NCBI GenBank assembly: GCA_022729735.1
Contig: DZAY01000003.1
Location: forward strand, 1-64,000
Direction of reading: 5' to 3'
Source of the DNA: Helicobacter cetorum
GTDB taxonomy: Bacteria > Campylobacterota > Campylobacteria > Campylobacterales > DZAY01
Length of the DNA: 64,000 nucleotides
Shown: positions 1 to 64,000 of the stretch, in pieces
How positions within the stretch are numbered: position 1 is the first letter of the stretch
Layout: each line of letters starts with the position of its first letter
The notes under the pieces: generated by a model
What the model saw: only the letters and a program-made list of their open reading frames with translations
Told to the model about the DNA's origin: nothing
The model's database searches: none
Made by a program: the position numbers and the translations under genes

Positions 1-1197
1 ACAAGTTCAACAGATATTTTAATTAAAAAAGAAAAGCTTTTTAGCTTATTGTCAAATAGTGGTATTTTTGAAGAAAATATGGAAGATATTTATAAAACAG
101 AAAATCATAAGTTTAATATTACGACAAGTGAATTATATGATAAATATCAAGAAGTTGATGATATTGAAGATATTACTAAAAAATTGAATTATATAAGCAT
201 TAAAAGAGGAGAACGAGAACAAAATAATTTTGAAAATATAGGTTATATTCTTTTAACAGAATCTCGACATATTAATTTAGTTGCTTGGGATGAAACCATA
301 AAAGAACAAGGACAAGTTCCATTAGCTACAAATATGCAATTTCTAACAAATAAGTTTTGGTTTAAATTAAATAAAGGTTTTGGGAAAAAAGATTGTCCAA
401 TTTCTTTTAAAATAACTACAAAAGCACAAATTTTATTATCATCACATCTAACAGAAAAGATTAGAAATAGTTATTTAGAACTTCAACAACAAATAAATAA
501 TGGTTCAATTACGGAAGATATAGCTTTAAAAGTTTTATGTGAATTAAAAACTCGTTCTAAATTGCCAGAAGAACTACAAGATGCAAATATGAATGATATT
601 TTGTCATCTTTAGACTCGACTTTAGATGATTATATATTAGAACATGAAAATGTAAAAAAACTTGCCATTGAATCTGGTAATAAAAATATTGAACTTGAAG
701 AAGTTTTGCAAAATACAGTATTAGAAAAAAAACAATTAGAACTTGAACATGAAAATATCACTCAAAAGAATGCACAGCTACAAGAAAACTTGCTTAATAA
801 AGAAAATGAAGCGAAAAACTATAAAGAAAAATATTTATTACAACAACAAGAGAAATTATCTATTCTTAGTCAGAAAAAAGAAAAAAGTGAAAAAAAACTT
901 GACTTCGTTTGCTCTTTATTAAAATTTGTTTTTGTTGTTTTAGTTTTAGTGATTTTTTTAAAAACTACTATTAGTTTAGAATGGGATAACACTACACAAA
1001 AAATTATTTGGATAATTTCTGTAGTCATAACAATTTTGAGCTATTTCTATGGAAATAAAATAGAATTTATAAAAGAAATTATCTTAAAAGTTAGAAAATT
1101 AATACAGTCAGTATTATATAAATACTATGAATTTAAAGAAGATGTTTATAAAAAATTAGAACTTGAAATAAAATCTATTCTTGATTCACAAGAATAA
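1..1197 (+). CDS. Coiled-coil membrane protein of unknown function, 5'-truncated
   Basis: The reading frame is open to the window edge, so the N-terminus is missing; the TTG at 49 used by the ORF track is probably not the real start. The visible part has a globular region up to about residue 190 containing GYILLTES and PLATNMQFLTNKFWF, a charged coiled coil rich in Glu, Lys and Gln (about 200-285), then two membrane segments (about 290-308 and 322-340) and a charged tail. The globular segment loosely recalls PIN-like folds, but I cannot confirm this. The Fic gene follows after 57 bases. I do not recognise the family. Confidence 0.6.
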   Translation, partial: TSSTDILIKKEKLFSLLSNSGIFEENMEDIYKTENHKFNITTSELYDKYQEVDDIEDITKKLNYISIKRGEREQNNFENIGYILLTESRHINLVAWDETIKEQGQVPLATNMQFLTNKFWFKLNKGFGKKDCPISFKITTKAQILLSSHLTEKIRNSYLELQQQINNGSITEDIALKVLCELKTRSKLPEELQDANMNDILSSLDSTLDDYILEHENVKKLAIESGNKNIELEEVLQNTVLEKKQLELEHENITQKNAQLQENLLNKENEAKNYKEKYLLQQQEKLSILSQKKEKSEKKLDFVCSLLKFVFVVLVLVIFLKTTISLEWDNTTQKIIWIISVVITILSYFYGNKIEFIKEIILKVRKLIQSVLYKYYEFKEDVYKKLELEIKSILDSQE

Positions 1198-1254
1198 AAT
1201 TTTTTAATAATTTGAATACTAATGATCTGATTAAATATCGAGGAAGTAAAAAAA

Positions 1255-2010
1255 GTGCTGGCATTTTGTCAAATCTATAGAGATAAAATCATGAAAATAA
1301 ATAGCAAAATTATAAACAAAATCGATACTACAAATTTAAATATTTTTGTGCCAAATAAAAAACTATCATTTAACTTAGCTAAAAAAGACAAGATAGATTT
1401 CATTTATAACACTTCTGCATTAGAAGGTAATGCGATGACTTTTCCAGAAGTTCAAACACTTTTAGAAGGTATTACAGTTGGCGGACATAAGCTAAGTGAT
1501 GAGCAACAAATACTTAACCAAAATAGAAGTGTAAATCTACTTTTTGAACTAATAGAAAAAAGTGAGTTTCATATAGATAAATCCACATTTTTAAAGCTTC
1601 ATAACAAAGTAGCACAAGAAGAAGCTATTGTTTTGGGAGAGTTTAGGACAAGTGGAGTTAATATTGGTGGGACAGATTATATCCCTCCAAAAGCAGATGA
1701 GTTAAACACTGTTTTTGAAGATGGTGTAAAAGAGATAAAAAAGATTAATCATCCAATAATAAGAGCTATAACATATTTTCTATTTGGTGCTAAGAGCCAA
1801 TTTTTCTTTGATGGAAATAAACGAACATCAAGACTTATGATGAATGGAATACTTTTGGATAATGGTTATCCAATTTTGAATATAAAAGTAAAAGATAAAT
1901 TGGAGTTTAACAAAGTTATGATTGAGTTTTATGATACAGATGACATCAAAAAAGTAATAGAATATTTGGCAAATTACTATATCAAACAAAATACTCATTT
2001 AATGGCTTAA
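1255..2010 (+). CDS. Fic-family protein with degenerate active-site motif
   Basis: Fic proteins usually transfer AMP or another phosphate-containing group to target proteins. The core motif is expected as HPFxDGNGR; here residues 182-190 read QFFFDGNKR, so the catalytic His is Gln and the second Gly of GNG is Lys. An N-terminal inhibitory motif (S/T)xxxE(G/N) is present as TSALEGN (53-59), which suggests a class II, self-inhibited architecture. The GTG at 1255 is supported by AGGAAG eight bases upstream; an ATG at 1291 has no clear ribosome site. The protein may be catalytically inactive or use a different chemistry. Family assignment is firm, activity is not. Confidence 0.85.
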   Translation: MLAFCQIYRDKIMKINSKIINKIDTTNLNIFVPNKKLSFNLAKKDKIDFIYNTSALEGNAMTFPEVQTLLEGITVGGHKLSDEQQILNQNRSVNLLFELIEKSEFHIDKSTFLKLHNKVAQEEAIVLGEFRTSGVNIGGTDYIPPKADELNTVFEDGVKEIKKINHPIIRAITYFLFGAKSQFFFDGNKRTSRLMMNGILLDNGYPILNIKVKDKLEFNKVMIEFYDTDDIKKVIEYLANYYIKQNTHLMA

Positions 2011-2090
2011 TTATTTCATCCCTTTGGCTTTTGCTATATTTCCTATTGCTTCAAGTAACTCTCATCACTATCTTCATCTTCAATCACTTA
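2011..2090 (-). pseudogene. Possible remnant of a HigA-like antitoxin gene
   Basis: Read on the minus strand, this stretch gives LEAIGNIAKAKGMK followed by a stop, preceded after a one-base frame shift by VIEDEDSDES. The pattern resembles the middle of HigA-like addiction-module antidote proteins, where an acidic stretch precedes an ALxDIAKAKGM-like helix. Only about 25 codons remain and the helix-turn-helix part is gone, so it would be a decayed fragment. A TTGACA hexamer lies further upstream on the minus strand. The match is short and from memory. Confidence 0.3.
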
Positions 2091-2183
2091 AAAGTTTTTT
2101 TAGCTTTTTGTATATTTGCACCCTTTTAATGTTTATCTGATTAGATACAAAATTGTCAATTTCTTAATTTAATATTATTTAAA

Positions 2184-2189
2184 TATAAT
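2184..2189 (+). promoter_or_regulatory. -10 element for the rluA-led gene run
   Basis: A perfect TATAAT lies 28 bases before the TTG start of the pseudouridine synthase gene, in a very AT-rich stretch without a clear -35 element, which is common in this bacterial group. It could drive the plus-strand run that follows. Confidence 0.5.
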
Positions 2190-2217
2190 TTCAAATTAAA
2201 AACAATGAAGGTTTGTT

Positions 2218-3138
2218 TTGGGATTTGTAAAAGAAAAATTTTATACAGAAAAAGTTAGAAGTTTTATTTTTTTGATGAAAAATTTAAATATTTCACAAAA
2301 AGAGGCTCAAAAAATTATTGATAAAGGCAGACTGTTTGTAAATGGTGAGCCTTTTATGGATAAATCAGGATATGTTTTTGGAAATGTTGAAGTTATGGTT
2401 TTTAAACCAGAGCCAAAAGGTTTAATGCCAATTTTTAAAACTCATAATTTTGCAATTTTTAATAAACCAAGTGGATTATTAATTCATCCTAAAAATAGAT
2501 TGACCAAAAATTCTCTGCTTGATGAAGCAAGAGGACTTTTTGGAAATAGCACAAATATTGTTCATAGATTGGATTATGAGACGAGTGGAATAGTTATTGC
2601 AAGTTTTAATTTAGAAAGTGAAGTTGAGCTAAAGCTAAAATTTGAAAAAAAAGAGGTTAAAAAGAGTTATTTAGCTCTTGTAAAAGGAAAAATTCAGAAT
2701 GATTTTATAATAAATAAACCAATTTTGAAAAATAGAGAATTTGGAGATTTAAGACTTAAGGTTTTGATTGATGAAAGAGGTAAAAATGCAGAAACAGAAT
2801 TTAAGGTTATTAAATATTTTGATAAAGTTAATATGAGTTTGCTTAGAGCTTTTCCAAAGACAGGAAGGCAACACCAAATAAGGGCTCATCTAAATTTTTC
2901 AGGTTTTCCAATAGTTGGCGATACTATTTATGGTGTTGATAGAGATGTAAGTGCTAAATATTTAGATGGGGTTTTGAGTGATGAAGAGAGACTTGTAAAA
3001 TGTGGGGCATTGCGATTAATGCTACACTCAGAAAGTGTGGAGTTTAGTCTCAATTATCTTAATTATAAGTTTGTGTCAAATAGTGGTTTCTTAAATTTTA
3101 TAGAAAATTTTGTTTCTAAATATTACAATAACATTTAA
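2218..3138 (+). CDS. RluA-family 23S rRNA pseudouridine synthase
   Basis: This enzyme isomerises specific uridines of ribosomal RNA to pseudouridine. An S4-like RNA-binding region sits near residues 20-60 ([11 protein letters not shown]), followed by the catalytic domain with the family motif HRLDYETSG, whose Asp is the nucleophile. Further conserved blocks are [10 protein letters not shown] and [10 protein letters not shown]. Its 306 residues are normal for the RluA/RluD group. The TTG start is chosen because AAGG lies six bases upstream and no in-frame ATG is near. The exact target uridine cannot be read from sequence. It heads a tightly packed plus-strand run. Confidence 0.9.
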
Positions 3139-3158
3139 ATTATAAAAACGGAGTAGTC

Positions 3159-5102
3159 ATGGGAAGAGATTTAAAAATGTCGCAAAAGTTTCTAATACCA
3201 GTTGTTGTTGCAATTATTTCAATAGGTATTGTTGGATTTTTCTATATTAGATATGTTACGGAAGATTTAAAAGATGCAAAAATTGTAGAAACAACAGAAA
3301 TGTTAAAAGGTGCTTTGAAAGCTACACTTGAAACAAAAATGAGTACAGGTATTTCAAATGCAGTTGCCATCTCAAGCAATGGAGATATTATTCAAGCATT
3401 ATCGTTAAATGATAGAACACTTGCTACATATGCAGTTGGAAAACTTGGAGTAAAATATAAGGAATGGACAGAGTATCAAAATATTCAATTAATGGTGCAT
3501 ACTGCTGATTTAAAACTGTTTCTTACATCTCAAGATTTAAATAAATTTGGTGATGATTTGAGTAAAAGAGATATAATAAAAATTGTAAATCAGACTCAAA
3601 AACCTCAAATAAAGTTTGAGCCAAATAACTTATCACCTTTAAAAGCTGTTGTTCCTATATTCGATTTTGATAAAAAGTTTCTCGGTTCAGTAGAGTTCAA
3701 TCAAGGTTTAAACTCTGTGCAAAGAAGTTTAATTGTTGATAAAATAGAGTATGTACTGCTTATAGAATCAAATAAATATACAGGGGCAAAAGATAAGTTA
3801 ATTCCAGTTGGAAACTACTATGTAACTCAAAAAGATATAAATGAACCTTTTATAAAAGATAGTGCTGGAGTGGATTTTGGTAAGTTATTAAAAAATGGTT
3901 ACTATATGAGTGGAAAATATTTATACACATTTACTGATGTATTAGATGTGAATAATAATAAAATTGGTATTCATTTAGTTGCTCAAGATTTAACAATTGT
4001 TATGGAGCATATTGAACAAGCTAAAAATGCTATTTTACAACTTGTTGGAATTATTACTATTTTTATTGTTATTTTGATTGTAATGATTTTTGTAATTGTA
4101 AAACTTGCTATTTTAAAACCTATTGATAAATTTAGTGAAATAGTTTATGATTTATCAAGTGGCGAAGGGGATTTAACTAAACGAATTAATCTTCAAACAA
4201 AAGATGAGCTTGGAATAGTTGCAGGATATATTGATACATTTATTGGAAAAATTGAAACTACAATAAATCTTATCAAAAAAGCATCAAATGAGAATGCAAC
4301 AGTTTCAGCAGAGCTTAGTCATACATCTATGTGTATTGGAAAAAGTGCAGAAAAAGCTGTTGAAGTTGTAAATACTGCTATAAAAGAGACAGAGCTTATA
4401 AAAAATAAAATACAAGTTACAGCAAATGATATTTTATCTACAAAAAGTGAAATTAATAGTGCTCATAAGAGATTAACTGAAGCAAAAGAGCAGATAATTC
4501 AAATGAGCGATTCTGTAAGAGATAGTTCAGAATTAGAAATGGAATTAGCAGGAAGACTTAACCATTTAAGCCAAGATGCAGAACAGGTAAAATCAATTTT
4601 AACTGTAATTTCTGATATTGCAGACCAAACAAATTTATTAGCATTAAATGCAGCAATTGAGGCAGCAAGAGCTGGAGAACACGGAAGAGGATTTGCCGTA
4701 GTTGCAGATGAAGTTAGAAAGTTAGCAGAGCGAACTCAAAAATCTTTAACAGAAATTAATGCAACAATTAATGTAATAGTTCAAGCGATTGTTGATGCAA
4801 GTGAATCTATGAATAAAAATTCAGATTCAATTCAAAATTTAGTAAATATTGCAAATATTGTGAGAGATTCTATTACAGAGTCTGCTAAAATTATGGAAAA
4901 TGCTATGAGTGTTGTAAATCATAGTGTTGAAAGTTCAATGGCAGTATCAAAAGAGACAGAAAATATTGTAGCACTTGTTACAGATATTAATAATATTTCA
5001 AACTCAAATGCAAGAAGTGTAGAAGAGATTGCAAGTGCATCTGAACATTTATATAAAATGACAGAAGCTTTAAATAATAAACTTGCAGAGTTTAAAAGTT
5101 AA
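3159..5102 (+). CDS. Methyl-accepting chemotaxis protein with periplasmic sensor
   Basis: This is a transmembrane chemoreceptor that passes ligand signals to the CheA/CheW array. Membrane segment 1 is about residues 11-30, followed by a periplasmic sensor of about 260 residues (size and layout fit a dCache domain), membrane segment 2 at about 290-318, HAMP to about 370, then the cytoplasmic coiled coil. The hairpin tip (about 488-526) contains [19 protein letters not shown] and [19 protein letters not shown]. The start ATG has the ribosome site CGGAG; an internal ATG at 3177 is possible. The ligand is unknown and the C-terminus lacks a CheR-binding pentapeptide. Confidence 0.93.
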
Positions 5103-5111
5103 GGTTTAGTT

Positions 5112-6641
5112 ATGTTTGTTGATGTATTAGTAATTGGAAGTGGTGGAGCAGGACTAACCTCTGCAATAGAAGCTAAAAGGTGTGGTGTAAGTGTTGCATT
5201 AATTTCTAAAAATGCAACTACTTCATCTCAAACTTCAATGGCTCAAGGTGGTATTAATGCCGTGATTGATAGTTTTGATGATAGTATAACTTCTCACATA
5301 CAAGATACTATTAAATCTTCTCATGAATTAGCAAATTTTGAAAACATTAAATATTTATGTGAAAATGGTGAAAAAGCTATTAAATTTTTAGATAGTTGTG
5401 GAGTTGCTTTTAGTAGAGAAAATGGTAATTTTGCAAAACGAAAATTGGGTGGAGCTTCTAATAAGAGAGCTTTATATGCACAAGATTATACAGGACTCAA
5501 AATAACTCAAACTCTTTATGATGTTGCCATTAAAGAAGGTGTTACTTTTTTTGAAGATAGGTTTTTATTATCACTAATTCACAAAGACAAAGAGGTTTTT
5601 GGTGGAGTTTTTTTTAATATTAAAAGTGGAGAAATAGAAAAAATTTATTCTAAAGCTACAATATTAGCAACTGGTGGATATGCAAAAATTTATGGAAAAT
5701 TTAGCACGAACTCATATTCAGCTACTGGTGATGGATTGGTTTGTGCATTAAAATCTGGTGCAACTTTATCAAATTTGGAGTTTATTCAATTTCACCCAAC
5801 AGGATTAAAAAATAGCTCTATCTTAATAAGTGAGAGTGCAAGAGGTGAAGGTGGATATTTACTTTGTAATGAAGAAAGATTTATAGATGAACTACTTCCA
5901 CGAGATGTAATTTCAGTTGCGATGGCAGAAAAAATCAAAGATGGAAAAGAGCTATTTTTGGATATTAGACATTTAGGAGACAAGATTGATGAATTGCTTC
6001 CACAAGAAAAAGAGTTATGTAAAATTTATGCAAACTTAGACCCAAAAGAGAGTTTAATACCAATTACACCCGTAGCTCACTATACAATGGGTGGAGTAAA
6101 AACTAATATTGATACCTCAACAGAGTTAAAAAGATTTTTTTGTGTAGGTGAAGTTAGTGATAGTTTTATACACGGAGCAAATAGACTTGGAGGAAATTCA
6201 CTATTAGAAATTATTGTTTTTGGATTAAAAGCTGGTGAAATGTCTGCAAAATTATCAAAAGAGAGTGAAATTATTAATTTAGATTTTGATTACTTAATAG
6301 AAGAGTTAAATTATGAGTGTAAATACAACTTTTATGAGCATAAAAACTATTTAGCAGAACTTTTTTATAAACATGTTGGAATTCTTAGAGATAAAAGTGG
6401 ATTAGAATTTGCTCTAAAAGAGATAGAAAAGTTACAATTACTTCTTCCACTTTCTGGAGTTAAAGATAAAAGTTTAGTTTATAATCGCGAACTTGTAGAT
6501 TTTTTAGAGTATAAAAATATGTTAATATTAGCTAGAGAGATTATAAAAGTTTCACTTAATCGAGAAGAGAGTAGAGGAGCTTTTAGAAGAATTGATTTTA
6601 ATAGTTTAAAAGAGCCATTTTGTAGCAGTGTGAGGTTATAG
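5112..6641 (+). CDS. Succinate dehydrogenase/fumarate reductase-type flavoprotein subunit
   Basis: FAD-dependent subunit that would interconvert succinate and fumarate. The N-terminal GSGGAGLTSAIEA binds the FAD ADP part. SQTSMAQGGINA is the segment that carries the covalent-FAD His in classical enzymes; here that position is Gln, suggesting non-covalent FAD. Substrate-site blocks include HPTGL, ESARGEGG, RDVISVA, PVAHYTMGG and HGANRLGGNSLLE. At 509 residues it is shorter than classical SdhA and close to L-aspartate oxidase (NadB) in size. The iron-sulfur partner starting at the very next base favours an SDH/FRD role, although NadB is the main alternative because nadA is in this window. Confidence 0.75.
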   Translation: MFVDVLVIGSGGAGLTSAIEAKRCGVSVALISKNATTSSQTSMAQGGINAVIDSFDDSITSHIQDTIKSSHELANFENIKYLCENGEKAIKFLDSCGVAFSRENGNFAKRKLGGASNKRALYAQDYTGLKITQTLYDVAIKEGVTFFEDRFLLSLIHKDKEVFGGVFFNIKSGEIEKIYSKATILATGGYAKIYGKFSTNSYSATGDGLVCALKSGATLSNLEFIQFHPTGLKNSSILISESARGEGGYLLCNEERFIDELLPRDVISVAMAEKIKDGKELFLDIRHLGDKIDELLPQEKELCKIYANLDPKESLIPITPVAHYTMGGVKTNIDTSTELKRFFCVGEVSDSFIHGANRLGGNSLLEIIVFGLKAGEMSAKLSKESEIINLDFDYLIEELNYECKYNFYEHKNYLAELFYKHVGILRDKSGLEFALKEIEKLQLLLPLSGVKDKSLVYNRELVDFLEYKNMLILAREIIKVSLNREESRGAFRRIDFNSLKEPFCSSVRL

Positions 6642-7319
6642 ATGAAAATTTTTATAGAGCGAAATGGAAATTTAGTAGAGTTTGATAATATAGGAGGCAC
6701 AACTCTTTTAGAAGCATTAATGTATATAAAAGAGAATATCGATAGTAGTTTAACTTTTAGAAAAGATTGCAGAAGTGGTGTTTGTGGAAGTTGTGGAGTT
6801 TTTGTAAATGATAAAGAGGTTCTGGCTTGTAAATATAAATTAAGTCATGAAGATGTAATAAAACCTCTTAGAAATCATAAAATTATTAGAGATTTAGTAG
6901 TTGAGAGTAACTCAAAAGTTTTATTAGAGAGAGCAAAAACATATTTAAATCCAAAAGAAAACTTTAGTGTAACTTATGAAGATGAGAAGAGATATAGAGT
7001 AGAAAGTGAGTGTATATTGTGTGGAAGCTGTTATAGTAGATGTCCTGTAATTGCTTACAAAAATGATTTTTTAGGACCATTTGCACTAATGCGAAACTAT
7101 CGATATGTAGTTGATAATAGAGAAGAGAATAAAAAAGAAAAAATTGATAGTGTGCAAAATAGTGGAATTTGGGATTGCACTTTATGTGGAGAGTGTTCAT
7201 ATATTTGCCCACAACATATAGATATAAAAGGTGATATATCACTACTTAGGTCAATATCTTTTAATTATGGATATTCTGACCCAAATATGTTTAATAGCTT
7301 TGGTTTAGATTTTTTATAA
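6642..7319 (+). CDS. Succinate dehydrogenase/fumarate reductase-type iron-sulfur subunit
   Basis: Carries electrons between the flavoprotein and a quinone or other partner. The N-terminal ferredoxin fold has CRSGVCGSCG plus a later Cys (VLAC) for a [2Fe-2S] centre. The C-terminal part has CILCGSCYSRCP and CTLCGECSYICP. The second motif has one Cys more than classical SdhB, so centre S3 may be [4Fe-4S], as described for the non-classical (type E) enzymes. Type E enzymes normally also have a CCG-domain subunit, which is not adjacent here. The gene begins at the base after the flavoprotein stop, so the two are coupled. Confidence 0.8.
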   Translation: MKIFIERNGNLVEFDNIGGTTLLEALMYIKENIDSSLTFRKDCRSGVCGSCGVFVNDKEVLACKYKLSHEDVIKPLRNHKIIRDLVVESNSKVLLERAKTYLNPKENFSVTYEDEKRYRVESECILCGSCYSRCPVIAYKNDFLGPFALMRNYRYVVDNREENKKEKIDSVQNSGIWDCTLCGECSYICPQHIDIKGDISLLRSISFNYGYSDPNMFNSFGLDFL

Positions 7320-7328
7320 AGGGTAGTC

Positions 7329-7967
7329 ATGAAAACTTTTTTAGTTTCAATAATATTTGCTTTAACTCTATTTGGAGCTAATTCAAAAGATACTGTTTTG
7401 CAAGAGACTGTAATGGAGTTACACAAAGCAGAAACTATTAACAGAGAGTGTTATAGAGGGCAAAGAGTTGCATTTCCAAATACATCTTTAGGACATTTTG
7501 AAAGAGTTATGAGTAATTTAGCAGAGCAATTACAAAAAAATATTTCAATTATGTATGAAGATAAAATTATAGCCGTTACATCATTTACATTTATAGATAG
7601 TAGTGAAGATGATAAAAGAGCGAATGCTTTGGGAAATATAATTGCTGAATATCTAATAAACCATTTGCAAGTTAGATGTTTTAATATTGTAGATACAAGA
7701 AATATAAAAGTAGCTATAAATAGTGCTAACTCTACATTTGTATTTGATGATAACTTTAAAAAAAGAATGAATGAGTATAATTCTAAACTTGTAGTGATTG
7801 GAAGTGTAGCTCAATATGGTGGTGGAATGGTGATTAATGCAAGAATTGTGGATTTAAGCACTTCACTTATTGCTTCAACTGCCAAAATTATTTTAAGTGA
7901 AGAGCAAGTAAGACGAATACTTTTAGAACCTATGAAGTTAAATAGAGATAATTTTATACATAATTAA
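7329..7967 (+). CDS. FlgO-like exported protein
   Basis: The N-terminus (MKTFLVSIIFALTLFGANS) is a signal peptide without a lipobox Cys. The mature part matches the FlgO domain in style: LAEQLQKN, VTSFTFIDSSEDDKRANALGNIIAEYL, then a strand-rich end with VVIGSVAQYGGGMVINARIVD. FlgO proteins are outer-membrane-associated and linked to flagella in Vibrio, and the family also occurs in Campylobacterota. The preceding GGGTAGTC gives a ribosome site. No other flagellar gene is adjacent, so a flagellar role is inferred from family only. Confidence 0.65.
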   Translation: MKTFLVSIIFALTLFGANSKDTVLQETVMELHKAETINRECYRGQRVAFPNTSLGHFERVMSNLAEQLQKNISIMYEDKIIAVTSFTFIDSSEDDKRANALGNIIAEYLINHLQVRCFNIVDTRNIKVAINSANSTFVFDDNFKKRMNEYNSKLVVIGSVAQYGGGMVINARIVDLSTSLIASTAKIILSEEQVRRILLEPMKLNRDNFIHN

Positions 7968-7978
7968 AGGATTTAAAG

Positions 7979-8479
7979 ATGGCTGTAAAAGAGTTTAGCT
8001 TTGATATAAGTGCAGAACTTGATATGCAAGAATTGAAAAATGCGATTGAACAGACAAAAAAAGAGATAGTTAATAGATTTGATTTTAAAGATATTTTAAA
8101 AGAGATAGATTTTAATGAGAAAGAAAAAAATATTACAATTCTTTCAACTGGTGAAAAGAGAGTTGAAGCGATTTTTGATGTATTACAAAGCAAAGCAATT
8201 AAACGAAATATCTCTTTAAAATCTCTGAAACTTGATAAGTTTGAGAGTGCAAGTGGTGGAAATACAAAAGGCACTATTAAAATTATTGATGCGATTGATA
8301 AAGATAGTGCAAAAAAGATAGTTCAAAAAATAAAAGATTTAAAGCTTAAAGTTCAAGCTTCAATTAATGGTGATATTGTGCGAGTTAGTGGAAAAGATAA
8401 AGATGAACTTCAAAAAGTTATTCAAACTATTAAAAATGAAGAGTTTGAATTAGCACTTAATTTTATAAATTTTAGATAA
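7979..8479 (+). CDS. yajQ: YajQ-family nucleotide/c-di-GMP-binding protein
   Basis: YajQ proteins are small cytosolic proteins with two ferredoxin-like folds; some members bind cyclic di-GMP and act with transcription factors. Typical blocks are FDISAELDMQELKNAIEQ, IVNRFDF near residues 32-38 and DIVRVSGKDKDELQKVI near the C-terminus. At 166 residues the length is normal. It lies 11 bases after the FlgO-like gene and 8 before the glycosyltransferase, so it is co-transcribed. Binding of c-di-GMP by this member is not demonstrated by sequence alone. Confidence 0.92.
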   Translation: MAVKEFSFDISAELDMQELKNAIEQTKKEIVNRFDFKDILKEIDFNEKEKNITILSTGEKRVEAIFDVLQSKAIKRNISLKSLKLDKFESASGGNTKGTIKIIDAIDKDSAKKIVQKIKDLKLKVQASINGDIVRVSGKDKDELQKVIQTIKNEEFELALNFINFR

Positions 8480-8487
8480 GAGTTATA

Positions 8488-9408
8488 GTGAAATTAGCAG
8501 TAGTAGTTCCTTGTTATAATGAAGAAGAGGTTTTAGAAGAAACGGCTAATAGGTTATTAAAACTATTAGATGAAATGAAAAATGAGTGTAGTGGAGATAT
8601 ATATTTTATAGATGATGGAAGTCGTGATAAGACATTTGCAATAATTGAGCGATTATCATATGAGTATTCAAATATTCATGGAATTAAATTGGCTAAAAAT
8701 GCAGGTCATCAAAATGCACTTTTGGCTGGACTTTTTAGTGTTGAAGCAGATGCAATTATTAGCATTGATGCAGATTTGCAAGATGATATAAATTGCATAA
8801 AAGATATGGTAAAAGAGTTTAAGAGTGGCTCGGAAGTTGTTTATGGAGTGAGAAAAGAGCGAAAAACTGATACAAAATTTAAAAGAGTTACTGCTGAATG
8901 TTTTTATAAACTTATGAAAATTATGGGAGTTGATATTATTTATAATCATGCTGATTATAGATTATTAAGTCAAAGAGCTATTAACATGCTTAAAGATTTT
9001 AGAGAAGTTAATCTATTTTTAAGAGGAATTGTTCCATTAATTGGACTTAAATCATCAATTGTATATTATGACAGATTAGAGAGATTTGCTGGAGAGTCAA
9101 AATATCCACTCAAAAAAATGCTCTCATTTGCTTGGGATGGAATTACATCTTTTTCAATTGTGCCTCTTAGATTTATAACCATGATAGGATTTATAATTTT
9201 TATACTCTCTATTATTGTTAGTTTTTGGGTTATTCTTATTAAACTTTTTACATCAAATGCTGTTCCAGGGTGGGCTTCGACAGTATTACCAATCTATTTT
9301 ATTGGTGGAATTCAACTATTTGCAATAGGAATAATTGGAGAGTATATTGGCAAAATTTACAAAGAGGTAAAATCAAGACCTCGATATTTTATTGAAAGAG
9401 TAGTGTGA
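8488..9408 (+). CDS. Membrane-anchored family 2 glycosyltransferase (GtrB/ArnC/DPM1-like)
   Basis: Probably transfers a sugar from a nucleotide donor to a polyprenyl phosphate at the inner membrane. The N-terminal GT-A domain starts with VVPCYNEEEVLEETANRL, has IDDGSRDKT, and the metal-binding motif as DADLQDD near residues 95-100. Two C-terminal membrane segments (about 228-253 and 267-290) match the GtrB/DPM1 layout. The start is GTG, and the stop overlaps the next gene by four bases. The sugar and acceptor are unknown. Confidence 0.85.
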   Translation: MKLAVVVPCYNEEEVLEETANRLLKLLDEMKNECSGDIYFIDDGSRDKTFAIIERLSYEYSNIHGIKLAKNAGHQNALLAGLFSVEADAIISIDADLQDDINCIKDMVKEFKSGSEVVYGVRKERKTDTKFKRVTAECFYKLMKIMGVDIIYNHADYRLLSQRAINMLKDFREVNLFLRGIVPLIGLKSSIVYYDRLERFAGESKYPLKKMLSFAWDGITSFSIVPLRFITMIGFIIFILSIIVSFWVILIKLFTSNAVPGWASTVLPIYFIGGIQLFAIGIIGEYIGKIYKEVKSRPRYFIERVV

Positions 9409-9935
9409 AAAGAGCCTTTACACTATTTGAGTTGCTAATTGTTATTTTTATAATTTCAATTGTATATTCAGTAATATTTTCAAACTTTTTTATGAAAAAA
9501 GATGAAGTAAAACTGAAAGTTGATGGCTTAAAAGAGTATTTAATTTCATTAAATATTCCAAATAGTGGAATTAAATGTTTTAGAAATGATGAAGATTGTA
9601 ATGAGTGTTATCTATTTGTAGATGGAAATATTACAAAACAGAAAATAAAATTGAATTTAACTGATGTCAAAGTCTATAATTTTGATATTGAAGGAAATGA
9701 GTTAGAAGTCAAGTTTGGAAAATATAGAACAGATGTTATGAGTTTTGAAAAAGAGATATGTTTGGATTTTAGACTATTTAAAAATTTTTCATCATCAAAC
9801 TATATTTTAGAAAATGGTGGGGAATATATACTTTTTTTCTCAAGTTATCATAAACCATTTATTACAAAAGATTTTGAAGAAGCAAAAGAGCTATTTTTAG
9901 AGCAAGAAATTTTAGAAAAGTTGAGAAATTTATGA
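9405..9935 (+). CDS. Type IV pilin-like/pseudopilin protein
   Basis: The N-terminus KRAFTLFELLIVIFIISIV is a class III prepilin signal: a short positive leader, cleavage before FTLFE with the conserved Glu at +5, and a hydrophobic helix. The rest is a short globular part with a Cys-rich patch (CFRNDEDCNEC). Such proteins assemble into type II secretion or type IV pilus fibres after processing by a prepilin peptidase. Its GTG start overlaps the glycosyltransferase stop and its end overlaps the next pseudopilin-like gene, showing translational coupling. Exact class (GspH, I or J) is unclear. Confidence 0.75.
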   Translation: MKRAFTLFELLIVIFIISIVYSVIFSNFFMKKDEVKLKVDGLKEYLISLNIPNSGIKCFRNDEDCNECYLFVDGNITKQKIKLNLTDVKVYNFDIEGNELEVKFGKYRTDVMSFEKEICLDFRLFKNFSSSNYILENGGEYILFFSSYHKPFITKDFEEAKELFLEQEILEKLRNL

Positions 9936-10885
9936 AAAAAGGAATTGCACTTTTAGCCACTTTGGCAATTCTTGTATTAATATCTGTAATAGTTTCTCTA
10001 TCAGTTGAAAGGTCAAATGAGTTTGCTAAAAAAGATTATGCAAAATATATAATTCAACACAATACTCTTTTAAAAAATTTCATAGATACATTTGGACAAT
10101 TTGCAAAAGATATAAATGGTAGTGAAGCTCTATTTGAACTTACACTAATTCCAATTATATTAACTGATGAAAAAACAAATTTAACATTTAGTGCAAAAAT
10201 TGGCTCTAATTCAAATCTTTTAAATATTAATTGGCTTGTAAAAAAGTTAGATAACAATGAGAGTAATACATCTACTCAAAATCCATTTAACAAAAAAGAG
10301 TTTGAAATAAATAGTGATTTTTATACTATTTTAGAAAAAATTTTAAAAGATTATGATGTAGATAATATAACTCTGTTTATGAATTTACTACTTGATACTT
10401 TGGATAATAATCTGTTTGAGTTAGAGTATAGAAGTGAATTAGCACTATATGAGCGAAATTTTTTAAATGGAGAAATCAAAGGATTTAATCAATTTTCTAA
10501 AATTATTGATAGTTATATTTTAATAACTGGTGATTTAAATATAAATAGAGTTCCATGGGATAAATTAATATCATTTTCAAATAAAAAACTTGATTTTAAC
10601 TTTATAACTCCTGAACTTTTGAAATATTTAGTTACTGATTTGAGTAGTGTTGAGCTTTTTGAGCTAACAAATGAAAAGCTTATGAGTTATGATGAAGAAA
10701 GTATTAAAGAGTATTTGAGCGAAGAGCAGATAGAATTTTTGAAAAAATTTAATGTCTCATTTTTTGAACCAACTATAAAAATAGAATTTGAATATAGCAT
10801 AAATGATTTAAATGGTGATGCTATTTTGGAATATGGATTAAAAGATAAAAAAGTTACAATTTTAGAAACAAGGTTTCAACTATAA
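9932..10885 (+). CDS. GspK-like minor pseudopilin
   Basis: The N-terminus MKKGIALLATLAILVLISVIVSL resembles the leader and hydrophobic helix of GspK-type pseudopilins, which lack the usual Glu at +5, and is followed by an ExxN-containing helix (VERSNEFAKKDYAKYI). The remaining 270 residues have helical, Asn/Asp-rich content consistent with the large GspK globular domain. GspK caps the pseudopilus tip in type II secretion. It overlaps the upstream pseudopilin gene by four bases. No secretin or ATPase gene is in the window, so the machine would be encoded elsewhere. Confidence 0.6.
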   Translation: MKKGIALLATLAILVLISVIVSLSVERSNEFAKKDYAKYIIQHNTLLKNFIDTFGQFAKDINGSEALFELTLIPIILTDEKTNLTFSAKIGSNSNLLNINWLVKKLDNNESNTSTQNPFNKKEFEINSDFYTILEKILKDYDVDNITLFMNLLLDTLDNNLFELEYRSELALYERNFLNGEIKGFNQFSKIIDSYILITGDLNINRVPWDKLISFSNKKLDFNFITPELLKYLVTDLSSVELFELTNEKLMSYDEESIKEYLSEEQIEFLKKFNVSFFEPTIKIEFEYSINDLNGDAILEYGLKDKKVTILETRFQL

Positions 10886-10983
10886 ATTTAAAGTTACTAA
10901 ATGATTTCAAAATAGAAGATTTAAATTTTTATAAAGAAAACTCTATGTATAATCTTCAAAATTTATTTATAAAGGAAATTTAA

Positions 10984-11042
10984 TTGGACTCGTACGAACG
11001 GTATTTTTCTGCTACTCTTAACTCTTTTAATGGAGAGTCTAT
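10984..11042 (+). promoter_or_regulatory. Possible structured leader with two alternative hairpins before the CNNM gene
   Basis: The leader begins after AAGGA and can be read as a 22-codon ORF from a TTG, with rare codons TCG and CGG and a stop just inside the next gene. GACTC (10987-10991) can pair with GAGTC (11035-11039). Either of two ACTCT copies (11014-11018, 11021-11025) can instead pair with AGAGT (11034-11038), which overlaps the GGAG ribosome site of the CNNM gene. The two pairings exclude each other, as in a riboswitch or attenuator. The 8-base palindrome TCGTACGA lies at 10990-10997. Confidence 0.35.
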
Positions 11043-12068
11043 ATGTCTATGATGCTTTTTTACCTCTTTTTATCTTTGGCTTTATCTTTTTTGTGTTCTA
11101 TTTTAGAAGCTGTTTTACTATCTACAACTTCAACATTTATTGAGTTGAAGTCAAAAGAGAGTGAAGCTGGTGAAGTTTTGAAATTTGTAAAAAAAGATTT
11201 GGATAAATCTATTTCTGCAATTTTAACTATCAATACTTTTGCTCATACAATTGGTGCTGCTGGTGTTGGTGCTGAAGCTACAAAACTTTTTGGTGAAGCT
11301 TATATGGTAGCAATATCGATAATTTTAACTCTTTTAATTTTATATCTTTCAGAGATTTTACCAAAAACAATTGGTGCAACTCATTGGAGAAAATTAGCTA
11401 TTCCTTCAGCTTATGTAATTCGTGCAATGGTTTATGTTACATATCCTCTTATTTTTATATCTCTATATATTACGAAGCTTTTTTCAAAAAATAGAAAAGA
11501 GAATGAGATTACAAGAGAAGAGATTTTGGCTTTAAGTGAATTAGGTGAGCGAAATGGAGCAATTAGAGAAAAAGAGTTGGATTTAATTGAAAATCTACTG
11601 AATTTAAAAGATTACAAAGTTAGAGATATTTTAACTCCAAGAAGTGTGATTTTTGCTTTGCAAAAAGATATAACCATAAAAGAAGCTATAGATATACCAG
11701 ATTTAAATTCCCACTCAAGATTGCCAGTTTATGATAAAAATTTAGATGATTCTATTGGATTTGTATTTAGTCATAAAATATTAGAGAGCAAAATCAGAGG
11801 TGAAGATGATTTAAAAATAGAGAGTTTAGTTGTACCTATTTTTAAAATTTCAGAAAACATTCCTGTTGCAAAAGTGCTTGATATGTTTATACAACGAAAA
11901 GAGCATATGTTTTTAGTTGTAGATAAGTTTGGTCAAACAGAAGGTGTTGTCACTTTAGAAGATGCTATTGAGACACTTTTAGGAGTTGAGATAATGGATG
12001 AATTTGACAAAGTTGAAGATATGCAAACTTTTGCAAAAATGAAAATGAGAAGCCAACTTAAAGATTGA
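11043..12068 (+). CDS. CNNM/CorC-family transporter with CBS pair
   Basis: Inner-membrane protein of the DUF21/CNNM family, associated with Mg2+ or Co2+ efflux; older annotations say hemolysin. The first 145 residues hold about four hydrophobic segments, including the CNNM block LTINTFAHTIGAAGVGAEA and ILPKTIGATHW. A CBS pair follows from about residue 190 (VRDILTPRSVIFALQ, SHSRLPVYDKNLDDSIGFV and EGVVTLEDAIETLLG). There is no C-terminal CorC domain, so at 341 residues it is a short version. Its 3' end overlaps the convergent M23 gene by 11 bases. Confidence 0.9.
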   Translation: MSMMLFYLFLSLALSFLCSILEAVLLSTTSTFIELKSKESEAGEVLKFVKKDLDKSISAILTINTFAHTIGAAGVGAEATKLFGEAYMVAISIILTLLILYLSEILPKTIGATHWRKLAIPSAYVIRAMVYVTYPLIFISLYITKLFSKNRKENEITREEILALSELGERNGAIREKELDLIENLLNLKDYKVRDILTPRSVIFALQKDITIKEAIDIPDLNSHSRLPVYDKNLDDSIGFVFSHKILESKIRGEDDLKIESLVVPIFKISENIPVAKVLDMFIQRKEHMFLVVDKFGQTEGVVTLEDAIETLLGVEIMDEFDKVEDMQTFAKMKMRSQLKD

Positions 12069-12855
12069 AATTTATCAAACTCATTGGGTCAATTCTCTTT
12101 TTATTCCACTCTAATCCAAAGTGCAGATGAGCTCCCGTAGCTCTTCCACTTTTGCCAACCTCACCAATCTTTTCTCCAGCTTTTACAATATCCCCTTCTT
12201 TTACATCAATGCTATTTAAGTGCATATAAATACTCATAACTAAAGAACCATTATCTACTAAGATAGTTTTGCCACCAAAATATAAATCTCCAACTAAGAT
12301 AACTTTTCCACTACTGAAACTATAAATAGGAGTTCCAATTGGTGATGCTATATCTACTCCATTATGAGGAGCTTTTTTTACTCCATTCAAAACTCTTTGA
12401 CTTCCAAAAACACCACTTATTCTACCACTTTTAATTGGAGAACTGATATCAAACTTAAAAATTTGATTTGAAGAGTTTAAACTATCTTTTTTAGCTAAAA
12501 TCAAATCTCGCTCTTGCTTAATTCGCTCCATTGATGTTTTATCTGGATTTACTTTTTTATCATCTAAATTATTAATCACTTGAATATCATACTCTCTCGG
12601 TTTAACATCTAATATTTTTTCAAAAGTTCCACTTTTAGTATCAATTTTAAGCTTAAACTCTCCAACATCATCTCTATCAAATCCAAAAACAAAAGCACCA
12701 CTATTTAACTTTAATTCTCTACTATTTAGAGTTACTTTTGTAGCCCCCTTGCAATGCCCAATTATCATAGAGCCAGATTTAAGTTCCCCAACTAACTCCA
12801 ATTTACAGTTTGCAAATAGATTTATTGCAAAGAATAGTAAAATTAAAACTCTCAT
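12058..12855 (-). CDS. M23-family zinc metallopeptidase (LytM-like)
   Basis: Exported murein endopeptidase or its inactive-regulator relative. A signal peptide (MRVLILLFFAINLFA) is followed by a strand-rich domain to about residue 130, then the LytM domain. Zinc ligands are visible as HNGVD (HxxxD) and the HLHFG motif near the C-terminus, with YMHL also present, so catalytic residues look intact. This argues for real peptidoglycan cleavage, possibly in cell shape or division. Its ATG overlaps the nadA stop by four bases, so it is co-transcribed with nadA. Confidence 0.9.
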   Translation of the reverse strand: MRVLILLFFAINLFANCKLELVGELKSGSMIIGHCKGATKVTLNSRELKLNSGAFVFGFDRDDVGEFKLKIDTKSGTFEKILDVKPREYDIQVINNLDDKKVNPDKTSMERIKQERDLILAKKDSLNSSNQIFKFDISSPIKSGRISGVFGSQRVLNGVKKAPHNGVDIASPIGTPIYSFSSGKVILVGDLYFGGKTILVDNGSLVMSIYMHLNSIDVKEGDIVKAGEKIGEVGKSGRATGAHLHFGLEWNKKRIDPMSLINFNL

Positions 12856-13841
12856 TGAATTTCTAACATTCGCTCAAGTGCAATATTTGCCCATTTTGCA
12901 ACTTCATTATCTACAAAAATTTCTCCAATATATTTACCACTTTCGATAGATTTCAAACTGTTATATAAATCTTTTATCGTTGTTTCATTCATAGTTGGGC
13001 ATTCTGGTTTTGTAGAAGAGAGTATAAAACAATTCTCTTTTCGTAACCTATTTACTAAATTAAACTCTGTTCCAACTGCAATTTTTTGACTATTTGGAAT
13101 AGTTTTTACAAAATTTAAAATTTGACTTGTAGAGCCAACAAAATCAGCCATTTTAACTACATCAGGAGAACATTCAGGATGAACTACTATTAAAATATCA
13201 CTATATTTTTCTCTAAAAAATTCAACATCTTCTACACTAAATAGTTGATGAATTGAGCAAAATCCATCATAACATATTACATCTACAGTTTTTGGATTAA
13301 TTCCATCACCAACTACACATGAAGTTAAATTTAATGAATTTGCAATATTTATACCTAAACATCTATCAGGCATAAAAAATATCTTTTTTCCACTATCCAA
13401 TGCTTTTTGTGTAACTTTTTTAGCATTTGAACTCGTGCAAATCATACCGCCAAGCTTTGCAACTTCAGCTTTTATATCAGCATTTGAATTTATATATGTG
13501 ATTGGAAATAGCTCTTCTTTTACTAATCCAAAACTTTCAATATAAGATATGGCTTTTTTAAAACCATCTAAATCTATCATTTTTGCCATTGCACAACAAG
13601 CAATTTTAGGCATTAAAACTCTTTTTGTAGGATTTAAAATCTTTACACTTTGTCCCATAAAACCAACACCACAAAAAACTATATTATCTTTTGCTTCATT
13701 AATGGCTTTTCTACTAAGCTCTAAAGAGTCTCCAACAATATCAGCTAAATAAAAAACCTCATCTCTTTGATAATAGTGAGCCAAAACTGTAACATCTAAA
13801 TTCCGCTTTAATTTCTCTATTTCTTTTCTTAACTCTATCAA
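12852..13841 (-). CDS. nadA: Quinolinate synthase
   Basis: Condenses iminoaspartate with dihydroxyacetone phosphate to quinolinate in NAD synthesis, using a [4Fe-4S] cluster. Diagnostic blocks are VLAHYYQRDEV, FCGVGFMGQSVKIL, MPDRCLGIN, and HPECSPDVVKMAD, with candidate cluster Cys in the CCAMAKMIDL, ICYDGFCSIHQ and CPTMNETT regions. The ORF track starts at 13868, but a TATAAT on the minus strand overlaps that ATG, so I prefer the TTG at 13841, which has AAGGGG eight bases upstream and gives 329 residues beginning LIELRKEIEKL. The M23 gene follows with a four-base overlap. Confidence 0.93.
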   Translation of the reverse strand: MIELRKEIEKLKRNLDVTVLAHYYQRDEVFYLADIVGDSLELSRKAINEAKDNIVFCGVGFMGQSVKILNPTKRVLMPKIACCAMAKMIDLDGFKKAISYIESFGLVKEELFPITYINSNADIKAEVAKLGGMICTSSNAKKVTQKALDSGKKIFFMPDRCLGINIANSLNLTSCVVGDGINPKTVDVICYDGFCSIHQLFSVEDVEFFREKYSDILIVVHPECSPDVVKMADFVGSTSQILNFVKTIPNSQKIAVGTEFNLVNRLRKENCFILSSTKPECPTMNETTIKDLYNSLKSIESGKYIGEIFVDNEVAKWANIALERMLEIQ

Positions 13842-13866
13842 GCTAAAAACCCCTTTTTTTAAAGAC

Positions 13867-13872
13867 ATTATA
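13867..13872 (-). promoter_or_regulatory. -10 element of the nadA promoter
   Basis: The minus strand reads TATAAT here, with TTGTAG 17 bases upstream as a plausible -35. Because it overlaps the ATG at 13868, transcription should start inside the annotated N-terminus, which supports the downstream TTG as the true nadA start. Confidence 0.55.
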
Positions 13873-13922
13873 ACAAAGTTTGAGATAAACTACAAAAATA
13901 AAACTGAAAATTAGGGGTTTTT

Positions 13923-14546
13923 GTGGAGCTATTATCAAATATAAATATGGTTTTTTATTTGAGTGCATATTTAGCTGGAGGTATTCCATTTGGCTATATA
14001 CTTGCAAAACAGTTTGCAAATGTAAATATCAAAGAAGCTGGAAGTGGAAATATTGGTGCTACAAATGTATTACGAGTTGTGAAAGAAAAAGACCCAAAAT
14101 TAGCTAAAAAGTTAAGTATTGCAACACTTGCTCTTGATGCACTAAAAGGTTTTTTAGTTCTTTTAATTGGATACTTCTTAAATATTCCAATTGAAACTAT
14201 GTGGGGAGTTGCTATTTTAGCAGTAGTTGGGCATTGCTTTAGTCCATTTCTATTTTTTGAAGGTGGAAAAGGTGTTGCAACTGGAGTTGGAGTATTAGCT
14301 TTTATGTTACCAATTCATACTTTAATTGCTTTTATCATTTGGGCAGTTTTTGCAAAACTATTTAAAATATCATCATTAGCTTCTCTTTTTGGACTTTTAT
14401 CTGTGCTTATATCTATCCATTTTATAGATAGCTCACTAAATAGCATTGATAGTTTTGCTCCAATTTATATAATTGCTTTTATAATATTTTATAAACATAT
14501 TCCAAATATTATTCGTTTGTTTTCAAAAAAAGAGGGAGCTGTGTGA
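13923..14546 (+). CDS. plsY: Glycerol-3-phosphate acyltransferase PlsY
   Basis: Inner-membrane enzyme that transfers acyl groups from acyl-phosphate to glycerol-3-phosphate, the first step of phospholipid synthesis. Signature loops are GSGNIGATNVLR (residues about 37-48) and FEGGKGVATGVG (about 115-126), with FGYILAK near residue 23. About five membrane helices fit the family, as do 207 residues. Translation starts at GTG after TAGGGG. The gene is divergent from nadA across a short gap and overlaps folB by four bases. Confidence 0.95.
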   Translation: MELLSNINMVFYLSAYLAGGIPFGYILAKQFANVNIKEAGSGNIGATNVLRVVKEKDPKLAKKLSIATLALDALKGFLVLLIGYFLNIPIETMWGVAILAVVGHCFSPFLFFEGGKGVATGVGVLAFMLPIHTLIAFIIWAVFAKLFKISSLASLFGLLSVLISIHFIDSSLNSIDSFAPIYIIAFIIFYKHIPNIIRLFSKKEGAV

Positions 14547-14872
14547 GACTATCTATTACTATAAATGATTTGGAATTAAGAACTATTATTGGTGTTTTGG
14601 ATTTTGAGAGGAAAAATGCACAAAGAGTTATTTTAAATATAAAACTCTCTTACTACTATACAAATGAGTATATAAATTATGTAGATATAAAAGAGCTTGT
14701 AAAAAGTGCAATGACAGAAAATAGATACTATTTATTAGAAGAAGCTTTAATAGATATATCAAATCTATTAAAATTAGAATTTCCAAATATTGAAACAGTT
14801 TATATATCTATTAAAAAACCTGATATTTTAGATGATTGTAATGTTGGAGTTGAAATAGATAGGGAGTTTTAA
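14543..14872 (+). CDS. folB: Dihydroneopterin aldolase
   Basis: Small folate-pathway enzyme that cleaves dihydroneopterin to hydroxymethyl-dihydropterin and glycolaldehyde. The N-terminal block SITINDLELRTIIGVLDFERKN matches the FolB start, where xxIGVxxxER is conserved, and SIKKPDILDDCNVGVEID is the typical C-terminal strand with the conserved Lys. At 109 residues it is a little short but normal. Its GTG start overlaps the plsY stop, indicating coupling between an unrelated lipid and folate gene pair. Confidence 0.85.
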   Translation: MRLSITINDLELRTIIGVLDFERKNAQRVILNIKLSYYYTNEYINYVDIKELVKSAMTENRYYLLEEALIDISNLLKLEFPNIETVYISIKKPDILDDCNVGVEIDREF

Positions 14873-14935
14873 AAAAAATTTTATATATCTGAAAAAAAAT
14901 TTAAAAAAAACTACTTTAAAACTTAAAATGTGTGA

Positions 14936-14941
14936 TATAAT
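14936..14941 (+). promoter_or_regulatory. -10 element before the two-component operon
   Basis: TGTGATATAAT forms an extended -10 32 bases before the response regulator ATG, preceded by A- and T-rich tracts without a good -35. It probably drives the regulator-kinase pair. Confidence 0.55.
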
Positions 14942-14973
14942 TTCCCTCAAATTTAAGAATAAGAGGGAGATGT

Positions 14974-15645
14974 ATGAGGATACTAATTATTGAAGATGAA
15001 TTAACTCTTAATAGAACTTTGGCAGAAGGTTTAAATGAGTATGGGTATCAAACTGATGTTGCAGAAAGCTTAAAAGATGGTGAATATTATATCAGCATTA
15101 GAAACTATGATTTAGTAATAGCTGATTGGATGTTGCCAGATGGCGATGGAATTGATATTATTTCTCAAATAAAATCAAAATCTCCACGAACAGCTGTTTT
15201 AATTCTTTCAGCAAGAGATGATAAAGAGAGTGAAATAGAAGCATTAAAAGCTGGAGCAGATGATTATATCAAAAAACCTTTTGATTTTGATGTATTAGTT
15301 GCAAGAGCAGAAGCAAGACTTAGATTTGGTGGTTCTAATGTTTTAGAAATTGGTGATTTAGTTATAAATCCAGATGAAGAAAAAATCACTCACAAAGGTA
15401 TCGAAATTGAGCTAAAAGGAAAACCATTTGAAGTTTTAACACATTTAGCAAGACACAGAGACCAAATAGTTTCAAAAGAGCAGTTATTAGATGCAATTTG
15501 GGAAGAGCCAGAGCTTGTAACTCCAAATGTAATTGAAGTTGCAATTAATCAAATTAGACAAAAAATGGATAAACCACTAAATATTTCAACAATTGAGACA
15601 GTTAGAAGAAGAGGTTATAGATTTTGCTATCCGAAAGGAGCATAA
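14974..15645 (+). CDS. OmpR-family response regulator
   Basis: DNA-binding output protein of a two-component system. The receiver domain (1-115) has the acidic pair EDE near the start, phospho-acceptor Asp in DWMLPDGDG (about residue 51) and the conserved Lys in DYIKKPF. The C-terminal winged helix (about 125-220) includes GKPFEVLTHLARH, the recognition region NVIEVAINQIRQKMD and the wing TVRRRGYRF. It overlaps the sensor kinase gene by 22 bases. The stimulus is unknown. Start ATG follows AGAGGGAG. Confidence 0.93.
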   Translation: MRILIIEDELTLNRTLAEGLNEYGYQTDVAESLKDGEYYISIRNYDLVIADWMLPDGDGIDIISQIKSKSPRTAVLILSARDDKESEIEALKAGADDYIKKPFDFDVLVARAEARLRFGGSNVLEIGDLVINPDEEKITHKGIEIELKGKPFEVLTHLARHRDQIVSKEQLLDAIWEEPELVTPNVIEVAINQIRQKMDKPLNISTIETVRRRGYRFCYPKGA

Positions 15646-16913
15646 GAGGGGAATTTATAAAGCAATTGGTTGTAGCTTCGGTTGCACTAATTGCCATATT
15701 TTCTCTTATTTTATATGGCTATATCAAAAGCTCATTTCTTCAAGAGATTGAAGTTGCTTTATTAGAACAAGCCAAAACTATATCAATATCTAATAAAAAC
15801 TATACAGAAGGAACTGTGATAGATGTAACTGATATAAACTCTATCATAAGTAGCACACTGTCTATAAAAATTCAAAAAATTGATAATTTAAAAAAATTTG
15901 TAACTGTATCTACTTATAAAATGAATAAAAAAGATTTTTTTCAACTTATCTATCCTTATAATTTAAATGATGGACTATATTTAGTTATAATAAAAGATAT
16001 AACGAGTGTAAATAAATTTTTAAATAGAATTTTAAACAGTATATTAATTATCAATATAGCATTTTTAATTCTCATTATAATTTATGCAATAATGCTCTCA
16101 AATACACTTCTCAAACCAATAACTTCACTAACTAAAAAACTTACAAAAATGAATGAGAAAATGTTAAAATCAATAGAAATTCCAAATTTGCCAATAGAAT
16201 TTGTTGGACTTGCAAACTCTATCAATAGATTAATTATGAGACTTGATACATTTATAAAATATCAAAAAGAGCTTTTTATTGGATTAGCACATGAGCTAAA
16301 AACACCTTTAGCTGTTATGAAACTTAAGAATGAAGTAACTTTAATAAAAAAAAGAGAAGAAGATAAATATATTGAAGCCATAAAGTTAAATATAAGTAGT
16401 ATTAATGATATGAATAAGATGATAGGAAATATTTTAGAAATTGGAAGACAAGAAAGTGACCAATTTGAAGAACATGTTGAGATAGATTTAATCTCATTTC
16501 TTCAAAAAAAAGGTGAAGATTTTAAACTTTTAGCAAAAAGTGAAAATAAAAACTTAACAATAAACTTATCACCTCAAAAGCTAAATATCTCAATTCAACC
16601 AACTTTATTAACTCATATAATCCAAAATTTTCTTCAAAATGCGATTAAATTTACACCAGAAGGTAAAAATATAACTTTAGATGGTAAAGTAGATGGTAAA
16701 TCATATATTATAAGTGTAATTGATGAAGGTTGTGGAATTAAAGATGGATTAGATATATTTGCACCATTTAAGAGAGCTGGAGAAAAAAGTGGAACAGGAC
16801 TTGGACTATTTTTGGCAAAAAATGCTTCGGAAGCTATGAATGCAGAAATAAGTGTAAAAAATAGAGATGATGGAGTTAGTGGAGCTATTGCAAAAGTTAC
16901 ACTAAAATTGTAA
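15624..16913 (+). CDS. Membrane sensor histidine kinase
   Basis: Partner of the preceding regulator. Membrane helix 1 is about residues 15-33, followed by a short periplasmic sensor of about 100 residues and helix 2 at about 137-157, then a HAMP-like linker. The phospho-acceptor His is in GLAHELKTPLAVMKLKNE (about 220); ATP-binding boxes are NFLQNAIKFTPEGK, DEGCGIKDG and GTGLGLFLAK. The start is uncertain: TTG at 15624 lies inside the regulator gene, while TTG at 15666 is another option; AGGAG sits at 15636 with no ideal start after it. The signal is not recognisable. Confidence 0.9.
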   Translation: MLSERSIRGEFIKQLVVASVALIAIFSLILYGYIKSSFLQEIEVALLEQAKTISISNKNYTEGTVIDVTDINSIISSTLSIKIQKIDNLKKFVTVSTYKMNKKDFFQLIYPYNLNDGLYLVIIKDITSVNKFLNRILNSILIINIAFLILIIIYAIMLSNTLLKPITSLTKKLTKMNEKMLKSIEIPNLPIEFVGLANSINRLIMRLDTFIKYQKELFIGLAHELKTPLAVMKLKNEVTLIKKREEDKYIEAIKLNISSINDMNKMIGNILEIGRQESDQFEEHVEIDLISFLQKKGEDFKLLAKSENKNLTINLSPQKLNISIQPTLLTHIIQNFLQNAIKFTPEGKNITLDGKVDGKSYIISVIDEGCGIKDGLDIFAPFKRAGEKSGTGLGLFLAKNASEAMNAEISVKNRDDGVSGAIAKVTLKL

Positions 16914-16978
16914 TTTAAATAAAAAATAAGTTAATTTAGGATAAAAATTGTTGATTAAATTTATAAAAAGGAGAGTTT

Positions 16979-17230
16979 ATGTCTTTAATGATAATTGAGG
17001 ATTGTATTGCATGTGATGCTTGTAGAGAAGAGTGTCCTAATGAAGCTATTGAAGAAGGAGAGCCAATTTATATTATTGACCCAGATAGATGCACAGAGTG
17101 TTATGGGCATTATGATGAGCCAGCATGTATTGGAGTTTGTCCAGTTGATTGTATTGTTCCAGACCCAAATAATGTTGAAACAATTGAGGAGTTAAAACTA
17201 AAATTTGAACAGTTACAAAGTGATGAATAG
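16979..17230 (+). CDS. YfhL-type 2[4Fe-4S] ferredoxin
   Basis: Small soluble electron carrier. The first cluster motif is CIACDACREECP (residues about 9-20). The second is CTECYGHYDEPACIGVCP, whose long insertion between Cys residues is typical of the Alvin/YfhL class of ferredoxins with very low and unequal potentials. At 83 residues it has the usual C-terminal helix (TIEELKLKFEQLQ). It is preceded by AAAGGAGAG and followed two bases later by ppx/gppA. The redox partner is unknown. Confidence 0.92.
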   Translation: MSLMIIEDCIACDACREECPNEAIEEGEPIYIIDPDRCTECYGHYDEPACIGVCPVDCIVPDPNNVETIEELKLKFEQLQSDE

Positions 17231-17232
17231 TT

Positions 17233-18702
17233 ATGGCAAAAATCACAGCTGTTATTGACATTGGCTCAAACTCTGCAAGAATGGCAGTTTTTGAGAAAAC
17301 TAGTCGGTTTGGGTTTCATTTAGTCAAAGAGGTAAAAAGCAAAGTTAGACTTTCGGAGGGGACTTATGAAAATATGGGGTACATTCAACCAACCCCTATT
17401 CATAGAGCAGAACTTGCTATTTTGGAGTTTTCAAGCATTATTAAAAGTTTAAAAGTCAGGAAAGTTCTATGTGTTGCAACTTCAGCTTTACGAGATGCAC
17501 CAAATAGGGCTATTTTAATCAATTCAATAAAAGAAAAAACAGGAATTCATATCTCTATTATCGATGGAGAAAAAGAAGCACTATTTGGAGCTATTGCTAC
17601 AATTAATTTACTTCCTATTAAAAATGGAATTACAGTTGATATTGGTGGTGGCTCAACGGAGTGTGTCAAAATCGTAAATGGAAAAATTGAATCTATGGTT
17701 TCATTAAATCTTGGAACAATTCGATTAAAAGAGCTATTTTTTGATAAAAAAGTTGCAATAAAAGATGCCGTTGATTTTATAGAAAATGAGTTCCAAAGAT
17801 TGCCAAATGAGTTTTTTAGCGATACAGTAATTGGAATTGGTGGTACAATTAGGGCATTATCAAAATCTATTATGAAATCAAATAGTTATCCAATAGATAC
17901 AATTCATGGATTTGAATATTTCGTAAATGATGAAATTGAGCGACTTAGAGATATATATAAATCAAAAGTGTTAGATTTGAAAAAATTTAGCATAAAAGAT
18001 GAACGATTTGATACAATTCGTGGTGGAACACTTATTTTTGCTATGATTTTAGATAGAGTAAAAGCAGAGCGAGTTATTACAAGTGGAGCTGGTGTTAGAG
18101 AAGGTGCATTTTTAATGGATATTTTAAGAGATAATAATTCAAAGTTTCCAGATAATTTCAATCCAAGTTTGAGAGCTTTGCTTGATAGATTTGAGCCAAA
18201 TATCGAAGTTGCAAATTATAATCAAATGATTGCTTCTAAACTTTTTGATATATTAGCTCCAAAACATAATTTAAATGAGAGTTTTAGAGAACCACTGAAA
18301 TATGCTACAAAACTTAGTAATATTGGAAATTATCTAAATTATTATAATCAAAATGAGCATACATTTTATTTTATTTTAAACTCTTTGACTTACAAAATCT
18401 CACACAAAGATAAGCTATTAGTAGCATTTTTGACTAAATTTAATAATAAACGACTGCCAGAGCGAGAAGATATTTTAAGTTATGAAAAACTCCTTCCAAA
18501 TTTAGAGAGTTTAAGATGGCTTAGCTTTATAGTAACTTTAGTTAATCAACTAAATAGTGATTTATCTAATCCAAAAGTAGAGATAAGTCTAAAAAATAAC
18601 ACTCTTTATATATTCTCAAATAGTGAGCTATATTTAGCAAGAGAAAAGATAAAAAAAATTCAAAAACCAGCTGTTTTAGCAATTATTTTTGAAAAAAATT
18701 GA
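17233..18702 (+). CDS. Ppx/GppA-family exopolyphosphatase / pppGpp phosphatase
   Basis: Hydrolyses polyphosphate or converts pppGpp to ppGpp; the two activities cannot be separated by eye. The ASKHA-type phosphate loops are visible as AVIDIGSNSARMAVF at the N-terminus, TVDIGGGSTECV (residues about 134-145) and VIGIGGTIRALSKS (about 199-212). The C-terminal part (about 310-489) is an HD-like helical region. The ATG begins two bases after the ferredoxin stop. At 489 residues it matches the long Campylobacterota form. Confidence 0.9.
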   Translation: MAKITAVIDIGSNSARMAVFEKTSRFGFHLVKEVKSKVRLSEGTYENMGYIQPTPIHRAELAILEFSSIIKSLKVRKVLCVATSALRDAPNRAILINSIKEKTGIHISIIDGEKEALFGAIATINLLPIKNGITVDIGGGSTECVKIVNGKIESMVSLNLGTIRLKELFFDKKVAIKDAVDFIENEFQRLPNEFFSDTVIGIGGTIRALSKSIMKSNSYPIDTIHGFEYFVNDEIERLRDIYKSKVLDLKKFSIKDERFDTIRGGTLIFAMILDRVKAERVITSGAGVREGAFLMDILRDNNSKFPDNFNPSLRALLDRFEPNIEVANYNQMIASKLFDILAPKHNLNESFREPLKYATKLSNIGNYLNYYNQNEHTFYFILNSLTYKISHKDKLLVAFLTKFNNKRLPEREDILSYEKLLPNLESLRWLSFIVTLVNQLNSDLSNPKVEISLKNNTLYIFSNSELYLAREKIKKIQKPAVLAIIFEKN

Positions 18703-18705
18703 TTT

Positions 18706-19827
18706 ATGTTAAATCTATTTTCGTTTTTAGAAGAAGAAGGTTTTGAACTCAAAGGCTCTTTTTGGACTTCAAAACAGAGACAATCAAATAGCATTCACGA
18801 AATATCTTACAGAGGATGTTTTAAAGCAGAACTTCCTAACTATTTTATTAACAAATATAGTAAAGAATGTGATAAGATTTTAGACCCATTTAGTGGTAGA
18901 GGAACAACTGTTATTGAAGCCGGATTGCTAAATCGAAATATAGTGGCAAATGATATAAATCCATTATCAAAAATTTTGGCAGAACCAAGGTTAAATCCTC
19001 CAACTATGAAAGAGATAGAAAATAGATTAAAAGAGATAAAATTTAATTATGATTTAAAATCTGATATTGATTTATCAATGTTTTATCATAAAGAGACTTT
19101 ACAAGAGATACTAACTTACAGAGAGGTTTTGGGAGATAGTAAAGTTGATAAATGGATAAGAATGGTGGTTACAAATAGATTAACAGGTCATTCTGTCGGT
19201 TTTTTTTCTATTTATACACTTCCACCAAATCAGACTATTACAGCAGAGCGACAACTAAAATTAAATCAAAAGAGTGGAATAATTGCAGAATATAGAGATA
19301 CTAAAGCTTTAATTTTGAAAAAATCTAAACAGTTATTAAAAGATATTGATAATAGATTAAGAGATAGATTAAACAGTATTAACAAAGAGTTTTTGATTGG
19401 TTTAGCATCTAATTTGGCAATAGAAAGCAATAGCATTGATTTAACTATTACTTCCCCTCCATTTTTAGATGTAATAGATTATAATGGCGATAATTGGCTT
19501 AGAAATTGGTTTAATAAAATAGAAAATCCAAATATTTCTAATTTCAAAAAGTTAGAAGATTGGAAGTATTTTATGTTAGATGTTATGAAAGAGATTTATA
19601 GAGTAACTAAATCTAATGGTTATTTTGTATTTGAAGTTGGAGAAGTTAAAAGTGGTAAGATTAAGTTAGATGAAGAGTCTATAATTATTGGTGAAAAGGC
19701 TGGATTTCAATGTGAAAAAATTATGATTAATGAGCAAACTTTTACAAAAACAGCAAATATTTGGGGAGTTGATAATAACTCTAAAGGTACAAATTCAAAT
19801 AGAATTTTAATATTTAAGAAAGGATAA
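18706..19827 (+). CDS. DNA methyltransferase, probably N4-cytosine
   Basis: Modification half of a likely type II restriction-modification pair. The AdoMet-binding motif I is DPFSGRGTT at residues 60-68, followed by NRNIVANDINPLS; the catalytic motif IV is TSPPF near residue 248, followed by LDVIDYNGDNWLRNW. SPPF/SPPY favours N4-methylcytosine over N6-methyladenine, which more often has DPPY. Motif I comes before motif IV, unlike the common beta-class order. The start lacks a good ribosome site and lies three bases after ppx/gppA, so it may be translationally coupled. The recognition site is unknown. Confidence 0.85.
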   Translation: MLNLFSFLEEEGFELKGSFWTSKQRQSNSIHEISYRGCFKAELPNYFINKYSKECDKILDPFSGRGTTVIEAGLLNRNIVANDINPLSKILAEPRLNPPTMKEIENRLKEIKFNYDLKSDIDLSMFYHKETLQEILTYREVLGDSKVDKWIRMVVTNRLTGHSVGFFSIYTLPPNQTITAERQLKLNQKSGIIAEYRDTKALILKKSKQLLKDIDNRLRDRLNSINKEFLIGLASNLAIESNSIDLTITSPPFLDVIDYNGDNWLRNWFNKIENPNISNFKKLEDWKYFMLDVMKEIYRVTKSNGYFVFEVGEVKSGKIKLDEESIIIGEKAGFQCEKIMINEQTFTKTANIWGVDNNSKGTNSNRILIFKKG

Positions 19828-19829
19828 AT

Positions 19830-20456
19830 TTGCAAATTTCTAACGAACTTCAAGGAGTTATTACTCAAATGTTAAAGCCTCTCAAAGATTTATCTATGAA
19901 AATAGTTATTGAAGGCTTATCAAATCATAAAGTTATTCCATTTAATAAAAATAGTGTTGATGATTTAGAAGTTTTAGAAAAACTTAAAGAAGTTGCTGAA
20001 AATGTTAAAAAATATGTTTCCCAAAATCATATATTTTCAAAAAGAGTTAATGAAGTTGGAAATAAAATTGAACCTATTGTAAAGAGTGAATTAATAAAAA
20101 TTGGTTTTATTGCAAAAACTCCAAATGGTAAATCAACAGGCTATCCAGATATAGAATTTATGGATAGTAAAAATAGACTACACTATTTGGAGTGCAAAAC
20201 ATATAATATCAAAAATATAGATACAACTCAAAGAAGTTTTTATTTATCTCCATCAGAAAATTTTAAAGTTAAACAAGATGCTATTCATTTTGGAATATCT
20301 TTTGAAGTTGAAGCTATTGAAAATAAAAAATATAAAATTAATAGTTGGAAAATTTTAGATTTTTCAGAATTAAAATTAGATGTCAAGTATGAGTTTAATT
20401 CAAATAATAAAGAGATGTATAAAAAAGATTTAATTATTGCAGAAAGTGATAATTGA
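19830..20456 (+). CDS. Probable type II restriction endonuclease, PD-(D/E)XK fold
   Basis: Restriction half of the pair, two bases after the methyltransferase. The nuclease signature is GYPDIEF with Asp107, then ECK at 121-123, giving PD-(13 residues)-ExK, the metal-binding core of this superfamily. The surrounding strand YLECKTYNIKNI and the later FYLSPSENFKVKQDAIHFGISF fit a type II enzyme. Translation starts at TTG after AGGATAAAT. At 208 residues it is a compact single-domain enzyme. Its specificity cannot be deduced here. Confidence 0.75.
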   Translation: MQISNELQGVITQMLKPLKDLSMKIVIEGLSNHKVIPFNKNSVDDLEVLEKLKEVAENVKKYVSQNHIFSKRVNEVGNKIEPIVKSELIKIGFIAKTPNGKSTGYPDIEFMDSKNRLHYLECKTYNIKNIDTTQRSFYLSPSENFKVKQDAIHFGISFEVEAIENKKYKINSWKILDFSELKLDVKYEFNSNNKEMYKKDLIIAESDN

Positions 20457-20459
20457 TTT

Positions 20460-21428
20460 ATGAAAATTGCTATTATCAAGCTTTCTGCAATGGGAGATAT
20501 TATATTTGCTATGGCGGTTTTGCAATCAATTAGAGCAAATTTTAAAACAATTCAAATTGATTGGTTTTGTGATGAATTTTTTGCCCCAATTTTGGAAGAG
20601 TCAAAAGAGATAGACAATATTTATAAAATTCCTATTAAAAAGATTAAAAAAGATAGAGATTTAAAAGAGTTAATCCGACAAATCAGATTTTTAAAATCTC
20701 TAAAATATGATTTGATAATAGATTTACAAGGGCTTATAAAATCTGCAATTGTTGCAAAACTACTAAATGGAAAAACCATTGGATTTTGTAAAGATTCTAT
20801 AAAAGAGTCATTTGCATCAAAATTTTATGATGAGTGTTACTCTATCTCATATTCTGAAAATATTTTGCTAAGAAATCAGTTTTTAGTATCAAATGCTTTA
20901 AATTTTAAAATAGATAGTTCAAATTTAGAAAAGTTTATATTTTTTAAAGAGTGTGATTTTGATTTTATAACTGAAAAATTTTTGCTTCTTACAGTTGGTG
21001 CTTCATTTCCAAGCAAAATATATCCAAAAGAGAAGTTTTTGGAAGTTGTAGAATATTTAAAAATGGATACAGTTATTGTTTGGGGAAGTGAAAGTGAGAG
21101 AAAGTTTGGAGAGTTTATTGTGCAAAACTCTAAATTTGCAAAACTTGCTCCAAAACTAAATTTAAACGAACTTAAAGCTTTAGTATCAAAAGCATCTTTG
21201 GTAATAGGAAATGATAGTGGTCCAACACATTTGACTTTTGGATTAAAAGTTCCCTCAATCACACTTTTTGGAAATACTCCATCATATAGAAATACAGTCA
21301 AAACGGCTATTAATAAAAGCTTACAAGCAGATACTAAAATAGAACCAAAAAAGATAAATAAGAGTGATTTTTCTATTAAAAATATAGAGCCAAAAGAGAT
21401 TGTAAAATTGGCTATGGAACTTTTATGA
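20460..21428 (+). CDS. waaC: Lipopolysaccharide heptosyltransferase I
   Basis: Adds the first heptose to Kdo in the inner core of lipopolysaccharide or lipooligosaccharide, at the cytoplasmic face of the inner membrane. GT-B family 9 features are LSAMGDIIFAMAVLQSIR at the N-terminus, DLQGLIKSAI in the middle, and the donor site GNDSGPTHLTFGLKVPSITLFGNT. Length 322 is normal. It overlaps the acyltransferase gene by four bases; the waaC, htrB, glycosyltransferase order matches the start of the Campylobacter jejuni lipooligosaccharide locus. Confidence 0.92.
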   Translation: MKIAIIKLSAMGDIIFAMAVLQSIRANFKTIQIDWFCDEFFAPILEESKEIDNIYKIPIKKIKKDRDLKELIRQIRFLKSLKYDLIIDLQGLIKSAIVAKLLNGKTIGFCKDSIKESFASKFYDECYSISYSENILLRNQFLVSNALNFKIDSSNLEKFIFFKECDFDFITEKFLLLTVGASFPSKIYPKEKFLEVVEYLKMDTVIVWGSESERKFGEFIVQNSKFAKLAPKLNLNELKALVSKASLVIGNDSGPTHLTFGLKVPSITLFGNTPSYRNTVKTAINKSLQADTKIEPKKINKSDFSIKNIEPKEIVKLAMELL

Positions 21429-22306
21429 GTGATTTTTTATATTTAAATGGTTTTAAATTTTTGAAATTTATTATAAAAAAAACTCCTACATGGTTTAAAA
21501 ATAGTGTTTTAAATTTTTTAGTTTCATTTTTATATTTGATTGATAAAAAACATAGAACTATTATAGAAACAAATTTAAAATTTGCTTTTGGTGAAGATTT
21601 TAGAGAAATTAAGCAAATTACAAAAAATTGTTATAAAAATTTAGTCTATTTTTTGGCAGATTTTATAGATAATCAAGATAGGAGTTTGGATTACATAAAT
21701 TCAAAAATAAATATTATAAATCAAGATATTGTGCAAAATGCAATTGCTACTAATAGAGCTATAATTTTTATAACGGCACACTACTCAAATTGGGAAATTT
21801 TACCACTTGTTATTGGTGGAAATATTGCACCTATGACAGTTGTTGGGAGAAGTTTAGACTCTAAAGTTATGAATACCATTTTAAAGAGTGAGCGAGAAAG
21901 ATTTAATATAACTATGGTAGATAAAAAAGGAGCAAGTAAAGAGCTTGTAAAAGCCTTAAAAGCTAAAAGAGCTGTTGGAGTTTTAATTGACCAAAGTATC
22001 TCATTGAACCACGGAATTGAAGTTAGCTTTTTTGGCAAAAGGGCAACTCAAACATCTATTACATCGATTTTAGCAAAAAAGTTTGATGCTTTAATTATTC
22101 CAACTTTTGTATTTAGCCAAGATGAAAAATATGATTTGAAATTTTATGAGCCAATAGAAGCTGATAAAAATTTAGATTATGATACAGATATTCAGAGATT
22201 ATCACAAATGCAATCAGATATTATAGAAAAAGTAATAAGAGAAAAACCAAATGAGTGGTTTTGGTTTCATAAAAGATGGAAAGTCTTTTATCCAGAACTT
22301 TATTAA
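21425..22306 (+). CDS. lpxL: Lipid A late acyltransferase (LpxL/HtrB family)
   Basis: Transfers a secondary acyl chain to the Kdo2-lipid IVA precursor at the inner membrane. The catalytic HxxxxE motif is HYSNWE (residues about 119-124), with FITAHYSNWEILP around it, GVLIDQS near 187 and the C-terminal WFWFHKRWK block all diagnostic. Homologues in Campylobacter are called htrB or waaM. The ATG overlaps the waaC stop. Acyl-chain length cannot be predicted. Confidence 0.92.
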   Translation: MSDFLYLNGFKFLKFIIKKTPTWFKNSVLNFLVSFLYLIDKKHRTIIETNLKFAFGEDFREIKQITKNCYKNLVYFLADFIDNQDRSLDYINSKINIINQDIVQNAIATNRAIIFITAHYSNWEILPLVIGGNIAPMTVVGRSLDSKVMNTILKSERERFNITMVDKKGASKELVKALKAKRAVGVLIDQSISLNHGIEVSFFGKRATQTSITSILAKKFDALIIPTFVFSQDEKYDLKFYEPIEADKNLDYDTDIQRLSQMQSDIIEKVIREKPNEWFWFHKRWKVFYPELY

Positions 22307-22315
22307 GAAGAGCAA

Positions 22316-23074
22316 ATGGAAAAAATATCTGTAACAATACTTACAAAAAATAGTGAAAAATATCTATTTGAAGTTTTAAATAGTTTAATCTCTTTTGATG
22401 AGGTTATAATTTTAGATAATGGTTCAACTGATAAAACTATTGAGATATTAAAAGAGTTTTCAAATACAAAACTATTTGTTTCAGAATTTATTGGGTTTGG
22501 AAATTTAAAAAATCTTGCTTCAACTTATGCTACAAATGAGTGGATTTTATCTATTGATAGTGATGAGGTGGTATCAAAAGAGTTAGCAAATGAGATACTA
22601 AATTTAGAGCTTAAAAAAGATACAATTTACTCTATTAAAAGATTAAACCATTATAATAAAAAGCCAATTAAGTGTTGTGGTTGGTATCCAGATAGAGTTA
22701 AGCGGTTATATAATAAATCTTCAACAAAATTCAATAGTTTAAAAGTTCATGAATCATTAATTAGTGAAGGTTTTAAAAATATAACTTTACAAAATGATTT
22801 AATTCACTATACAACAGATGGTATTGAGCAGATGTTATCAAAAATGGCTCTATATAGTAGTTATGGAGCAGAAAATATTATTTCAAAAAATTGTAAAATA
22901 TCATCTTTTACACCAATTTTACACTTTATTAGTGCATTTTTGAAAAACTATTTCTTAAAAAAAGGTATATTTTATGGTAGAGTTGGGTTTAATATTTCAC
23001 TTTTAAATAGTTTAGGTTCATTTTTTAAATATGCTAAAGCTTATGAACTTCAAAATAGGAAATCAGATGAGTAG
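22316..23074 (+). CDS. Family 2 glycosyltransferase for lipooligosaccharide core (WaaE/LgtF-like)
   Basis: Probably adds glucose to the core heptose. The GT-A fold is shown by ISVTILTKNSEKYLFEVLNS, ILDNGSTDKTIEIL and the metal-binding motif SIDSDEVVS (about residues 78-86). The segment KCCGWYPDRVKRLYNK is characteristic of the WaaE/LgtF group. It sits directly after lpxL, as in the Campylobacter core locus. Its 3' end overlaps the following lipoprotein gene by eight bases. The sugar is inferred from the family. Confidence 0.82.
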   Translation: MEKISVTILTKNSEKYLFEVLNSLISFDEVIILDNGSTDKTIEILKEFSNTKLFVSEFIGFGNLKNLASTYATNEWILSIDSDEVVSKELANEILNLELKKDTIYSIKRLNHYNKKPIKCCGWYPDRVKRLYNKSSTKFNSLKVHESLISEGFKNITLQNDLIHYTTDGIEQMLSKMALYSSYGAENIISKNCKISSFTPILHFISAFLKNYFLKKGIFYGRVGFNISLLNSLGSFFKYAKAYELQNRKSDE

Positions 23075-23534
23075 AGTCTTAATGTCTATTTTTATACTCC
23101 TTTTTATTGGTTGTGCTACAAAAGAAGAGATTAAAAAAAGTTATCTTATAACTTTTAAAACACCAAATTTACAATATCATGATATGGGATTTATAAAATT
23201 TTCTAATAGTATTAATTTATCTATTTTTAGTTTTGGTCAAGTAATTTTAAATTTAGAAATAGGTGCTAATTTAATATGTTTAAATTCGCAATGTTTATTA
23301 AAAGAGCAGTTTAATTCCAAATTTCTATCATCAAATTATGATAAAGATATTTTAGAGCAAATTATTAATTGCAAAGAAATTTTAAATGGAGTTGGTAAAA
23401 AAGAGACAAAAGATGGATTTACTCAAGAGATACAAAATAGCAATTTTGATATAATCTATCAATGTTTTGATGATGTTATCAGCTTTAAAGATAAAAAAAA
23501 TGGTGTCTTTATAAAGCTAAAGGAGATTAAATGA
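23067..23534 (+). CDS. Small lipoprotein of unknown function
   Basis: The signal peptide ends in a lipobox ([12 protein letters not shown]), so the mature protein should be lipid-anchored at Cys near residue 16. The ORF track begins at 23031, but the ATG at 23067 is better: it has AGGA six bases upstream and starts directly with the signal sequence. The roughly 140-residue mature part contains several Cys residues ([23 protein letters not shown]) and matches nothing I know. It overlaps nfo by four bases. Confidence 0.75.
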
Positions 23535-24373
23535 AATATGTTGGAGCTCATGTTAGTATTTCTGGAGGAGTTTTTAATGCTCCAATAAATGCTAAAAAAA
23601 TTGGTGCAAAAGCTTTTGCACTTTTTACAAAAAACCAAAGACAATGGGATTCAAAAGAGTTATCACAAAATGATATTGATAAATTTAATAAGAATTTAGA
23701 TATTGCAGAAATTGATAAAAATTATATTTTACCTCATGATAGTTATTTGATAAATTTAGGAAGTAGTAATTTAGAAAAAAGAGAAAAATCATTAAATGCT
23801 TTTATTGATGAGTTACAAAGATGTAAATTATTAGGATTAAATAAACTAAACTTTCATGCAGGTAGTCATTTAAAGGAGATAAGCGAAGAAGAATCTTTAG
23901 AACTTATTAGTAGTTGTATGAATATTGCATTAAAATCTGTTGATGATGTATGTTTAGTAATAGAAAATACAGCTGGACAAGGTAGTAATTTAGGTTATAA
24001 ATTTGAACATCTTGCATATTTAATAGAAAATTCTATTGATAAAAATAGAGTTGGTGTATGTATTGATACGGCTCACACTTTTGCTTCTGGATATGATATT
24101 AGAACAGAAGATAGTTATCAAAATACCATGAATTTATTTGATAAAATTGTTGGATTTAAATATTTAAAAGCTATGCACTTAAATGATTCCAAAGCAAAAC
24201 TTGGTTCAAAAGTTGATAGACATCACTCACTTGGAATGGGCGAAATTGGATTAGATACATTTAAATTTATTATGAATGATAAACGAATGGAAAATATTCC
24301 ACTTATTTTAGAAACAATTGATGAAACTATTTGGGACAAAGAGATAGCCATGTTATATAGTTTTGTAAATTAA
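23531..24373 (+). CDS. nfo: Endonuclease IV
   Basis: Zinc-dependent apurinic/apyrimidinic endonuclease that nicks 5' to abasic sites in base excision repair. The TIM-barrel signature blocks are [80 protein letters not shown] and PLILETID, carrying the expected His, Asp and Glu zinc ligands. At 280 residues it has the normal length. The ATG overlaps the lipoprotein stop. Confidence 0.96.
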
Positions 24374-24400
24374 AAAAAGAATTAATTTAGGAGTAAAAAT

Positions 24401-26128
24401 TTGACAAACATTATAAATTTTTTGGATAGTAAGGATATAAAAAAGACAAAGCTCTTTTCACAATTTAGATGTTCTATTGAAGAAGCTTTGGTTTTAAGAG
24501 TATTGACAAAAGAGTATTTAGACGGAAATGAAGAGGTTGTTGTAAATGAGTTGCTTAAATCTTTATTTACAAATAATGGTTATGAGTTTTTAAAAAAGTT
24601 GCCAATTATTAGAAATCTTTTAGAACTTGGTTGGATTGTGCAAAATAGTTTTTTGCAATTAAAATTGGAAGATATTTCAAATTTAGAGTTTTTAAATAGC
24701 TCAATTTCACTCTCACCTGCATTTTTGAAACTTTTAGAAAGTGGTAGTTTAGATTTGGCACTACCAGAAGTAAAACCATATAATGACCATTTAGAGTATC
24801 TTCAAGACCAATTTTTTAGAATTGGTTTATATCAAAAATTAAGTGCTATTAAGCAAAATTTTACTCAAAACTCTCCAAATTTAAGTAGACTAAAAAGTAA
24901 GTTAAAACTATTAGAAAAAAGAGTTGAAGAAAAAATTAAAGTTACAGAAATAGAAATTGCTTTAGAAAAGTTTTTTGTAGATAACCATTTAGATGAGCGA
25001 GAGCAAATTCTCTTTTTAGCACTTTTAAAAGAAGAGTATTCAGCAGGAGATGAAAATTTAAGGGATATGAATGCTTTAATTGATTTAATTAGCTTTGATG
25101 ATTATGAGAGAATAAAAAATCGAGAACTTTTAGATGAAGGAGCTAACTTAATTGAAAAAGAGTTAATCGATTATGATGAAATAATTAACCCATTTGGTGG
25201 AATTTCAAGGAGTTTTTTTATTCCAGAACCAGTGTTACACAAAATTATTCACCCTCATAAAAAGAAAAAATCTCAAAAAATAAAACTTGATACACTTATA
25301 AAAGAGCAAGATATTTTTGAATTTATTGAGCCAAAAAGCTCATTAGAAAATGTTGTATTACATAAACAGACAAGAGATACATTAGAAAATCTACTCAAAC
25401 AAGTTGAGCCAAAAGTATCAAATCTACTCAAAGAGTGGGGAATTAAAGATAAAAAAAAGGGAATTGAAGCAAAAATAATATTTTATGGACCAGCAGGAAC
25501 AGGTAAAACTTTAACAGCTTTATCATTTGCAAAATCTATAAAAAGACAAGTTTTAAGCTTTGATTGTTCCAAAATTTTATCAATGTATGTTGGTGAAAGT
25601 GAAAAAAATGTGCGAAAAATTTTTGATACATATAAAGATTTGAGTGCAAAAACTAAAAGTGAGCCAGTTTTATTACTAAATGAAGCAGACCAATTTTTAA
25701 GTGCAAGAAGTAGTGCATCTTCTTCAGCTGATAAAATGCACAATCAAATGCAAAATATATTTTTAGAACAGATTGAAAGATATGAAGGAATATTAATTGC
25801 AACTACAAATCTACTTGACTCTATTGATAGTGCATTTTCCAGAAGATTTAACTATAAAATTGAATTTAAAAAACCAGATTTTACTCAAAGAGTTGAACTT
25901 TGGAAATTGAATTTACCAAAAAATGCAGATTATGATAGCAATTTTAATATTGAAGAGTTAGCTAAAACTAAACTTACAGGTGGTCAGATACACATTATTG
26001 TAAAAAATACAGCTTACAAAGTTGCAACAAGAGAAAATCCAAAATTTTTTATGCAAGATTTTGTTACAGAAATACAAAAAGAGATTTCAGGAAGCTTTGA
26101 GGGGGAGAAAATGATGGGCTTTGTTTAA
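24401..26128 (+). CDS. AAA-family ATPase of unknown target
   Basis: The C-terminal AAA module has Walker A GPAGTGKTLTA (about residues 364-374), Walker B as VLLLNEADQFL (about 422-432, with Asn before the catalytic Glu), sensor 1 LIATTNL and an arginine finger in SAFSRRF (about 478-483). The first 330 residues are helical and unrecognised; a segment of about 30 basic residues precedes the module. NEAD-type Walker B proteins of this kind occur in other bacteria as stand-alone ATPases. The TTG start has TTTAGGAG upstream. It is the last gene before the nuo promoter region. Confidence 0.75.
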   Translation: MTNIINFLDSKDIKKTKLFSQFRCSIEEALVLRVLTKEYLDGNEEVVVNELLKSLFTNNGYEFLKKLPIIRNLLELGWIVQNSFLQLKLEDISNLEFLNSSISLSPAFLKLLESGSLDLALPEVKPYNDHLEYLQDQFFRIGLYQKLSAIKQNFTQNSPNLSRLKSKLKLLEKRVEEKIKVTEIEIALEKFFVDNHLDEREQILFLALLKEEYSAGDENLRDMNALIDLISFDDYERIKNRELLDEGANLIEKELIDYDEIINPFGGISRSFFIPEPVLHKIIHPHKKKKSQKIKLDTLIKEQDIFEFIEPKSSLENVVLHKQTRDTLENLLKQVEPKVSNLLKEWGIKDKKKGIEAKIIFYGPAGTGKTLTALSFAKSIKRQVLSFDCSKILSMYVGESEKNVRKIFDTYKDLSAKTKSEPVLLLNEADQFLSARSSASSSADKMHNQMQNIFLEQIERYEGILIATTNLLDSIDSAFSRRFNYKIEFKKPDFTQRVELWKLNLPKNADYDSNFNIEELAKTKLTGGQIHIIVKNTAYKVATRENPKFFMQDFVTEIQKEISGSFEGEKMMGFV

Positions 26129-26135
26129 TATAAAA

Positions 26136-26152
26136 TGTAACTTATAGTTACA
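26136..26152. promoter_or_regulatory. Perfect 7-3-7 palindrome upstream of nuoA
   Basis: TGTAACT-TAT-AGTTACA is a perfect inverted repeat just after the AAA ATPase gene and about 110 bases before the nuoA start, the only sizeable gap near the complex I cluster. It could be a regulator-binding site or a weak hairpin terminator for the upstream gene; there is no T-run after it. A TAAAAT hexamer at 26226-26231, after T-rich tracts, is a candidate -10 for the nuo operon. Confidence 0.4.
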
Positions 26153-26260
26153 ATATAAAAAATAGTAGTGTGTAGTTTCGTAAATCAAAATTTTTTTAAA
26201 TATTTTTTGATATAGTTGTAAAAGTTAAAATTATTCATAAATCTTATATAAGGGGACTCT

Positions 26261-26650
26261 ATGAGCCATATGGATTTTGCACATCCTTATTTTGGTGTGT
26301 TTATTATGTTTATTACTACAATGCTATCGTTTGCTGGAACTCTATTTTTGGCAAGACTTGTTAGTAGAAAATTAGCTAAACTCGATAATGAGAAGCTAAA
26401 ATTAAGTATTTATGAGTGTGGGCCAGAAGTTACAAAACAGCCAAACAAAATATCTGCTCAATTCTATCTATTTGCAGTTCTTTTTATCGTATTTGATATA
26501 GAAATTATATTTCTATTTCCATGGGCTGTAGATTTTAAACCTCTTGGTTGGTTTGGATTTATTTCTATCATGGTATTTTTAACAATTCTTACAATTGGAT
26601 TTATCTATGAGTGGAGAAAGGGAGCATTAGAATGGCACAGCATAAAGTAA
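26261..26650 (+). CDS. nuoA: Complex I subunit A
   Basis: Membrane subunit at the interface of the peripheral and membrane arms. Three membrane helices (about residues 12-32, 66-86, 94-115) and the family block [39 protein letters not shown] are present; the motif's Cys-containing loop is intact. It is first in the nuo cluster, with AAGGGG upstream of its ATG. The gene overlaps nuoB by 19 bases. Confidence 0.96.
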
Positions 26651-27141
26651 ATTATGTTCAAAATGGTGGTTTGCCAGTTGTTTTAACAACTGTTGATAAA
26701 CTTATAAATTGGGGTAGAAGTAACTCTCTTTGGGCTTTAACTTATGGTTTGGCTTGTTGTGCTATTGAAATGATGGCAAGTGGAGCAGGAAGATTTGATT
26801 TCGATAGATTTGGAACAATTTTTAGAGCAAGTCCAAGACAAGCAGAAGTTATGGTGGTTGCTGGAACTCTAACTAAAAAACATGCTGAATTTATTAGAAG
26901 ACTTTATGACCAAATGGCAGAACCAAAATGGGTAATATCTATGGGAAGTTGTGCAAATACAGGTGGAATGTTTAACACTTATGCAACAGTTCAAGGTGCA
27001 GATAGAGTAATTCCTGTGGATATATATCTTCCTGGATGTGCTCCAAGACCAGAAACTTTGCAATATGCAGTTATGATGTTGCAACAAAAAATTAGAAGAG
27101 AGTCAGCTTTTTCAAGACTAAAACCAAAAAGGCTTGTGTAA
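26632..27141 (+). CDS. nuoB: Complex I subunit B
   Basis: Peripheral-arm subunit carrying terminal iron-sulfur cluster N2 next to the quinone site. Cluster ligands are visible as the adjacent Cys pair in [10 protein letters not shown], then Cys in [10 protein letters not shown] and in [11 protein letters not shown] start at ATG 26632 ([10 protein letters not shown]), because AGGGAG lies about nine bases upstream; the ORF track start at 26611 adds seven extra residues. Its length is then 169. Confidence 0.96.
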
Positions 27142-27941
27142 TGAGAGAGTATAAACCAAAAGATAATGTTCAAGCAAAAGCTTACTACACAGATAGATTT
27201 TGGGTACCAGAAAAGTTTCCAAAAATAGCAGTTGAAAGTGATGAAATTTTTTTAGCAGATTTAGAAGCTCTAAAATCAAATTTTGAAGTTTTAGATTCAT
27301 ATATTCAAGGTGAGAATTTATTAGTTACAATAAATGCAAAAGATAATAAACAGGTTGTAGAGTTTTTGAAAAATCGCTCTTATGACTGTTTGAGCGAAAT
27401 TAGTGCCGTTGATTGGTTAGCTCAAAGTGGGCAGTTTGAAGTCTTTTATCAAATGTTATCTATTTCCAAAGTAAAACGAATTAGAGTTAAATGTTTTATT
27501 AGAGAAAATGAAGCAATTGAGAGTGTTGAGCCTATCTTTAAATCTGCTAATTTTGCAGAGCGAGAAATGTTTGATATGTTTGGAATTGTTGCAAATAACC
27601 ATCCATATATGAAACGAATATTAATGCCAGATGATTGGAGTGGTTATCCACTTAGAAAAACTTATCCTCTTCAAGGCGATGAAGCTGCTCAATGGTATGA
27701 AGTTGATAAAATTTTTGGTAAAGAGTATAGAGATATTATTGGACCAGAAAATAGAGACCCAGCAAGAGTTGATAGATATGATACAGAACGATTTGCAAGA
27801 ATTGGTAAAGAGGTGCCATTTGGTAGCGAACCATTAGCAGATGACAAAACAACAGCTATCAAATATCAAGAAGAGAGTGGTGTTCTATTAATTGAAAAAT
27901 TTGACCCAAAAACTTCTAAACAGTTAGAAGAAAGAAAGTAA
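27141..27941 (+). CDS. nuoC: Complex I subunit C
   Basis: 30-kDa peripheral subunit that shapes the connection between electron chain and quinone site. The C-terminal signature AEREMFDMFGIVANNHPYMKRILMPDDWSGYPLRKTYPL is intact (about residues 133-175). An N-terminal extension (REYKPKDNVQAKAYYTDRFW) is as in other Campylobacterota. The gene is not fused to nuoD, unlike in E. coli. ATG overlaps the nuoB TAA by one base. Confidence 0.95.
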   Translation: MREYKPKDNVQAKAYYTDRFWVPEKFPKIAVESDEIFLADLEALKSNFEVLDSYIQGENLLVTINAKDNKQVVEFLKNRSYDCLSEISAVDWLAQSGQFEVFYQMLSISKVKRIRVKCFIRENEAIESVEPIFKSANFAEREMFDMFGIVANNHPYMKRILMPDDWSGYPLRKTYPLQGDEAAQWYEVDKIFGKEYRDIIGPENRDPARVDRYDTERFARIGKEVPFGSEPLADDKTTAIKYQEESGVLLIEKFDPKTSKQLEERK

Positions 27942-27954
27942 AAGGTAGTTTAAT

Positions 27955-29181
27955 ATGCAAACAAAAAATAGATTAAACCCGTTTTTTGAAAATATCTCTT
28001 TTGATAGAGTTGATAACCATATGATTGTAAATTTTGGTCCTCAACATCCATCAGCTCACGGACAGTTGAGATTAGTATTGCAACTTGATGGTGAAAAAGT
28101 TGTAAAAGCACTTCCAGATATTGGATATCTTCATAGAGGTATGGAGAAGATGGCAGAAAATATGATTTATAATGAGTTTTTGCCAACAACAGATAGAATG
28201 GATTATATTGCAGCAACTTCAAATAATTATGCTTTTGCATTAGCAGTTGAAAAGTTAATAGGAGTTGAAGCTCCACGAAGAGCAAAAGTAATTAGAACAA
28301 TGCTTTTAGAGCTTAATCGAATAATTTCTCACCTCTTTTTCTTAGCAACTCATGCTTTAGATGTTGGAGCTATGAGTGTATTTTTATACTGCTTTAGAGA
28401 GAGAGAGTTTGCTATGGATTTAATGGAAGATTATTGTGGAGCAAGACTTACACATTCAGCGGTTAGAATTGGTGGAGTTCCTCTTGATTTACCAGATGGT
28501 TGGCTTGCAAAACTAAAAAAATTCTTAGATGATATGCCAGCTCAAATAGATATTTATGAAGGGCTACTTACAGAAAATAGAATTTGGAGAATGCGACTTG
28601 AAGGAGTTGGAGTATTACCACCTGAAGAAGCAAAGAGTTGGGGTTGTAGTGGAGTAATGGTTAGAGGTAGTGGCATTGCTTGGGATATTCGAAAAGAAGA
28701 GCCTTATGAGCTTTATGATGAACTTCAGTTTGATGTTCCTATTTCAAATCTATGTGATAGTTATGGTAGATATTTACTCTATATTGAAGAGATGCGACAA
28801 AGTGTAAATATAATTCATCAACTATTTAAAATGTATGAAGAGAGTTCGCCAGAAATAATGGCACACTCACCAAAATATATATCAGCACCAAAAGAGCAAA
28901 TGATGACTCAAAACTACTCATTGATGCAACATTTTGTGCTTGTTACTCAAGGAATGAGACCGCCAGTTGGTGAAATTTATGTTCCAACAGAGTCTCCAAA
29001 AGGGGAGTTAGGATTTTATATAAACTCTATTGGAGAACCATATCCATATAGATTAAAGGTTAGAGCACCAAGTTTTTATCATACAGGTATTTTACAACAT
29101 ATGTTAGTTGGGCAATATTTAGCAGATGTTGTTACAATTATTGGTAGCACAAATATTGTTTTTGGTGAAGTTGATAGATAG
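27955..29181 (+). CDS. nuoD: Complex I subunit D
   Basis: 49-kDa subunit that forms the quinone pocket together with NuoB. Recognisable blocks are [49 protein letters not shown] and RLEGVGVLP; the C-terminal [11 protein letters not shown] and [14 protein letters not shown] are complete. The conserved His of GPQHPSAHG and Tyr of [12 protein letters not shown] are present, so quinone chemistry should be intact. 408 residues is typical. Confidence 0.96.
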
Positions 29182-29189
29182 GAGTTTAT

Positions 29190-29423
29190 ATGCAAAGATT
29201 TGATTTAAGACATCTAAAAGATAATTTTTATAATAGAATGGTTGAGCTTTTAGAAAAAGATACAAAACCAAATGAGGTTGCGATTTTTCTATTTGAAATA
29301 GGCGATTTTTCACCAGTTCAAAAGAGTGCTGATATTATAAAAGAGAATAGACATGAGTTAATGAACTCTCTTAAATATAATGAAGTTGATTGGACAGTAG
29401 TAGTTAAGAGGAGAGCAGATTGA
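29190..29423 (+). CDS. Short NuoE-like protein of Campylobacterota type
   Basis: A 77-residue protein at the place of nuoE. It lacks the thioredoxin fold and the four Cys that hold the [2Fe-2S] cluster N1a of normal NuoE, and has no Cys at all. The pattern RFDLRHLKDNFYNRMVELLE, EVAIFLFEIGDFSPVQKSAD and YNEVDWTVVVKR resembles the small protein annotated in this slot in Campylobacter. It is coupled to the next gene by a four-base overlap. It is presumably an adaptor of the altered electron-input module. Confidence 0.8.
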   Translation: MQRFDLRHLKDNFYNRMVELLEKDTKPNEVAIFLFEIGDFSPVQKSADIIKENRHELMNSLKYNEVDWTVVVKRRAD

Positions 29424-31426
29424 GTAGAGTCTATTTTTCCACTTGGCAGGGTGAGTTAATTGATAATAGAGGTAAAAAAGAGGATGAATTTGTAAAATCT
29501 GCTTTCCATTTTCCATTTGATTACTCTAAAAATCAAAGCTCATTGGCATTTATTGGGTGGAATGGCTTTGCTATTTTTAGTGAAGATATTGATATTGTAA
29601 AACTTGCTTTAGAGTATGCTAAGCAATATCAAATCTACTCTGAAGCTTGTGGAAGATGTGCTCCAGGGAGATGGGGTGGTAGAATTTTATTTGATATACT
29701 TGATAAAATTGCAAGAGGTGAAGGTGATTTAGCTGATTTAAAACAGTTAAAAGAGACATCGCAAACTATGCAACTCACAAGTAAATGTGAAATAGGTAAA
29801 AGTGTGCCGACACCTATTTTATCAATGTTAGAATATTTTGAAGATAGATTTTTAGAGTTAATCAATAACAAAAAAAGCTCACCACAATATAATAGTGATA
29901 TAAATTATATTGCAAAAGTAACTGCTCCATGTATGGATGTTTGTCCAGCACATGTTGATATTCCAGCATATATTGAAGGTGTTAGAGATTTAAGATTTGA
30001 TGACTCACTAAAATCTACAAGACAAACTATGCCACTATCTCATACTTGTGGTAGAGTCTGTCCTCATCCTTGTGAAAATGCTTGTAGAAGAGCAAATTTA
30101 GATTCTCCAATTGCAATTATGGAGCTAAAGCGAATTGGAGCTGATTATGAGAGTGATCATAATTTAGAGTGGTTTCATCCAATTGAGCCAAAACCTAAAA
30201 ATGCAAAAAGAGTGGCAATTATTGGAGCAGGTCCAGCAGGACTTACAGGTGCTTATTACCTTGGAGTTGAGGGAGTGAGTTGTGATGTTTATGAAGAGCT
30301 ACCAGTTTTAGGTGGTGAAGTCACTGTTGGAGTTCCAGAATATAGAATGCCATTTGATAAATATAGTAGAGATATAGAGTTAGTTAGAAGTGTTGGAACA
30401 AATTTTATAACTAATACAAAAGTAACTGCTGATATGATGAGAGAGTTTGAAAAAAATTATGATGCAATTTTAGTAGCAACAGGCACAAGGCTTTCTAAAA
30501 AAATTAGAGCAAAAAATGAGCGAAAAGAGATAAAAGGTTATTGGCCAGCTATCCCATATTTAGATGAGATAAATCTATATGTAAAATTTGGAATTGGAAA
30601 ACCAGTTGATTTAAGTGGTAAAACTTTAGTTTGTGTTGGTGGTGGATTTACTTCAATGGATGTTGTTAGATGTGCAATTAGAGCTAATGCAAAAAAAGTG
30701 GTAATGTTATATCGAAGAGATGAAAAAACTATCATTGGAAATACATCTTATGAAGAGTATCACGAAGCAGTTGAAGAAGGAGTTGAGTTTATATTCCATT
30801 CGGCAGTAGAAGAGATTATTACAGATGAAGCAGATAATTTAATATCACTAAAAGTTAATAGATTTGAACTTCAAGCAGACCCAAATGGTGGAAAACCTCA
30901 ATTAGTTCAAGTTGCTGATGGAGACTTTTTTATTGAATGCGACTATTTAGTTCCAGCAGTATCACAAGATGCTGACCTTTCACTACTACCAAGTGAGTGG
31001 AGTATTGAAATGACAAGTTGGAACACAATCAAAACAGATGGTAAAACATATATGACAAATAGACATGGAATTTTTGCTGCTGGTGATTGTGAATATGGAC
31101 CTATGACAATTGTAAATGCTGTTGGACAAGCAAAAAGAGCTGCTTCTGTAATTAGTAGATATGTGCATACAAAAGAGATTAGTTTAACTCATGATGAAAT
31201 CATGGAAGACCATTTAAGAAAATTAAAAGTTTATGATAAAAAAGAGAACATCAGTGGTTGGATGAAAGGTTTAGAGCGAGAAGTGAGTGAAAAACTTGAT
31301 GTTGATATTAGAAAGTTTAATAACGAAGAGGTAAATTTTGGCTTTACTCAAGAACAAGCAATAGCAGAAGCTGAAAGATGTATGAGATGCTACTATATCG
31401 CAATGGTTGCTACAAAGGATGCATAA
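29420..31426 (+). CDS. NuoF-like / GltD-like fusion in the complex I operon
   Basis: Residues 1-150 resemble only the C-terminal iron-sulfur end of NuoF, with CGRCAPGRWGGRILFD and KCEIG; the FMN- and NADH-binding domain is absent. Residues about 155-650 are a GltD-type oxidoreductase: iron-sulfur region CMDVCPAHVDIP and CGRVCPHPCENAC, an FAD site VAIIGAGPAGLTGAYY, a second nucleotide site VCVGGGFTSMDVVRC and the C-terminal GIFAAGDCEYGPMTIVNAVGQAKRAA. This module would let NAD(P)H or another donor feed electrons, replacing normal NuoF. TTG start overlaps the previous stop. Confidence 0.85.
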   Translation: MSRVYFSTWQGELIDNRGKKEDEFVKSAFHFPFDYSKNQSSLAFIGWNGFAIFSEDIDIVKLALEYAKQYQIYSEACGRCAPGRWGGRILFDILDKIARGEGDLADLKQLKETSQTMQLTSKCEIGKSVPTPILSMLEYFEDRFLELINNKKSSPQYNSDINYIAKVTAPCMDVCPAHVDIPAYIEGVRDLRFDDSLKSTRQTMPLSHTCGRVCPHPCENACRRANLDSPIAIMELKRIGADYESDHNLEWFHPIEPKPKNAKRVAIIGAGPAGLTGAYYLGVEGVSCDVYEELPVLGGEVTVGVPEYRMPFDKYSRDIELVRSVGTNFITNTKVTADMMREFEKNYDAILVATGTRLSKKIRAKNERKEIKGYWPAIPYLDEINLYVKFGIGKPVDLSGKTLVCVGGGFTSMDVVRCAIRANAKKVVMLYRRDEKTIIGNTSYEEYHEAVEEGVEFIFHSAVEEIITDEADNLISLKVNRFELQADPNGGKPQLVQVADGDFFIECDYLVPAVSQDADLSLLPSEWSIEMTSWNTIKTDGKTYMTNRHGIFAAGDCEYGPMTIVNAVGQAKRAASVISRYVHTKEISLTHDEIMEDHLRKLKVYDKKENISGWMKGLEREVSEKLDVDIRKFNNEEVNFGFTQEQAIAEAERCMRCYYIAMVATKDA

Positions 31427-33682
31427 ATGGTAACTTATTTTATTGATGGAATAGAGGTTAAAGCTCAAAAAAGTGAGACAATATTACAAGTAGCAAGAAG
31501 ATATGGTATTTATATTCCAACAATGTGTTATCTAACTAAAACAAAACCGATAGCATCTTGTAGATTATGTGTTGTTGAAATTGAAGGAAGTAGCGGTTTT
31601 GTGCTTAGTTGCCAAACACCAGCAGTTAATGGAACAAAAGTTATAACAAACTCCATTGAATTAAAACGACATAGAACAAACATTATGAAACTTTATAATG
31701 TAAATCACCCTTTAGAGTGTGGAGTTTGTGATAAAAGTGGATATTGTGATTTGCAAAATAAAACTTTGGAGTTTGAGCTATCTTCTCAAGAGTTTAGTGC
31801 AAAAGAGCAAAAAAGAGATATTAAAAAGTATCAATTTTTAAACTACGACCCAAATTTATGTATATTATGTGAAAAGTGTGTCCATACTTGTAATGAAATT
31901 ATTGGAGATGATGCAATTACTATTAGTTATGGTGGATATAAGTCTGCTATTGTCCCAAAAAATTCTGATGAACTTGATTGCACAAATTGTGGTGAATGTA
32001 TATCAGTTTGTCCAGTTGGTGCATTAGTAAGTAGCGATTTTCAATACAAATCAAATGCTTGGGAGCTTAATAAAATACCAGCGAGTTGTTCTCATTGTAG
32101 CTCTTTGTGTGCTATAAATTATGATGTTAAAACTATAACTCAAAATGGAAAATCGCTGAAAAAAATATTTAGAGTAACAAATGAGTATGAGTATAATAGT
32201 ATATGTGGAGCAGGTAGATTTGGATTTGATTTTGAAAATAGAGCTGGATATAAAGAAGAAGATTTAAAAAAAGTTATAAGCGAGTTTCAAAAAGCTGACA
32301 CGATTAAATTTAGTTCATATATCACAAATGAAGAAGCTCTTATTCTTCAAAATTTAAAAAAACTTTATGGTTATAGATTGATAAATTCCGAAGCTAAAAG
32401 ATATCAAGAGTTTTTAAATAATTACTCTAAAATTAGTGGAAAATCACTATATAGTGCGAGTTTAGATGATATTAAAGAGAGTGATTTTATTATAGTTGTA
32501 GGTTCTATGATAAAGAGTGATAATCCCGTAGCAAGATATGCTTTGACTGTTGCTTCTAAGCAAAAAAGAGCAGAAATTATCTATATGCATCCAATTGATG
32601 ATGAGTTGCTTAAAAATGTATATACAAAACATATCAAATATGAGGTTGGAACTGAAGAGGGAGTAGTTGCTATGGTTGCTAACTCTTTTATTGGTAGTGT
32701 AGATAGTGAAGCTATAAAAAAATATTTAAGTGGTTTAGATATTGGATATATTTCGGCTGAATCTAATGTTGGCGAAGAAGAAATTTTAGACTTGGTTAAA
32801 CGATTTAAGCGAAAGAAAAAGCCAACTATAATTATTGGTGAAGATATTATATCTCATAAAAGAGCTAATAATATAGCAAAATTAGTAGCTCTTTTGGAGC
32901 GATATGCTAACTTTAAGACTTTAATAGTTCCACCAAAAACAAACTCACTTGGAGTTGCTCTGATTTGTGATTTAGATAATGAGTGTGGAAATTACACTAT
33001 TGGATACAATAGTGATGGCAACTTTACACTTAGTAGCTTAGGTGATGGAGATTTTAATATTCCTGCTCTCAATCAACAAGAAGGGACTTTTGTAAATATT
33101 AATAAAAGAGTAGTTCCTACAAATGTTGCAATAAGTCATAATGGATATTCTCTAAATGATATAGCAAATCTACTTGGATTAGATAAAAAATATACTATTG
33201 ATTACACAAAAGAGCTACCTTTAGCAAAAGGGTTTAAAAGTGAAGAGTTTGATAATTTAAAAAATAGAATTGACTCTTTGGTTGATGAGCGAGGTTATGA
33301 GTTAAGCTCTTTGACAATCGAATTAGAAGATATATTAGAAGAAATTGAGGATTTACCAACATTCAATGGTTTGGTTGTATATAACTCTAATCCAATATTG
33401 CAATTTAATAGTTTTACAAATAAGACTAAGCAGTTAAATGCAAAACCTATTTTAGAAGGTTCAAAACAGTTTGCAATAGGTGCAAAAATTGGAGATGGTG
33501 ATAAGGTAGAACTATTAATTGATGGAAGATTATTTAAGCGAGTGTTTAAAATTGATACAAAATTAAAAGGTATGATAGGTATAAATCCAACCTTTGATAT
33601 GAGCTTAAGTGACGATTTGGTATCCTCAACCTATAAGTATAAACAAGTAAAAATCCAAAAAGTGGTAGAGGGAAATGAATAA
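31427..33682 (+). CDS. nuoG: Complex I subunit G, first copy
   Basis: Large iron-sulfur subunit of the peripheral arm. N-terminal [2Fe-2S] Cys are at residues 34, 45, 48 and 62; the His-Cys3 motif reads HPLECGVCDKSGYC; two [4Fe-4S] motifs are CILCEKCVHTC and CTNCGECISVCP. A third, molybdopterin-oxidoreductase-type motif CSHCSSLC plus a Cys in NSICGAGRFGFD suggests cluster N7. The C-terminal region (about 250-751) follows the molybdopterin oxidoreductase fold. The ATG follows the fusion gene's stop directly, and the gene overlaps the second nuoG by eight bases. Confidence 0.93.
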   Translation: MVTYFIDGIEVKAQKSETILQVARRYGIYIPTMCYLTKTKPIASCRLCVVEIEGSSGFVLSCQTPAVNGTKVITNSIELKRHRTNIMKLYNVNHPLECGVCDKSGYCDLQNKTLEFELSSQEFSAKEQKRDIKKYQFLNYDPNLCILCEKCVHTCNEIIGDDAITISYGGYKSAIVPKNSDELDCTNCGECISVCPVGALVSSDFQYKSNAWELNKIPASCSHCSSLCAINYDVKTITQNGKSLKKIFRVTNEYEYNSICGAGRFGFDFENRAGYKEEDLKKVISEFQKADTIKFSSYITNEEALILQNLKKLYGYRLINSEAKRYQEFLNNYSKISGKSLYSASLDDIKESDFIIVVGSMIKSDNPVARYALTVASKQKRAEIIYMHPIDDELLKNVYTKHIKYEVGTEEGVVAMVANSFIGSVDSEAIKKYLSGLDIGYISAESNVGEEEILDLVKRFKRKKKPTIIIGEDIISHKRANNIAKLVALLERYANFKTLIVPPKTNSLGVALICDLDNECGNYTIGYNSDGNFTLSSLGDGDFNIPALNQQEGTFVNINKRVVPTNVAISHNGYSLNDIANLLGLDKKYTIDYTKELPLAKGFKSEEFDNLKNRIDSLVDERGYELSSLTIELEDILEEIEDLPTFNGLVVYNSNPILQFNSFTNKTKQLNAKPILEGSKQFAIGAKIGDGDKVELLIDGRLFKRVFKIDTKLKGMIGINPTFDMSLSDDLVSSTYKYKQVKIQKVVEGNE

Positions 33683-36119
33683 AATAAGTATAACTATTGA
33701 TGGACAGAGTGTAGAAGCAATAGAAGGAGAGTATATATTAGATGTTGCAAGAGCTAATAATATTTTTATTCCCGCTATTTGTTACTTAACAAGGTGTTCG
33801 CCAACTTTGGCTTGTAGATTGTGTTTAATTGATGTAGATGGAAAACAAGCTTATGCTTGTAATGCAAAAGCAAAAGCTGGACAAACTGTTTTAACGGTTA
33901 CAGAAAATATTTTAAAAGAGCGAAGAGCTATAATGGAGGTTTATGATATAAATCATCCATTAGAGTGTGGTGTTTGTGACCAAAGTGGAGAGTGTGAATT
34001 GCAAAACTACACATTAGAAATTGGTGTTGATTCTCAAACCTACTCTATAAAAGATACACATAAAGTGGCAAAGGATTGGGGATTAATCCATTATGACCCA
34101 TCTTTATGTATTGTGTGTGAGAGATGTATTACTGTTTGTAAAGATATGATAGGTGATAGTGCATTAAAAACTATGCCACGAGGTGGAGTTGAATTAGATG
34201 CTTCACTAAAAGAGACTATGCCAAAAGATGCATATTCTATGTGGAATAAGCTGAATAAATCAATCATTGGACTTAGCTCGGGTGGCGATAAACTTGATTG
34301 CACAAGTTGTGGTGAGTGTATTGCAGTTTGTCCTGTTGGGGCTTTAGTTAGTAGTGACTTTCAGTATAAATCAAATGCTTGGGAACTTAAATCAATTCCA
34401 GCATCGTGTAGCCATTGTAGTTCAGCTTGTCACCTGTATTATGATGTTAAACACACAAGTATCGATAATATTGATAAAAAAATTTATCGTGTAAAAAATG
34501 AGTTTCACTACTCAACTCTTTGTGGAGCTGGAAGATTTGGATTTGATTATGAAAATAGAGTAGCTTCAAAAGATGATAACTTAAATCAAGCAGTGGATGC
34601 TTTTAGAAATGCTGATACAATTAAATTTGACTCATTTATTACAAATGAAGAAGCACTAATTCTTCAAAAACTAAAAGAAAAATTTGGTTATAAATTAATA
34701 AATCATGAAGCTTTACGATTTAAAAACTTTTTGAACTCATACTCAAAAACTTCTGGAAATAGCCTTTATAGTGGAGATTTAAAGAGCATACATAGTAGTA
34801 ATTTTATAGTTTCGCTTGGCTCTATGATAACGACAGATAATCCAAGAGTAAGATATGCCATAAATAATTCATTAACTGTAAATAAAGGTGCATTGCTATA
34901 TTTTCATCCTATTAAAAATAGTTTAGTTGAGGGAATGAGTAAAAATATAGCTACAATTTATCATACTCCAAACTCTGAAGAAGCAGTGCTTTATCTACTA
35001 TTAGAGCTATTTGCTAAAAAAGAGAGTTTGCCAAAAGAGATTAATAGCTATTTAGACTCTCTAAAATATACAAAAGTTAAAAAAGTTGTAGAGAATATTA
35101 GAGAAAAAGTTATTACAAAAACTGTTGATGAAAATGGTGTAGAAAAAGAGGTAGAGAGTTTTGTTCCTAAAAAGATAGAAAAAGATGTAGAAGTTAGTTA
35201 TAGCAAACTATATGATATGCTAAATTTAAAAGATAGCTTTTTAGATGATTTAGAAAAGCTTTTAGCTAAAAAAGATAGCTTTGCTTTAGTTGTTGGAGAA
35301 GATTTAATAACTCATAAAAATTCTGCAAATTTAGCGAAATTAGTTGGAATTTTGGAAAGATGTTCAAATTTTAAAGTTTTAATAATTCCACCAAAAACTA
35401 ACTCTTTGGGTGTATCACTTATTTGTGATTTGGATAGTAAAGGTGGTAAATATAGTATAGGTTATAATGTAGATGCTGACTATAAATTAAGTAGTTTGGG
35501 TGATGGAGATTTTAATATTCCAGCACTGAATCAGCAAGAAGGAACTTTTGTAAATATTGATAAAAGAGTTGTTCCTACAAATGTAGCACTTCCACATAGT
35601 GGTTATACATTAAATGATATTGCTAAAGCTTTAGATATTGATAGAGAATTCACGATAAGCTATACAAAAGAGCTACCTTTAGCAAAAGGGTTTAGAGAAG
35701 TTGAATTTGATATGTTACAAAATAGTTTTGATAATTCTCAAAATGAGAATAGAGGTTATTTGTTAGAAAATTTCAAAACTAATATAGATGATAGTTTAGA
35801 AAATTTTGAAATAACAGATTTAAAAGGGGTTATACTTTATAGCTGTAATCCAATTTTACAATTTAATGAATTTACATATAACTCTAGCCAATTAAAAGAG
35901 GTTTTAAGCTTAGAAGCATCAGAAGAATTTTTAACTAAAAATAGTCTAAGTGAAGGTGATTTGTGTGAGATAAAAATCGAGCAAAATAGTATAACTCTTC
36001 CTATTAGATTAAACAGTAAAATAGGAGGTAATATTGCACTTTTACCAAATTATCACTCAAAAGTAGTTAATCTTATTGATGGTTATAGATTTACAACAGC
36101 AATAATCAAAAAGGTGTAG
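33675..36119 (+). CDS. nuoG: Complex I subunit G, second tandem copy
   Basis: A paralogue of the preceding gene with the same Cys sets: HPLECGVCDQSGEC, CIVCERCITVC, CTSCGECIAVCP, CSHCSSACHLYYD and LCGAGRFGFD. Shared stretches such as DFQYKSNAWEL and GDGDFNIPALNQQEGTFVNI show a tandem duplication. It is longer (814 residues) owing to an insertion of about 30 residues between the two ferredoxin-like motifs and a charged insertion near residue 480 (EVESFVPKKIEKDVE). Both copies look intact, so both may be used. The ATG has GAGGG upstream. Confidence 0.93.
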   Translation: MNKISITIDGQSVEAIEGEYILDVARANNIFIPAICYLTRCSPTLACRLCLIDVDGKQAYACNAKAKAGQTVLTVTENILKERRAIMEVYDINHPLECGVCDQSGECELQNYTLEIGVDSQTYSIKDTHKVAKDWGLIHYDPSLCIVCERCITVCKDMIGDSALKTMPRGGVELDASLKETMPKDAYSMWNKLNKSIIGLSSGGDKLDCTSCGECIAVCPVGALVSSDFQYKSNAWELKSIPASCSHCSSACHLYYDVKHTSIDNIDKKIYRVKNEFHYSTLCGAGRFGFDYENRVASKDDNLNQAVDAFRNADTIKFDSFITNEEALILQKLKEKFGYKLINHEALRFKNFLNSYSKTSGNSLYSGDLKSIHSSNFIVSLGSMITTDNPRVRYAINNSLTVNKGALLYFHPIKNSLVEGMSKNIATIYHTPNSEEAVLYLLLELFAKKESLPKEINSYLDSLKYTKVKKVVENIREKVITKTVDENGVEKEVESFVPKKIEKDVEVSYSKLYDMLNLKDSFLDDLEKLLAKKDSFALVVGEDLITHKNSANLAKLVGILERCSNFKVLIIPPKTNSLGVSLICDLDSKGGKYSIGYNVDADYKLSSLGDGDFNIPALNQQEGTFVNIDKRVVPTNVALPHSGYTLNDIAKALDIDREFTISYTKELPLAKGFREVEFDMLQNSFDNSQNENRGYLLENFKTNIDDSLENFEITDLKGVILYSCNPILQFNEFTYNSSQLKEVLSLEASEEFLTKNSLSEGDLCEIKIEQNSITLPIRLNSKIGGNIALLPNYHSKVVNLIDGYRFTTAIIKKV

Positions 36120-36121
36120 GC

Positions 36122-37117
36122 ATGGATATTGGAATTTATGTAATTGAAACAATCATTAAGATTGTAGTAGTTTTAACGGTTTTTTCAGCATTAGGTGGTT
36201 TTACAACTTATATTGAAAGAAAAGTTTTAGCATTTATGCAGAGACGACTTGGTCCTATGCATGTTGGTCCTTATGGACTTTTGCAAGTTTTAGCAGATGG
36301 TATAAAGCTTTTTACAAAAGAGGATATTATTCCTCAAAATGCAGTAAAGCCAATTTTTGCAATAGCTCCAGTTATTTCAGCAGCGACAGCTTTTATTGCA
36401 ATGGCTTCAATACCATTTTTACCAGAGTTTTCTATTGGAGACCATGTTGTTAGACCAATTATTGCAGATATAAATATTGGTATTCTATTTGTATTGGGTG
36501 TTATGGCAATTGGAATGTATGGACCACTTTTAGCAGGTCTTGCATCTTCAAATAAATGGTCTATGCTTGGAGCTGCTCGAGTTGTAGTTCAACTTTTATC
36601 ATTTGAGTTAATTACAGGACTTGCTATTATTGCTCCAATTATGCTTGTTGGCTCAATGTCTTTAATAGATATAAATAACTATCAAAGTGGAGGTATTTCT
36701 GATTGGTTAATTTGGCTTCAACCAATAGCATTTATACTATTTATGATAGCAGGGTTTGCTGAAACAAATAGAACTCCTTTTGACTTATTAGAGCATGAAG
36801 CAGAAGTTGTTTCAGGATTTGCAACAGAGTATTCAGGAATGAAATGGGGTATGTTTTTTATAGGTGAGTATGCAAACATGTTTACAATCGCATTTTTAGG
36901 TGCAATTGTATTTTGTGGTGGTTTTAATGATTTATGGTTTATTCCAGGTGGAATTGCAATTATCCTAAAGGTATTTTTCTTTATTTTCTTATTCTTATGG
37001 ACAAGAGCAGCTTGGCCACACATTAGACCAGACCAATTAATGTGGTTATGTTGGAAAGTTTTGATGCCTTTAGCACTAATAAACATTGCTGTTACTGGCT
37101 TTGTAGCACTGATATAG
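36122..37117 (+). CDS. nuoH: Complex I subunit H
   Basis: Membrane subunit that links the quinone site to proton pumping. About eight membrane helices are present, plus the conserved stretch GPMHVGPYGLLQVLADGIKLFTKEDIIP and the acidic loop AETNRTPFDLLEHEAEVVSGFATEYSGMKWG. The charged residues that line the quinone path are retained. 331 residues is normal. Start ATG is two bases after the second nuoG stop. Confidence 0.96.
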   Translation: MDIGIYVIETIIKIVVVLTVFSALGGFTTYIERKVLAFMQRRLGPMHVGPYGLLQVLADGIKLFTKEDIIPQNAVKPIFAIAPVISAATAFIAMASIPFLPEFSIGDHVVRPIIADINIGILFVLGVMAIGMYGPLLAGLASSNKWSMLGAARVVVQLLSFELITGLAIIAPIMLVGSMSLIDINNYQSGGISDWLIWLQPIAFILFMIAGFAETNRTPFDLLEHEAEVVSGFATEYSGMKWGMFFIGEYANMFTIAFLGAIVFCGGFNDLWFIPGGIAIILKVFFFIFLFLWTRAAWPHIRPDQLMWLCWKVLMPLALINIAVTGFVALI

Positions 37118-37126
37118 GAGAGAGAT

Positions 37127-37711
37127 ATGGAGAAAAAAGGGTATAAGCTAATAGATACAGAGCCAATGCCATCAGGCTTTGCTGTATTTAAAAGATTTTT
37201 AGGAAGAGCCGTTAAATTTGAACTCTTTAAAGGTTTAGGTATAGTTTTTAAAGAGATGGTAGATTTCAAAATTCATACAACACAATATCCAAAAGAGAAA
37301 CTTCCTATAAGCCCACGATATAGAGCAATTCATAAACTATTGAGACTTTTAGAGAGTGGGAATGAGAGATGTATTGGTTGTGGTTTATGTGAAAAAATTT
37401 GTATCTCAAAATGTATTAGAATGGATACAAGGATTGATGAAAATAGTAGAAAAGAGGTTTCAGAATATACTATTAACTTTGGCAGATGTATCTTTTGTGG
37501 ATATTGTGCAGAAGTATGTCCAGAATTGGCAATTGTTCATGGAGATTTATATGAAAATTCAAGTGAGCAAAGAGCCCATTTTGCACTAAAGAATGATATG
37601 CTAACACCAATTGATTGGATAAAAGCAAAAAAACAGGAAGAGTTTTCAGGTTTTGGCGCTCCAAGCAAAGATGCTGATAAGTTTATCAAAAAAACACCAC
37701 TTGCTTATTAA
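37127..37711 (+). CDS. nuoI: Complex I subunit I
   Basis: Ferredoxin-like subunit with clusters N6a and N6b that hands electrons to N2. Cys motifs are CIGCGLCEKICISKC and CIFCGYCAEVCPE. The N-terminal amphipathic stretch and RYRAIHKLLRL precede them. At 194 residues it has the C-terminal extension typical of Campylobacterota. The start ATG follows GGAGAG. Confidence 0.96.
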   Translation: MEKKGYKLIDTEPMPSGFAVFKRFLGRAVKFELFKGLGIVFKEMVDFKIHTTQYPKEKLPISPRYRAIHKLLRLLESGNERCIGCGLCEKICISKCIRMDTRIDENSRKEVSEYTINFGRCIFCGYCAEVCPELAIVHGDLYENSSEQRAHFALKNDMLTPIDWIKAKKQEEFSGFGAPSKDADKFIKKTPLAY

Positions 37712-37722
37712 AAGGATTTAAG

Positions 37723-38289
37723 ATGCTTGAAGCAGTAGCTTTTTACTTATTTGCAGGACTTACAGCTGCAATGTTTTTGATTGTTGCATTTACAAAGAAT
37801 GTGCTATATGCTATGAGTGCAATGGCAGCAGGTACAATATTTATATCTGCTTTTTTCTTTTTATTAGATGCCGAATTTTTAGGGGTTGTGCAAATTATAG
37901 TTTATACGGGAGCTATTATGGCTCTTTATGCTTTTGGAATGATGTTTTTTGACTCTACAAAAGATGTTAAAGAGAAAGTTGCAAATCAAAAAATTCTATT
38001 TTTATTAAGTGGTGGTATAGCACTACTTCTTGTAGTACTTTTAGTTGCACCAATTGCTGGTGAAAATATTTTAGTTGAAGCTCCTATTGATTCTGATATT
38101 GGTAATGTTCAAGCTATTGGTATGGTGCTTTTTACAAAATATCTAATCCCATTTGAGCTAACTGGAATTATGCTACTTGTTGCAATGGTTGCTGGAATTA
38201 TTTTGGCAGGTAAAAAGATGGATAAGAGTTTAACATTGATGGATGAAGCAGATATAGAGCGAGAATTTAATTCAAAAGGACAAGAATGA
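37723..38289 (+). CDS. nuoJ: Complex I subunit J
   Basis: Antiporter-associated membrane subunit with five predicted helices. The helix-3 region FLGVVQIIVYTGAIMALYAFGMMFF contains the pi-bulge stretch found in NuoJ. It overlaps nuoK by four bases; AAGGA precedes the ATG. 188 residues, no defect seen. Confidence 0.95.
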   Translation: MLEAVAFYLFAGLTAAMFLIVAFTKNVLYAMSAMAAGTIFISAFFFLLDAEFLGVVQIIVYTGAIMALYAFGMMFFDSTKDVKEKVANQKILFLLSGGIALLLVVLLVAPIAGENILVEAPIDSDIGNVQAIGMVLFTKYLIPFELTGIMLLVAMVAGIILAGKKMDKSLTLMDEADIEREFNSKGQE

Positions 38290-38588
38290 TAACTCTAAAT
38301 CACTACTTAATATTATCAACTCTCCTTTTTATAATAGGCATGATAGGTGTTATGAGAAGAAAAAATTTACTTATGTTATTTTTTTCAACAGAAATTCTAT
38401 TAAATGCTATCAACATAGGTTTTGCAGCAATTTCAAAATTTTATGCTGATTTAAATGGACAAATGTTTGCATTTTTTATAATTGCAATTGCTGCTTCAGA
38501 GGTTGCTGTTGGACTTGGTCTTTTAATTCTTTGGTATAAGAAAAAAGGGACACTCAATATTGACAATCTTCAAACAATGCATGGTTAA
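38286..38588 (+). CDS. nuoK: Complex I subunit K
   Basis: Smallest membrane subunit, 100 residues with three helices. The buried Glu residues needed for proton transfer appear in FFSTEILLNAINIGF and IAIAASEVAVGLGLL. The start overlaps the nuoJ stop, showing coupled translation. Confidence 0.96.
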   Translation: MITLNHYLILSTLLFIIGMIGVMRRKNLLMLFFSTEILLNAINIGFAAISKFYADLNGQMFAFFIIAIAASEVAVGLGLLILWYKKKGTLNIDNLQTMHG

Positions 38589-38597
38589 AGGTTTAAT

Positions 38598-40454
38598 ATG
38601 GAAAAAATTGTTTATATAGCACTTTTTGCACCACTTGTTGGCTCATTATTTGCTGCTATTTTTGGAAATAGTCCAAAAAAACTTATTACAGGAGTAGTTA
38701 CATCGGCACTACTTGCAACATCTATGGTTGCATCAATTGCACTATTTATTTATACATTTGATGGACCAAAAGTTGAAGTGAAAATGTTAGATTGGATTAG
38801 TGCAGGTAATATATCTATACCGTTTGGTTTTTTAGTAGATCAAGTTTCTGCTACTATGATGATAGTTGTTACAATTGTTTCAACTTTTGTGCATATATAC
38901 TCTATTGGTTATATGAAACATGAAAAAGGTTTTAATAGATATTTTTCTTACCTTTCAGCTTTCGTATTTTCAATGATGATACTTGTTATGAGTGATAATT
39001 TTGCAGGACTGTTTATTGGTTGGGAAGGAGTAGGTCTTTGTTCTTGGCTTTTAATTGGTTATTGGTATCATAAAGAGAGTGCTTCTTGGGCTGCTAATGA
39101 AGCATTTATTATGAATAGAATTGCCGACCTTGGTATGCTTGTTGGACTATTTTATATATATTGGAATGTCGGCTCACTTCAATATTCTGACTTTTTTGCG
39201 AAAGTTGGAGATTTAAATAGTGGTGTATTAGTTTTAGTTGGAATATTCTTGTTTATTGGTGCAATGGGAAAATCGGCACAATTCCCACTTCATACTTGGC
39301 TTGCTGATGCAATGGAAGGTCCAACTCCTGTTTCGGCATTAATTCATGCTGCTACAATGGTTACTGCTGGAGTTTATCTTGTAATTAGAGCAAATGAGTT
39401 ATTTACACTTATACCAAATGTAGGGCTATTTATCGCTTGTCTAGGTGCATTTGTTGCAATATTTGCAGCTACAATGGCACTTGTAAATGAAGATTTAAAG
39501 CGAATTATTGCTTATTCTACATTATCTCAACTTGGATATATGTTTGTTGCAGCTGGACTTGGAGCTTATTGGATAGCACTTTTCCACTTAATGACACATG
39601 CTTTCTTTAAATCTCTTCTATTCTTAGGTGCTGGTAATGTTATGCATGCTATGCATGATGAATTAAATATTAAAAAAATGGGTGGATTATATAAAAGTAT
39701 GAAATTGACAGCTATTATGATGATAATAGCTTCAGTAGCATTAGCTGGAATATATCCATTTGCAGGATTCTTTTCAAAAGATAAAATATTAGAAGTAGCA
39801 TTTGCAGAAGGACAATATATATTGTGGGCAATGCTATTTATTGGTGCAGGTTTGACAGCATTTTATAGCTTTAGATTGATTATGATGGTTTTCTTTGGAA
39901 AAGAAAATTATAAAGAACTTGGAATTCATCCACATGAGGCATATAACTATATGTTGGCTTCAATGGCTCCATTAACACTTTTAGCGGTTATTGGTGGTAT
40001 GTTTGGTGGAGCATTTTATTCTTATGTTACAATGACTCTTCCAGAGTATCATATGGACTTAAATCATTCAATTGCGATTGGTTTGATAATTGCCACATCT
40101 ATTGTTGCAATAGGTGGAATTACAGTAGCAGTATTTAAATACAAAGCTGGTGGATTTAGTAAATCTTGGGAGAATACATTTATATATAAACTTCTATTTA
40201 ATCAATACTATATCCCAAAACTTTATGAGATTGTTATTACAACACCATATCTTCAACTATCAAAAATAGCTTGGAAAGAGATAGATATGAAAATTGTGGA
40301 TGCAACAGTTGATATGATAGCAAAAACAATATATTGGTTGGGTGGAGAGTTAAGATTTATTCAGAGTGGAAACCTATCTATTATGCTTAGATGGATGAGT
40401 GCTGGTTTATTGATACTTTTAGCTTTAGCTATTATTTGTAGTGCATTTATTTAA
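38598..40454 (+). CDS. nuoL: Complex I subunit L
   Basis: Distal antiporter-like proton-pumping subunit with about 16 helices. Diagnostic blocks include FIGWEGVGLCSWLLIGYW with the key Glu, FPLHTWLADAMEGPTPVSALIHAATMVTAGVYL, DLKRIIAYSTLSQLGYM and FAGFFSKDKIL. The C-terminal lateral helix region (about residues 520-618) is complete. 618 residues is normal. Confidence 0.97.
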   Translation: MEKIVYIALFAPLVGSLFAAIFGNSPKKLITGVVTSALLATSMVASIALFIYTFDGPKVEVKMLDWISAGNISIPFGFLVDQVSATMMIVVTIVSTFVHIYSIGYMKHEKGFNRYFSYLSAFVFSMMILVMSDNFAGLFIGWEGVGLCSWLLIGYWYHKESASWAANEAFIMNRIADLGMLVGLFYIYWNVGSLQYSDFFAKVGDLNSGVLVLVGIFLFIGAMGKSAQFPLHTWLADAMEGPTPVSALIHAATMVTAGVYLVIRANELFTLIPNVGLFIACLGAFVAIFAATMALVNEDLKRIIAYSTLSQLGYMFVAAGLGAYWIALFHLMTHAFFKSLLFLGAGNVMHAMHDELNIKKMGGLYKSMKLTAIMMIIASVALAGIYPFAGFFSKDKILEVAFAEGQYILWAMLFIGAGLTAFYSFRLIMMVFFGKENYKELGIHPHEAYNYMLASMAPLTLLAVIGGMFGGAFYSYVTMTLPEYHMDLNHSIAIGLIIATSIVAIGGITVAVFKYKAGGFSKSWENTFIYKLLFNQYYIPKLYEIVITTPYLQLSKIAWKEIDMKIVDATVDMIAKTIYWLGGELRFIQSGNLSIMLRWMSAGLLILLALAIICSAFI

Positions 40455-40467
40455 GGAGTGAAAGCAG

Positions 40468-41994
40468 ATGGATGGAATATTAACGATACTTGTCTTTTTT
40501 CCAGCAATAGCAGGACTATTAGGGTTCATAGTATCAAAAGATAGTATAAGAGTTTATGGATTGACTGTAACTTTTATAGAGTTTGCACTATCTTTATGGT
40601 TATGGTTTGCATTTGATTCAACAAATGCTGGTATGCAGTTTGTAGAGCATTATGCCTTAATTCCTATATATGGTATTAACTATATTTTAGGAGTGGATGG
40701 AATATCTCTATTTTTAGTAATAATGACAACATTTATAACTTTTATAGGTTTGATAAGTCTATCTATAAAAGAAGACATTAAAAATTTAATTATTACTATA
40801 TTATTTTTAGAAATGACTATGGTTGGTGTATTTGTTGCACTTGATGCGATAGTTTTCTATCTATTCTGGGAGCTTTCACTTATTCCTATGCTCTATATAA
40901 TTGGTGCTTGGGGTGGAAATTTAAGAGTTTATGCAGCTATTAAGTTTTTCTTATACACATTCTTAGCATCTCTAATTATGTTAGTTGGTATGTTATATCT
41001 TGGACTTACACATTATGAAATGACAGGTATTTGGAGTTTCGCTATTTTAGATTGGCAACTACTTGATTTACCATTTAATTTACAACTATGGCTCTTTGTT
41101 GCTTTTTTTATCGGATTTGCTGTCAAAGTTCCAATGTTTCCTTTTCATACTTGGTTGCCATATGCACACGGTCAAGCACCAACAATTGGTTCAGTAATAT
41201 TAGCTGCTGTTCTACTAAAAATGGGAACTTATGGATTTGTTAGATTTTCGCTTCCGATTTTTCCAGATGCTTCAGTATATTTTATCACTCCAATTGCAAT
41301 CATTGCAATAATTATGATTATTTATACAGCTATGATAGCTTATGCTCAAGATGATATAAAACAAGTTATTGCTTATAGCTCTGTTTCACATATGGGTGTA
41401 ATTGTTATTGGAACATTTGCAATGAGTGCAGAAGGAATTGGTGGTTCAATATTTTTGATGTTATCACACGGTATTGTAAGTGGTGCTTTGTTTATGTTGG
41501 TTGGTGTAATTTATGATAGGCGACATACCAAGATGTTAGATGAGTTTGGAGGACTTGCAAAAGTTATGCCAAATTATGCAACAATTTTTGGAATAATGCT
41601 TATGGCTTCAGTTGGATTACCTCTAACAATAGGTTTTGTTGGTGAGTTTTTATCACTAATTGGATTTTTTCACTATTCACCAACTATGACACTTTTAGCT
41701 GGTTTCACGATTATTTTAGGTTCAGTTTATATGCTTACAGTTTATAAAAAGACATTTTTTGGAGAAGTTACAAATAGTAAAAATTTAAGTTTAAAAGATT
41801 TAGATGCAAAAGAGCTATCAGCACTAATTCCTCTAACACTGATTGTGGTTTGGCTTGGTGTTTATCCAAAACCTGTTCTTGCCCCAATTGATAATAGTGT
41901 TAAGAGTATGCTTGAGTTAATGAGAGATAAAGCTGTAACAAAAGAGGCTAAAGAGCTTATAATCTCTGCTAATAAATTGGTAGAGGAGAAGTAA
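40468..41994 (+). CDS. nuoM: Complex I subunit M
   Basis: Second antiporter-like subunit with about 14 helices. Conserved parts are [20 protein letters not shown] with the essential Glu, [48 protein letters not shown] and [10 protein letters not shown] short soluble helix ends the protein. Thirteen bases separate it from nuoL and one from nuoN. Confidence 0.97.
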
Positions 41995-41995
41995 T

Positions 41996-43474
41996 ATGTT
42001 AGATATTAGTTTTGATAGTTTAAATTTTGCAAGTATTGTTCCAATGTTAATTATTATCATTGGTGGTTTGACAATACTTACAGTTGATTTATTCAAAAAA
42101 GGTTTATCAAAAAGTTTTTATACAATAATTAGTGTTCTATTTATATCAATAGACCTTTTGGCAGTTATTAGTTATAGTAGTGGAGAGAGAGCTTTTTTTG
42201 ATGTAATATTAGTTGATGGTATCTCTTTATTATCACAAATGTTGATACTATTAGCATCTGCACTATTTATTCCTTTGGCTTTAACATCAAAAAGGTTTCA
42301 TGAGTTCTCTTATCCAGAATTTTTTGCACTCTTTTTATTTATGATTGCAGGTTTCCAATTTATGGTTTCATCAGATAATTTAATTCTGATTTTTATAGGT
42401 TTAGAAACAGCAGGTTTAGCACTATACACATTAATTGCTCTGCATAATAGAGATAAATCTATTGAAGCAGCAATTAAATATTTTACAATGGGTGCAATGG
42501 CAGCAGGATTTTTTGCATTTGGTTCTATGATTTTATATGGTTTGACAGGCAGTGTAGAGATTTACAAAATTGCAGAGATTTTAGTTATGAATGAGTTTCA
42601 ACCACTACCATTTATATTAACAGCTATTGTATTTATTTTGGCAGCACTTGGATTTAAACTCTCATTGGTTCCATTTCATACTTGGACTCCAGATGTGTAT
42701 GAAGGAACTTCAGCAGCATTAGCAGGTTATATGTCGATTGTTCCAAAAATTGCTGGTTTTGTTGTAGCTATGCGATTTTTTGAATTTTTTGTGCTTTCAG
42801 ATATTCCTATTGTTAATAATATTTTATTTGGAATAATTGTAATTACAATGACTTTGGCAAATATATTAGCACTTGTTCAAGAAGATGTTAAACGAATGTT
42901 AGCATTTAGTTCTATTTCACATGCTGCATTTGGATTTGTTGCAATTTATCTTGGAACTACTCAAGCAAATAGTGCTTTGTTTTTATATTGGACAATGTTC
43001 TTATTTGCAAACTTAGGAGCATTTACAATGCTTTGGGTTTCAAGACACAAAAGTCAAGTATGGCATGAGAGATATGACCATCCATATACAAAGTTTTCTG
43101 GTATGATAAAAATGATGCCAATGGGTGCTGTAATTATGGCAATATTTATGTTTGCACTTGCAGGTATGCCACCATTTTCTCTATTTTGGGGAAAAATGTA
43201 TATGATTAGTTCTGCTCTTAATGCTGGAGAGATAGCTTTGGCTATAATTATGGCATTAAATAGTGCAATAGCTGCATATTATTATATTAAGCTTGTTGTA
43301 TTTATGTTTTTTAAAGACCCAACAACAAACGATGGAACGGTTTATGTCAGAAATGCTTCTCATTCACTAAAAACAATTATAGGCTTTTCTGTAATTGTTA
43401 CAATCTTTTCATCACTTTTAGTAAATCCTTTATTAGAAATAATTGGTTATTATGTTACAATTAGCGGATTTTAA
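41996..43474 (+). CDS. nuoN: Complex I subunit N
   Basis: Third antiporter-like subunit with about 14 helices. Conserved stretches are [18 protein letters not shown] with the key Glu, [52 protein letters not shown] and [15 protein letters not shown]. It ends the nuo cluster; an inverted repeat overlaps its stop codon, and pflA follows after 22 bases. Confidence 0.96.
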
Positions 43475-43484
43475 ATTCCGCTAA
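43461..43484 (+). terminator. Hairpin between nuoN and pflA
   Basis: TTAGCGGA and TCCGCTAA form an 8-base-pair stem with an 8-base loop that contains the nuoN stop. There is no T-run after it, so it could act as a partial terminator or an mRNA-processing/stabilising element rather than a full intrinsic terminator. Confidence 0.45.
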
Positions 43485-43496
43485 GAGTAATAAGAG

Positions 43497-45863
43497 ATGA
43501 AAAGATTTTTACTTCCATTAATAATTTCTACCAAAATTTTTGCACTTAATCTAATTATGACGGGTGCTAAAGAAGATAATAAAAACTATTCAACTATAAA
43601 TTTGATTTATGATGAACCTTTTATATGCAGAGATAATAGAGATAGCAATGGCTATACAATAGATTATCTTTGTGAATTCAATAAAAAACCAAAAGAACAA
43701 ATCATTAGAAGTGAAAATAGATTTTTTAAAGTTACAAGTTTTTTAAAAGATGATAAATTTTATTTACTTATAACTCCTAAACAGAAATCAACTATAATAG
43801 CAAACAATTTAAATCTCAAAAATGAGCTAAATATATCTACTTTTAGAAATAATATATCAAAACATTGGTCTCTTATTGGTTATGAAAGTGAGAATATCCC
43901 TCTTTTGCAAAATTTACAAAAAAAAGATGGTCTCAAATTTCCAATTAATATACAAAATATTGAAACACCATATATTGGAAGTTTAGATATAAATAAAATA
44001 CCTATCGAATATGAAGATAATGGAGATATTGGATTTTATTTAGATATTAAAAAAAGTATAAAAAATGGTGATTATAACTCTGTGCTAAGTTCATTAGATG
44101 GTTTTGAAGAGAGGTATCCTGATTCTATTTTTCAAAGTGAATTTATTTTATTTAAAATAAAAGCATTAAATGAAGTTGGCAAAGATAAAGAGAGTGATAT
44201 TATCGAACTTGCAAAAGCTTGGATGAAAAAATATCCATCAGATGAAAACTTACCAGAAGTTTTAACAATTTTAGCAAGAAATTACTCTAAAATAGGAATG
44301 TCAACTGATGCAAATTACTATTTTGAGAGGGTTATAAATGACCACTATTATAGTAAATTTTCAGATTTAGCAAAAGTTTATTATGCTGACCACAAATTAT
44401 CATCTGGTTCAAAAAATGCTGAAGCTATCAAGCTATATCAAGAAGCCCTTTATAATACAAAAGATTTAGAAATAGCATCTTTATCAGCTGTTAAACTTGG
44501 AAATTTATATTTAGAATTGGGAGAGTTAGATAAAGGTTTAGCACTTTATGAAAAAATATTTAGTTCAAATATGGATTTCTTTTTTAAAGATTTAAATAAA
44601 GCAAGAGAATTTATAAGTAGAGTAGCAGAAAAAGGTGGAATTGCATTTAGTGCAAAAGTTGGAAATGAGCTTTTAAATAGAGTTAATAAATTGGAAAGTA
44701 TATATGAAGTAACTTTAAAAGATGTTGGTATTTGGCTTGACGATTCAAAAAATGCAGATAGTGCAATAGCAAAATATAAACAATATTTAGAAGAGTTACC
44801 ATTTGGATTATATGCTCAAGAGATACAAAAAAGATATGATAAACTACTATTTGAAACAAATAGTGATAGTTTTGAAGCTCAAATAAAATATTTTGATGAG
44901 TTAATAGAAAAATATGCAACTCAAGATATAGCTCATGAAGCACTTTATAAAAAAGCAAAACTTTTATTTGATAATAAAAAATTCAAAGATGTGCTGGATT
45001 TAGAAAATGAATTAAAATCAGCACCAAATTATGAAGCCAAAAATTCAAAAGAGTTAATAGAGCTTTCAGCAAAAGAGTTAGCACAAAATTCTTTGCAAAA
45101 TAGAGATTGCAAACAAGCTGTATCTACAATCAAAAAATATAGTGTAAAAGTTGATACAATGGATAAAGAGCTGTTTTATTGCTTTTTGGATAGTGGAGAG
45201 TTAAAAATGGCACAAGATATAGTAACTCCACACATAAAAGATAGTGATTTAAATGAAAGACTATTTTGGCTATATAATTCATCAAAGCTTTTATTAAAAA
45301 ATGGGGATTACAAAAATGCAATGCAATCTTCAAAAGATGTCTTGGCACTTGCACAAAATTTAAAACAAGATAAATATAGCGATGTAATATATACTATGTT
45401 TGATGCTTATAAAGGATTAAAAGATAGTCAAAATATGTTGGAAACTGCTGTTGAGATTAAAAAAAACTTTGCTAAAAATATTGATAGTTTAGCAGTTTAT
45501 CGTGAAGTTACAAAAATAGGAATTGAGCGAAAAGATGATATTTTAACAAATAGTTATGCTAAAAAGATTATAGATTTACAAAATAGTAGTGGTGTATATT
45601 TAGAGAGTCCATTTGCAGAGTTTTCATTTATGCAATCGGCACTGAATTTAAAAAAAGAAGCTGAAGCAATAGATGTTGGTGAAGCGATGCTGAAAAAAGG
45701 GATTGATAATAAAGATAAAGTTAGAGTATTGTATATGCTTGGTTTAGCTCATCAAAAGAGCAATAGTATAGTTTCAAAAGAGAAATTTAGCGAGTGTGTA
45801 GATATGAATGTTACATCATCTTGGGGAAATTTGTGTAAAGAGGCTTTAAAATTGGTAGAATAG
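43497..45863 (+). CDS. pflA: PflA-like periplasmic TPR protein of the flagellar motor
   Basis: PflA forms spokes of the large periplasmic disc around Campylobacter and Helicobacter flagellar motors and is needed for rotation. A signal peptide (KRFLLPLIISTKIFA) is followed by an N-terminal strand-rich domain to about residue 160, then many tetratricopeptide-like helical repeats (for example YYFERVINDHYYSKFSDLAKVYYA and KLGNLYLELGELDKGLALYEK). Length 788 and the position directly behind nuoN match C. jejuni pflA. Function is inferred from synteny and architecture; sequence identity could not be tested. Confidence 0.8.
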   Translation: MKRFLLPLIISTKIFALNLIMTGAKEDNKNYSTINLIYDEPFICRDNRDSNGYTIDYLCEFNKKPKEQIIRSENRFFKVTSFLKDDKFYLLITPKQKSTIIANNLNLKNELNISTFRNNISKHWSLIGYESENIPLLQNLQKKDGLKFPINIQNIETPYIGSLDINKIPIEYEDNGDIGFYLDIKKSIKNGDYNSVLSSLDGFEERYPDSIFQSEFILFKIKALNEVGKDKESDIIELAKAWMKKYPSDENLPEVLTILARNYSKIGMSTDANYYFERVINDHYYSKFSDLAKVYYADHKLSSGSKNAEAIKLYQEALYNTKDLEIASLSAVKLGNLYLELGELDKGLALYEKIFSSNMDFFFKDLNKAREFISRVAEKGGIAFSAKVGNELLNRVNKLESIYEVTLKDVGIWLDDSKNADSAIAKYKQYLEELPFGLYAQEIQKRYDKLLFETNSDSFEAQIKYFDELIEKYATQDIAHEALYKKAKLLFDNKKFKDVLDLENELKSAPNYEAKNSKELIELSAKELAQNSLQNRDCKQAVSTIKKYSVKVDTMDKELFYCFLDSGELKMAQDIVTPHIKDSDLNERLFWLYNSSKLLLKNGDYKNAMQSSKDVLALAQNLKQDKYSDVIYTMFDAYKGLKDSQNMLETAVEIKKNFAKNIDSLAVYREVTKIGIERKDDILTNSYAKKIIDLQNSSGVYLESPFAEFSFMQSALNLKKEAEAIDVGEAMLKKGIDNKDKVRVLYMLGLAHQKSNSIVSKEKFSECVDMNVTSSWGNLCKEALKLVE

Positions 45864-45882
45864 CTAAGGTTTTACCTTAACT
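45862..45882. terminator. Short inverted repeat between convergent pflA and the ferritin-like gene
   Basis: AGCTAAGGT and ACCTTAACT form a 9-base stem with one mismatch around a TTT loop. It overlaps the pflA stop and the stop codon of the opposite gene. It may act as a bidirectional terminator although no clear T-run flanks it. Confidence 0.4.
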
Positions 45883-46387
45883 ATCTCTTAAATTGTTCAA
45901 TAAACTCCAAAATATCATCATATAAAGCACTTAAATCTTCTTCGTGAGTTACCTCATCAGTTAAAATTTGATTTACAATATTATAGGTTACAATATCTCT
46001 ATCTTTAACAATTTCTGAAATTTCTGAATAAATTGAAATTGCACACTGCTCACCTTTAATTGCATCTTTTAATACATCTAATACATCTGGCTTTGTAGGT
46101 GCATCATATCCACAATTTGCATATTTAAACCAATCTTGTGGATGTAATATAGGAGTTCCACCTAATTGAATAATTCTATCTGCAACTAAATTGGCATGAT
46201 TTAACTCTTCAGTTGCATGTTGAGTTAGTTCTGCAATAACAGCATCTTTCATGATACCTTTTGTAACTTTTGCTTCTATAAAATATTGATAATATGCTAA
46301 CCACTCATCACAATAAGCTCTATTTAATAGCTCTATAACCTTTTCTGCTTCAATCCCTTTTAGAATGGATATTCCCTTTTTTGCCAT
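45881..46387 (-). CDS. Ferritin-like (Dps-like/bacterioferritin-like) diiron protein
   Basis: A four-helix-bundle protein expected to bind iron or reduce peroxide. Candidate diiron ligands lie in AYCDEWLAYYQYFIEAK, ATEELNHANLVADRI (ExxH), GEQCAISIYSEI and TDEVTHEEDLSALYDDI (ExxxH). Cys at about residues 26, 94 and 116 may recall Dps-like thioferritins, which carry conserved Cys near the metal site, but this needs alignment. It follows the desulforubrerythrin gene by ten bases on the same strand, so the two form an oxidative-stress operon. Confidence 0.75.
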   Translation of the reverse strand: MAKKGISILKGIEAEKVIELLNRAYCDEWLAYYQYFIEAKVTKGIMKDAVIAELTQHATEELNHANLVADRIIQLGGTPILHPQDWFKYANCGYDAPTKPDVLDVLKDAIKGEQCAISIYSEISEIVKDRDIVTYNIVNQILTDEVTHEEDLSALYDDILEFIEQFKR

Positions 46388-46397
46388 TTTTCACTCC

Positions 46398-47045
46398 TTA
46401 ATATAAACACTCTTTTTTGAAATGTTCTTGTGGAACTTTACATAATGGACAAGCTTTTGGAGCCTTTTTACCTCTATGAACATGCCCACAGACTTCACAA
46501 ACCCAAACCTCTTCTTCATCACTATTTAAAAATCCATCAGCTTTTAGTGCATCTTGCAACTCTCTATACTCTCGCTCATGTTCTACTTCAACTTTTGCAA
46601 TCATTTCAAATAGTTTTGCAATGTTGTTAAATCCTTCATCTTTTGCAATTTTTGCAAACTCTGGATACATAACCATATATTCATAATTTTCACCAGCCAT
46701 ACCTGTATCAAGATTTTTGAGAGTAATTTCGCTCTCACTCCCATCTATCATCATATGATATGCCTTAAATTCTGCTCTTGCATGATACATTTCATTAATC
46801 GCAGCTTCTCTAAAATGTTCTGCTACTCTTAAATATCCCTCTTTTTCTGCAATATCAGCAAATAAATCATACTTATTTCTTGCCATAGATTCACCAGCAA
46901 AAGCTTTCATCAAATTTACAGCTGTTAAATTTTCTGTTATAAGTTGCATATTTTCCCCACAACAGTTAAGTGTTCCACCACCTACATGTTGAACTTCAAC
47001 CTCATTTCCACATTTGTTACACTTATATGTTTCATATTTTTTCAC
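46398..47045 (-). CDS. rrc: Desulforubrerythrin (desulforedoxin-rubrerythrin-rubredoxin)
   Basis: A three-part peroxide-reducing iron protein. Residues about 1-37 are a desulforedoxin-type site (YKCNKCGNEVE and NCCGENM), residues about 40-175 the diiron four-helix bundle with AFAGESMARNKYDLFA, NEMYHARAE and KVEVEHEREY, and the C-terminus is a rubredoxin site (CEVCGHVHRG and CPLCKVPQEHF). This matches the Campylobacter jejuni Rrc/desulforubrerythrin design at 215 residues. GTG start is set by AGGAGG five bases upstream. Its promoter region carries a Fur/PerR-like palindrome. Confidence 0.93.
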   Translation of the reverse strand: MKKYETYKCNKCGNEVEVQHVGGGTLNCCGENMQLITENLTAVNLMKAFAGESMARNKYDLFADIAEKEGYLRVAEHFREAAINEMYHARAEFKAYHMMIDGSESEITLKNLDTGMAGENYEYMVMYPEFAKIAKDEGFNNIAKLFEMIAKVEVEHEREYRELQDALKADGFLNSDEEEVWVCEVCGHVHRGKKAPKACPLCKVPQEHFKKECLY

Positions 47046-47065
47046 ACTTCCCTCCTTTTTTTAAT

Positions 47066-47080
47066 TGATAAATTTTATCA
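47066..47080 (-). promoter_or_regulatory. Fur/PerR-type operator before the desulforubrerythrin gene
   Basis: TGATAAATTTTATCA is a perfect 7-1-7 inverted repeat, differing at only two positions from the 7-1-7 Fur consensus TGATAATNATTATCA. It lies 20 bases upstream of the GTG start and contains TAAAAT, a plausible -10 on the minus strand, so a bound repressor would block transcription. PerR and Fur boxes cannot be separated by eye. Confidence 0.65.
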
Positions 47081-47088
47081 TTTAGAGC

Positions 47089-49278
47089 TTAAAATTTATT
47101 AAACCCAATTTGCCCCAAAGCTATTCCACCATCATTTACAGGCACTCTCTCATTTATATAAAACTCTATTTTGTGAGCTTTTAATTTTTTAAACAGAATA
47201 TTACAAAGTGTGCTATTTTGAAAAACTCCACCACTTAAAACTAATGGAAGAGCCTCTTTTTTTGCAATAGTCAATATCATCTCTACAACTGTATTAAAAA
47301 ATTTAGATATACCTTCTGTTTTATCTTCATGTATCATCTCTTTAAAGATTTCTTTAAATTTAATAACTTCTCCATCTATACTAAAATTATAACTATCGCT
47401 AATATTTTCATCATAAAAACTCTCCAATATCAATCCACTTTCACCCTCATAGTCTAAAACTTGCACAATATTATAAAGTGATGCAACTCCATCAAAAACT
47501 CTTCCCATTGAGCTTGTAAATGGTGAGTTAATCCCTTTTTGATAAATTTTATAAAGTATATCTATCTCATTTTCGCTAAAATAGTCTATATTTATATCTC
47601 TTCCAAAAATATCAAATAGAAGTGATAATAAAATTCGTTTTGGCTCTTTGATTGCAACTTCACCTCCAAGTAGTCTAAATTTCTCTAAATGGTAAGCTCT
47701 TTTATATTTATTATAATTTCCAATTATAAACTCTCCTCCCCAAATAGTTCCATCATCTCCCAATCCACTCCCATCAAAAATAACTCCTAAATAGTCTCTA
47801 TTTTCCAATTTATGTTCAATCAAAACTGATAGGAAATGTGCATAATGGTGCTGAATTGCAACTCCATTTTGTGCAAATTTAGAAGAGTAATAAGATTGGT
47901 TTTTATCTTTAACAATCAAATCTTCACTAAAATCATAAATTAATTTCAATCGATTTATTGAATTTTTGAAATGTTTCATCGTTTCAAATGAGTTTAAATC
48001 TCCAATATGTGGAGAAAGTATCGCGATGTTTTTAAAAGCTATTGCCACTACACTTTTTTGATTTGCTCCAACAGATAAGATATTTTGATTTAAGCTAAAT
48101 GGAAGTTTTATATCAATAGGAGCAAAACCTCTGCCTCGCCTTAAAGTCATAACTTTATCATCTACTACTTGCAAAATTGAGTCATCAACTATATTTATGA
48201 TATTTCTATTGTAATCTAAAACATAATCATATTTAATTTTTACTAACTCATCACTATTACTAACAATTGGCTCATCTGAAATATTTGCACTTGTGCAAAC
48301 TATGGGAGAGTTTAATAGCTCTAATAGCAGATGATATATTGGATTAGATGGTAACATAACTCCTATTTTATTGATACTTGGAGCTATGTTTTTTGATAAT
48401 TTCGCACCATCTTTTAAATTAAGTAAAACTATTGGTCGCTCTAAAGAGTTTAAACAGCTCTCTTCTAAACTATTCACATAAGCTATATTTTGCACCATTT
48501 CTATATCTTTTGCAACTATTGCAAACGGTTTTCTTGCTCTTTTTTTTATTTCTCTAAGCCGTTTCACAGTTTCAAAGTTCAAAGCATCACAAACTAAATG
48601 AAATCCACCAACACCTTTTATTGCGACAATATAACCATCTTTTATAATATTAGAAAGTTTAACTATTGCTTCATAATTTTTATCAATTAAATTCCAATTT
48701 TTATCTTTTAAAGCTAACTCTGGCCCACATTTAAAACAGCTAATTGGCTGGGCATGGTATCTTCTATTATTTGGATTTATATACTCATCTTCGCACTCAC
48801 TACACATTTCAAACTCATTCATAGATGTATTTGCTCTATCATAAGGAAGAGATTTTATAATGCTAAATCTAACTCCACAATTTATACAGTTTATAAATGG
48901 ATAGTTAAATCTTCTATTAGTTTTATCTTTCAACTCTTTTAAACACTCTTCACACACTCCAATATCTGAAGGAATTATTGCAACTTTTGATTTTTCATCT
49001 ACACTTTCTAAAATCGAAAAATCAACTCTTCCCAAAGGTTTTAAAAACTCTATTTTCATATCATCAATTACAGCTCTATTTGGTTTATTACTATTTAATA
49101 ACTTTATAAATTCTAAGAGTTTATGCCATTCTCCTTCAATATCAATCAAAACTCCAGCACTGCTATTTATAACAGTTCCATTAAGTTTTAGTTTTGTAGC
49201 TTCTTTATACACAAAAGGTCTAAATCCAACACCTTGAACAATCCCAAACAGAGCTATTTTCATCCGTTTTATCATCAA
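47089..49278 (-). CDS. hypF: Carbamoyltransferase HypF
   Basis: Uses carbamoyl phosphate and ATP to make the CN ligand of [NiFe] hydrogenase. Domain order is typical: N-terminal acylphosphatase (GIVQGVGFRPFVYKEA), zinc-finger region (CEECLKELKD, CINCG, CSECEDEYI, CFKCG), YrdC-like domain (about residues 200-380) and the Kae1-like carbamoyltransferase with HHYAHFLSVLIEH, DGSGLGDDG and SGGVFQN. Length is 729. The start may be the first Met or the Met at position 6. No other hyp or hydrogenase gene is in the window. Confidence 0.94.
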   Translation of the reverse strand: MMIKRMKIALFGIVQGVGFRPFVYKEATKLKLNGTVINSSAGVLIDIEGEWHKLLEFIKLLNSNKPNRAVIDDMKIEFLKPLGRVDFSILESVDEKSKVAIIPSDIGVCEECLKELKDKTNRRFNYPFINCINCGVRFSIIKSLPYDRANTSMNEFEMCSECEDEYINPNNRRYHAQPISCFKCGPELALKDKNWNLIDKNYEAIVKLSNIIKDGYIVAIKGVGGFHLVCDALNFETVKRLREIKKRARKPFAIVAKDIEMVQNIAYVNSLEESCLNSLERPIVLLNLKDGAKLSKNIAPSINKIGVMLPSNPIYHLLLELLNSPIVCTSANISDEPIVSNSDELVKIKYDYVLDYNRNIINIVDDSILQVVDDKVMTLRRGRGFAPIDIKLPFSLNQNILSVGANQKSVVAIAFKNIAILSPHIGDLNSFETMKHFKNSINRLKLIYDFSEDLIVKDKNQSYYSSKFAQNGVAIQHHYAHFLSVLIEHKLENRDYLGVIFDGSGLGDDGTIWGGEFIIGNYNKYKRAYHLEKFRLLGGEVAIKEPKRILLSLLFDIFGRDINIDYFSENEIDILYKIYQKGINSPFTSSMGRVFDGVASLYNIVQVLDYEGESGLILESFYDENISDSYNFSIDGEVIKFKEIFKEMIHEDKTEGISKFFNTVVEMILTIAKKEALPLVLSGGVFQNSTLCNILFKKLKAHKIEFYINERVPVNDGGIALGQIGFNKF

Positions 49279-49305
49279 TCTACCTAACTTTTATACTATA
49301 TTTTA

Positions 49306-49311
49306 TATAAT
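49306..49311 (+). promoter_or_regulatory. -10 element for the regulator-kinase gene
   Basis: TATAAT lies 32 bases before the TTG start at 49344, between the divergent hypF gene and the kinase gene, in an AT-rich stretch without a clear -35. Confidence 0.5.
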
Positions 49312-49343
49312 TTTAGCAGAGTTTGTTTTCAAAAGGAGACACT

Positions 49344-50468
49344 TTGAAAAAGCACAAAATTTTAATAGTAGATGATAACTTAAAAAATGTTCAAATATTA
49401 GCAAATTTCTTGAGAGATTTTTATTCAATAATCTTTGCAACTAATGGTAAAAATGCAATATCAATTGTCCAAAATAAAAAAGAAGGAATTGATTTAATTT
49501 TGCTTGATGTAATGATGCCAGAAATTGATGGTTTTGAAGTTTGCAGAATTTTAAAAGCTAATGATGATACAAAATCTATTCCAATAATATTTGTAACAGC
49601 TAAAAGCGACCAAGATAGTATAAGAATGGGATTTGAGTTAGGAAGTGTAGATTATATTACAAAGCCATTTAACTCTCAAGAACTATTAGCAAGAGTAAAT
49701 ACACATTTAACATTGCGAGATTACCAAAAAGATTTAGAAGAGAGAGTTCAAAGAGAGATTGAAGAGCGATTAAAACAGCAATCAATACTAATTCAACAAA
49801 GCAAAATGGCAGAGCTTGGAAATTTAATAGGTATTATTTCTCATCAATGGAAGCAACCAATTACAGTGCTTGGAATGTTGATTGATATACTTGATTTGGA
49901 CTTTAAAAATGATGAACTTACAAGCGAATCTTTGAGCGATTTTTGCAATCAAGCAAAAGAGCAGATACAGTTTATTAGTCATACAATTGATGATTTTAAA
50001 GAGTTTTTTAAACCATCACAAAAAAAAGCAGAATTTGATGTAAAAGATGCAATTGGTGAAATTTTGAGACTATTTAAGAAAATGTTTGAAAAGTTTGGAA
50101 TTACAATTGAAATTATTGAGCGAGAACCAATCAAATTATTTGGATTTAAAAATTACTTTAAACAGGTTGTATTAAATCTATTAAATAATGCAAAAGATGC
50201 AATTATAGAAAATGGTAGAAGAGTTGGAAGAATTGTAATAGAAATAGAAAATAAAACTATAAAGTTTAAAGATAATGGTGGTGGAATAAAAGAAGATGTA
50301 ATTGATTTACTATTTAATAATTTCGTATCCACTAAAGGTGAAAATGGGACAGGAATTGGACTTAGTATGAGTAAAAAGATTTTAGTAGATGAGTTTAATG
50401 CTTCTATTTATGCTAAAAATTGGGAAAGTGGAGCTGTATTTATAATAAATTTTAAAGAGAGTAGCTGA
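49344..50468 (+). CDS. Response regulator-histidine kinase fusion
   Basis: A soluble signalling protein with an N-terminal receiver domain (ILIVDDNLKN; phospho-Asp in LLDVMMPEIDGFE, Lys in YITKPFN), a coiled-coil linker and a C-terminal kinase. The H-box is GIISHQWKQPITVLGML, and ATP boxes are NLLNNAKDAI, FKDNGGGI and GTGIGLSMSKKI. The ORF track starts at 49323, but AGGAG at 49334-49338 points to the TTG at 49344, giving 374 residues. Having no membrane helix, it must receive its signal through the receiver or a partner. It overlaps the RCK-like gene by one base. Confidence 0.88.
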   Translation: MKKHKILIVDDNLKNVQILANFLRDFYSIIFATNGKNAISIVQNKKEGIDLILLDVMMPEIDGFEVCRILKANDDTKSIPIIFVTAKSDQDSIRMGFELGSVDYITKPFNSQELLARVNTHLTLRDYQKDLEERVQREIEERLKQQSILIQQSKMAELGNLIGIISHQWKQPITVLGMLIDILDLDFKNDELTSESLSDFCNQAKEQIQFISHTIDDFKEFFKPSQKKAEFDVKDAIGEILRLFKKMFEKFGITIEIIEREPIKLFGFKNYFKQVVLNLLNNAKDAIIENGRRVGRIVIEIENKTIKFKDNGGGIKEDVIDLLFNNFVSTKGENGTGIGLSMSKKILVDEFNASIYAKNWESGAVFIINFKESS

Positions 50469-51877
50469 TGAAAAAAATTATCCTTATTTTAGATGGAGAG
50501 ATAGCAAAACATTTTTTAAATAGATTAATAACTTCTTATGTTTCTCACAATGAGTATCTTGTAATTTACTCCAAAAAATCGCTACTTCCAGAAATTCGTC
50601 CAGAAAATTTCACATTTTATAAATTTGACCCAACAAGTGCTTTAAAATTAGCAGGAGTTATTAGAGGAAATATATCCTCTGTATATATTATTATGCGAAA
50701 TAGATTAGAAGTTGAAAGTATATATAAAACTATTCGATTACATAAACCAGAATTACAAATTTTTATGCTTGATATGTGGGATTTAGAAGAGTTTAATGAT
50801 AAAAATTTGATACAGATAAACTCAAATACAATATTAGCAGGTAGAATATTTGACCATTTACCAGATGTGCCTTTAACATCTCATGATGTTGGACTTGGAA
50901 TTGGTGAAATTATGGAAGTTTTAGTTCCATTTGGTAGCTCTTATGTATATAGAAACATTGGCTCAATTGAGCAAGTGAATTGGAAAATAGTTGCACTTTA
51001 TAGAAATAATACATTAATTCTTCCACGACCAACACTGATACTTTCTCCAAATGATGTGTTAATAATAATTGGTGAGCCTCGAGTTTTAAAAAATGTTTAT
51101 AGTGCTATAAAAAAAGAGTTAGGACAATTTCCTTCGCCTTTTGGCACAAATATATATTTATATATAGATTTTAAATCTCAACAAGAGTTTATGATAAAAA
51201 AAGCTTTTGATGAAGCGATATTTTTGCATCAAAAACTAAAAAATAAGAAATTAATTATTAGAATATTAAATCCATCAAATCCAGAATTAATGCAAATAAT
51301 AAAAGAGAGTGAAGCAAAAGATATTGTTGTAATAATTGATTATAAAGATAGTAATGCAACAACTGTATTAAGAGATGATGTGCGATTTTATAATATTGGA
51401 CTAATTATCATTCCAAATTGTAGTTTTATAAAAAAAGCTAATAGAGAACTGCTATTTAATTTAAATATTCCTGTCTTAAAAATTGGAATAAAGACTCTTA
51501 TTGATATAAAAGAGTCATTAGTAATATTATCAGATACAGTAGGAGGAGAAAAAATATCACCCGTTGTATTTGATATATCATCACAACTAAATCTAAAAAT
51601 AAAACTCTCAAACATCGACCCAGAGGGCGATAGTAAGGATAAATTAATAGAACATTACAAGACATTATCAAAAATATTTTCAAAAGATATTCATGTAATA
51701 TCAATGCAAAAAAATCCATTAAAAGAAGCAAAATCGATGGACAACTTTTTGCAATTTATGCCTTTTACTAAAAATATTGCAACAAGAAGATTTTTATCTA
51801 TATTTTCTACAAATATTGAACAGCTATTTTTTAAATTGAGTGAGTATAATCAGCTATTTATACCAATAGCACTTTAG
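50468..51877 (+). CDS. TrkA/RCK-like nucleotide-binding protein
   Basis: Resembles the Campylobacterota group annotated as TrkA C-terminal domain protein. The N-terminus is a degenerate Rossmann-like domain (KKIILILDGEIAKHFLNRL), residues about 145-215 resemble a TrkA_C regulatory domain (IGEIMEVLVPFGSSYVYRNIG, LILSPNDVLIIIGEP), and the second half is a duplicated, less clear alpha/beta region. No membrane helix is seen, so it would regulate a separate channel or transporter. It overlaps the kinase gene, suggesting a shared signalling role. The assignment is moderate. Confidence 0.6.
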   Translation: MKKIILILDGEIAKHFLNRLITSYVSHNEYLVIYSKKSLLPEIRPENFTFYKFDPTSALKLAGVIRGNISSVYIIMRNRLEVESIYKTIRLHKPELQIFMLDMWDLEEFNDKNLIQINSNTILAGRIFDHLPDVPLTSHDVGLGIGEIMEVLVPFGSSYVYRNIGSIEQVNWKIVALYRNNTLILPRPTLILSPNDVLIIIGEPRVLKNVYSAIKKELGQFPSPFGTNIYLYIDFKSQQEFMIKKAFDEAIFLHQKLKNKKLIIRILNPSNPELMQIIKESEAKDIVVIIDYKDSNATTVLRDDVRFYNIGLIIIPNCSFIKKANRELLFNLNIPVLKIGIKTLIDIKESLVILSDTVGGEKISPVVFDISSQLNLKIKLSNIDPEGDSKDKLIEHYKTLSKIFSKDIHVISMQKNPLKEAKSMDNFLQFMPFTKNIATRRFLSIFSTNIEQLFFKLSEYNQLFIPIAL

Positions 51878-51975
51878 AAACAATTCATTTCTTAAAAAAA
51901 AAATTAATATCTTTATTAATATTTTTTAAATAGAATTATAAGAAATTTCTAAATAGATATCAAAAGGTTATGAAC

Positions 51976-52281
51976 ATGGATATAAAAGTTGAAAAAGATA
52001 GTACTAAATTAGAGCTAATTATCACAGGTTCGGTTAATTCCATTCAAGACTCTATGAGTATAAAATCTACATTATCATCAGTTATAGGAACTAATAAAGG
52101 AGTTGCAATAACTGTAAAGATATTAGATTCATACACTCTACCATCATCAATAATAGGGACATTTCTAAAATATAGAGAAATTGATAAGTTGGACTTAACA
52201 GTAATAGTAAAACAAGACGAGTTATATAATTCTCTTGATAGATTAAACTTAGTATCTATATTAAATGTTAAAAAGTTTTAG
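51976..52281 (+). CDS. Small STAS-like protein
   Basis: About 101 residues with alternating strands and helices (LELIITGSVNSIQDS, GVAITVKILDSYTLPSSIIGTFLKY, LDLTVIVKQDELYNSLDRLNL) that fit a STAS/anti-sigma-antagonist-like fold, though the phospho-Ser motif is not clear. ATG at 51976 is preferred over 51970 because AAAAGG is eight bases before it. It is followed by PAS and chemoreceptor genes with gaps under ten bases, so it may serve the same energy-sensing pathway. Confidence 0.55.
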   Translation: MDIKVEKDSTKLELIITGSVNSIQDSMSIKSTLSSVIGTNKGVAITVKILDSYTLPSSIIGTFLKYREIDKLDLTVIVKQDELYNSLDRLNLVSILNVKKF

Positions 52282-52289
52282 GAGAGTTT

Positions 52290-52793
52290 ATGAATAGAGT
52301 AACTCCTACAATGGTTGAAAAGAATTTTGGTGAAAGTGAAATAATTGTATCAAAAACAGATACAAAAGGTAAAATTACTTATGGAAATGAGCTTTTTATA
52401 CAGTTATCAGGATATAGTGAAGAAGAGCTTTTAAATGCTCCACACAATATAATACGACATCCAGATATGCCAAAAGCTGTATTTAAGTTACTTTGGGAAA
52501 CACTATCTCAAAAAAAAGAGATTTTTGCTTATGTTAAAAATTTAGCAAAAGATGGTAGTTTTTATTGGGTATTAGCAAATGTAACACCATCATTTGATGA
52601 AAATGGTAAAGTTATAGGTTATCACTCTGTAAGAAGGAAACCGACAAAAAGTGCTATTTCAACAGTTGAAACACTATATAAAGAGCTATTAAATAGAGAA
52701 AGAAGTGGTGGAGTGAATGCAAGTGAAGAGAGTTTAAAAGCTCTATTATCAGATAAAAAGGTTAGTTATGAACAATTTATCTTATCTATCTAA
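52290..52793 (+). CDS. PAS-domain sensor (CetB/Aer-like)
   Basis: A cytoplasmic PAS protein (about residues 15-125) with [41 protein letters not shown], the pattern of Aer/CetB redox or aerotaxis sensors that bind FAD. The tail is a short helix. In Campylobacter, the PAS protein CetB works with the membrane receptor CetA; the following gene here could be the analogous partner. Its end overlaps the chemoreceptor start by 26 bases. Flavin binding is inferred from the family. Confidence 0.8.
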
Positions 52794-54207
52794 AATTAGA
52801 CTATTTGTAATAGTCTCAATAATATTGGTTTTGTCAGGACTTCTTATCGCACTTATTTTAAAAGAGAGCATTCCAATTGTTGTTGTTATTACATCTATTT
52901 TGGGTGAATTGTCATTAATATTTGTATTTTTTTCGATAAAGTCTTTGGAAACTGCTATAAATAGTGCAAGAAAAGTATCAAAAGATATTTCAGAAGGTAT
53001 ATTTGAAACCAGAATTACACATATTAAAGATAGTGGATTATTTGGTAGATTATGTTGGGATATTAATAATTTAATTGACCAATTAGAAGCATTTATGAGA
53101 GAGATTAAAACATCTATTGAATATGCAAATGATGGAAAATTTTTTAGAAAGGCTATGTCAAAAGGGCTTAGAGGTGGATTTGCTAAAAGTATAGAAGATA
53201 TAAATAGTGTCATTAAATCTATGGAGCAAAATGATATATTAAATCAAAAAAATGCACTAATTAGCTCACTTTCAAAGCTTAGCACAAATGCTTTAAATAA
53301 AAATTTATCAACTATGCAAATGGATTTAAAAACAAATACAGATATGATAGAAGTAGTATCAGATGATATTTGTAATATTTCAAAACAAGCATCTGAAGGT
53401 ATGAGAAATATAGAGATTATTACAAAAGATTTTGAAACATTAATTGATACAGTTTCAAAAACCGATGAATCTATTACACTATTTTCAAATAGAATAACAG
53501 AAGTTGTGTCTGTAATAAATATAATAAAAGATATTACAGAACAGACAAACCTACTTGCATTAAATGCAGCAATAGAAGCAGCACGAGCTGGAGAACACGG
53601 TAGAGGATTTGCTGTTGTTGCTGATGAGGTTAGGAAATTATCTGAAAAAACTCAAAAAGCAACTGATGAAATATCTTCAACTATTAGAGTTTTTGAACAA
53701 GAGATGGGACATATTTTAGATGATTCTCATAAAATGAAAGAGATTTCTGAAACTTCAAATGAAAAAATTGAGCAGTTTAAAAATATATTTGTTTTAATAA
53801 ACAAAGAAGCACAAGAGTCATCAAGAAATGCAAAATTGATGGAAGGTCAAATATTTTTAACTCTTGCAAAAATAGAGCATATAATATTTAAATATGATAC
53901 ATATGGTGTTATTATTCAAGGTAATAAACATCATAAATTTCAAGATAGCAATAGTTGTAATTTAGGTAGATGGTATAATAGCCATGGTAGTTCGAGATTT
54001 TCAAATTCAAAAAGCTTTATGGCTCTTAAAAAACCTCACGAAGCATTGCATGCAAGTGTTCATAATGCTCTTGATTGTATCAAAAATGATAAAGAGTGTG
54101 GCGATGCTGAAAAAATTTATGAGTATTATGTGGATATGGAAAGTGCTTCTGATGATATGTTTGTACTTATGGATAAAATTTTGGAAGAAGAGAGAGCTAA
54201 AAATTAG
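52768..54207 (+). CDS. Chemoreceptor with two membrane helices and a CZB tail
   Basis: A chemotaxis protein with no sizeable periplasmic domain: helices at about residues 10-30 and 34-56 are joined by a tiny loop, followed by a HAMP-like region. The hairpin tip [19 protein letters not shown] and [19 protein letters not shown] sits near residues 257-296. A CZB zinc-binding domain (about 365-460) shows [17 protein letters not shown] and [10 protein letters not shown], with the expected His, Cys and two His ligands. Layout resembles CetA, which senses through a PAS partner, plus an additional CZB zinc sensor. ATG has AAGG upstream. Confidence 0.88.
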
Positions 54208-54216
54208 GAGTTAAAG

Positions 54217-55359
54217 ATGGTAGATTTTTCATATTATAATCCAACAAGAATAGAGTTTGGAATTGGTAAAGAAAAAGATATAGGCAAACAGATAGCTCAA
54301 TTTGGAGTTAAAAAAGTGCTTTTGTGTTATGGAAGTGAGCGAATAAAGCAAAATGGTTTATATGATATAGTAGTTGAAAGTTTGAAGAGTTCTGGTATTG
54401 CATTTATTACACTTGGTGGAATTATTAGCAATCCTACTCTTAGCAAAGTTTATGAAGGAATAGAGTTAGCAAAAGATGTAGATGGAGTTTTAAGTGTTGG
54501 TGGTGGTTCTGTGCTTGATAGTGCAAAAGCTATTGCCGTTGGAGCTACATATGAAGGTGATGTGTGGGACTTTTTTGTTGGCAAAAGTGTAATAAAAGAT
54601 GCACTTTTAATATTTGATATATTAACACTATCTGCAACAGGTAGTGAGATGAATGGATATTCAGTTATAACAAATGAGATAACTCATCAAAAATACTCAA
54701 TCTCTTCAAAACTTATTTATCCAAAAGTTTCGATTATAAATCCTAAACTTATGGAAAGTGTATCAAATGAGTATTTAGCATATTCAGCAGTTGATATTAT
54801 AGCTCATGTTATAGAAGGATATTTTAGTGCTACAATTCAGCCAACTTTTCAATCGATGTTAGTTGAATCAATTATAAAAACTGTAATAGATACAACTGAA
54901 ATTTTATTAGAAAATCCAACAAATTATAGTGCAAGAGCAGAGTTTGCTTGGGCTTCAACTTTAGCACTTAATGGATTAACCACAGCAGGTTGCAAAGGTG
55001 TAATTTTTGCAAATCATATAATAGAGCATTCGCTATCAGCTCTATTTAATATAGCTCACGGTGCTGGACTTGCAATAGTTATTCCAGCTTGGATGAAGTG
55101 GTATCACGAAAAAAATGAAGCTCAATTTGAAAGATTTGCAAAAACTATATTTAATAGTAACTCTACAATAGAAGCGATAGAAGATTTAACTAATTGGTTT
55201 AAAAAGATAAATGCTCCAACCAAACTAAGTGATGTTGGCATTAAAGCAGATAGTATAAAAGCAATAGCACAAAATGCTTCAGAATTTTCAAAGATTTATG
55301 GAACATACTCAATTTATAATGAAGAGAGTATTGAAGAGATATTGAAATTAGCGATTTAA
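54217..55359 (+). CDS. Iron-dependent alcohol dehydrogenase (YqhD/butanol dehydrogenase-like)
   Basis: NAD(P)H-dependent oxidoreductase of the type III alcohol dehydrogenase family, possibly an aldehyde reductase. The nucleotide site is GGGSVLDSAKAIAVGA (about residues 93-108), and metal ligands are Asp and His in DIIAHVIEGYF and His in HIIEHSLSALFNIAHGAGLAIVIPAW. The N-terminus YYNPTRIEFGIGKEKDIG is typical of the YqhD/BDH branch. 380 residues is normal. No coupled gene indicates its substrate. Confidence 0.9.
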   Translation: MVDFSYYNPTRIEFGIGKEKDIGKQIAQFGVKKVLLCYGSERIKQNGLYDIVVESLKSSGIAFITLGGIISNPTLSKVYEGIELAKDVDGVLSVGGGSVLDSAKAIAVGATYEGDVWDFFVGKSVIKDALLIFDILTLSATGSEMNGYSVITNEITHQKYSISSKLIYPKVSIINPKLMESVSNEYLAYSAVDIIAHVIEGYFSATIQPTFQSMLVESIIKTVIDTTEILLENPTNYSARAEFAWASTLALNGLTTAGCKGVIFANHIIEHSLSALFNIAHGAGLAIVIPAWMKWYHEKNEAQFERFAKTIFNSNSTIEAIEDLTNWFKKINAPTKLSDVGIKADSIKAIAQNASEFSKIYGTYSIYNEESIEEILKLAI

Positions 55360-55372
55360 CACTTTCAAAAAG

Positions 55373-55396
55373 TTAGAAGAGCTTAAACTCTTCTAA
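55373..55396 (-). terminator. Intrinsic terminator after ktrA (minus strand)
   Basis: TTAGAAGAG and CTCTTCTAA form a perfect 9-base-pair stem with a CTTAAA loop (as read on the plus strand). On the minus strand the stem is followed by CTTTTTG, a short T-run, so it can end the ktrB-ktrA transcript. It overlaps the ktrA stop codon and may also slow the convergent dehydrogenase transcript. Confidence 0.6.
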
Positions 55397-56043
55397 ATTA
55401 GCTGATATAGACTATTTATAATTTTATCTTCACCAAGCATACAGACTGTATCGCCATTTTGAAATTTATAATTTTTATCTACATCTTTAAAGTTCCATAA
55501 GCTATTAGATTTAATAGATATAACTTTGATACCATATTTTTCTTCTACACTTTTTACCGTATCATCAATTAACGAAGATGTTATTATAAATTTCAAAATT
55601 TTAATTGTATTACTTACATCAATTATTTCAAATAGTGGATTTTTTATAAAATCTTTAACTATCTTTTTTGCAATTTCTCGCTCTGGATACAAAACTTTAA
55701 AAACACCAATTTTGGCTAAAATTTCTCCGTGTGCTGGAGAAATAGCTTTTGCAATTATATTTCTATTTTTTAAATCTCGCAAAGCCATAACACTTAATAT
55801 GCTTGACTCAATACTTGTTCCAATACCAACTAACACCACATCAAGCTCTACAATTCCTGCTTCTTGAAGAGCTTTTTTATCTGTTGAATCAAGTATATAA
55901 GCACTCTCGACAAAATCTTTTATCTCTCTAATTCTCTCTTCATCTTTATCAATAACAATTATTTCAATTCCATTTTGTGCAAGACCTTTGGCTATATGAA
56001 ATCCAAATTTTCCAAGTCCAACTATTGCATACTGCTTTTTCAT
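55393..56043 (-). CDS. ktrA: Potassium uptake regulatory subunit KtrA/TrkA
   Basis: Cytoplasmic RCK protein that gates the KtrB channel through bound nucleotide. N-terminal Rossmann fold AIVGLGKFGFHIAKGL with acidic strand end VIDKDEER, VLVGIGTSIESSIL and a C-terminal RCK_C domain (about residues 145-216). 216 residues is typical for KtrA. Its ATG overlaps the ktrB stop by four bases, forming a two-gene potassium uptake operon ended by a terminator hairpin. Confidence 0.9.
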   Translation of the reverse strand: MKKQYAIVGLGKFGFHIAKGLAQNGIEIIVIDKDEERIREIKDFVESAYILDSTDKKALQEAGIVELDVVLVGIGTSIESSILSVMALRDLKNRNIIAKAISPAHGEILAKIGVFKVLYPEREIAKKIVKDFIKNPLFEIIDVSNTIKILKFIITSSLIDDTVKSVEEKYGIKVISIKSNSLWNFKDVDKNYKFQNGDTVCMLGEDKIINSLYQLI

Positions 56044-57365
56044 ATTATAATCCTTCCATCTGGATATTTAAATCCTTTATTATCACTATTTCCTATCAAA
56101 CTAAGTGTAAAAATCAAAACCCCAAGTCTTCCTACAAACATTAATATTATAATTATAACTTTGCTAATATCTCCAAAAAGAGCTGAAAAACTTAAAACTC
56201 CACCATTACCCAAAGATAACCCAACTGTTGCAAAAGCTGAAGTTACTTCAAAAAGAATATTTAAAAATGGCAAACTTTCTAACTCTGCAATTATTATTGA
56301 TGAAGTTGTAATATAAATAATACTAATAACTAAAATTGTAAATGATTTATTAATTATATCTTGAGGAATTGACCTTTTAAAAATATATGGAGCTTCATTT
56401 TTCAAACTAAACCAAACACTAATCATTACAACAAAAAATACAGTAACTTTAACTCCTCCAGCAGTACTTCCAGGAGCTCCACCAATTAACATAAACATAT
56501 TTGAAAAGTAGAGAGTAGAATCTTTGAGAGTGCTTAAATCTATTGTATTAAAACCTGCTGTTCTATAATTTATAGATATAAATAGTGATGTTAAAATTTT
56601 ATCAAAAATACCAACTTCGCCAAGAGTTTTTGGATTACTAAATTCAAATGTAAAAACCATTAAAAATCCCAAAACAATTAAAAATATTGTTGTATAAAGC
56701 ACAATTTTTGTGTGAATTGATAAATGAAAAAATCTATTTTTTTTGAAATAATATAACTCAATTATGACAAAATATCCAATACCTCCAATTATAATTAGTG
56801 AGCAAATTGTGAGATTTACTAAAACATCACTTCTATATTTCATTAAATTATCTTCAAATATTGAAAATCCTGCATTATTAAAAGCTGAAATTGAGTGAAA
56901 TATTCCACTCCAAATAGCATTTTCTAAGCTCATATCAGCACTAAATCTAAAGCTTAAAACAATAGCTCCAATTAGTTCTACTAAAATAACTAATATAAAT
57001 ACACCTTTTAAAAATCTAACAACACCATTCATTGTAGGATAATCAAGCGACTCTTTTAGAAATACTCGTTCTTTAAATGAGAGTTTTTTTCTAAGTAGTA
57101 TCAAAAAAAATAGTCCAAAAGCCATATATCCAATACCACCAATTTGTATAAGAGTTGCTATAACTATTTGTCCAATTAGTGTGAAATCGCTTTGAGTGTT
57201 TTGGACAATCAATCCCGTAACACAAGAAGCAGAAGTAGCAGTAAATAGAGCATTTACAAAAGATATATTTACATTTGAAGAGAAAGGTGCCATTAATAAA
57301 AATGCTCCAAATAGAGTAAATAGAGCATAACCCAAAACGATATTTTTTATGATATGATTGCTCAT
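56040..57365 (-). CDS. ktrB: Potassium uptake channel subunit KtrB/TrkH
   Basis: Membrane channel of the Trk/Ktr/HKT superfamily with four M1-P-M2 repeats. P-loop regions are visible as ATSASCVTGLIVQNTQSDF, HSISAFNNAGFSIFEDN, SINYRTAGFNTIDLS and FATVGLSLGNGG, each with the conserved Gly of the selectivity filter, and the gate loop APGSTAGGVKVT is present. 441 residues fit KtrB. It heads the minus-strand operon, only 26 bases from the divergent unknown gene. Confidence 0.92.
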   Translation of the reverse strand: MSNHIIKNIVLGYALFTLFGAFLLMAPFSSNVNISFVNALFTATSASCVTGLIVQNTQSDFTLIGQIVIATLIQIGGIGYMAFGLFFLILLRKKLSFKERVFLKESLDYPTMNGVVRFLKGVFILVILVELIGAIVLSFRFSADMSLENAIWSGIFHSISAFNNAGFSIFEDNLMKYRSDVLVNLTICSLIIIGGIGYFVIIELYYFKKNRFFHLSIHTKIVLYTTIFLIVLGFLMVFTFEFSNPKTLGEVGIFDKILTSLFISINYRTAGFNTIDLSTLKDSTLYFSNMFMLIGGAPGSTAGGVKVTVFFVVMISVWFSLKNEAPYIFKRSIPQDIINKSFTILVISIIYITTSSIIIAELESLPFLNILFEVTSAFATVGLSLGNGGVLSFSALFGDISKVIIIILMFVGRLGVLIFTLSLIGNSDNKGFKYPDGRIII

Positions 57366-57391
57366 TTTAATTCTTTCTTAAAGGAAAAAAG

Positions 57392-58213
57392 ATGGGCATG
57401 ATTTTAATTCAAAAACTCTTTAGAAATAATAAAAAGGCTGAAATTCAAAGTAGTGAAAATTACAATTTTATTAAACTTTTGGAAACTCACTCAAAAGAGG
57501 TTAGAGAAAGTGTAGAGTTAGCACTTAAAAGTGATTATTTTAATTTTTTAATTAGTTTTTTAAATTTAAAAATTGAAGATATAAACATAGTTTTTAAAGA
57601 GGGTGATGAGAATTGTAAAATTATAAAGTTTTCTAAAGATTCAAAACTAACACTTATATTTGATGAGGTTGGAAGTGAGTTAAAAAGTATTTGTGTAGAT
57701 ATGATAAAAGATATGAAATTTAGAGAGCCTTATAATTTAAATGAGTTTTTATTGATGCAAGATGAGCTTATAAAACTACAAAGCTTTGATAAAAATTTGG
57801 AAATTGCAAATAGAGATGAGAGATTAGAAGCGATAAATATTTGTGATATAAAAGAAAATTTATCAATTGATATACTAAAAATTGGTTTAAATTACTTAAA
57901 AAATCTACTTCAAAGTGAAATAACTTTAGTGCAAAAAGATGAATATGCACATTTCAACACTATTTTAGATACAAATTCGGTAGAATATAAGATATTTAGA
58001 GCAATAGAAATAGTTGAGCAAGATATTATAGAAGAATTAATACTTTTAGATGAATTTTATATAGAAAAACATGGTAAAGCTTTTTTAAATTTAAAAAAAG
58101 ATAATAACTTTTATGCTTGTATTATTGTTCAAGATACAAAATTCTTTCATTTGAGATTTGATATGATAAAACTACTTTTAAAAACCATCTCAATAGCACT
58201 TTTAAATATTTAG
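57392..58213 (+). CDS. Protein of unknown function
   Basis: A 273-residue, acidic and Leu/Ile-rich cytoplasmic protein with no signal peptide, membrane helix or motif that I recognise. It begins MGMILIQKLFRNNKK and ends with alternating hydrophobic stretches (FHLRFDMIKLLLKTISIALLNI). The ATG has AAAGGA upstream, and the gene is divergent from ktrB with a very short gap. The next gene begins 85 bases downstream behind its own promoter. Confidence 0.65.
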   Translation: MGMILIQKLFRNNKKAEIQSSENYNFIKLLETHSKEVRESVELALKSDYFNFLISFLNLKIEDINIVFKEGDENCKIIKFSKDSKLTLIFDEVGSELKSICVDMIKDMKFREPYNLNEFLLMQDELIKLQSFDKNLEIANRDERLEAINICDIKENLSIDILKIGLNYLKNLLQSEITLVQKDEYAHFNTILDTNSVEYKIFRAIEIVEQDIIEELILLDEFYIEKHGKAFLNLKKDNNFYACIIVQDTKFFHLRFDMIKLLLKTISIALLNI

Positions 58214-58217
58214 TTAT

Positions 58218-58249
58218 TTTTCATTTACTTTTCATTTAAACTCTATTTA
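58218..58249 (+). promoter_or_regulatory. PhoB/OmpR-like direct repeats before the EF-hand operon
   Basis: TTTTCATTTA occurs at 58218-58227 and again at 58229-58238, an 11-base period; a weaker third copy ending ATTTA is at 58240-58249. Eleven-base direct repeats are the usual binding pattern of PhoB/OmpR-type regulators, and one is encoded in this operon. The block ends 11 bases before a TATAAT, where a -35 would normally lie. Confidence 0.55.
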
Positions 58250-58260
58250 CACTACTACTT

Positions 58261-58266
58261 TATAAT
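58261..58266 (+). promoter_or_regulatory. -10 element of the EF-hand/Spy/two-component operon
   Basis: TATAAT lies 32 bases before the EF-hand ATG and just downstream of the 11-base repeats, as in activator-dependent promoters. Confidence 0.55.
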
Positions 58267-58298
58267 TTCATTGCACTTCAAAAGCAAAGGAGAACGAG

Positions 58299-58937
58299 AT
58301 GAGTAGTATTAGTGGTTATAGTAGCTTTGGCTACAATTCATACTCAAGTATTCAGGGACGAATGCAAAATGCAGAAGAGATGGCTCTAAAAAAAGCAGAG
58401 AAATTTTCTAATGCAGACAAAAGCCAAGATGGCAAATTGAGTGTAGAAGAGTTTGAAAATATGGTTAGTGATATGCCTAAACCTAAAAATGGGAATGGCA
58501 TAAACACAGAAGAATTTTTTACAAATGCAGATAGCGACGAAGATGGTCTTTTGACACAAGAAGAGCTTGATGTGCAGATGGAAAAGATACATTCAGAGCT
58601 TCAAGACAAAGGTAGCCGAGTTAAGGAAATGATGGGTTTTGATAGACCACCTCCACCACCTCCACCTCCATCAAATGATACAAAAAGTATTGAAGATATA
58701 TTTGCATCAATGGATAGTGATGGTGATGAGAGTGTTTCAATTGATGAATTAAAAAGTTTTTTGAGTGAAACTTCAACGGAAAATGAGAGTTCGACTATAA
58801 CAGAAACAGAAACTACAACAGAGAGTAGCAATGTTACAAACAGTCAAATTCAAAAAATTCTGTCTCAATATTTATCAAATTTGGTTGAAACATTATCATC
58901 TTCTTCAAATGAGAGCCAGCTATCTTTGAGTGTTTAG
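58299..58937 (+). CDS. Calcium-binding EF-hand protein
   Basis: Three EF-hand loops are visible: DKSQDGKLSVEE (about residues 40-51), DSDEDGLLTQEE (about 76-87) and DSDGDESVSIDE (about 138-149); the third has Glu in place of the central Gly, and the rest keep the Asp and terminal Glu ligands. Between loops 2 and 3 lies a polyproline run (PPPPPPPP). The N-terminus (SSISGYSSFGYNSYSS) is not a signal peptide; the C-terminal 60 residues are Ser/Thr-rich. The start follows AAGGAG. The gene leads a putative operon with a Spy-like protein and a two-component system. Confidence 0.85.
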   Translation: MSSISGYSSFGYNSYSSIQGRMQNAEEMALKKAEKFSNADKSQDGKLSVEEFENMVSDMPKPKNGNGINTEEFFTNADSDEDGLLTQEELDVQMEKIHSELQDKGSRVKEMMGFDRPPPPPPPPSNDTKSIEDIFASMDSDGDESVSIDELKSFLSETSTENESSTITETETTTESSNVTNSQIQKILSQYLSNLVETLSSSSNESQLSLSV

Positions 58938-58941
58938 TATA

Positions 58942-58966
58942 AGCATATAGATTTTCTCTATATGCT
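58942..58966 (+). terminator. Hairpin between the EF-hand and Spy-like genes
   Basis: AGCATATAGA and TCTATATGCT form a perfect 10-base-pair stem with a TTTTC loop shortly after the EF-hand stop. The bases after it are A-rich, not T-rich, so it may partly stop or stabilise the transcript rather than terminate fully. Confidence 0.45.
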
Positions 58967-58992
58967 AAAAATAAAAAAACAAAGGAGACAAA

Positions 58993-59427
58993 ATGAAAAA
59001 AGTTATTTTAATTGGATTAAGTGGTTTAATGGTTGGTACTTTATATGCAAATCCTCCTAAATGTGGAAAATCTGATATGAAAGAGCAATTTCCAATGCGA
59101 AATGATTGTTTGAGTGAATTAAATCTTACAACTTCACAAATGAGTGAAATAGAGCAATTAAAGAGCGAATTTAGAACCAATATGATGTATAATTTTGAGA
59201 ATTTAAAAGCAAATTCACCACTTAAAGTTGCAATCAGTAGTGGAGAGTTTGATAAAGATAAATTTATTGAAATAGAGAGAGCAAATTTTGATAAGATGAT
59301 AGAGTTAAAAGCTGATTATAGTGCAAATTTATATAATGTTTTAACTAACGAACAAAAAGTAATTCTTAAAACTAATTTAGAAAACAACATAAGTTGTGGA
59401 TTATTAGATGGTGGGCATAGAAGATAA
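58993..59427 (+). CDS. Spy/CpxP-like periplasmic protein
   Basis: A signal peptide (KKVILIGLSGLMVGTLYA) precedes a small helical protein of about 125 residues. LNLTTSQMSEIEQLKSEFR and VLTNEQKVILKTNLE are the two LTxxQ-like repeats of the Spy/CpxP family, whose members protect envelope proteins or repress an envelope-stress kinase. Three Cys lie in the mature part. The position before a regulator-kinase pair fits a CpxP-type sensor-modulator role, by inference. GGAG precedes the ATG. Confidence 0.7.
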   Translation: MKKVILIGLSGLMVGTLYANPPKCGKSDMKEQFPMRNDCLSELNLTTSQMSEIEQLKSEFRTNMMYNFENLKANSPLKVAISSGEFDKDKFIEIERANFDKMIELKADYSANLYNVLTNEQKVILKTNLENNISCGLLDGGHRR

Positions 59428-59439
59428 TAAGAGGTTTTT

Positions 59440-60108
59440 ATGGGTTTAAATATTTTAATGATAGAAGATGATGGTGATATTGCTGAAATGTTGATTGACT
59501 ATTTTGCGAAATATTCAATCGCTATTACTAATTATGATGACCCTTATTTGGGTGAGAGTGCATTGAGTATAAAAAGATATGATTTACTAATTTTAGACCT
59601 CTCACTCCCAAATATAGACGGATTAGAACTACTACAATCTATTAGAAAAAAGGGAAATAACATCCCAATTATAATATCATCGGCAAGGTCTGATATTGAT
59701 GATAAGATTATGGGACTTAGATTTGGAGCAGATGACTATTTGCCAAAACCATATGACCCAAAAGAGTTATATGCGAGAATTATTAGTGTTATGAGAAGAT
59801 ATAATTATAAAGATGAAAATGATAAATCACTGTTTAGGCATGATGAAATTGGTTGTGATATATATTTTTGTAATCAAAGGTTAAATCTTACAAAAGCAGA
59901 ATATGAAATTTTAAGCTATTTTATAAAACACAAAGATAGAGCAATTGGAAGAGAAGAGTTAATATCAAATATTTTTGCATTAAAAGAAGGAAATCCAAAA
60001 AGTTTAGAAGTAATCATTGGGAGAATTAGACATAAATTAAATGATGATACAAAAAATCCTACATATCTACTCTCACTTAGAGGAATTGGTTATAAATTGG
60101 TTGGTTAA
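59440..60108 (+). CDS. OmpR-family response regulator
   Basis: The receiver domain has IEDDGD, phospho-Asp in LILDLSLPNIDGLEL (about residue 52) and Lys in DDYLPKPYD. The winged-helix part (about 125-222) includes LTKAEYEILSYFIKHKDRA, the recognition region SLEVIIGRIRHKLND and wing LRGIGYKLVG. It shares its stop with the kinase start. It probably binds the 11-base repeats upstream of the EF-hand gene, giving autoregulation; this is inferred from position. Confidence 0.92.
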   Translation: MGLNILMIEDDGDIAEMLIDYFAKYSIAITNYDDPYLGESALSIKRYDLLILDLSLPNIDGLELLQSIRKKGNNIPIIISSARSDIDDKIMGLRFGADDYLPKPYDPKELYARIISVMRRYNYKDENDKSLFRHDEIGCDIYFCNQRLNLTKAEYEILSYFIKHKDRAIGREELISNIFALKEGNPKSLEVIIGRIRHKLNDDTKNPTYLLSLRGIGYKLVG

Positions 60109-61385
60109 TGAAATTCATTCACTCTCTATTTTTTAAAATCAGTTTAATTTTTATATTAAGTTTAATATTTTTTATAGTTATATCTATGCTTTTTTATAAA
60201 ATGGAGGTAGAAAAATTATCAAAAGATGCAATTAGAACTTTAATGTTTTCATTAAAACATGATAGAAATTATGAAATTGATGAGATTTTAGAAAAGTTAA
60301 AACTAATTGGTTTTAACAAAATAGATGATAAAAAATTGATAGAAGATATAGAAAAATTTGGAATAAACCATAAAAAAGAGTTTCAAAAACAGCAATTTAA
60401 TGATACATTTCGACCACCTCCACCTCCACATAATCATAAAAGAGAGTTTTTCAAAGAACCATTTGAGATAATTAATTTTAAAAATAGTGAATATTTGAAG
60501 TTAAATAGTGAATATGAAAAACTATTTTTTGTATTTAAAAGTAGTGAAAAGCTTGAACAGTATAAGCTAATTTTTATATTTGTTATTCTATTTTGGATAT
60601 TTATGTATATTTGGGTCATAAAAAATCTTTTACCTCTCAAAAAATTAGAAAATAATATTAAAGAGTTTGCAAATGGAAATTTTGATATTGATTGCAAAAG
60701 CAATTCGCTTGATGAGATTTCACAAATTTCAAATGAGTTTTATAAAGCTGTAAATAGAATAAAAGAGCTTACAGAAAATAGAAGACTATTTATAAGAAAT
60801 ATAATGCATGAGTTCAAAACACCAATTTTAGCAGGGAAAATAGCACTTAGTATGATTGAAGAGACCAAATATAGAGACAAATTAAAATCTGTATTTATGA
60901 GAGAAGAAGCTTTATTAGATGAATTTTATAGAGTCGAAATGATTGTGAGTAATAGTTTAGAGTTAAACTTAAATGAGTTTAATATTGAAGATATTATTGA
61001 CTATGCAAAAGATTTAATTTTAGAAGATTTAGGTGAAGTCAAAATAGATATAGCTCCACTGAATATTATTGTTGATTTTAACTTATTTTCAATTGCTATA
61101 AAAAATATAGTAGAAAATGGATTAAGGTATAGCACAAATTCAAAAGTAACTATTAAACTAATTGATAAAAAATTGTTAATAGAAAATTATGGAAAAGCTC
61201 TACCTTACACTCTTAGAGAATATTCAGAACCATTTGCACTTAAAGATTTAAAAGCAAAAGAGTCCAGAGGACTTGGATTTGGATTATATATTTCATATCA
61301 TATATTCAAAAAACATGGTTTTAAATTTGATTATATTTTTGAAGATGATATTAATAAATTTTATATTGACATGATTAAAAATTAA
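60108..61385 (+). CDS. Sensor histidine kinase with polyproline sensor region
   Basis: Membrane helix 1 is about residues 9-27, helix 2 about 150-168, with about 120 periplasmic residues between them that include FRPPPPPHNHKREFF. The phospho-acceptor box is MHEFKTPILAGKIALSMIE (about 230-248); the ATP part has NIVENGLRYSTNSK, and the G-box is SRGLGFGLYISYHIF. The layout resembles CpxA/ArsS kinases. The His- and Pro-rich loop could bind metal. The EF-hand and Spy-like genes upstream suggest an envelope, metal or calcium signal. Confidence 0.88.
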   Translation: MKFIHSLFFKISLIFILSLIFFIVISMLFYKMEVEKLSKDAIRTLMFSLKHDRNYEIDEILEKLKLIGFNKIDDKKLIEDIEKFGINHKKEFQKQQFNDTFRPPPPPHNHKREFFKEPFEIINFKNSEYLKLNSEYEKLFFVFKSSEKLEQYKLIFIFVILFWIFMYIWVIKNLLPLKKLENNIKEFANGNFDIDCKSNSLDEISQISNEFYKAVNRIKELTENRRLFIRNIMHEFKTPILAGKIALSMIEETKYRDKLKSVFMREEALLDEFYRVEMIVSNSLELNLNEFNIEDIIDYAKDLILEDLGEVKIDIAPLNIIVDFNLFSIAIKNIVENGLRYSTNSKVTIKLIDKKLLIENYGKALPYTLREYSEPFALKDLKAKESRGLGFGLYISYHIFKKHGFKFDYIFEDDINKFYIDMIKN

Positions 61386-61391
61386 ATATAT

Positions 61392-61700
61392 TTATCTCAC
61401 TTTTTTATATTTTTTATTCAAATAACAAAAATCATAAAAATCGCATAACATCATATATTTCACATCAATATCTCTAAATTTATTAACAATTAACTCTTCT
61501 CCACTCAAATATAGCTTCACATCATCTCTAAACTCTTTTGGATAGCTCAATTTTTCTTCTTTTAAACCACTAAAGCAGATTAAAAAATCAGAAAATATTT
61601 CATCTATTAACTCTTTATCTTTGCTACTTTTAGTTATCAAAAAATCTCCAACACTCTCAAATCTTTTTAAAATTTCAACTAAACACTCTCTCATTTTCAC
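61392..61700 (-). CDS. Small protein of unknown function (last gene of the AAA/TOPRIM operon)
   Basis: A 102-residue helical protein with several Cys residues (RECLVEILKRF, LICFSG, MLCDFYDFCYLNKKYKKVR) and a basic C-terminus. No family is recognised. It overlaps the preceding 185-residue gene by four bases, so it belongs to the minus-strand transcript that begins with the AAA ATPase. It has no signal peptide or membrane helix. Confidence 0.55.
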   Translation of the reverse strand: MKMRECLVEILKRFESVGDFLITKSSKDKELIDEIFSDFLICFSGLKEEKLSYPKEFRDDVKLYLSGEELIVNKFRDIDVKYMMLCDFYDFCYLNKKYKKVR

Positions 61701-62254
61701 TCCATATAAGGTATATCCATTAAAGCATCTCTATCTTTTGCCTTAAAATCAAATGAGTTATCCACATTTTGCAACTCTTTTAAAACCTTTTCAATCGCTT
61801 TTTTTTGCAAAATATGTGCATTTGAATTTGTTAAATTATTCTCTATTTCAGCTTTATAAAATCCCAAAATTATTGGATGTAGTTTTGATTGATTTGAAAT
61901 CAACTCTTCTAAAAACTTTTTGATTTGTGATATATCAAAATCTCGAATTTGATGAAGTTTGCGAACTAAATTTCTAACAAACTGTTTGTGATGATAACCT
62001 TCACTCATAAATAAAAGTTCAGAAGAAGCATAAATATCTGCCACCTGTTCTGAATAGTTATAAAGGTATCTAAAATGGTCGCACACAAACTCTAAATACT
62101 CTGGATAATGTTTTAGCACAAATACAAGCTCTTTTAAATCTTTATCAATCAACACTTGAAAAAGTGTAATTGTTCGCTTTTTTATCTTTTCCCAATGAAG
62201 TCCCTCACCTTTTATCTCTTCGATAAATCGCTCATAATTTTTTATGTCATACAT
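61697..62254 (-). CDS. Helical protein of unknown function in the AAA/TOPRIM operon
   Basis: A 185-residue, mostly helical protein with aromatic and charged residues (YPEYLEFVCDHFRYLYNYSEQ, EGYHHKQFVRNLVRKLHQIRDF) and no signal peptide. I do not recognise it. The gene starts 13 bases after the TOPRIM gene and overlaps the following small gene by four bases. By position it may be an accessory part of the ATPase/TOPRIM system, or an unrelated passenger. Confidence 0.55.
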   Translation of the reverse strand: MYDIKNYERFIEEIKGEGLHWEKIKKRTITLFQVLIDKDLKELVFVLKHYPEYLEFVCDHFRYLYNYSEQVADIYASSELLFMSEGYHHKQFVRNLVRKLHQIRDFDISQIKKFLEELISNQSKLHPIILGFYKAEIENNLTNSNAHILQKKAIEKVLKELQNVDNSFDFKAKDRDALMDIPYME

Positions 62255-62267
62255 TTACTACCTTTGG

Positions 62268-62939
62268 TTAATTATTTGAAAGTAGTTTTAAAAAAGTTTT
62301 CAAATCATTTAAAATAGGATTTTCAAAATCCCAAATATCTTTTTTTATTGCAACTTCATTTTTACAATTTTTATCAGCTTGTTTTTGTTCTTTTTTACTA
62401 CAAGTATCAAATCTCAAATAGTTACTCACCCAAAATTTATCAAACTCTTTTTGTGAAATCTCTTTTTTATTTTCTTCTAAACATTTTTTCCAAGCTTCCA
62501 AACAATCAGCATAAATAGATTCTTCTGATTTTATGGCTTTTAATACTGTTTCAAGTTCTCCATTTCCTTTTACATTCATAATATAGCAACCAATTTCTAT
62601 ATCTAACTCTTCAACTCTTATAAATTCATTTATTTTTGTAATTTCAAAATTATCTGATACATCTTCCAAAGATTTAACACATTTATTAATTAAAGCAATT
62701 TGTTTTTCAATACCTTCATTATCAGCATCAATAATAATTCCTATTTTTTTATATTGCTCAAATCTAACCTCTTTAAGAGTTTGTGTTAATTTTTTTTCAG
62801 ATAATCCACCTAAACACTCAAAATCTGTAATATTACAAATAGGCTCATCTACTTTAATATTTGTAAATCCCATAACATCTTTTAATTTTTCGATAAAAAA
62901 TTTATCATTATGACTTTCGACAATAATTAAATTATTCAC
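62268..62939 (-). CDS. TOPRIM-like protein (DUF3226-like)
   Basis: The N-terminus has the TOPRIM pattern: LIIVESHNDKFFIEKLKDV with Glu8 and Asp12, followed by a strand ending IGIIIDADNEG with Asp71 and Asp73. These are the metal-binding residues of TOPRIM nucleases and topoisomerases. The block GCYIMNVKGNGELETVLKAI resembles the DUF3226 central segment. Length 223. The start overlaps the ATPase end by eight bases. Separate ATPase and TOPRIM genes are typical of OLD-like/PARIS/AbiL-type defence pairs; the nuclease role is inferred. Confidence 0.7.
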   Translation of the reverse strand: MNNLIIVESHNDKFFIEKLKDVMGFTNIKVDEPICNITDFECLGGLSEKKLTQTLKEVRFEQYKKIGIIIDADNEGIEKQIALINKCVKSLEDVSDNFEITKINEFIRVEELDIEIGCYIMNVKGNGELETVLKAIKSEESIYADCLEAWKKCLEENKKEISQKEFDKFWVSNYLRFDTCSKKEQKQADKNCKNEVAIKKDIWDFENPILNDLKTFLKLLSNN

Positions 62940-64000
62940 CTCTTACCTCTCGATTATGAGTTAGAGCATATTCAAGTTGTTCATTATCTCGCTCTTTTAC
63001 TACTATCAAACCATTTTTCTGATTTCTATAAAATTCAAGATAAATTCCCTCATCACTCTCATTTACTTTATTAAATGCTTCTATACACTCTTTTGAGTGA
63101 GTAGTAGCAAAAATTTGACAATTTGCCATTTTTGAAGCTTCAAAGATAATTTTCCAAAGTTTTTCATAATTTGTATAATGTATTCCATTTTCTATTTCAT
63201 CAATAAATAAATAACCATCTTTACTTGCCCAAATTGCACATAAAATAGCGATGTACCTATTAATTCCTTCACCAAAAGAAGATAATAAAACTAATTGTTC
63301 TCTATTTTGTAATCGTAATTTAAAAACAGTTCCACCTTGTATAGGTATAGCTTTTAATAAAATAATATTTTCATCAAATTGCTTAAGAGACTCATTTAAA
63401 TATTCTTCTTTATTTAAATTACTTAAACTGCCATAATACACAGCTAATGATATATCATCTGCAATACATGATGATATAAAATTTACATTATTTGCAATAT
63501 ATTTAATATCTTGTTGAACTGAAAAAATTTTGCTTCTAAACTGTGAAATAGGAATACTTAATTTATCAGAATTAGAAAAGCTTATTTCTACTTCTGAATC
63601 AAGTGTCATTTTATTTATATTTGGATTTTGGAAAAAATCTTGCATTTGTGAATTTTTATTAAAATCAGGTTTATTTACAAGTTCACTAGCATCAATAAAT
63701 TTAAGATTTAAGTTAAAAGCTCCACTATATAAACTTATATCTGATTTTAGTTCATTAAAAAAATCTAACTCAATAAATTGTTGAGGCTGATTTGGATTAT
63801 TCTTTCTATCTTGTCTTCTTCTTGTTATATTAGATACTATTATTAAAACCCCAAATGCAGTTCTTGGTTTCAATAACATCTCCAACCCTTCAAGAAATGA
63901 AGTTTTACCAATATTATTTTTACCACCAATTAAATTAACTCTTTTTAAATTTTTAACTTTTAAATCTTGAAAGCATTTAAAATTTTTAAACTCAACATCT
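62932..64000 (-). CDS. AAA/ABC-type ATPase (OLD-like), cut by the window end
   Basis: The ORF track begins at 63885, but the frame stays open to the window edge and upstream codons encode the Walker A loop GGKNNIGKTSFLEGLE, so the real start lies beyond 64000. Visible parts are a Q-loop region, the signature-like LSSFGEGINRYIAIL, Walker B GYLFIDEIENG and the His switch TTHSKE, as in AAA_15/AAA_21 ATPases of the OLD/RecF group. It leads a minus-strand operon with a TOPRIM protein. Two unknown genes follow. Candidate sensor or motor of a defence system. Confidence 0.8.
   Translation of the reverse strand, partial: DVEFKNFKCFQDLKVKNLKRVNLIGGKNNIGKTSFLEGLEMLLKPRTAFGVLIIVSNITRRRQDRKNNPNQPQQFIELDFFNELKSDISLYSGAFNLNLKFIDASELVNKPDFNKNSQMQDFFQNPNINKMTLDSEVEISFSNSDKLSIPISQFRSKIFSVQQDIKYIANNVNFISSCIADDISLAVYYGSLSNLNKEEYLNESLKQFDENIILLKAIPIQGGTVFKLRLQNREQLVLLSSFGEGINRYIAILCAIWASKDGYLFIDEIENGIHYTNYEKLWKIIFEASKMANCQIFATTHSKECIEAFNKVNESDEGIYLEFYRNQKNGLIVVKERDNEQLEYALTHNREVRGE

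What the first reader, a model, noticed from the sequence alone, without database searches (positions are those of the whole stretch)
29190..31426. Complex I input module replaced by a small protein and a NuoF/GltD fusion
There is no true NuoE or FMN/NADH-binding NuoF. A Cys-free 77-residue protein and a 668-residue fusion of a NuoF C-terminal piece with a GltD-type FAD/nucleotide oxidoreductase take their place. Campylobacter complex I is known to use a donor other than NADH; a GltD-type module on the complex would be a distinct solution, possibly giving NADPH or ferredoxin/flavodoxin coupling.
Basis: partly seen in the sequence, partly recalled or inferred. Interest (0 to 1): 0.7.

Follow-up and report, generated by a model that had tools for sequence, protein, structure and literature searches.

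The report
Complex I with NADPH-type input module
In this bacterium and its carbon-fixing relatives (Sulfurimonas, Sulfurovum and others), the NADH-reading end of respiratory complex I is replaced by a protein that looks built to exchange electrons with NADPH, and the odd complex I of Campylobacter and Helicobacter looks like a stripped-down version of it.

Summary
Between nuoD and two nuoG genes lie a 77-aa protein (Pfam PF16514; PDB 2lxr from Helicobacter pylori) and a 668-aa fusion. The fusion joins a NuoF C-terminal cluster-N3 domain to a GltD-type FAD/4Fe-4S module, with no FMN/NADH domain.

It is not a local oddity. It occurs in 46 of 200 phylum genomes, always after the small protein where flanks allow a check. 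Across 106 distinct fusions the GltD cluster ligands, an Stn-type Lys (K237), R309 and the YRR motif are invariant; the third N3 cysteine is always Gly. The closest folds are the NADP(H)-binding GltD domains of the NfnABC/StnABC transhydrogenases (Z 37-39).

Best reading: an NADP(H):menaquinone complex I, probably run in reverse to make NADPH for autotrophy. It tracks ATP-citrate lyase (37 of 46). No assay exists.

Unexpected: the Campylobacter/Helicobacter "NuoF replacement" (Cj1574c/HP1265 position) is not NuoF-like. It is a truncated second NuoG (profile E 1e-51) without its Fe-S domains. Wherever downstream sequence was read, the fusion is paired with a full-length second NuoG; operons without the fusion have only the truncated form.

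I found no published description, but key papers were not held.

The parts
26261..26650 (+). nuoA
   Evidence: ORF; homologues at the same place in other operons
26611..27141 (+). nuoB (ORF limits; the true start may be the ATG at 26635)
   Evidence: ORF
27141..27941 (+). nuoC
   Evidence: PF00329, E 5e-39
27955..29181 (+). nuoD
   Evidence: ORF
29190..29423 (+). small NuoE-like subunit (77 aa), HP1264/Cj1575c type
   Evidence: PF16514, E 2e-39; PDB 2lxr, E 4e-27
29420..31426 (+). fusion protein: NuoF C-terminal N3 domain + GltD/StnC-type FAD and 4Fe-4S module (668 aa)
   Evidence: domains; fold; 106/106 conservation
29636..29854 (+). N3-like cluster domain of the fusion (residues 73-145): Cys77, Cys80, Gly83 in place of the third Cys, Cys123
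   Evidence: PF10589
29921..30160 (+). two 4Fe-4S cluster sites (residues 168-247): Cys171, 175, 210, 214, 218, 222 and Lys237
   Evidence: PF14691; alignment to StnC
30209..31132 (+). FAD and second nucleotide-binding folds (residues 264-571), with Arg309 and Tyr431-Arg432-Arg433
   Evidence: PF07992
31379..31390 (+). C-terminal Cys-x-x-Cys (residues 654-657) completing the distal 4Fe-4S cluster
31427..33682 (+). nuoG1: full-length second NuoG (751 aa) with all its Fe-S sites
33675..36119 (+). nuoG2 (814 aa): orthologue of the single NuoG of Campylobacter/Helicobacter
   Evidence: NF006305, 1148 bits
36122..43474 (+). nuoH, I, J, K, L, M, N
   Evidence: ORFs; homologues in the same order in other operons

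Best explanation
The locus encodes a 15-gene complex I (nuoABCD-small NuoE-fusion-G1-G2-HIJKLMN) whose FMN/NADH input module has been replaced by an StnC/NfnABC-type GltD module docked through a retained NuoF N3 domain. Proposed path: NADP(H) - FAD - proximal 4Fe-4S (Cys175, 214, 218, Lys237) - distal 4Fe-4S (Cys171, 222, 654, 657) - NuoG1 clusters, directly or through the three-Cys N3 site - NuoG2 - NuoI - NuoB (N2) - menaquinone, coupled to proton pumping. In these autotrophs it most likely runs mainly in reverse, using proton-motive force and quinol to make NADPH for the reductive TCA cycle. Shown here: gene order, domain make-up, conserved ligands, fold match, and joint presence of fusion and full-length NuoG1. 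Inferred: assembly into the complex, NADP(H) rather than NAD(H), exact electron path, direction. In Campylobacter- and Helicobacter-type operons the fusion is absent and NuoG1 is reduced to a domain without Fe-S sites; losses on several lines are the most likely history.
For: Domains. Fold: best PDB matches are StnABC/NfnABC GltD domains, model residues 159-665, Z 37-39 for the top three, against 33-34 for GltD and NfnL. The FAD-proximal ligand Lys (StnC K170 = K237; Glu in both NfnB/NfnL sequences aligned), StnC R239 = R309, and the YRR motif align and are invariant in 106/106 sequences. The small NuoE lies directly upstream in 128/128 fusions with room to test and NuoG1 downstream in 72/72. 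No other 51-kDa FMN subunit for complex I in the genome. No PntB transhydrogenase. 37 of 46 fusion-bearing genomes have ATP-citrate lyase, Fisher p 3e-23 without correction for kinship. Type A and B operons interleave on the NuoBCD tree, at least 6 changes.
Against: No biochemical or proteomic evidence. The invariant Phe410 stands where the relatives aligned have Asn, so nucleotide use could differ. N3 has only three Cys, so electron flow through it is uncertain. Nine fusion-bearing genomes of families f2 and f6 lack ATP-citrate lyase, and three f11 genomes have it without the fusion, so the link to autotrophy is not strict. This genome also has a G6PDH-family match, another possible NADPH source. 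The fold model was built from 16 sequences; cluster-binding loops have pLDDT below 50.
Confidence: 0.7

Rival explanations
1. The module exchanges electrons with NADH rather than NADPH: an ordinary NADH:quinone complex I with a different flavoprotein.
For: Rossmann-type specificity can switch with few changes; Phe410 and the 431-447 loop differ from characterised NADPH enzymes.
Against: Tyr-Arg-Arg is invariant in 106/106 and shared with the NADP(H) enzymes StnC, NfnABC and NfnL; the closest relatives in fold bind NADP(H) (PMC10482914).
Confidence: 0.2
2. Physiological electrons enter from ferredoxin or flavodoxin at NuoG1/NuoG2, as proposed for Campylobacter, and the GltD module is a side branch that equilibrates NADPH with ferredoxin (an FNR-like function on the complex).
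For: NuoG1 and NuoG2 each have two full four-Cys motifs; C. jejuni complex I is reported to use flavodoxin (PMC4178425 citing Weerakoon and Olson 2008); these autotrophs need reduced ferredoxin.
Against: No ferredoxin-docking site was identified; the operons reported to use flavodoxin are those that lack the GltD module.
Confidence: 0.2
3. The fusion is a separate soluble oxidoreductase that only shares the operon.
For: By general knowledge GltD-type proteins are often soluble; no structure of this complex exists among the matches found.
Against: It carries the NuoF N3 domain that contacts NuoG in complex I, sits exactly in the nuoE/nuoF position in all operons examined, and is paired with full-length NuoG1 wherever downstream sequence was read.
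Confidence: 0.06

Closest known systems
StnABC / NfnABC (Nfn-Bfu) electron-bifurcating transhydrogenases (PDB 8oh5, 9bov, 9n5u)
   Same: Same GltD-type FAD domain, same cluster ligand pattern including the Lys beside FAD and the C-terminal Cys pair; attached to NuoG/NuoF-type wires.
   Different: Here the GltD domain is fused to a NuoF N3 domain instead of NuoG, the FMN bifurcating core is absent, and the partner is membrane complex I.
Campylobacter/Helicobacter epsilon-type complex I (Cj1575c-Cj1574c, HP1264-HP1265; 'nuoXY')
   Same: Same small NuoE-like subunit, same operon, orthologous NuoG2.
   Different: Lacks the fusion; its NuoF-position protein is a shortened NuoG1 without Fe-S sites.
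Nuo-Bfu complex I of Geobacter (PMC9304861)
   Same: Complex I with a replaced input module predicted to use a second low-potential couple.
   Different: That module keeps the FMN/NADH subunit (BfuB); this one has a GltD-type FAD unit and no FMN domain.
Canonical complex I (NuoEFG)
   Same: Core subunits A-D and H-N, N3-type domain, NuoG.
   Different: No 2Fe-2S NuoE, no FMN/NADH domain, two NuoG proteins, N3 with three Cys.

Membership tests
Respiratory complex I (NDH-1) | Core subunits NuoA-D and NuoH-N in one operon | tested here: met
Respiratory complex I, NADH-dependent form | NuoF with FMN/NADH domain (PF01512) in the operon | tested here: not met
   absent from the fusion; the only genomic copy is HoxF-like
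Respiratory complex I, NADH-dependent form | NuoE with 2Fe-2S thioredoxin fold (PF01257) | tested here: not met
Respiratory complex I, NADH-dependent form | Four-Cys N3 site in NuoF | tested here: not met
   third Cys is Gly83 in 106/106
PF16514 small NuoE-like subunit (HP1264 type) | Profile match over the full length | tested here: met
   E 2e-39; 2lxr E 4e-27
StnC/NfnABC GltD domain | GltD fold with FAD-proximal cluster carrying the Lys ligand (StnC K170) | tested here: met
StnABC/NfnABC (Bfu) complex | BfuB/StnB FMN bifurcating core with extra Fe-S clusters | tested here: not met
   no PF01512 in the operon
StnABC/NfnABC (Bfu) complex | Electron bifurcation activity | not testable with these tools
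   needs enzymology
NfnAB transhydrogenase | Glu at the FAD-proximal cluster of NfnB | tested here: not met
   Lys237 in 106/106, where the NfnB sequences aligned have Glu
Glutamate synthase small subunit (GltD) | Encoded with GltB | tested here: not met
   a separate GltD follows a GltB-like ORF on contig C10
Campylobacter/Helicobacter epsilon-type complex I | Short NuoF-position subunit (231-350 aa) in place of a fusion | tested here: not met
   the window has the fusion and full-length NuoG1

The most novel reading that the evidence does not exclude
A complex I that handles two low-potential couples at once: NADP(H) at the GltD flavin and ferredoxin at NuoG1's extra 4Fe-4S clusters. Quinol plus proton-motive force would make both NADPH and reduced ferredoxin for the reductive TCA cycle, or the two donors would be confurcated into menaquinone.
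Probability: 0.15. Interest if true: 0.9.

Novelty: new variant of a known kind. Interest (0 to 1): 0.66.

Why it matters
Chemolithoautotrophic Campylobacterota are major carbon fixers at sulfidic vents, and how they make NADPH from sulfide- or hydrogen-derived quinol is poorly settled. A complex I with a built-in NADP(H) module would give a direct route and a testable enzyme. The same comparison recasts an old puzzle, the 'NuoF replacement' of Campylobacter and Helicobacter complex I. It appears to be the remains of a second NuoG that has lost its Fe-S clusters, so flavodoxin would have to feed NuoG2 or another site. That changes which subunits to examine when asking how those bacteria feed their complex I.

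Tried and rejected
Idea that the Campylobacter/Helicobacter short subunit is a NuoF relative: rejected; profile comparison with the fusion gives no match, with NuoG1 E 1e-51, with NuoG2 E 3e-23. Idea that a separate NuoE/NuoF pair serves complex I: rejected; it belongs to a Hox hydrogenase cluster. A single origin of all short subunits: the NuoG1-domain tree disfavours it but the AU test does not reject it (p 0.076); the NuoBCD tree needs 6 changes. In the fusion tree the f7 fusions fall inside f4 (support 81-89), so transfer into f7 rather than loss in its type B member cannot be excluded. Weerakoon and Olson 2008 was not held. Searches for earlier descriptions of the fusion found none in the papers held; 2007-2008 genome papers of Sulfurimonas and Sulfurovum are probably not in the library, so prior mention is possible.

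Full report
OBSERVATION. The window carries a nuo operon on the + strand from 26261 to 43474. Between nuoD and nuoH lie a 77-aa protein (29190-29423), a 668-aa protein (29420-31426, TTG start overlapping the stop) and two NuoG-like proteins of 751 and 814 aa. The 77-aa protein matches PF16514 (E 2e-39) and the solution structure 2lxr, 'NADH dehydrogenase I subunit E'. The 668-aa protein has the NuoF C-terminal Fe-S domain PF10589, then Fer4_20 and Pyr_redox_2; the FMN/NADH domain PF01512 is missing.

NO OTHER INPUT MODULE. The genome (G000, 66 contigs, 99.5% complete, 7.4% contamination) has one PF01512 match and two PF01257 matches, all on contig C56 in a cluster with HoxU-, HoxY- and HoxH-like genes: a bidirectional hydrogenase, not complex I. 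A separate GltD follows a GltB-like ORF on another contig. PntB was not found; a G6PDH match exists.

DISTRIBUTION. In 200 genomes of the phylum, 46 hold the fusion (one of them, G199, as a partial match in a 425-aa open frame). Named genomes include Sulfurimonas, Sulfurovum, Sulfuricurvum, Nitratiruptor, Nitratifractor, Hydrogenimonas, Helicobacteraceae bins and Helicobacter sp. 11S02629-2; the 80 best matches carry Campylobacterota names (only the best 80 were kept, so absence elsewhere is not shown). PF16514 is in 159 of 200. The fusion lies directly after the small NuoE in 128 of 128 ORFs with room to test and before NuoG1 in 72 of 72. ATP-citrate lyase (PF16114) occurs in 46 genomes, 37 of which have the fusion (Fisher p 3e-23, not corrected for kinship); the nine fusion-only genomes are families f2 and f6, the nine lyase-only genomes are f5 (six) and f11 (three). 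The f5 genomes listed have no PF16514.

WHAT THE FUSION IS. The AlphaFold model (pLDDT 80, pTM 0.80) matches best the GltD-type domains of NfnABC and StnABC: 9bov_A Z 38.8 rmsd 3.1 over 466 residues, 9n5v_A Z 37.8, 8oh5_C Z 37.4. GltD (2vdc, Z 33.7) and NfnL (5jfc, Z 33.1) follow. In StnC that domain binds FAD and NADPH, and the FAD-proximal cluster C7 has three Cys and Lys170; NfnB has Glu there (PMC10482914). Counting along the alignment, StnC K170 falls on fusion K237 and R239 on R309, and the Tyr-Arg-Arg of the second nucleotide fold is shared. All are invariant in 106 of 106 distinct fusions, as are Cys171, 175, 210, 214, 218 and 222; Cys654 and 657 are in 105, the one exception being a gap. 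By analogy with StnC and, from my own knowledge, pig dihydropyrimidine dehydrogenase, the proximal cluster would use Cys175, 214, 218 and Lys237 and the distal one Cys171, 222, 654 and 657 (inference). The N3 domain keeps Cys77, Cys80 and Cys123 but has Gly83 where NuoF has its third Cys, in all 106: a lineage-wide change, perhaps to a 3Fe-4S or open-site cluster (inference).

TWO NUOG PROTEINS AND THE ORIGIN OF THE 'NUOF REPLACEMENT'. NuoG1 and NuoG2 carry ligands for a 2Fe-2S cluster, a His/Cys3 4Fe-4S cluster and two four-Cys motifs (one of 11 NuoG1, L050, has lost part of these); the N7-type set is kept in 10 of 11 NuoG1 but lost in over half of NuoG2. In operons without the fusion, the gene between small NuoE and NuoG2 is 231-350 aa. 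One of these operons has a small NuoE identical to 2lxr at 75 of 76 residues, hence H. pylori-like; family f3 is Campylobacter-like by inference. This short protein is known as Cj1574c in C. jejuni, reported to pass electrons from flavodoxin (PMC4178425), and is described as a replacement of NuoF. Its profile matches NuoG1 columns 355-757 (E 1e-51), NuoG2 more weakly (E 3e-23) and the fusion not at all. It lacks the N-terminal Fe-S half. Among 41 operons, 18 lack the fusion. Seventeen of these have the short protein and one (L052) has neither; none has a full-length NuoG1. Every type A operon whose sequence reached far enough has full-length NuoG1. The two operon types need six changes on a NuoB-C-D tree, forced by well-supported branches. 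On the NuoG1-domain tree the short forms sit with their relatives' NuoG1, though one clade is not rejected (p 0.076). Fusions of f2, f6, f7, f8 and f9 are each one group and distances correlate with NuoBCD (r 0.84), consistent with mainly vertical descent; f7 falling within f4 is a caveat.

MECHANISM. Most likely: NADP(H) - FAD - two 4Fe-4S - NuoG1 (via or beside N3) - NuoG2 - NuoI - N2 - menaquinone, with proton translocation, used in reverse for NADPH in autotrophs. Supporting points: relation to NADP(H) enzymes, operon position, joint presence with NuoG1's Fe-S half, association with the reductive TCA cycle, no PntB. The Fe-S-free short NuoG1 in other lineages suggests a scaffolding role for its C-terminal domain (inference). 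NADH use and ferredoxin side entry remain open.

KNOWN OR NEW. Replacement of NuoEF in Campylobacterota is known (PMC6682613; PMC4585668). GltD modules on NuoF/NuoG-type wires are known from Stn/Nfn-Bfu, and alternative complex I inputs from Nuo-Bfu (PMC9304861). A GltD-NuoF fusion as complex I input, and the NuoG1 origin of the Cj1574c/HP1265-type subunit, I did not find described in the papers held. Nautilia is reported to lack nuoE, F, G and K (PMC2628731). I rate it a new variant of a known kind.

LIMITS.

Noticed in passing
24401-26128: A 575-aa AAA+ ATPase upstream of nuoA; close homologues (about 577-587 aa, or cut at locus ends) turn up in about 45 of the fetched nuo loci of both operon types. 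Possibly an assembly or chaperone gene.
   Followed up: partly
L136:758-8715 (contig C56 of the same genome): A Hox-type hydrogenase cluster (HoxF, HoxU, HoxY and a large-subunit-like ORF, with HoxE upstream) lies next to NuoB-, NuoH- and NuoL-like genes resembling a membrane-bound group 4 hydrogenase.
   Followed up: no
33675-36119 (NuoG2) and homologues in alignment A4: The N7-type Cys set of NuoG2 has been lost in over half of the sequences compared, in both operon types.
   Followed up: partly
L050:6067-8316: In one type A operon NuoG1 has lost ligands of one 4Fe-4S cluster and of the N7-type site.
   Followed up: no
L052:3816-6444: A Helicobacter-like operon with no short NuoG1 and its NuoG2 in two ORFs (305 and 510 aa).
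   Followed up: no
29420-31426, residues 405, 410, 418, 557: Cys405, Phe410 and Cys557 are invariant and Cys418 nearly so in 106 fusions, near the second nucleotide-binding motif and the FAD motif; no role known to me.
   Followed up: no
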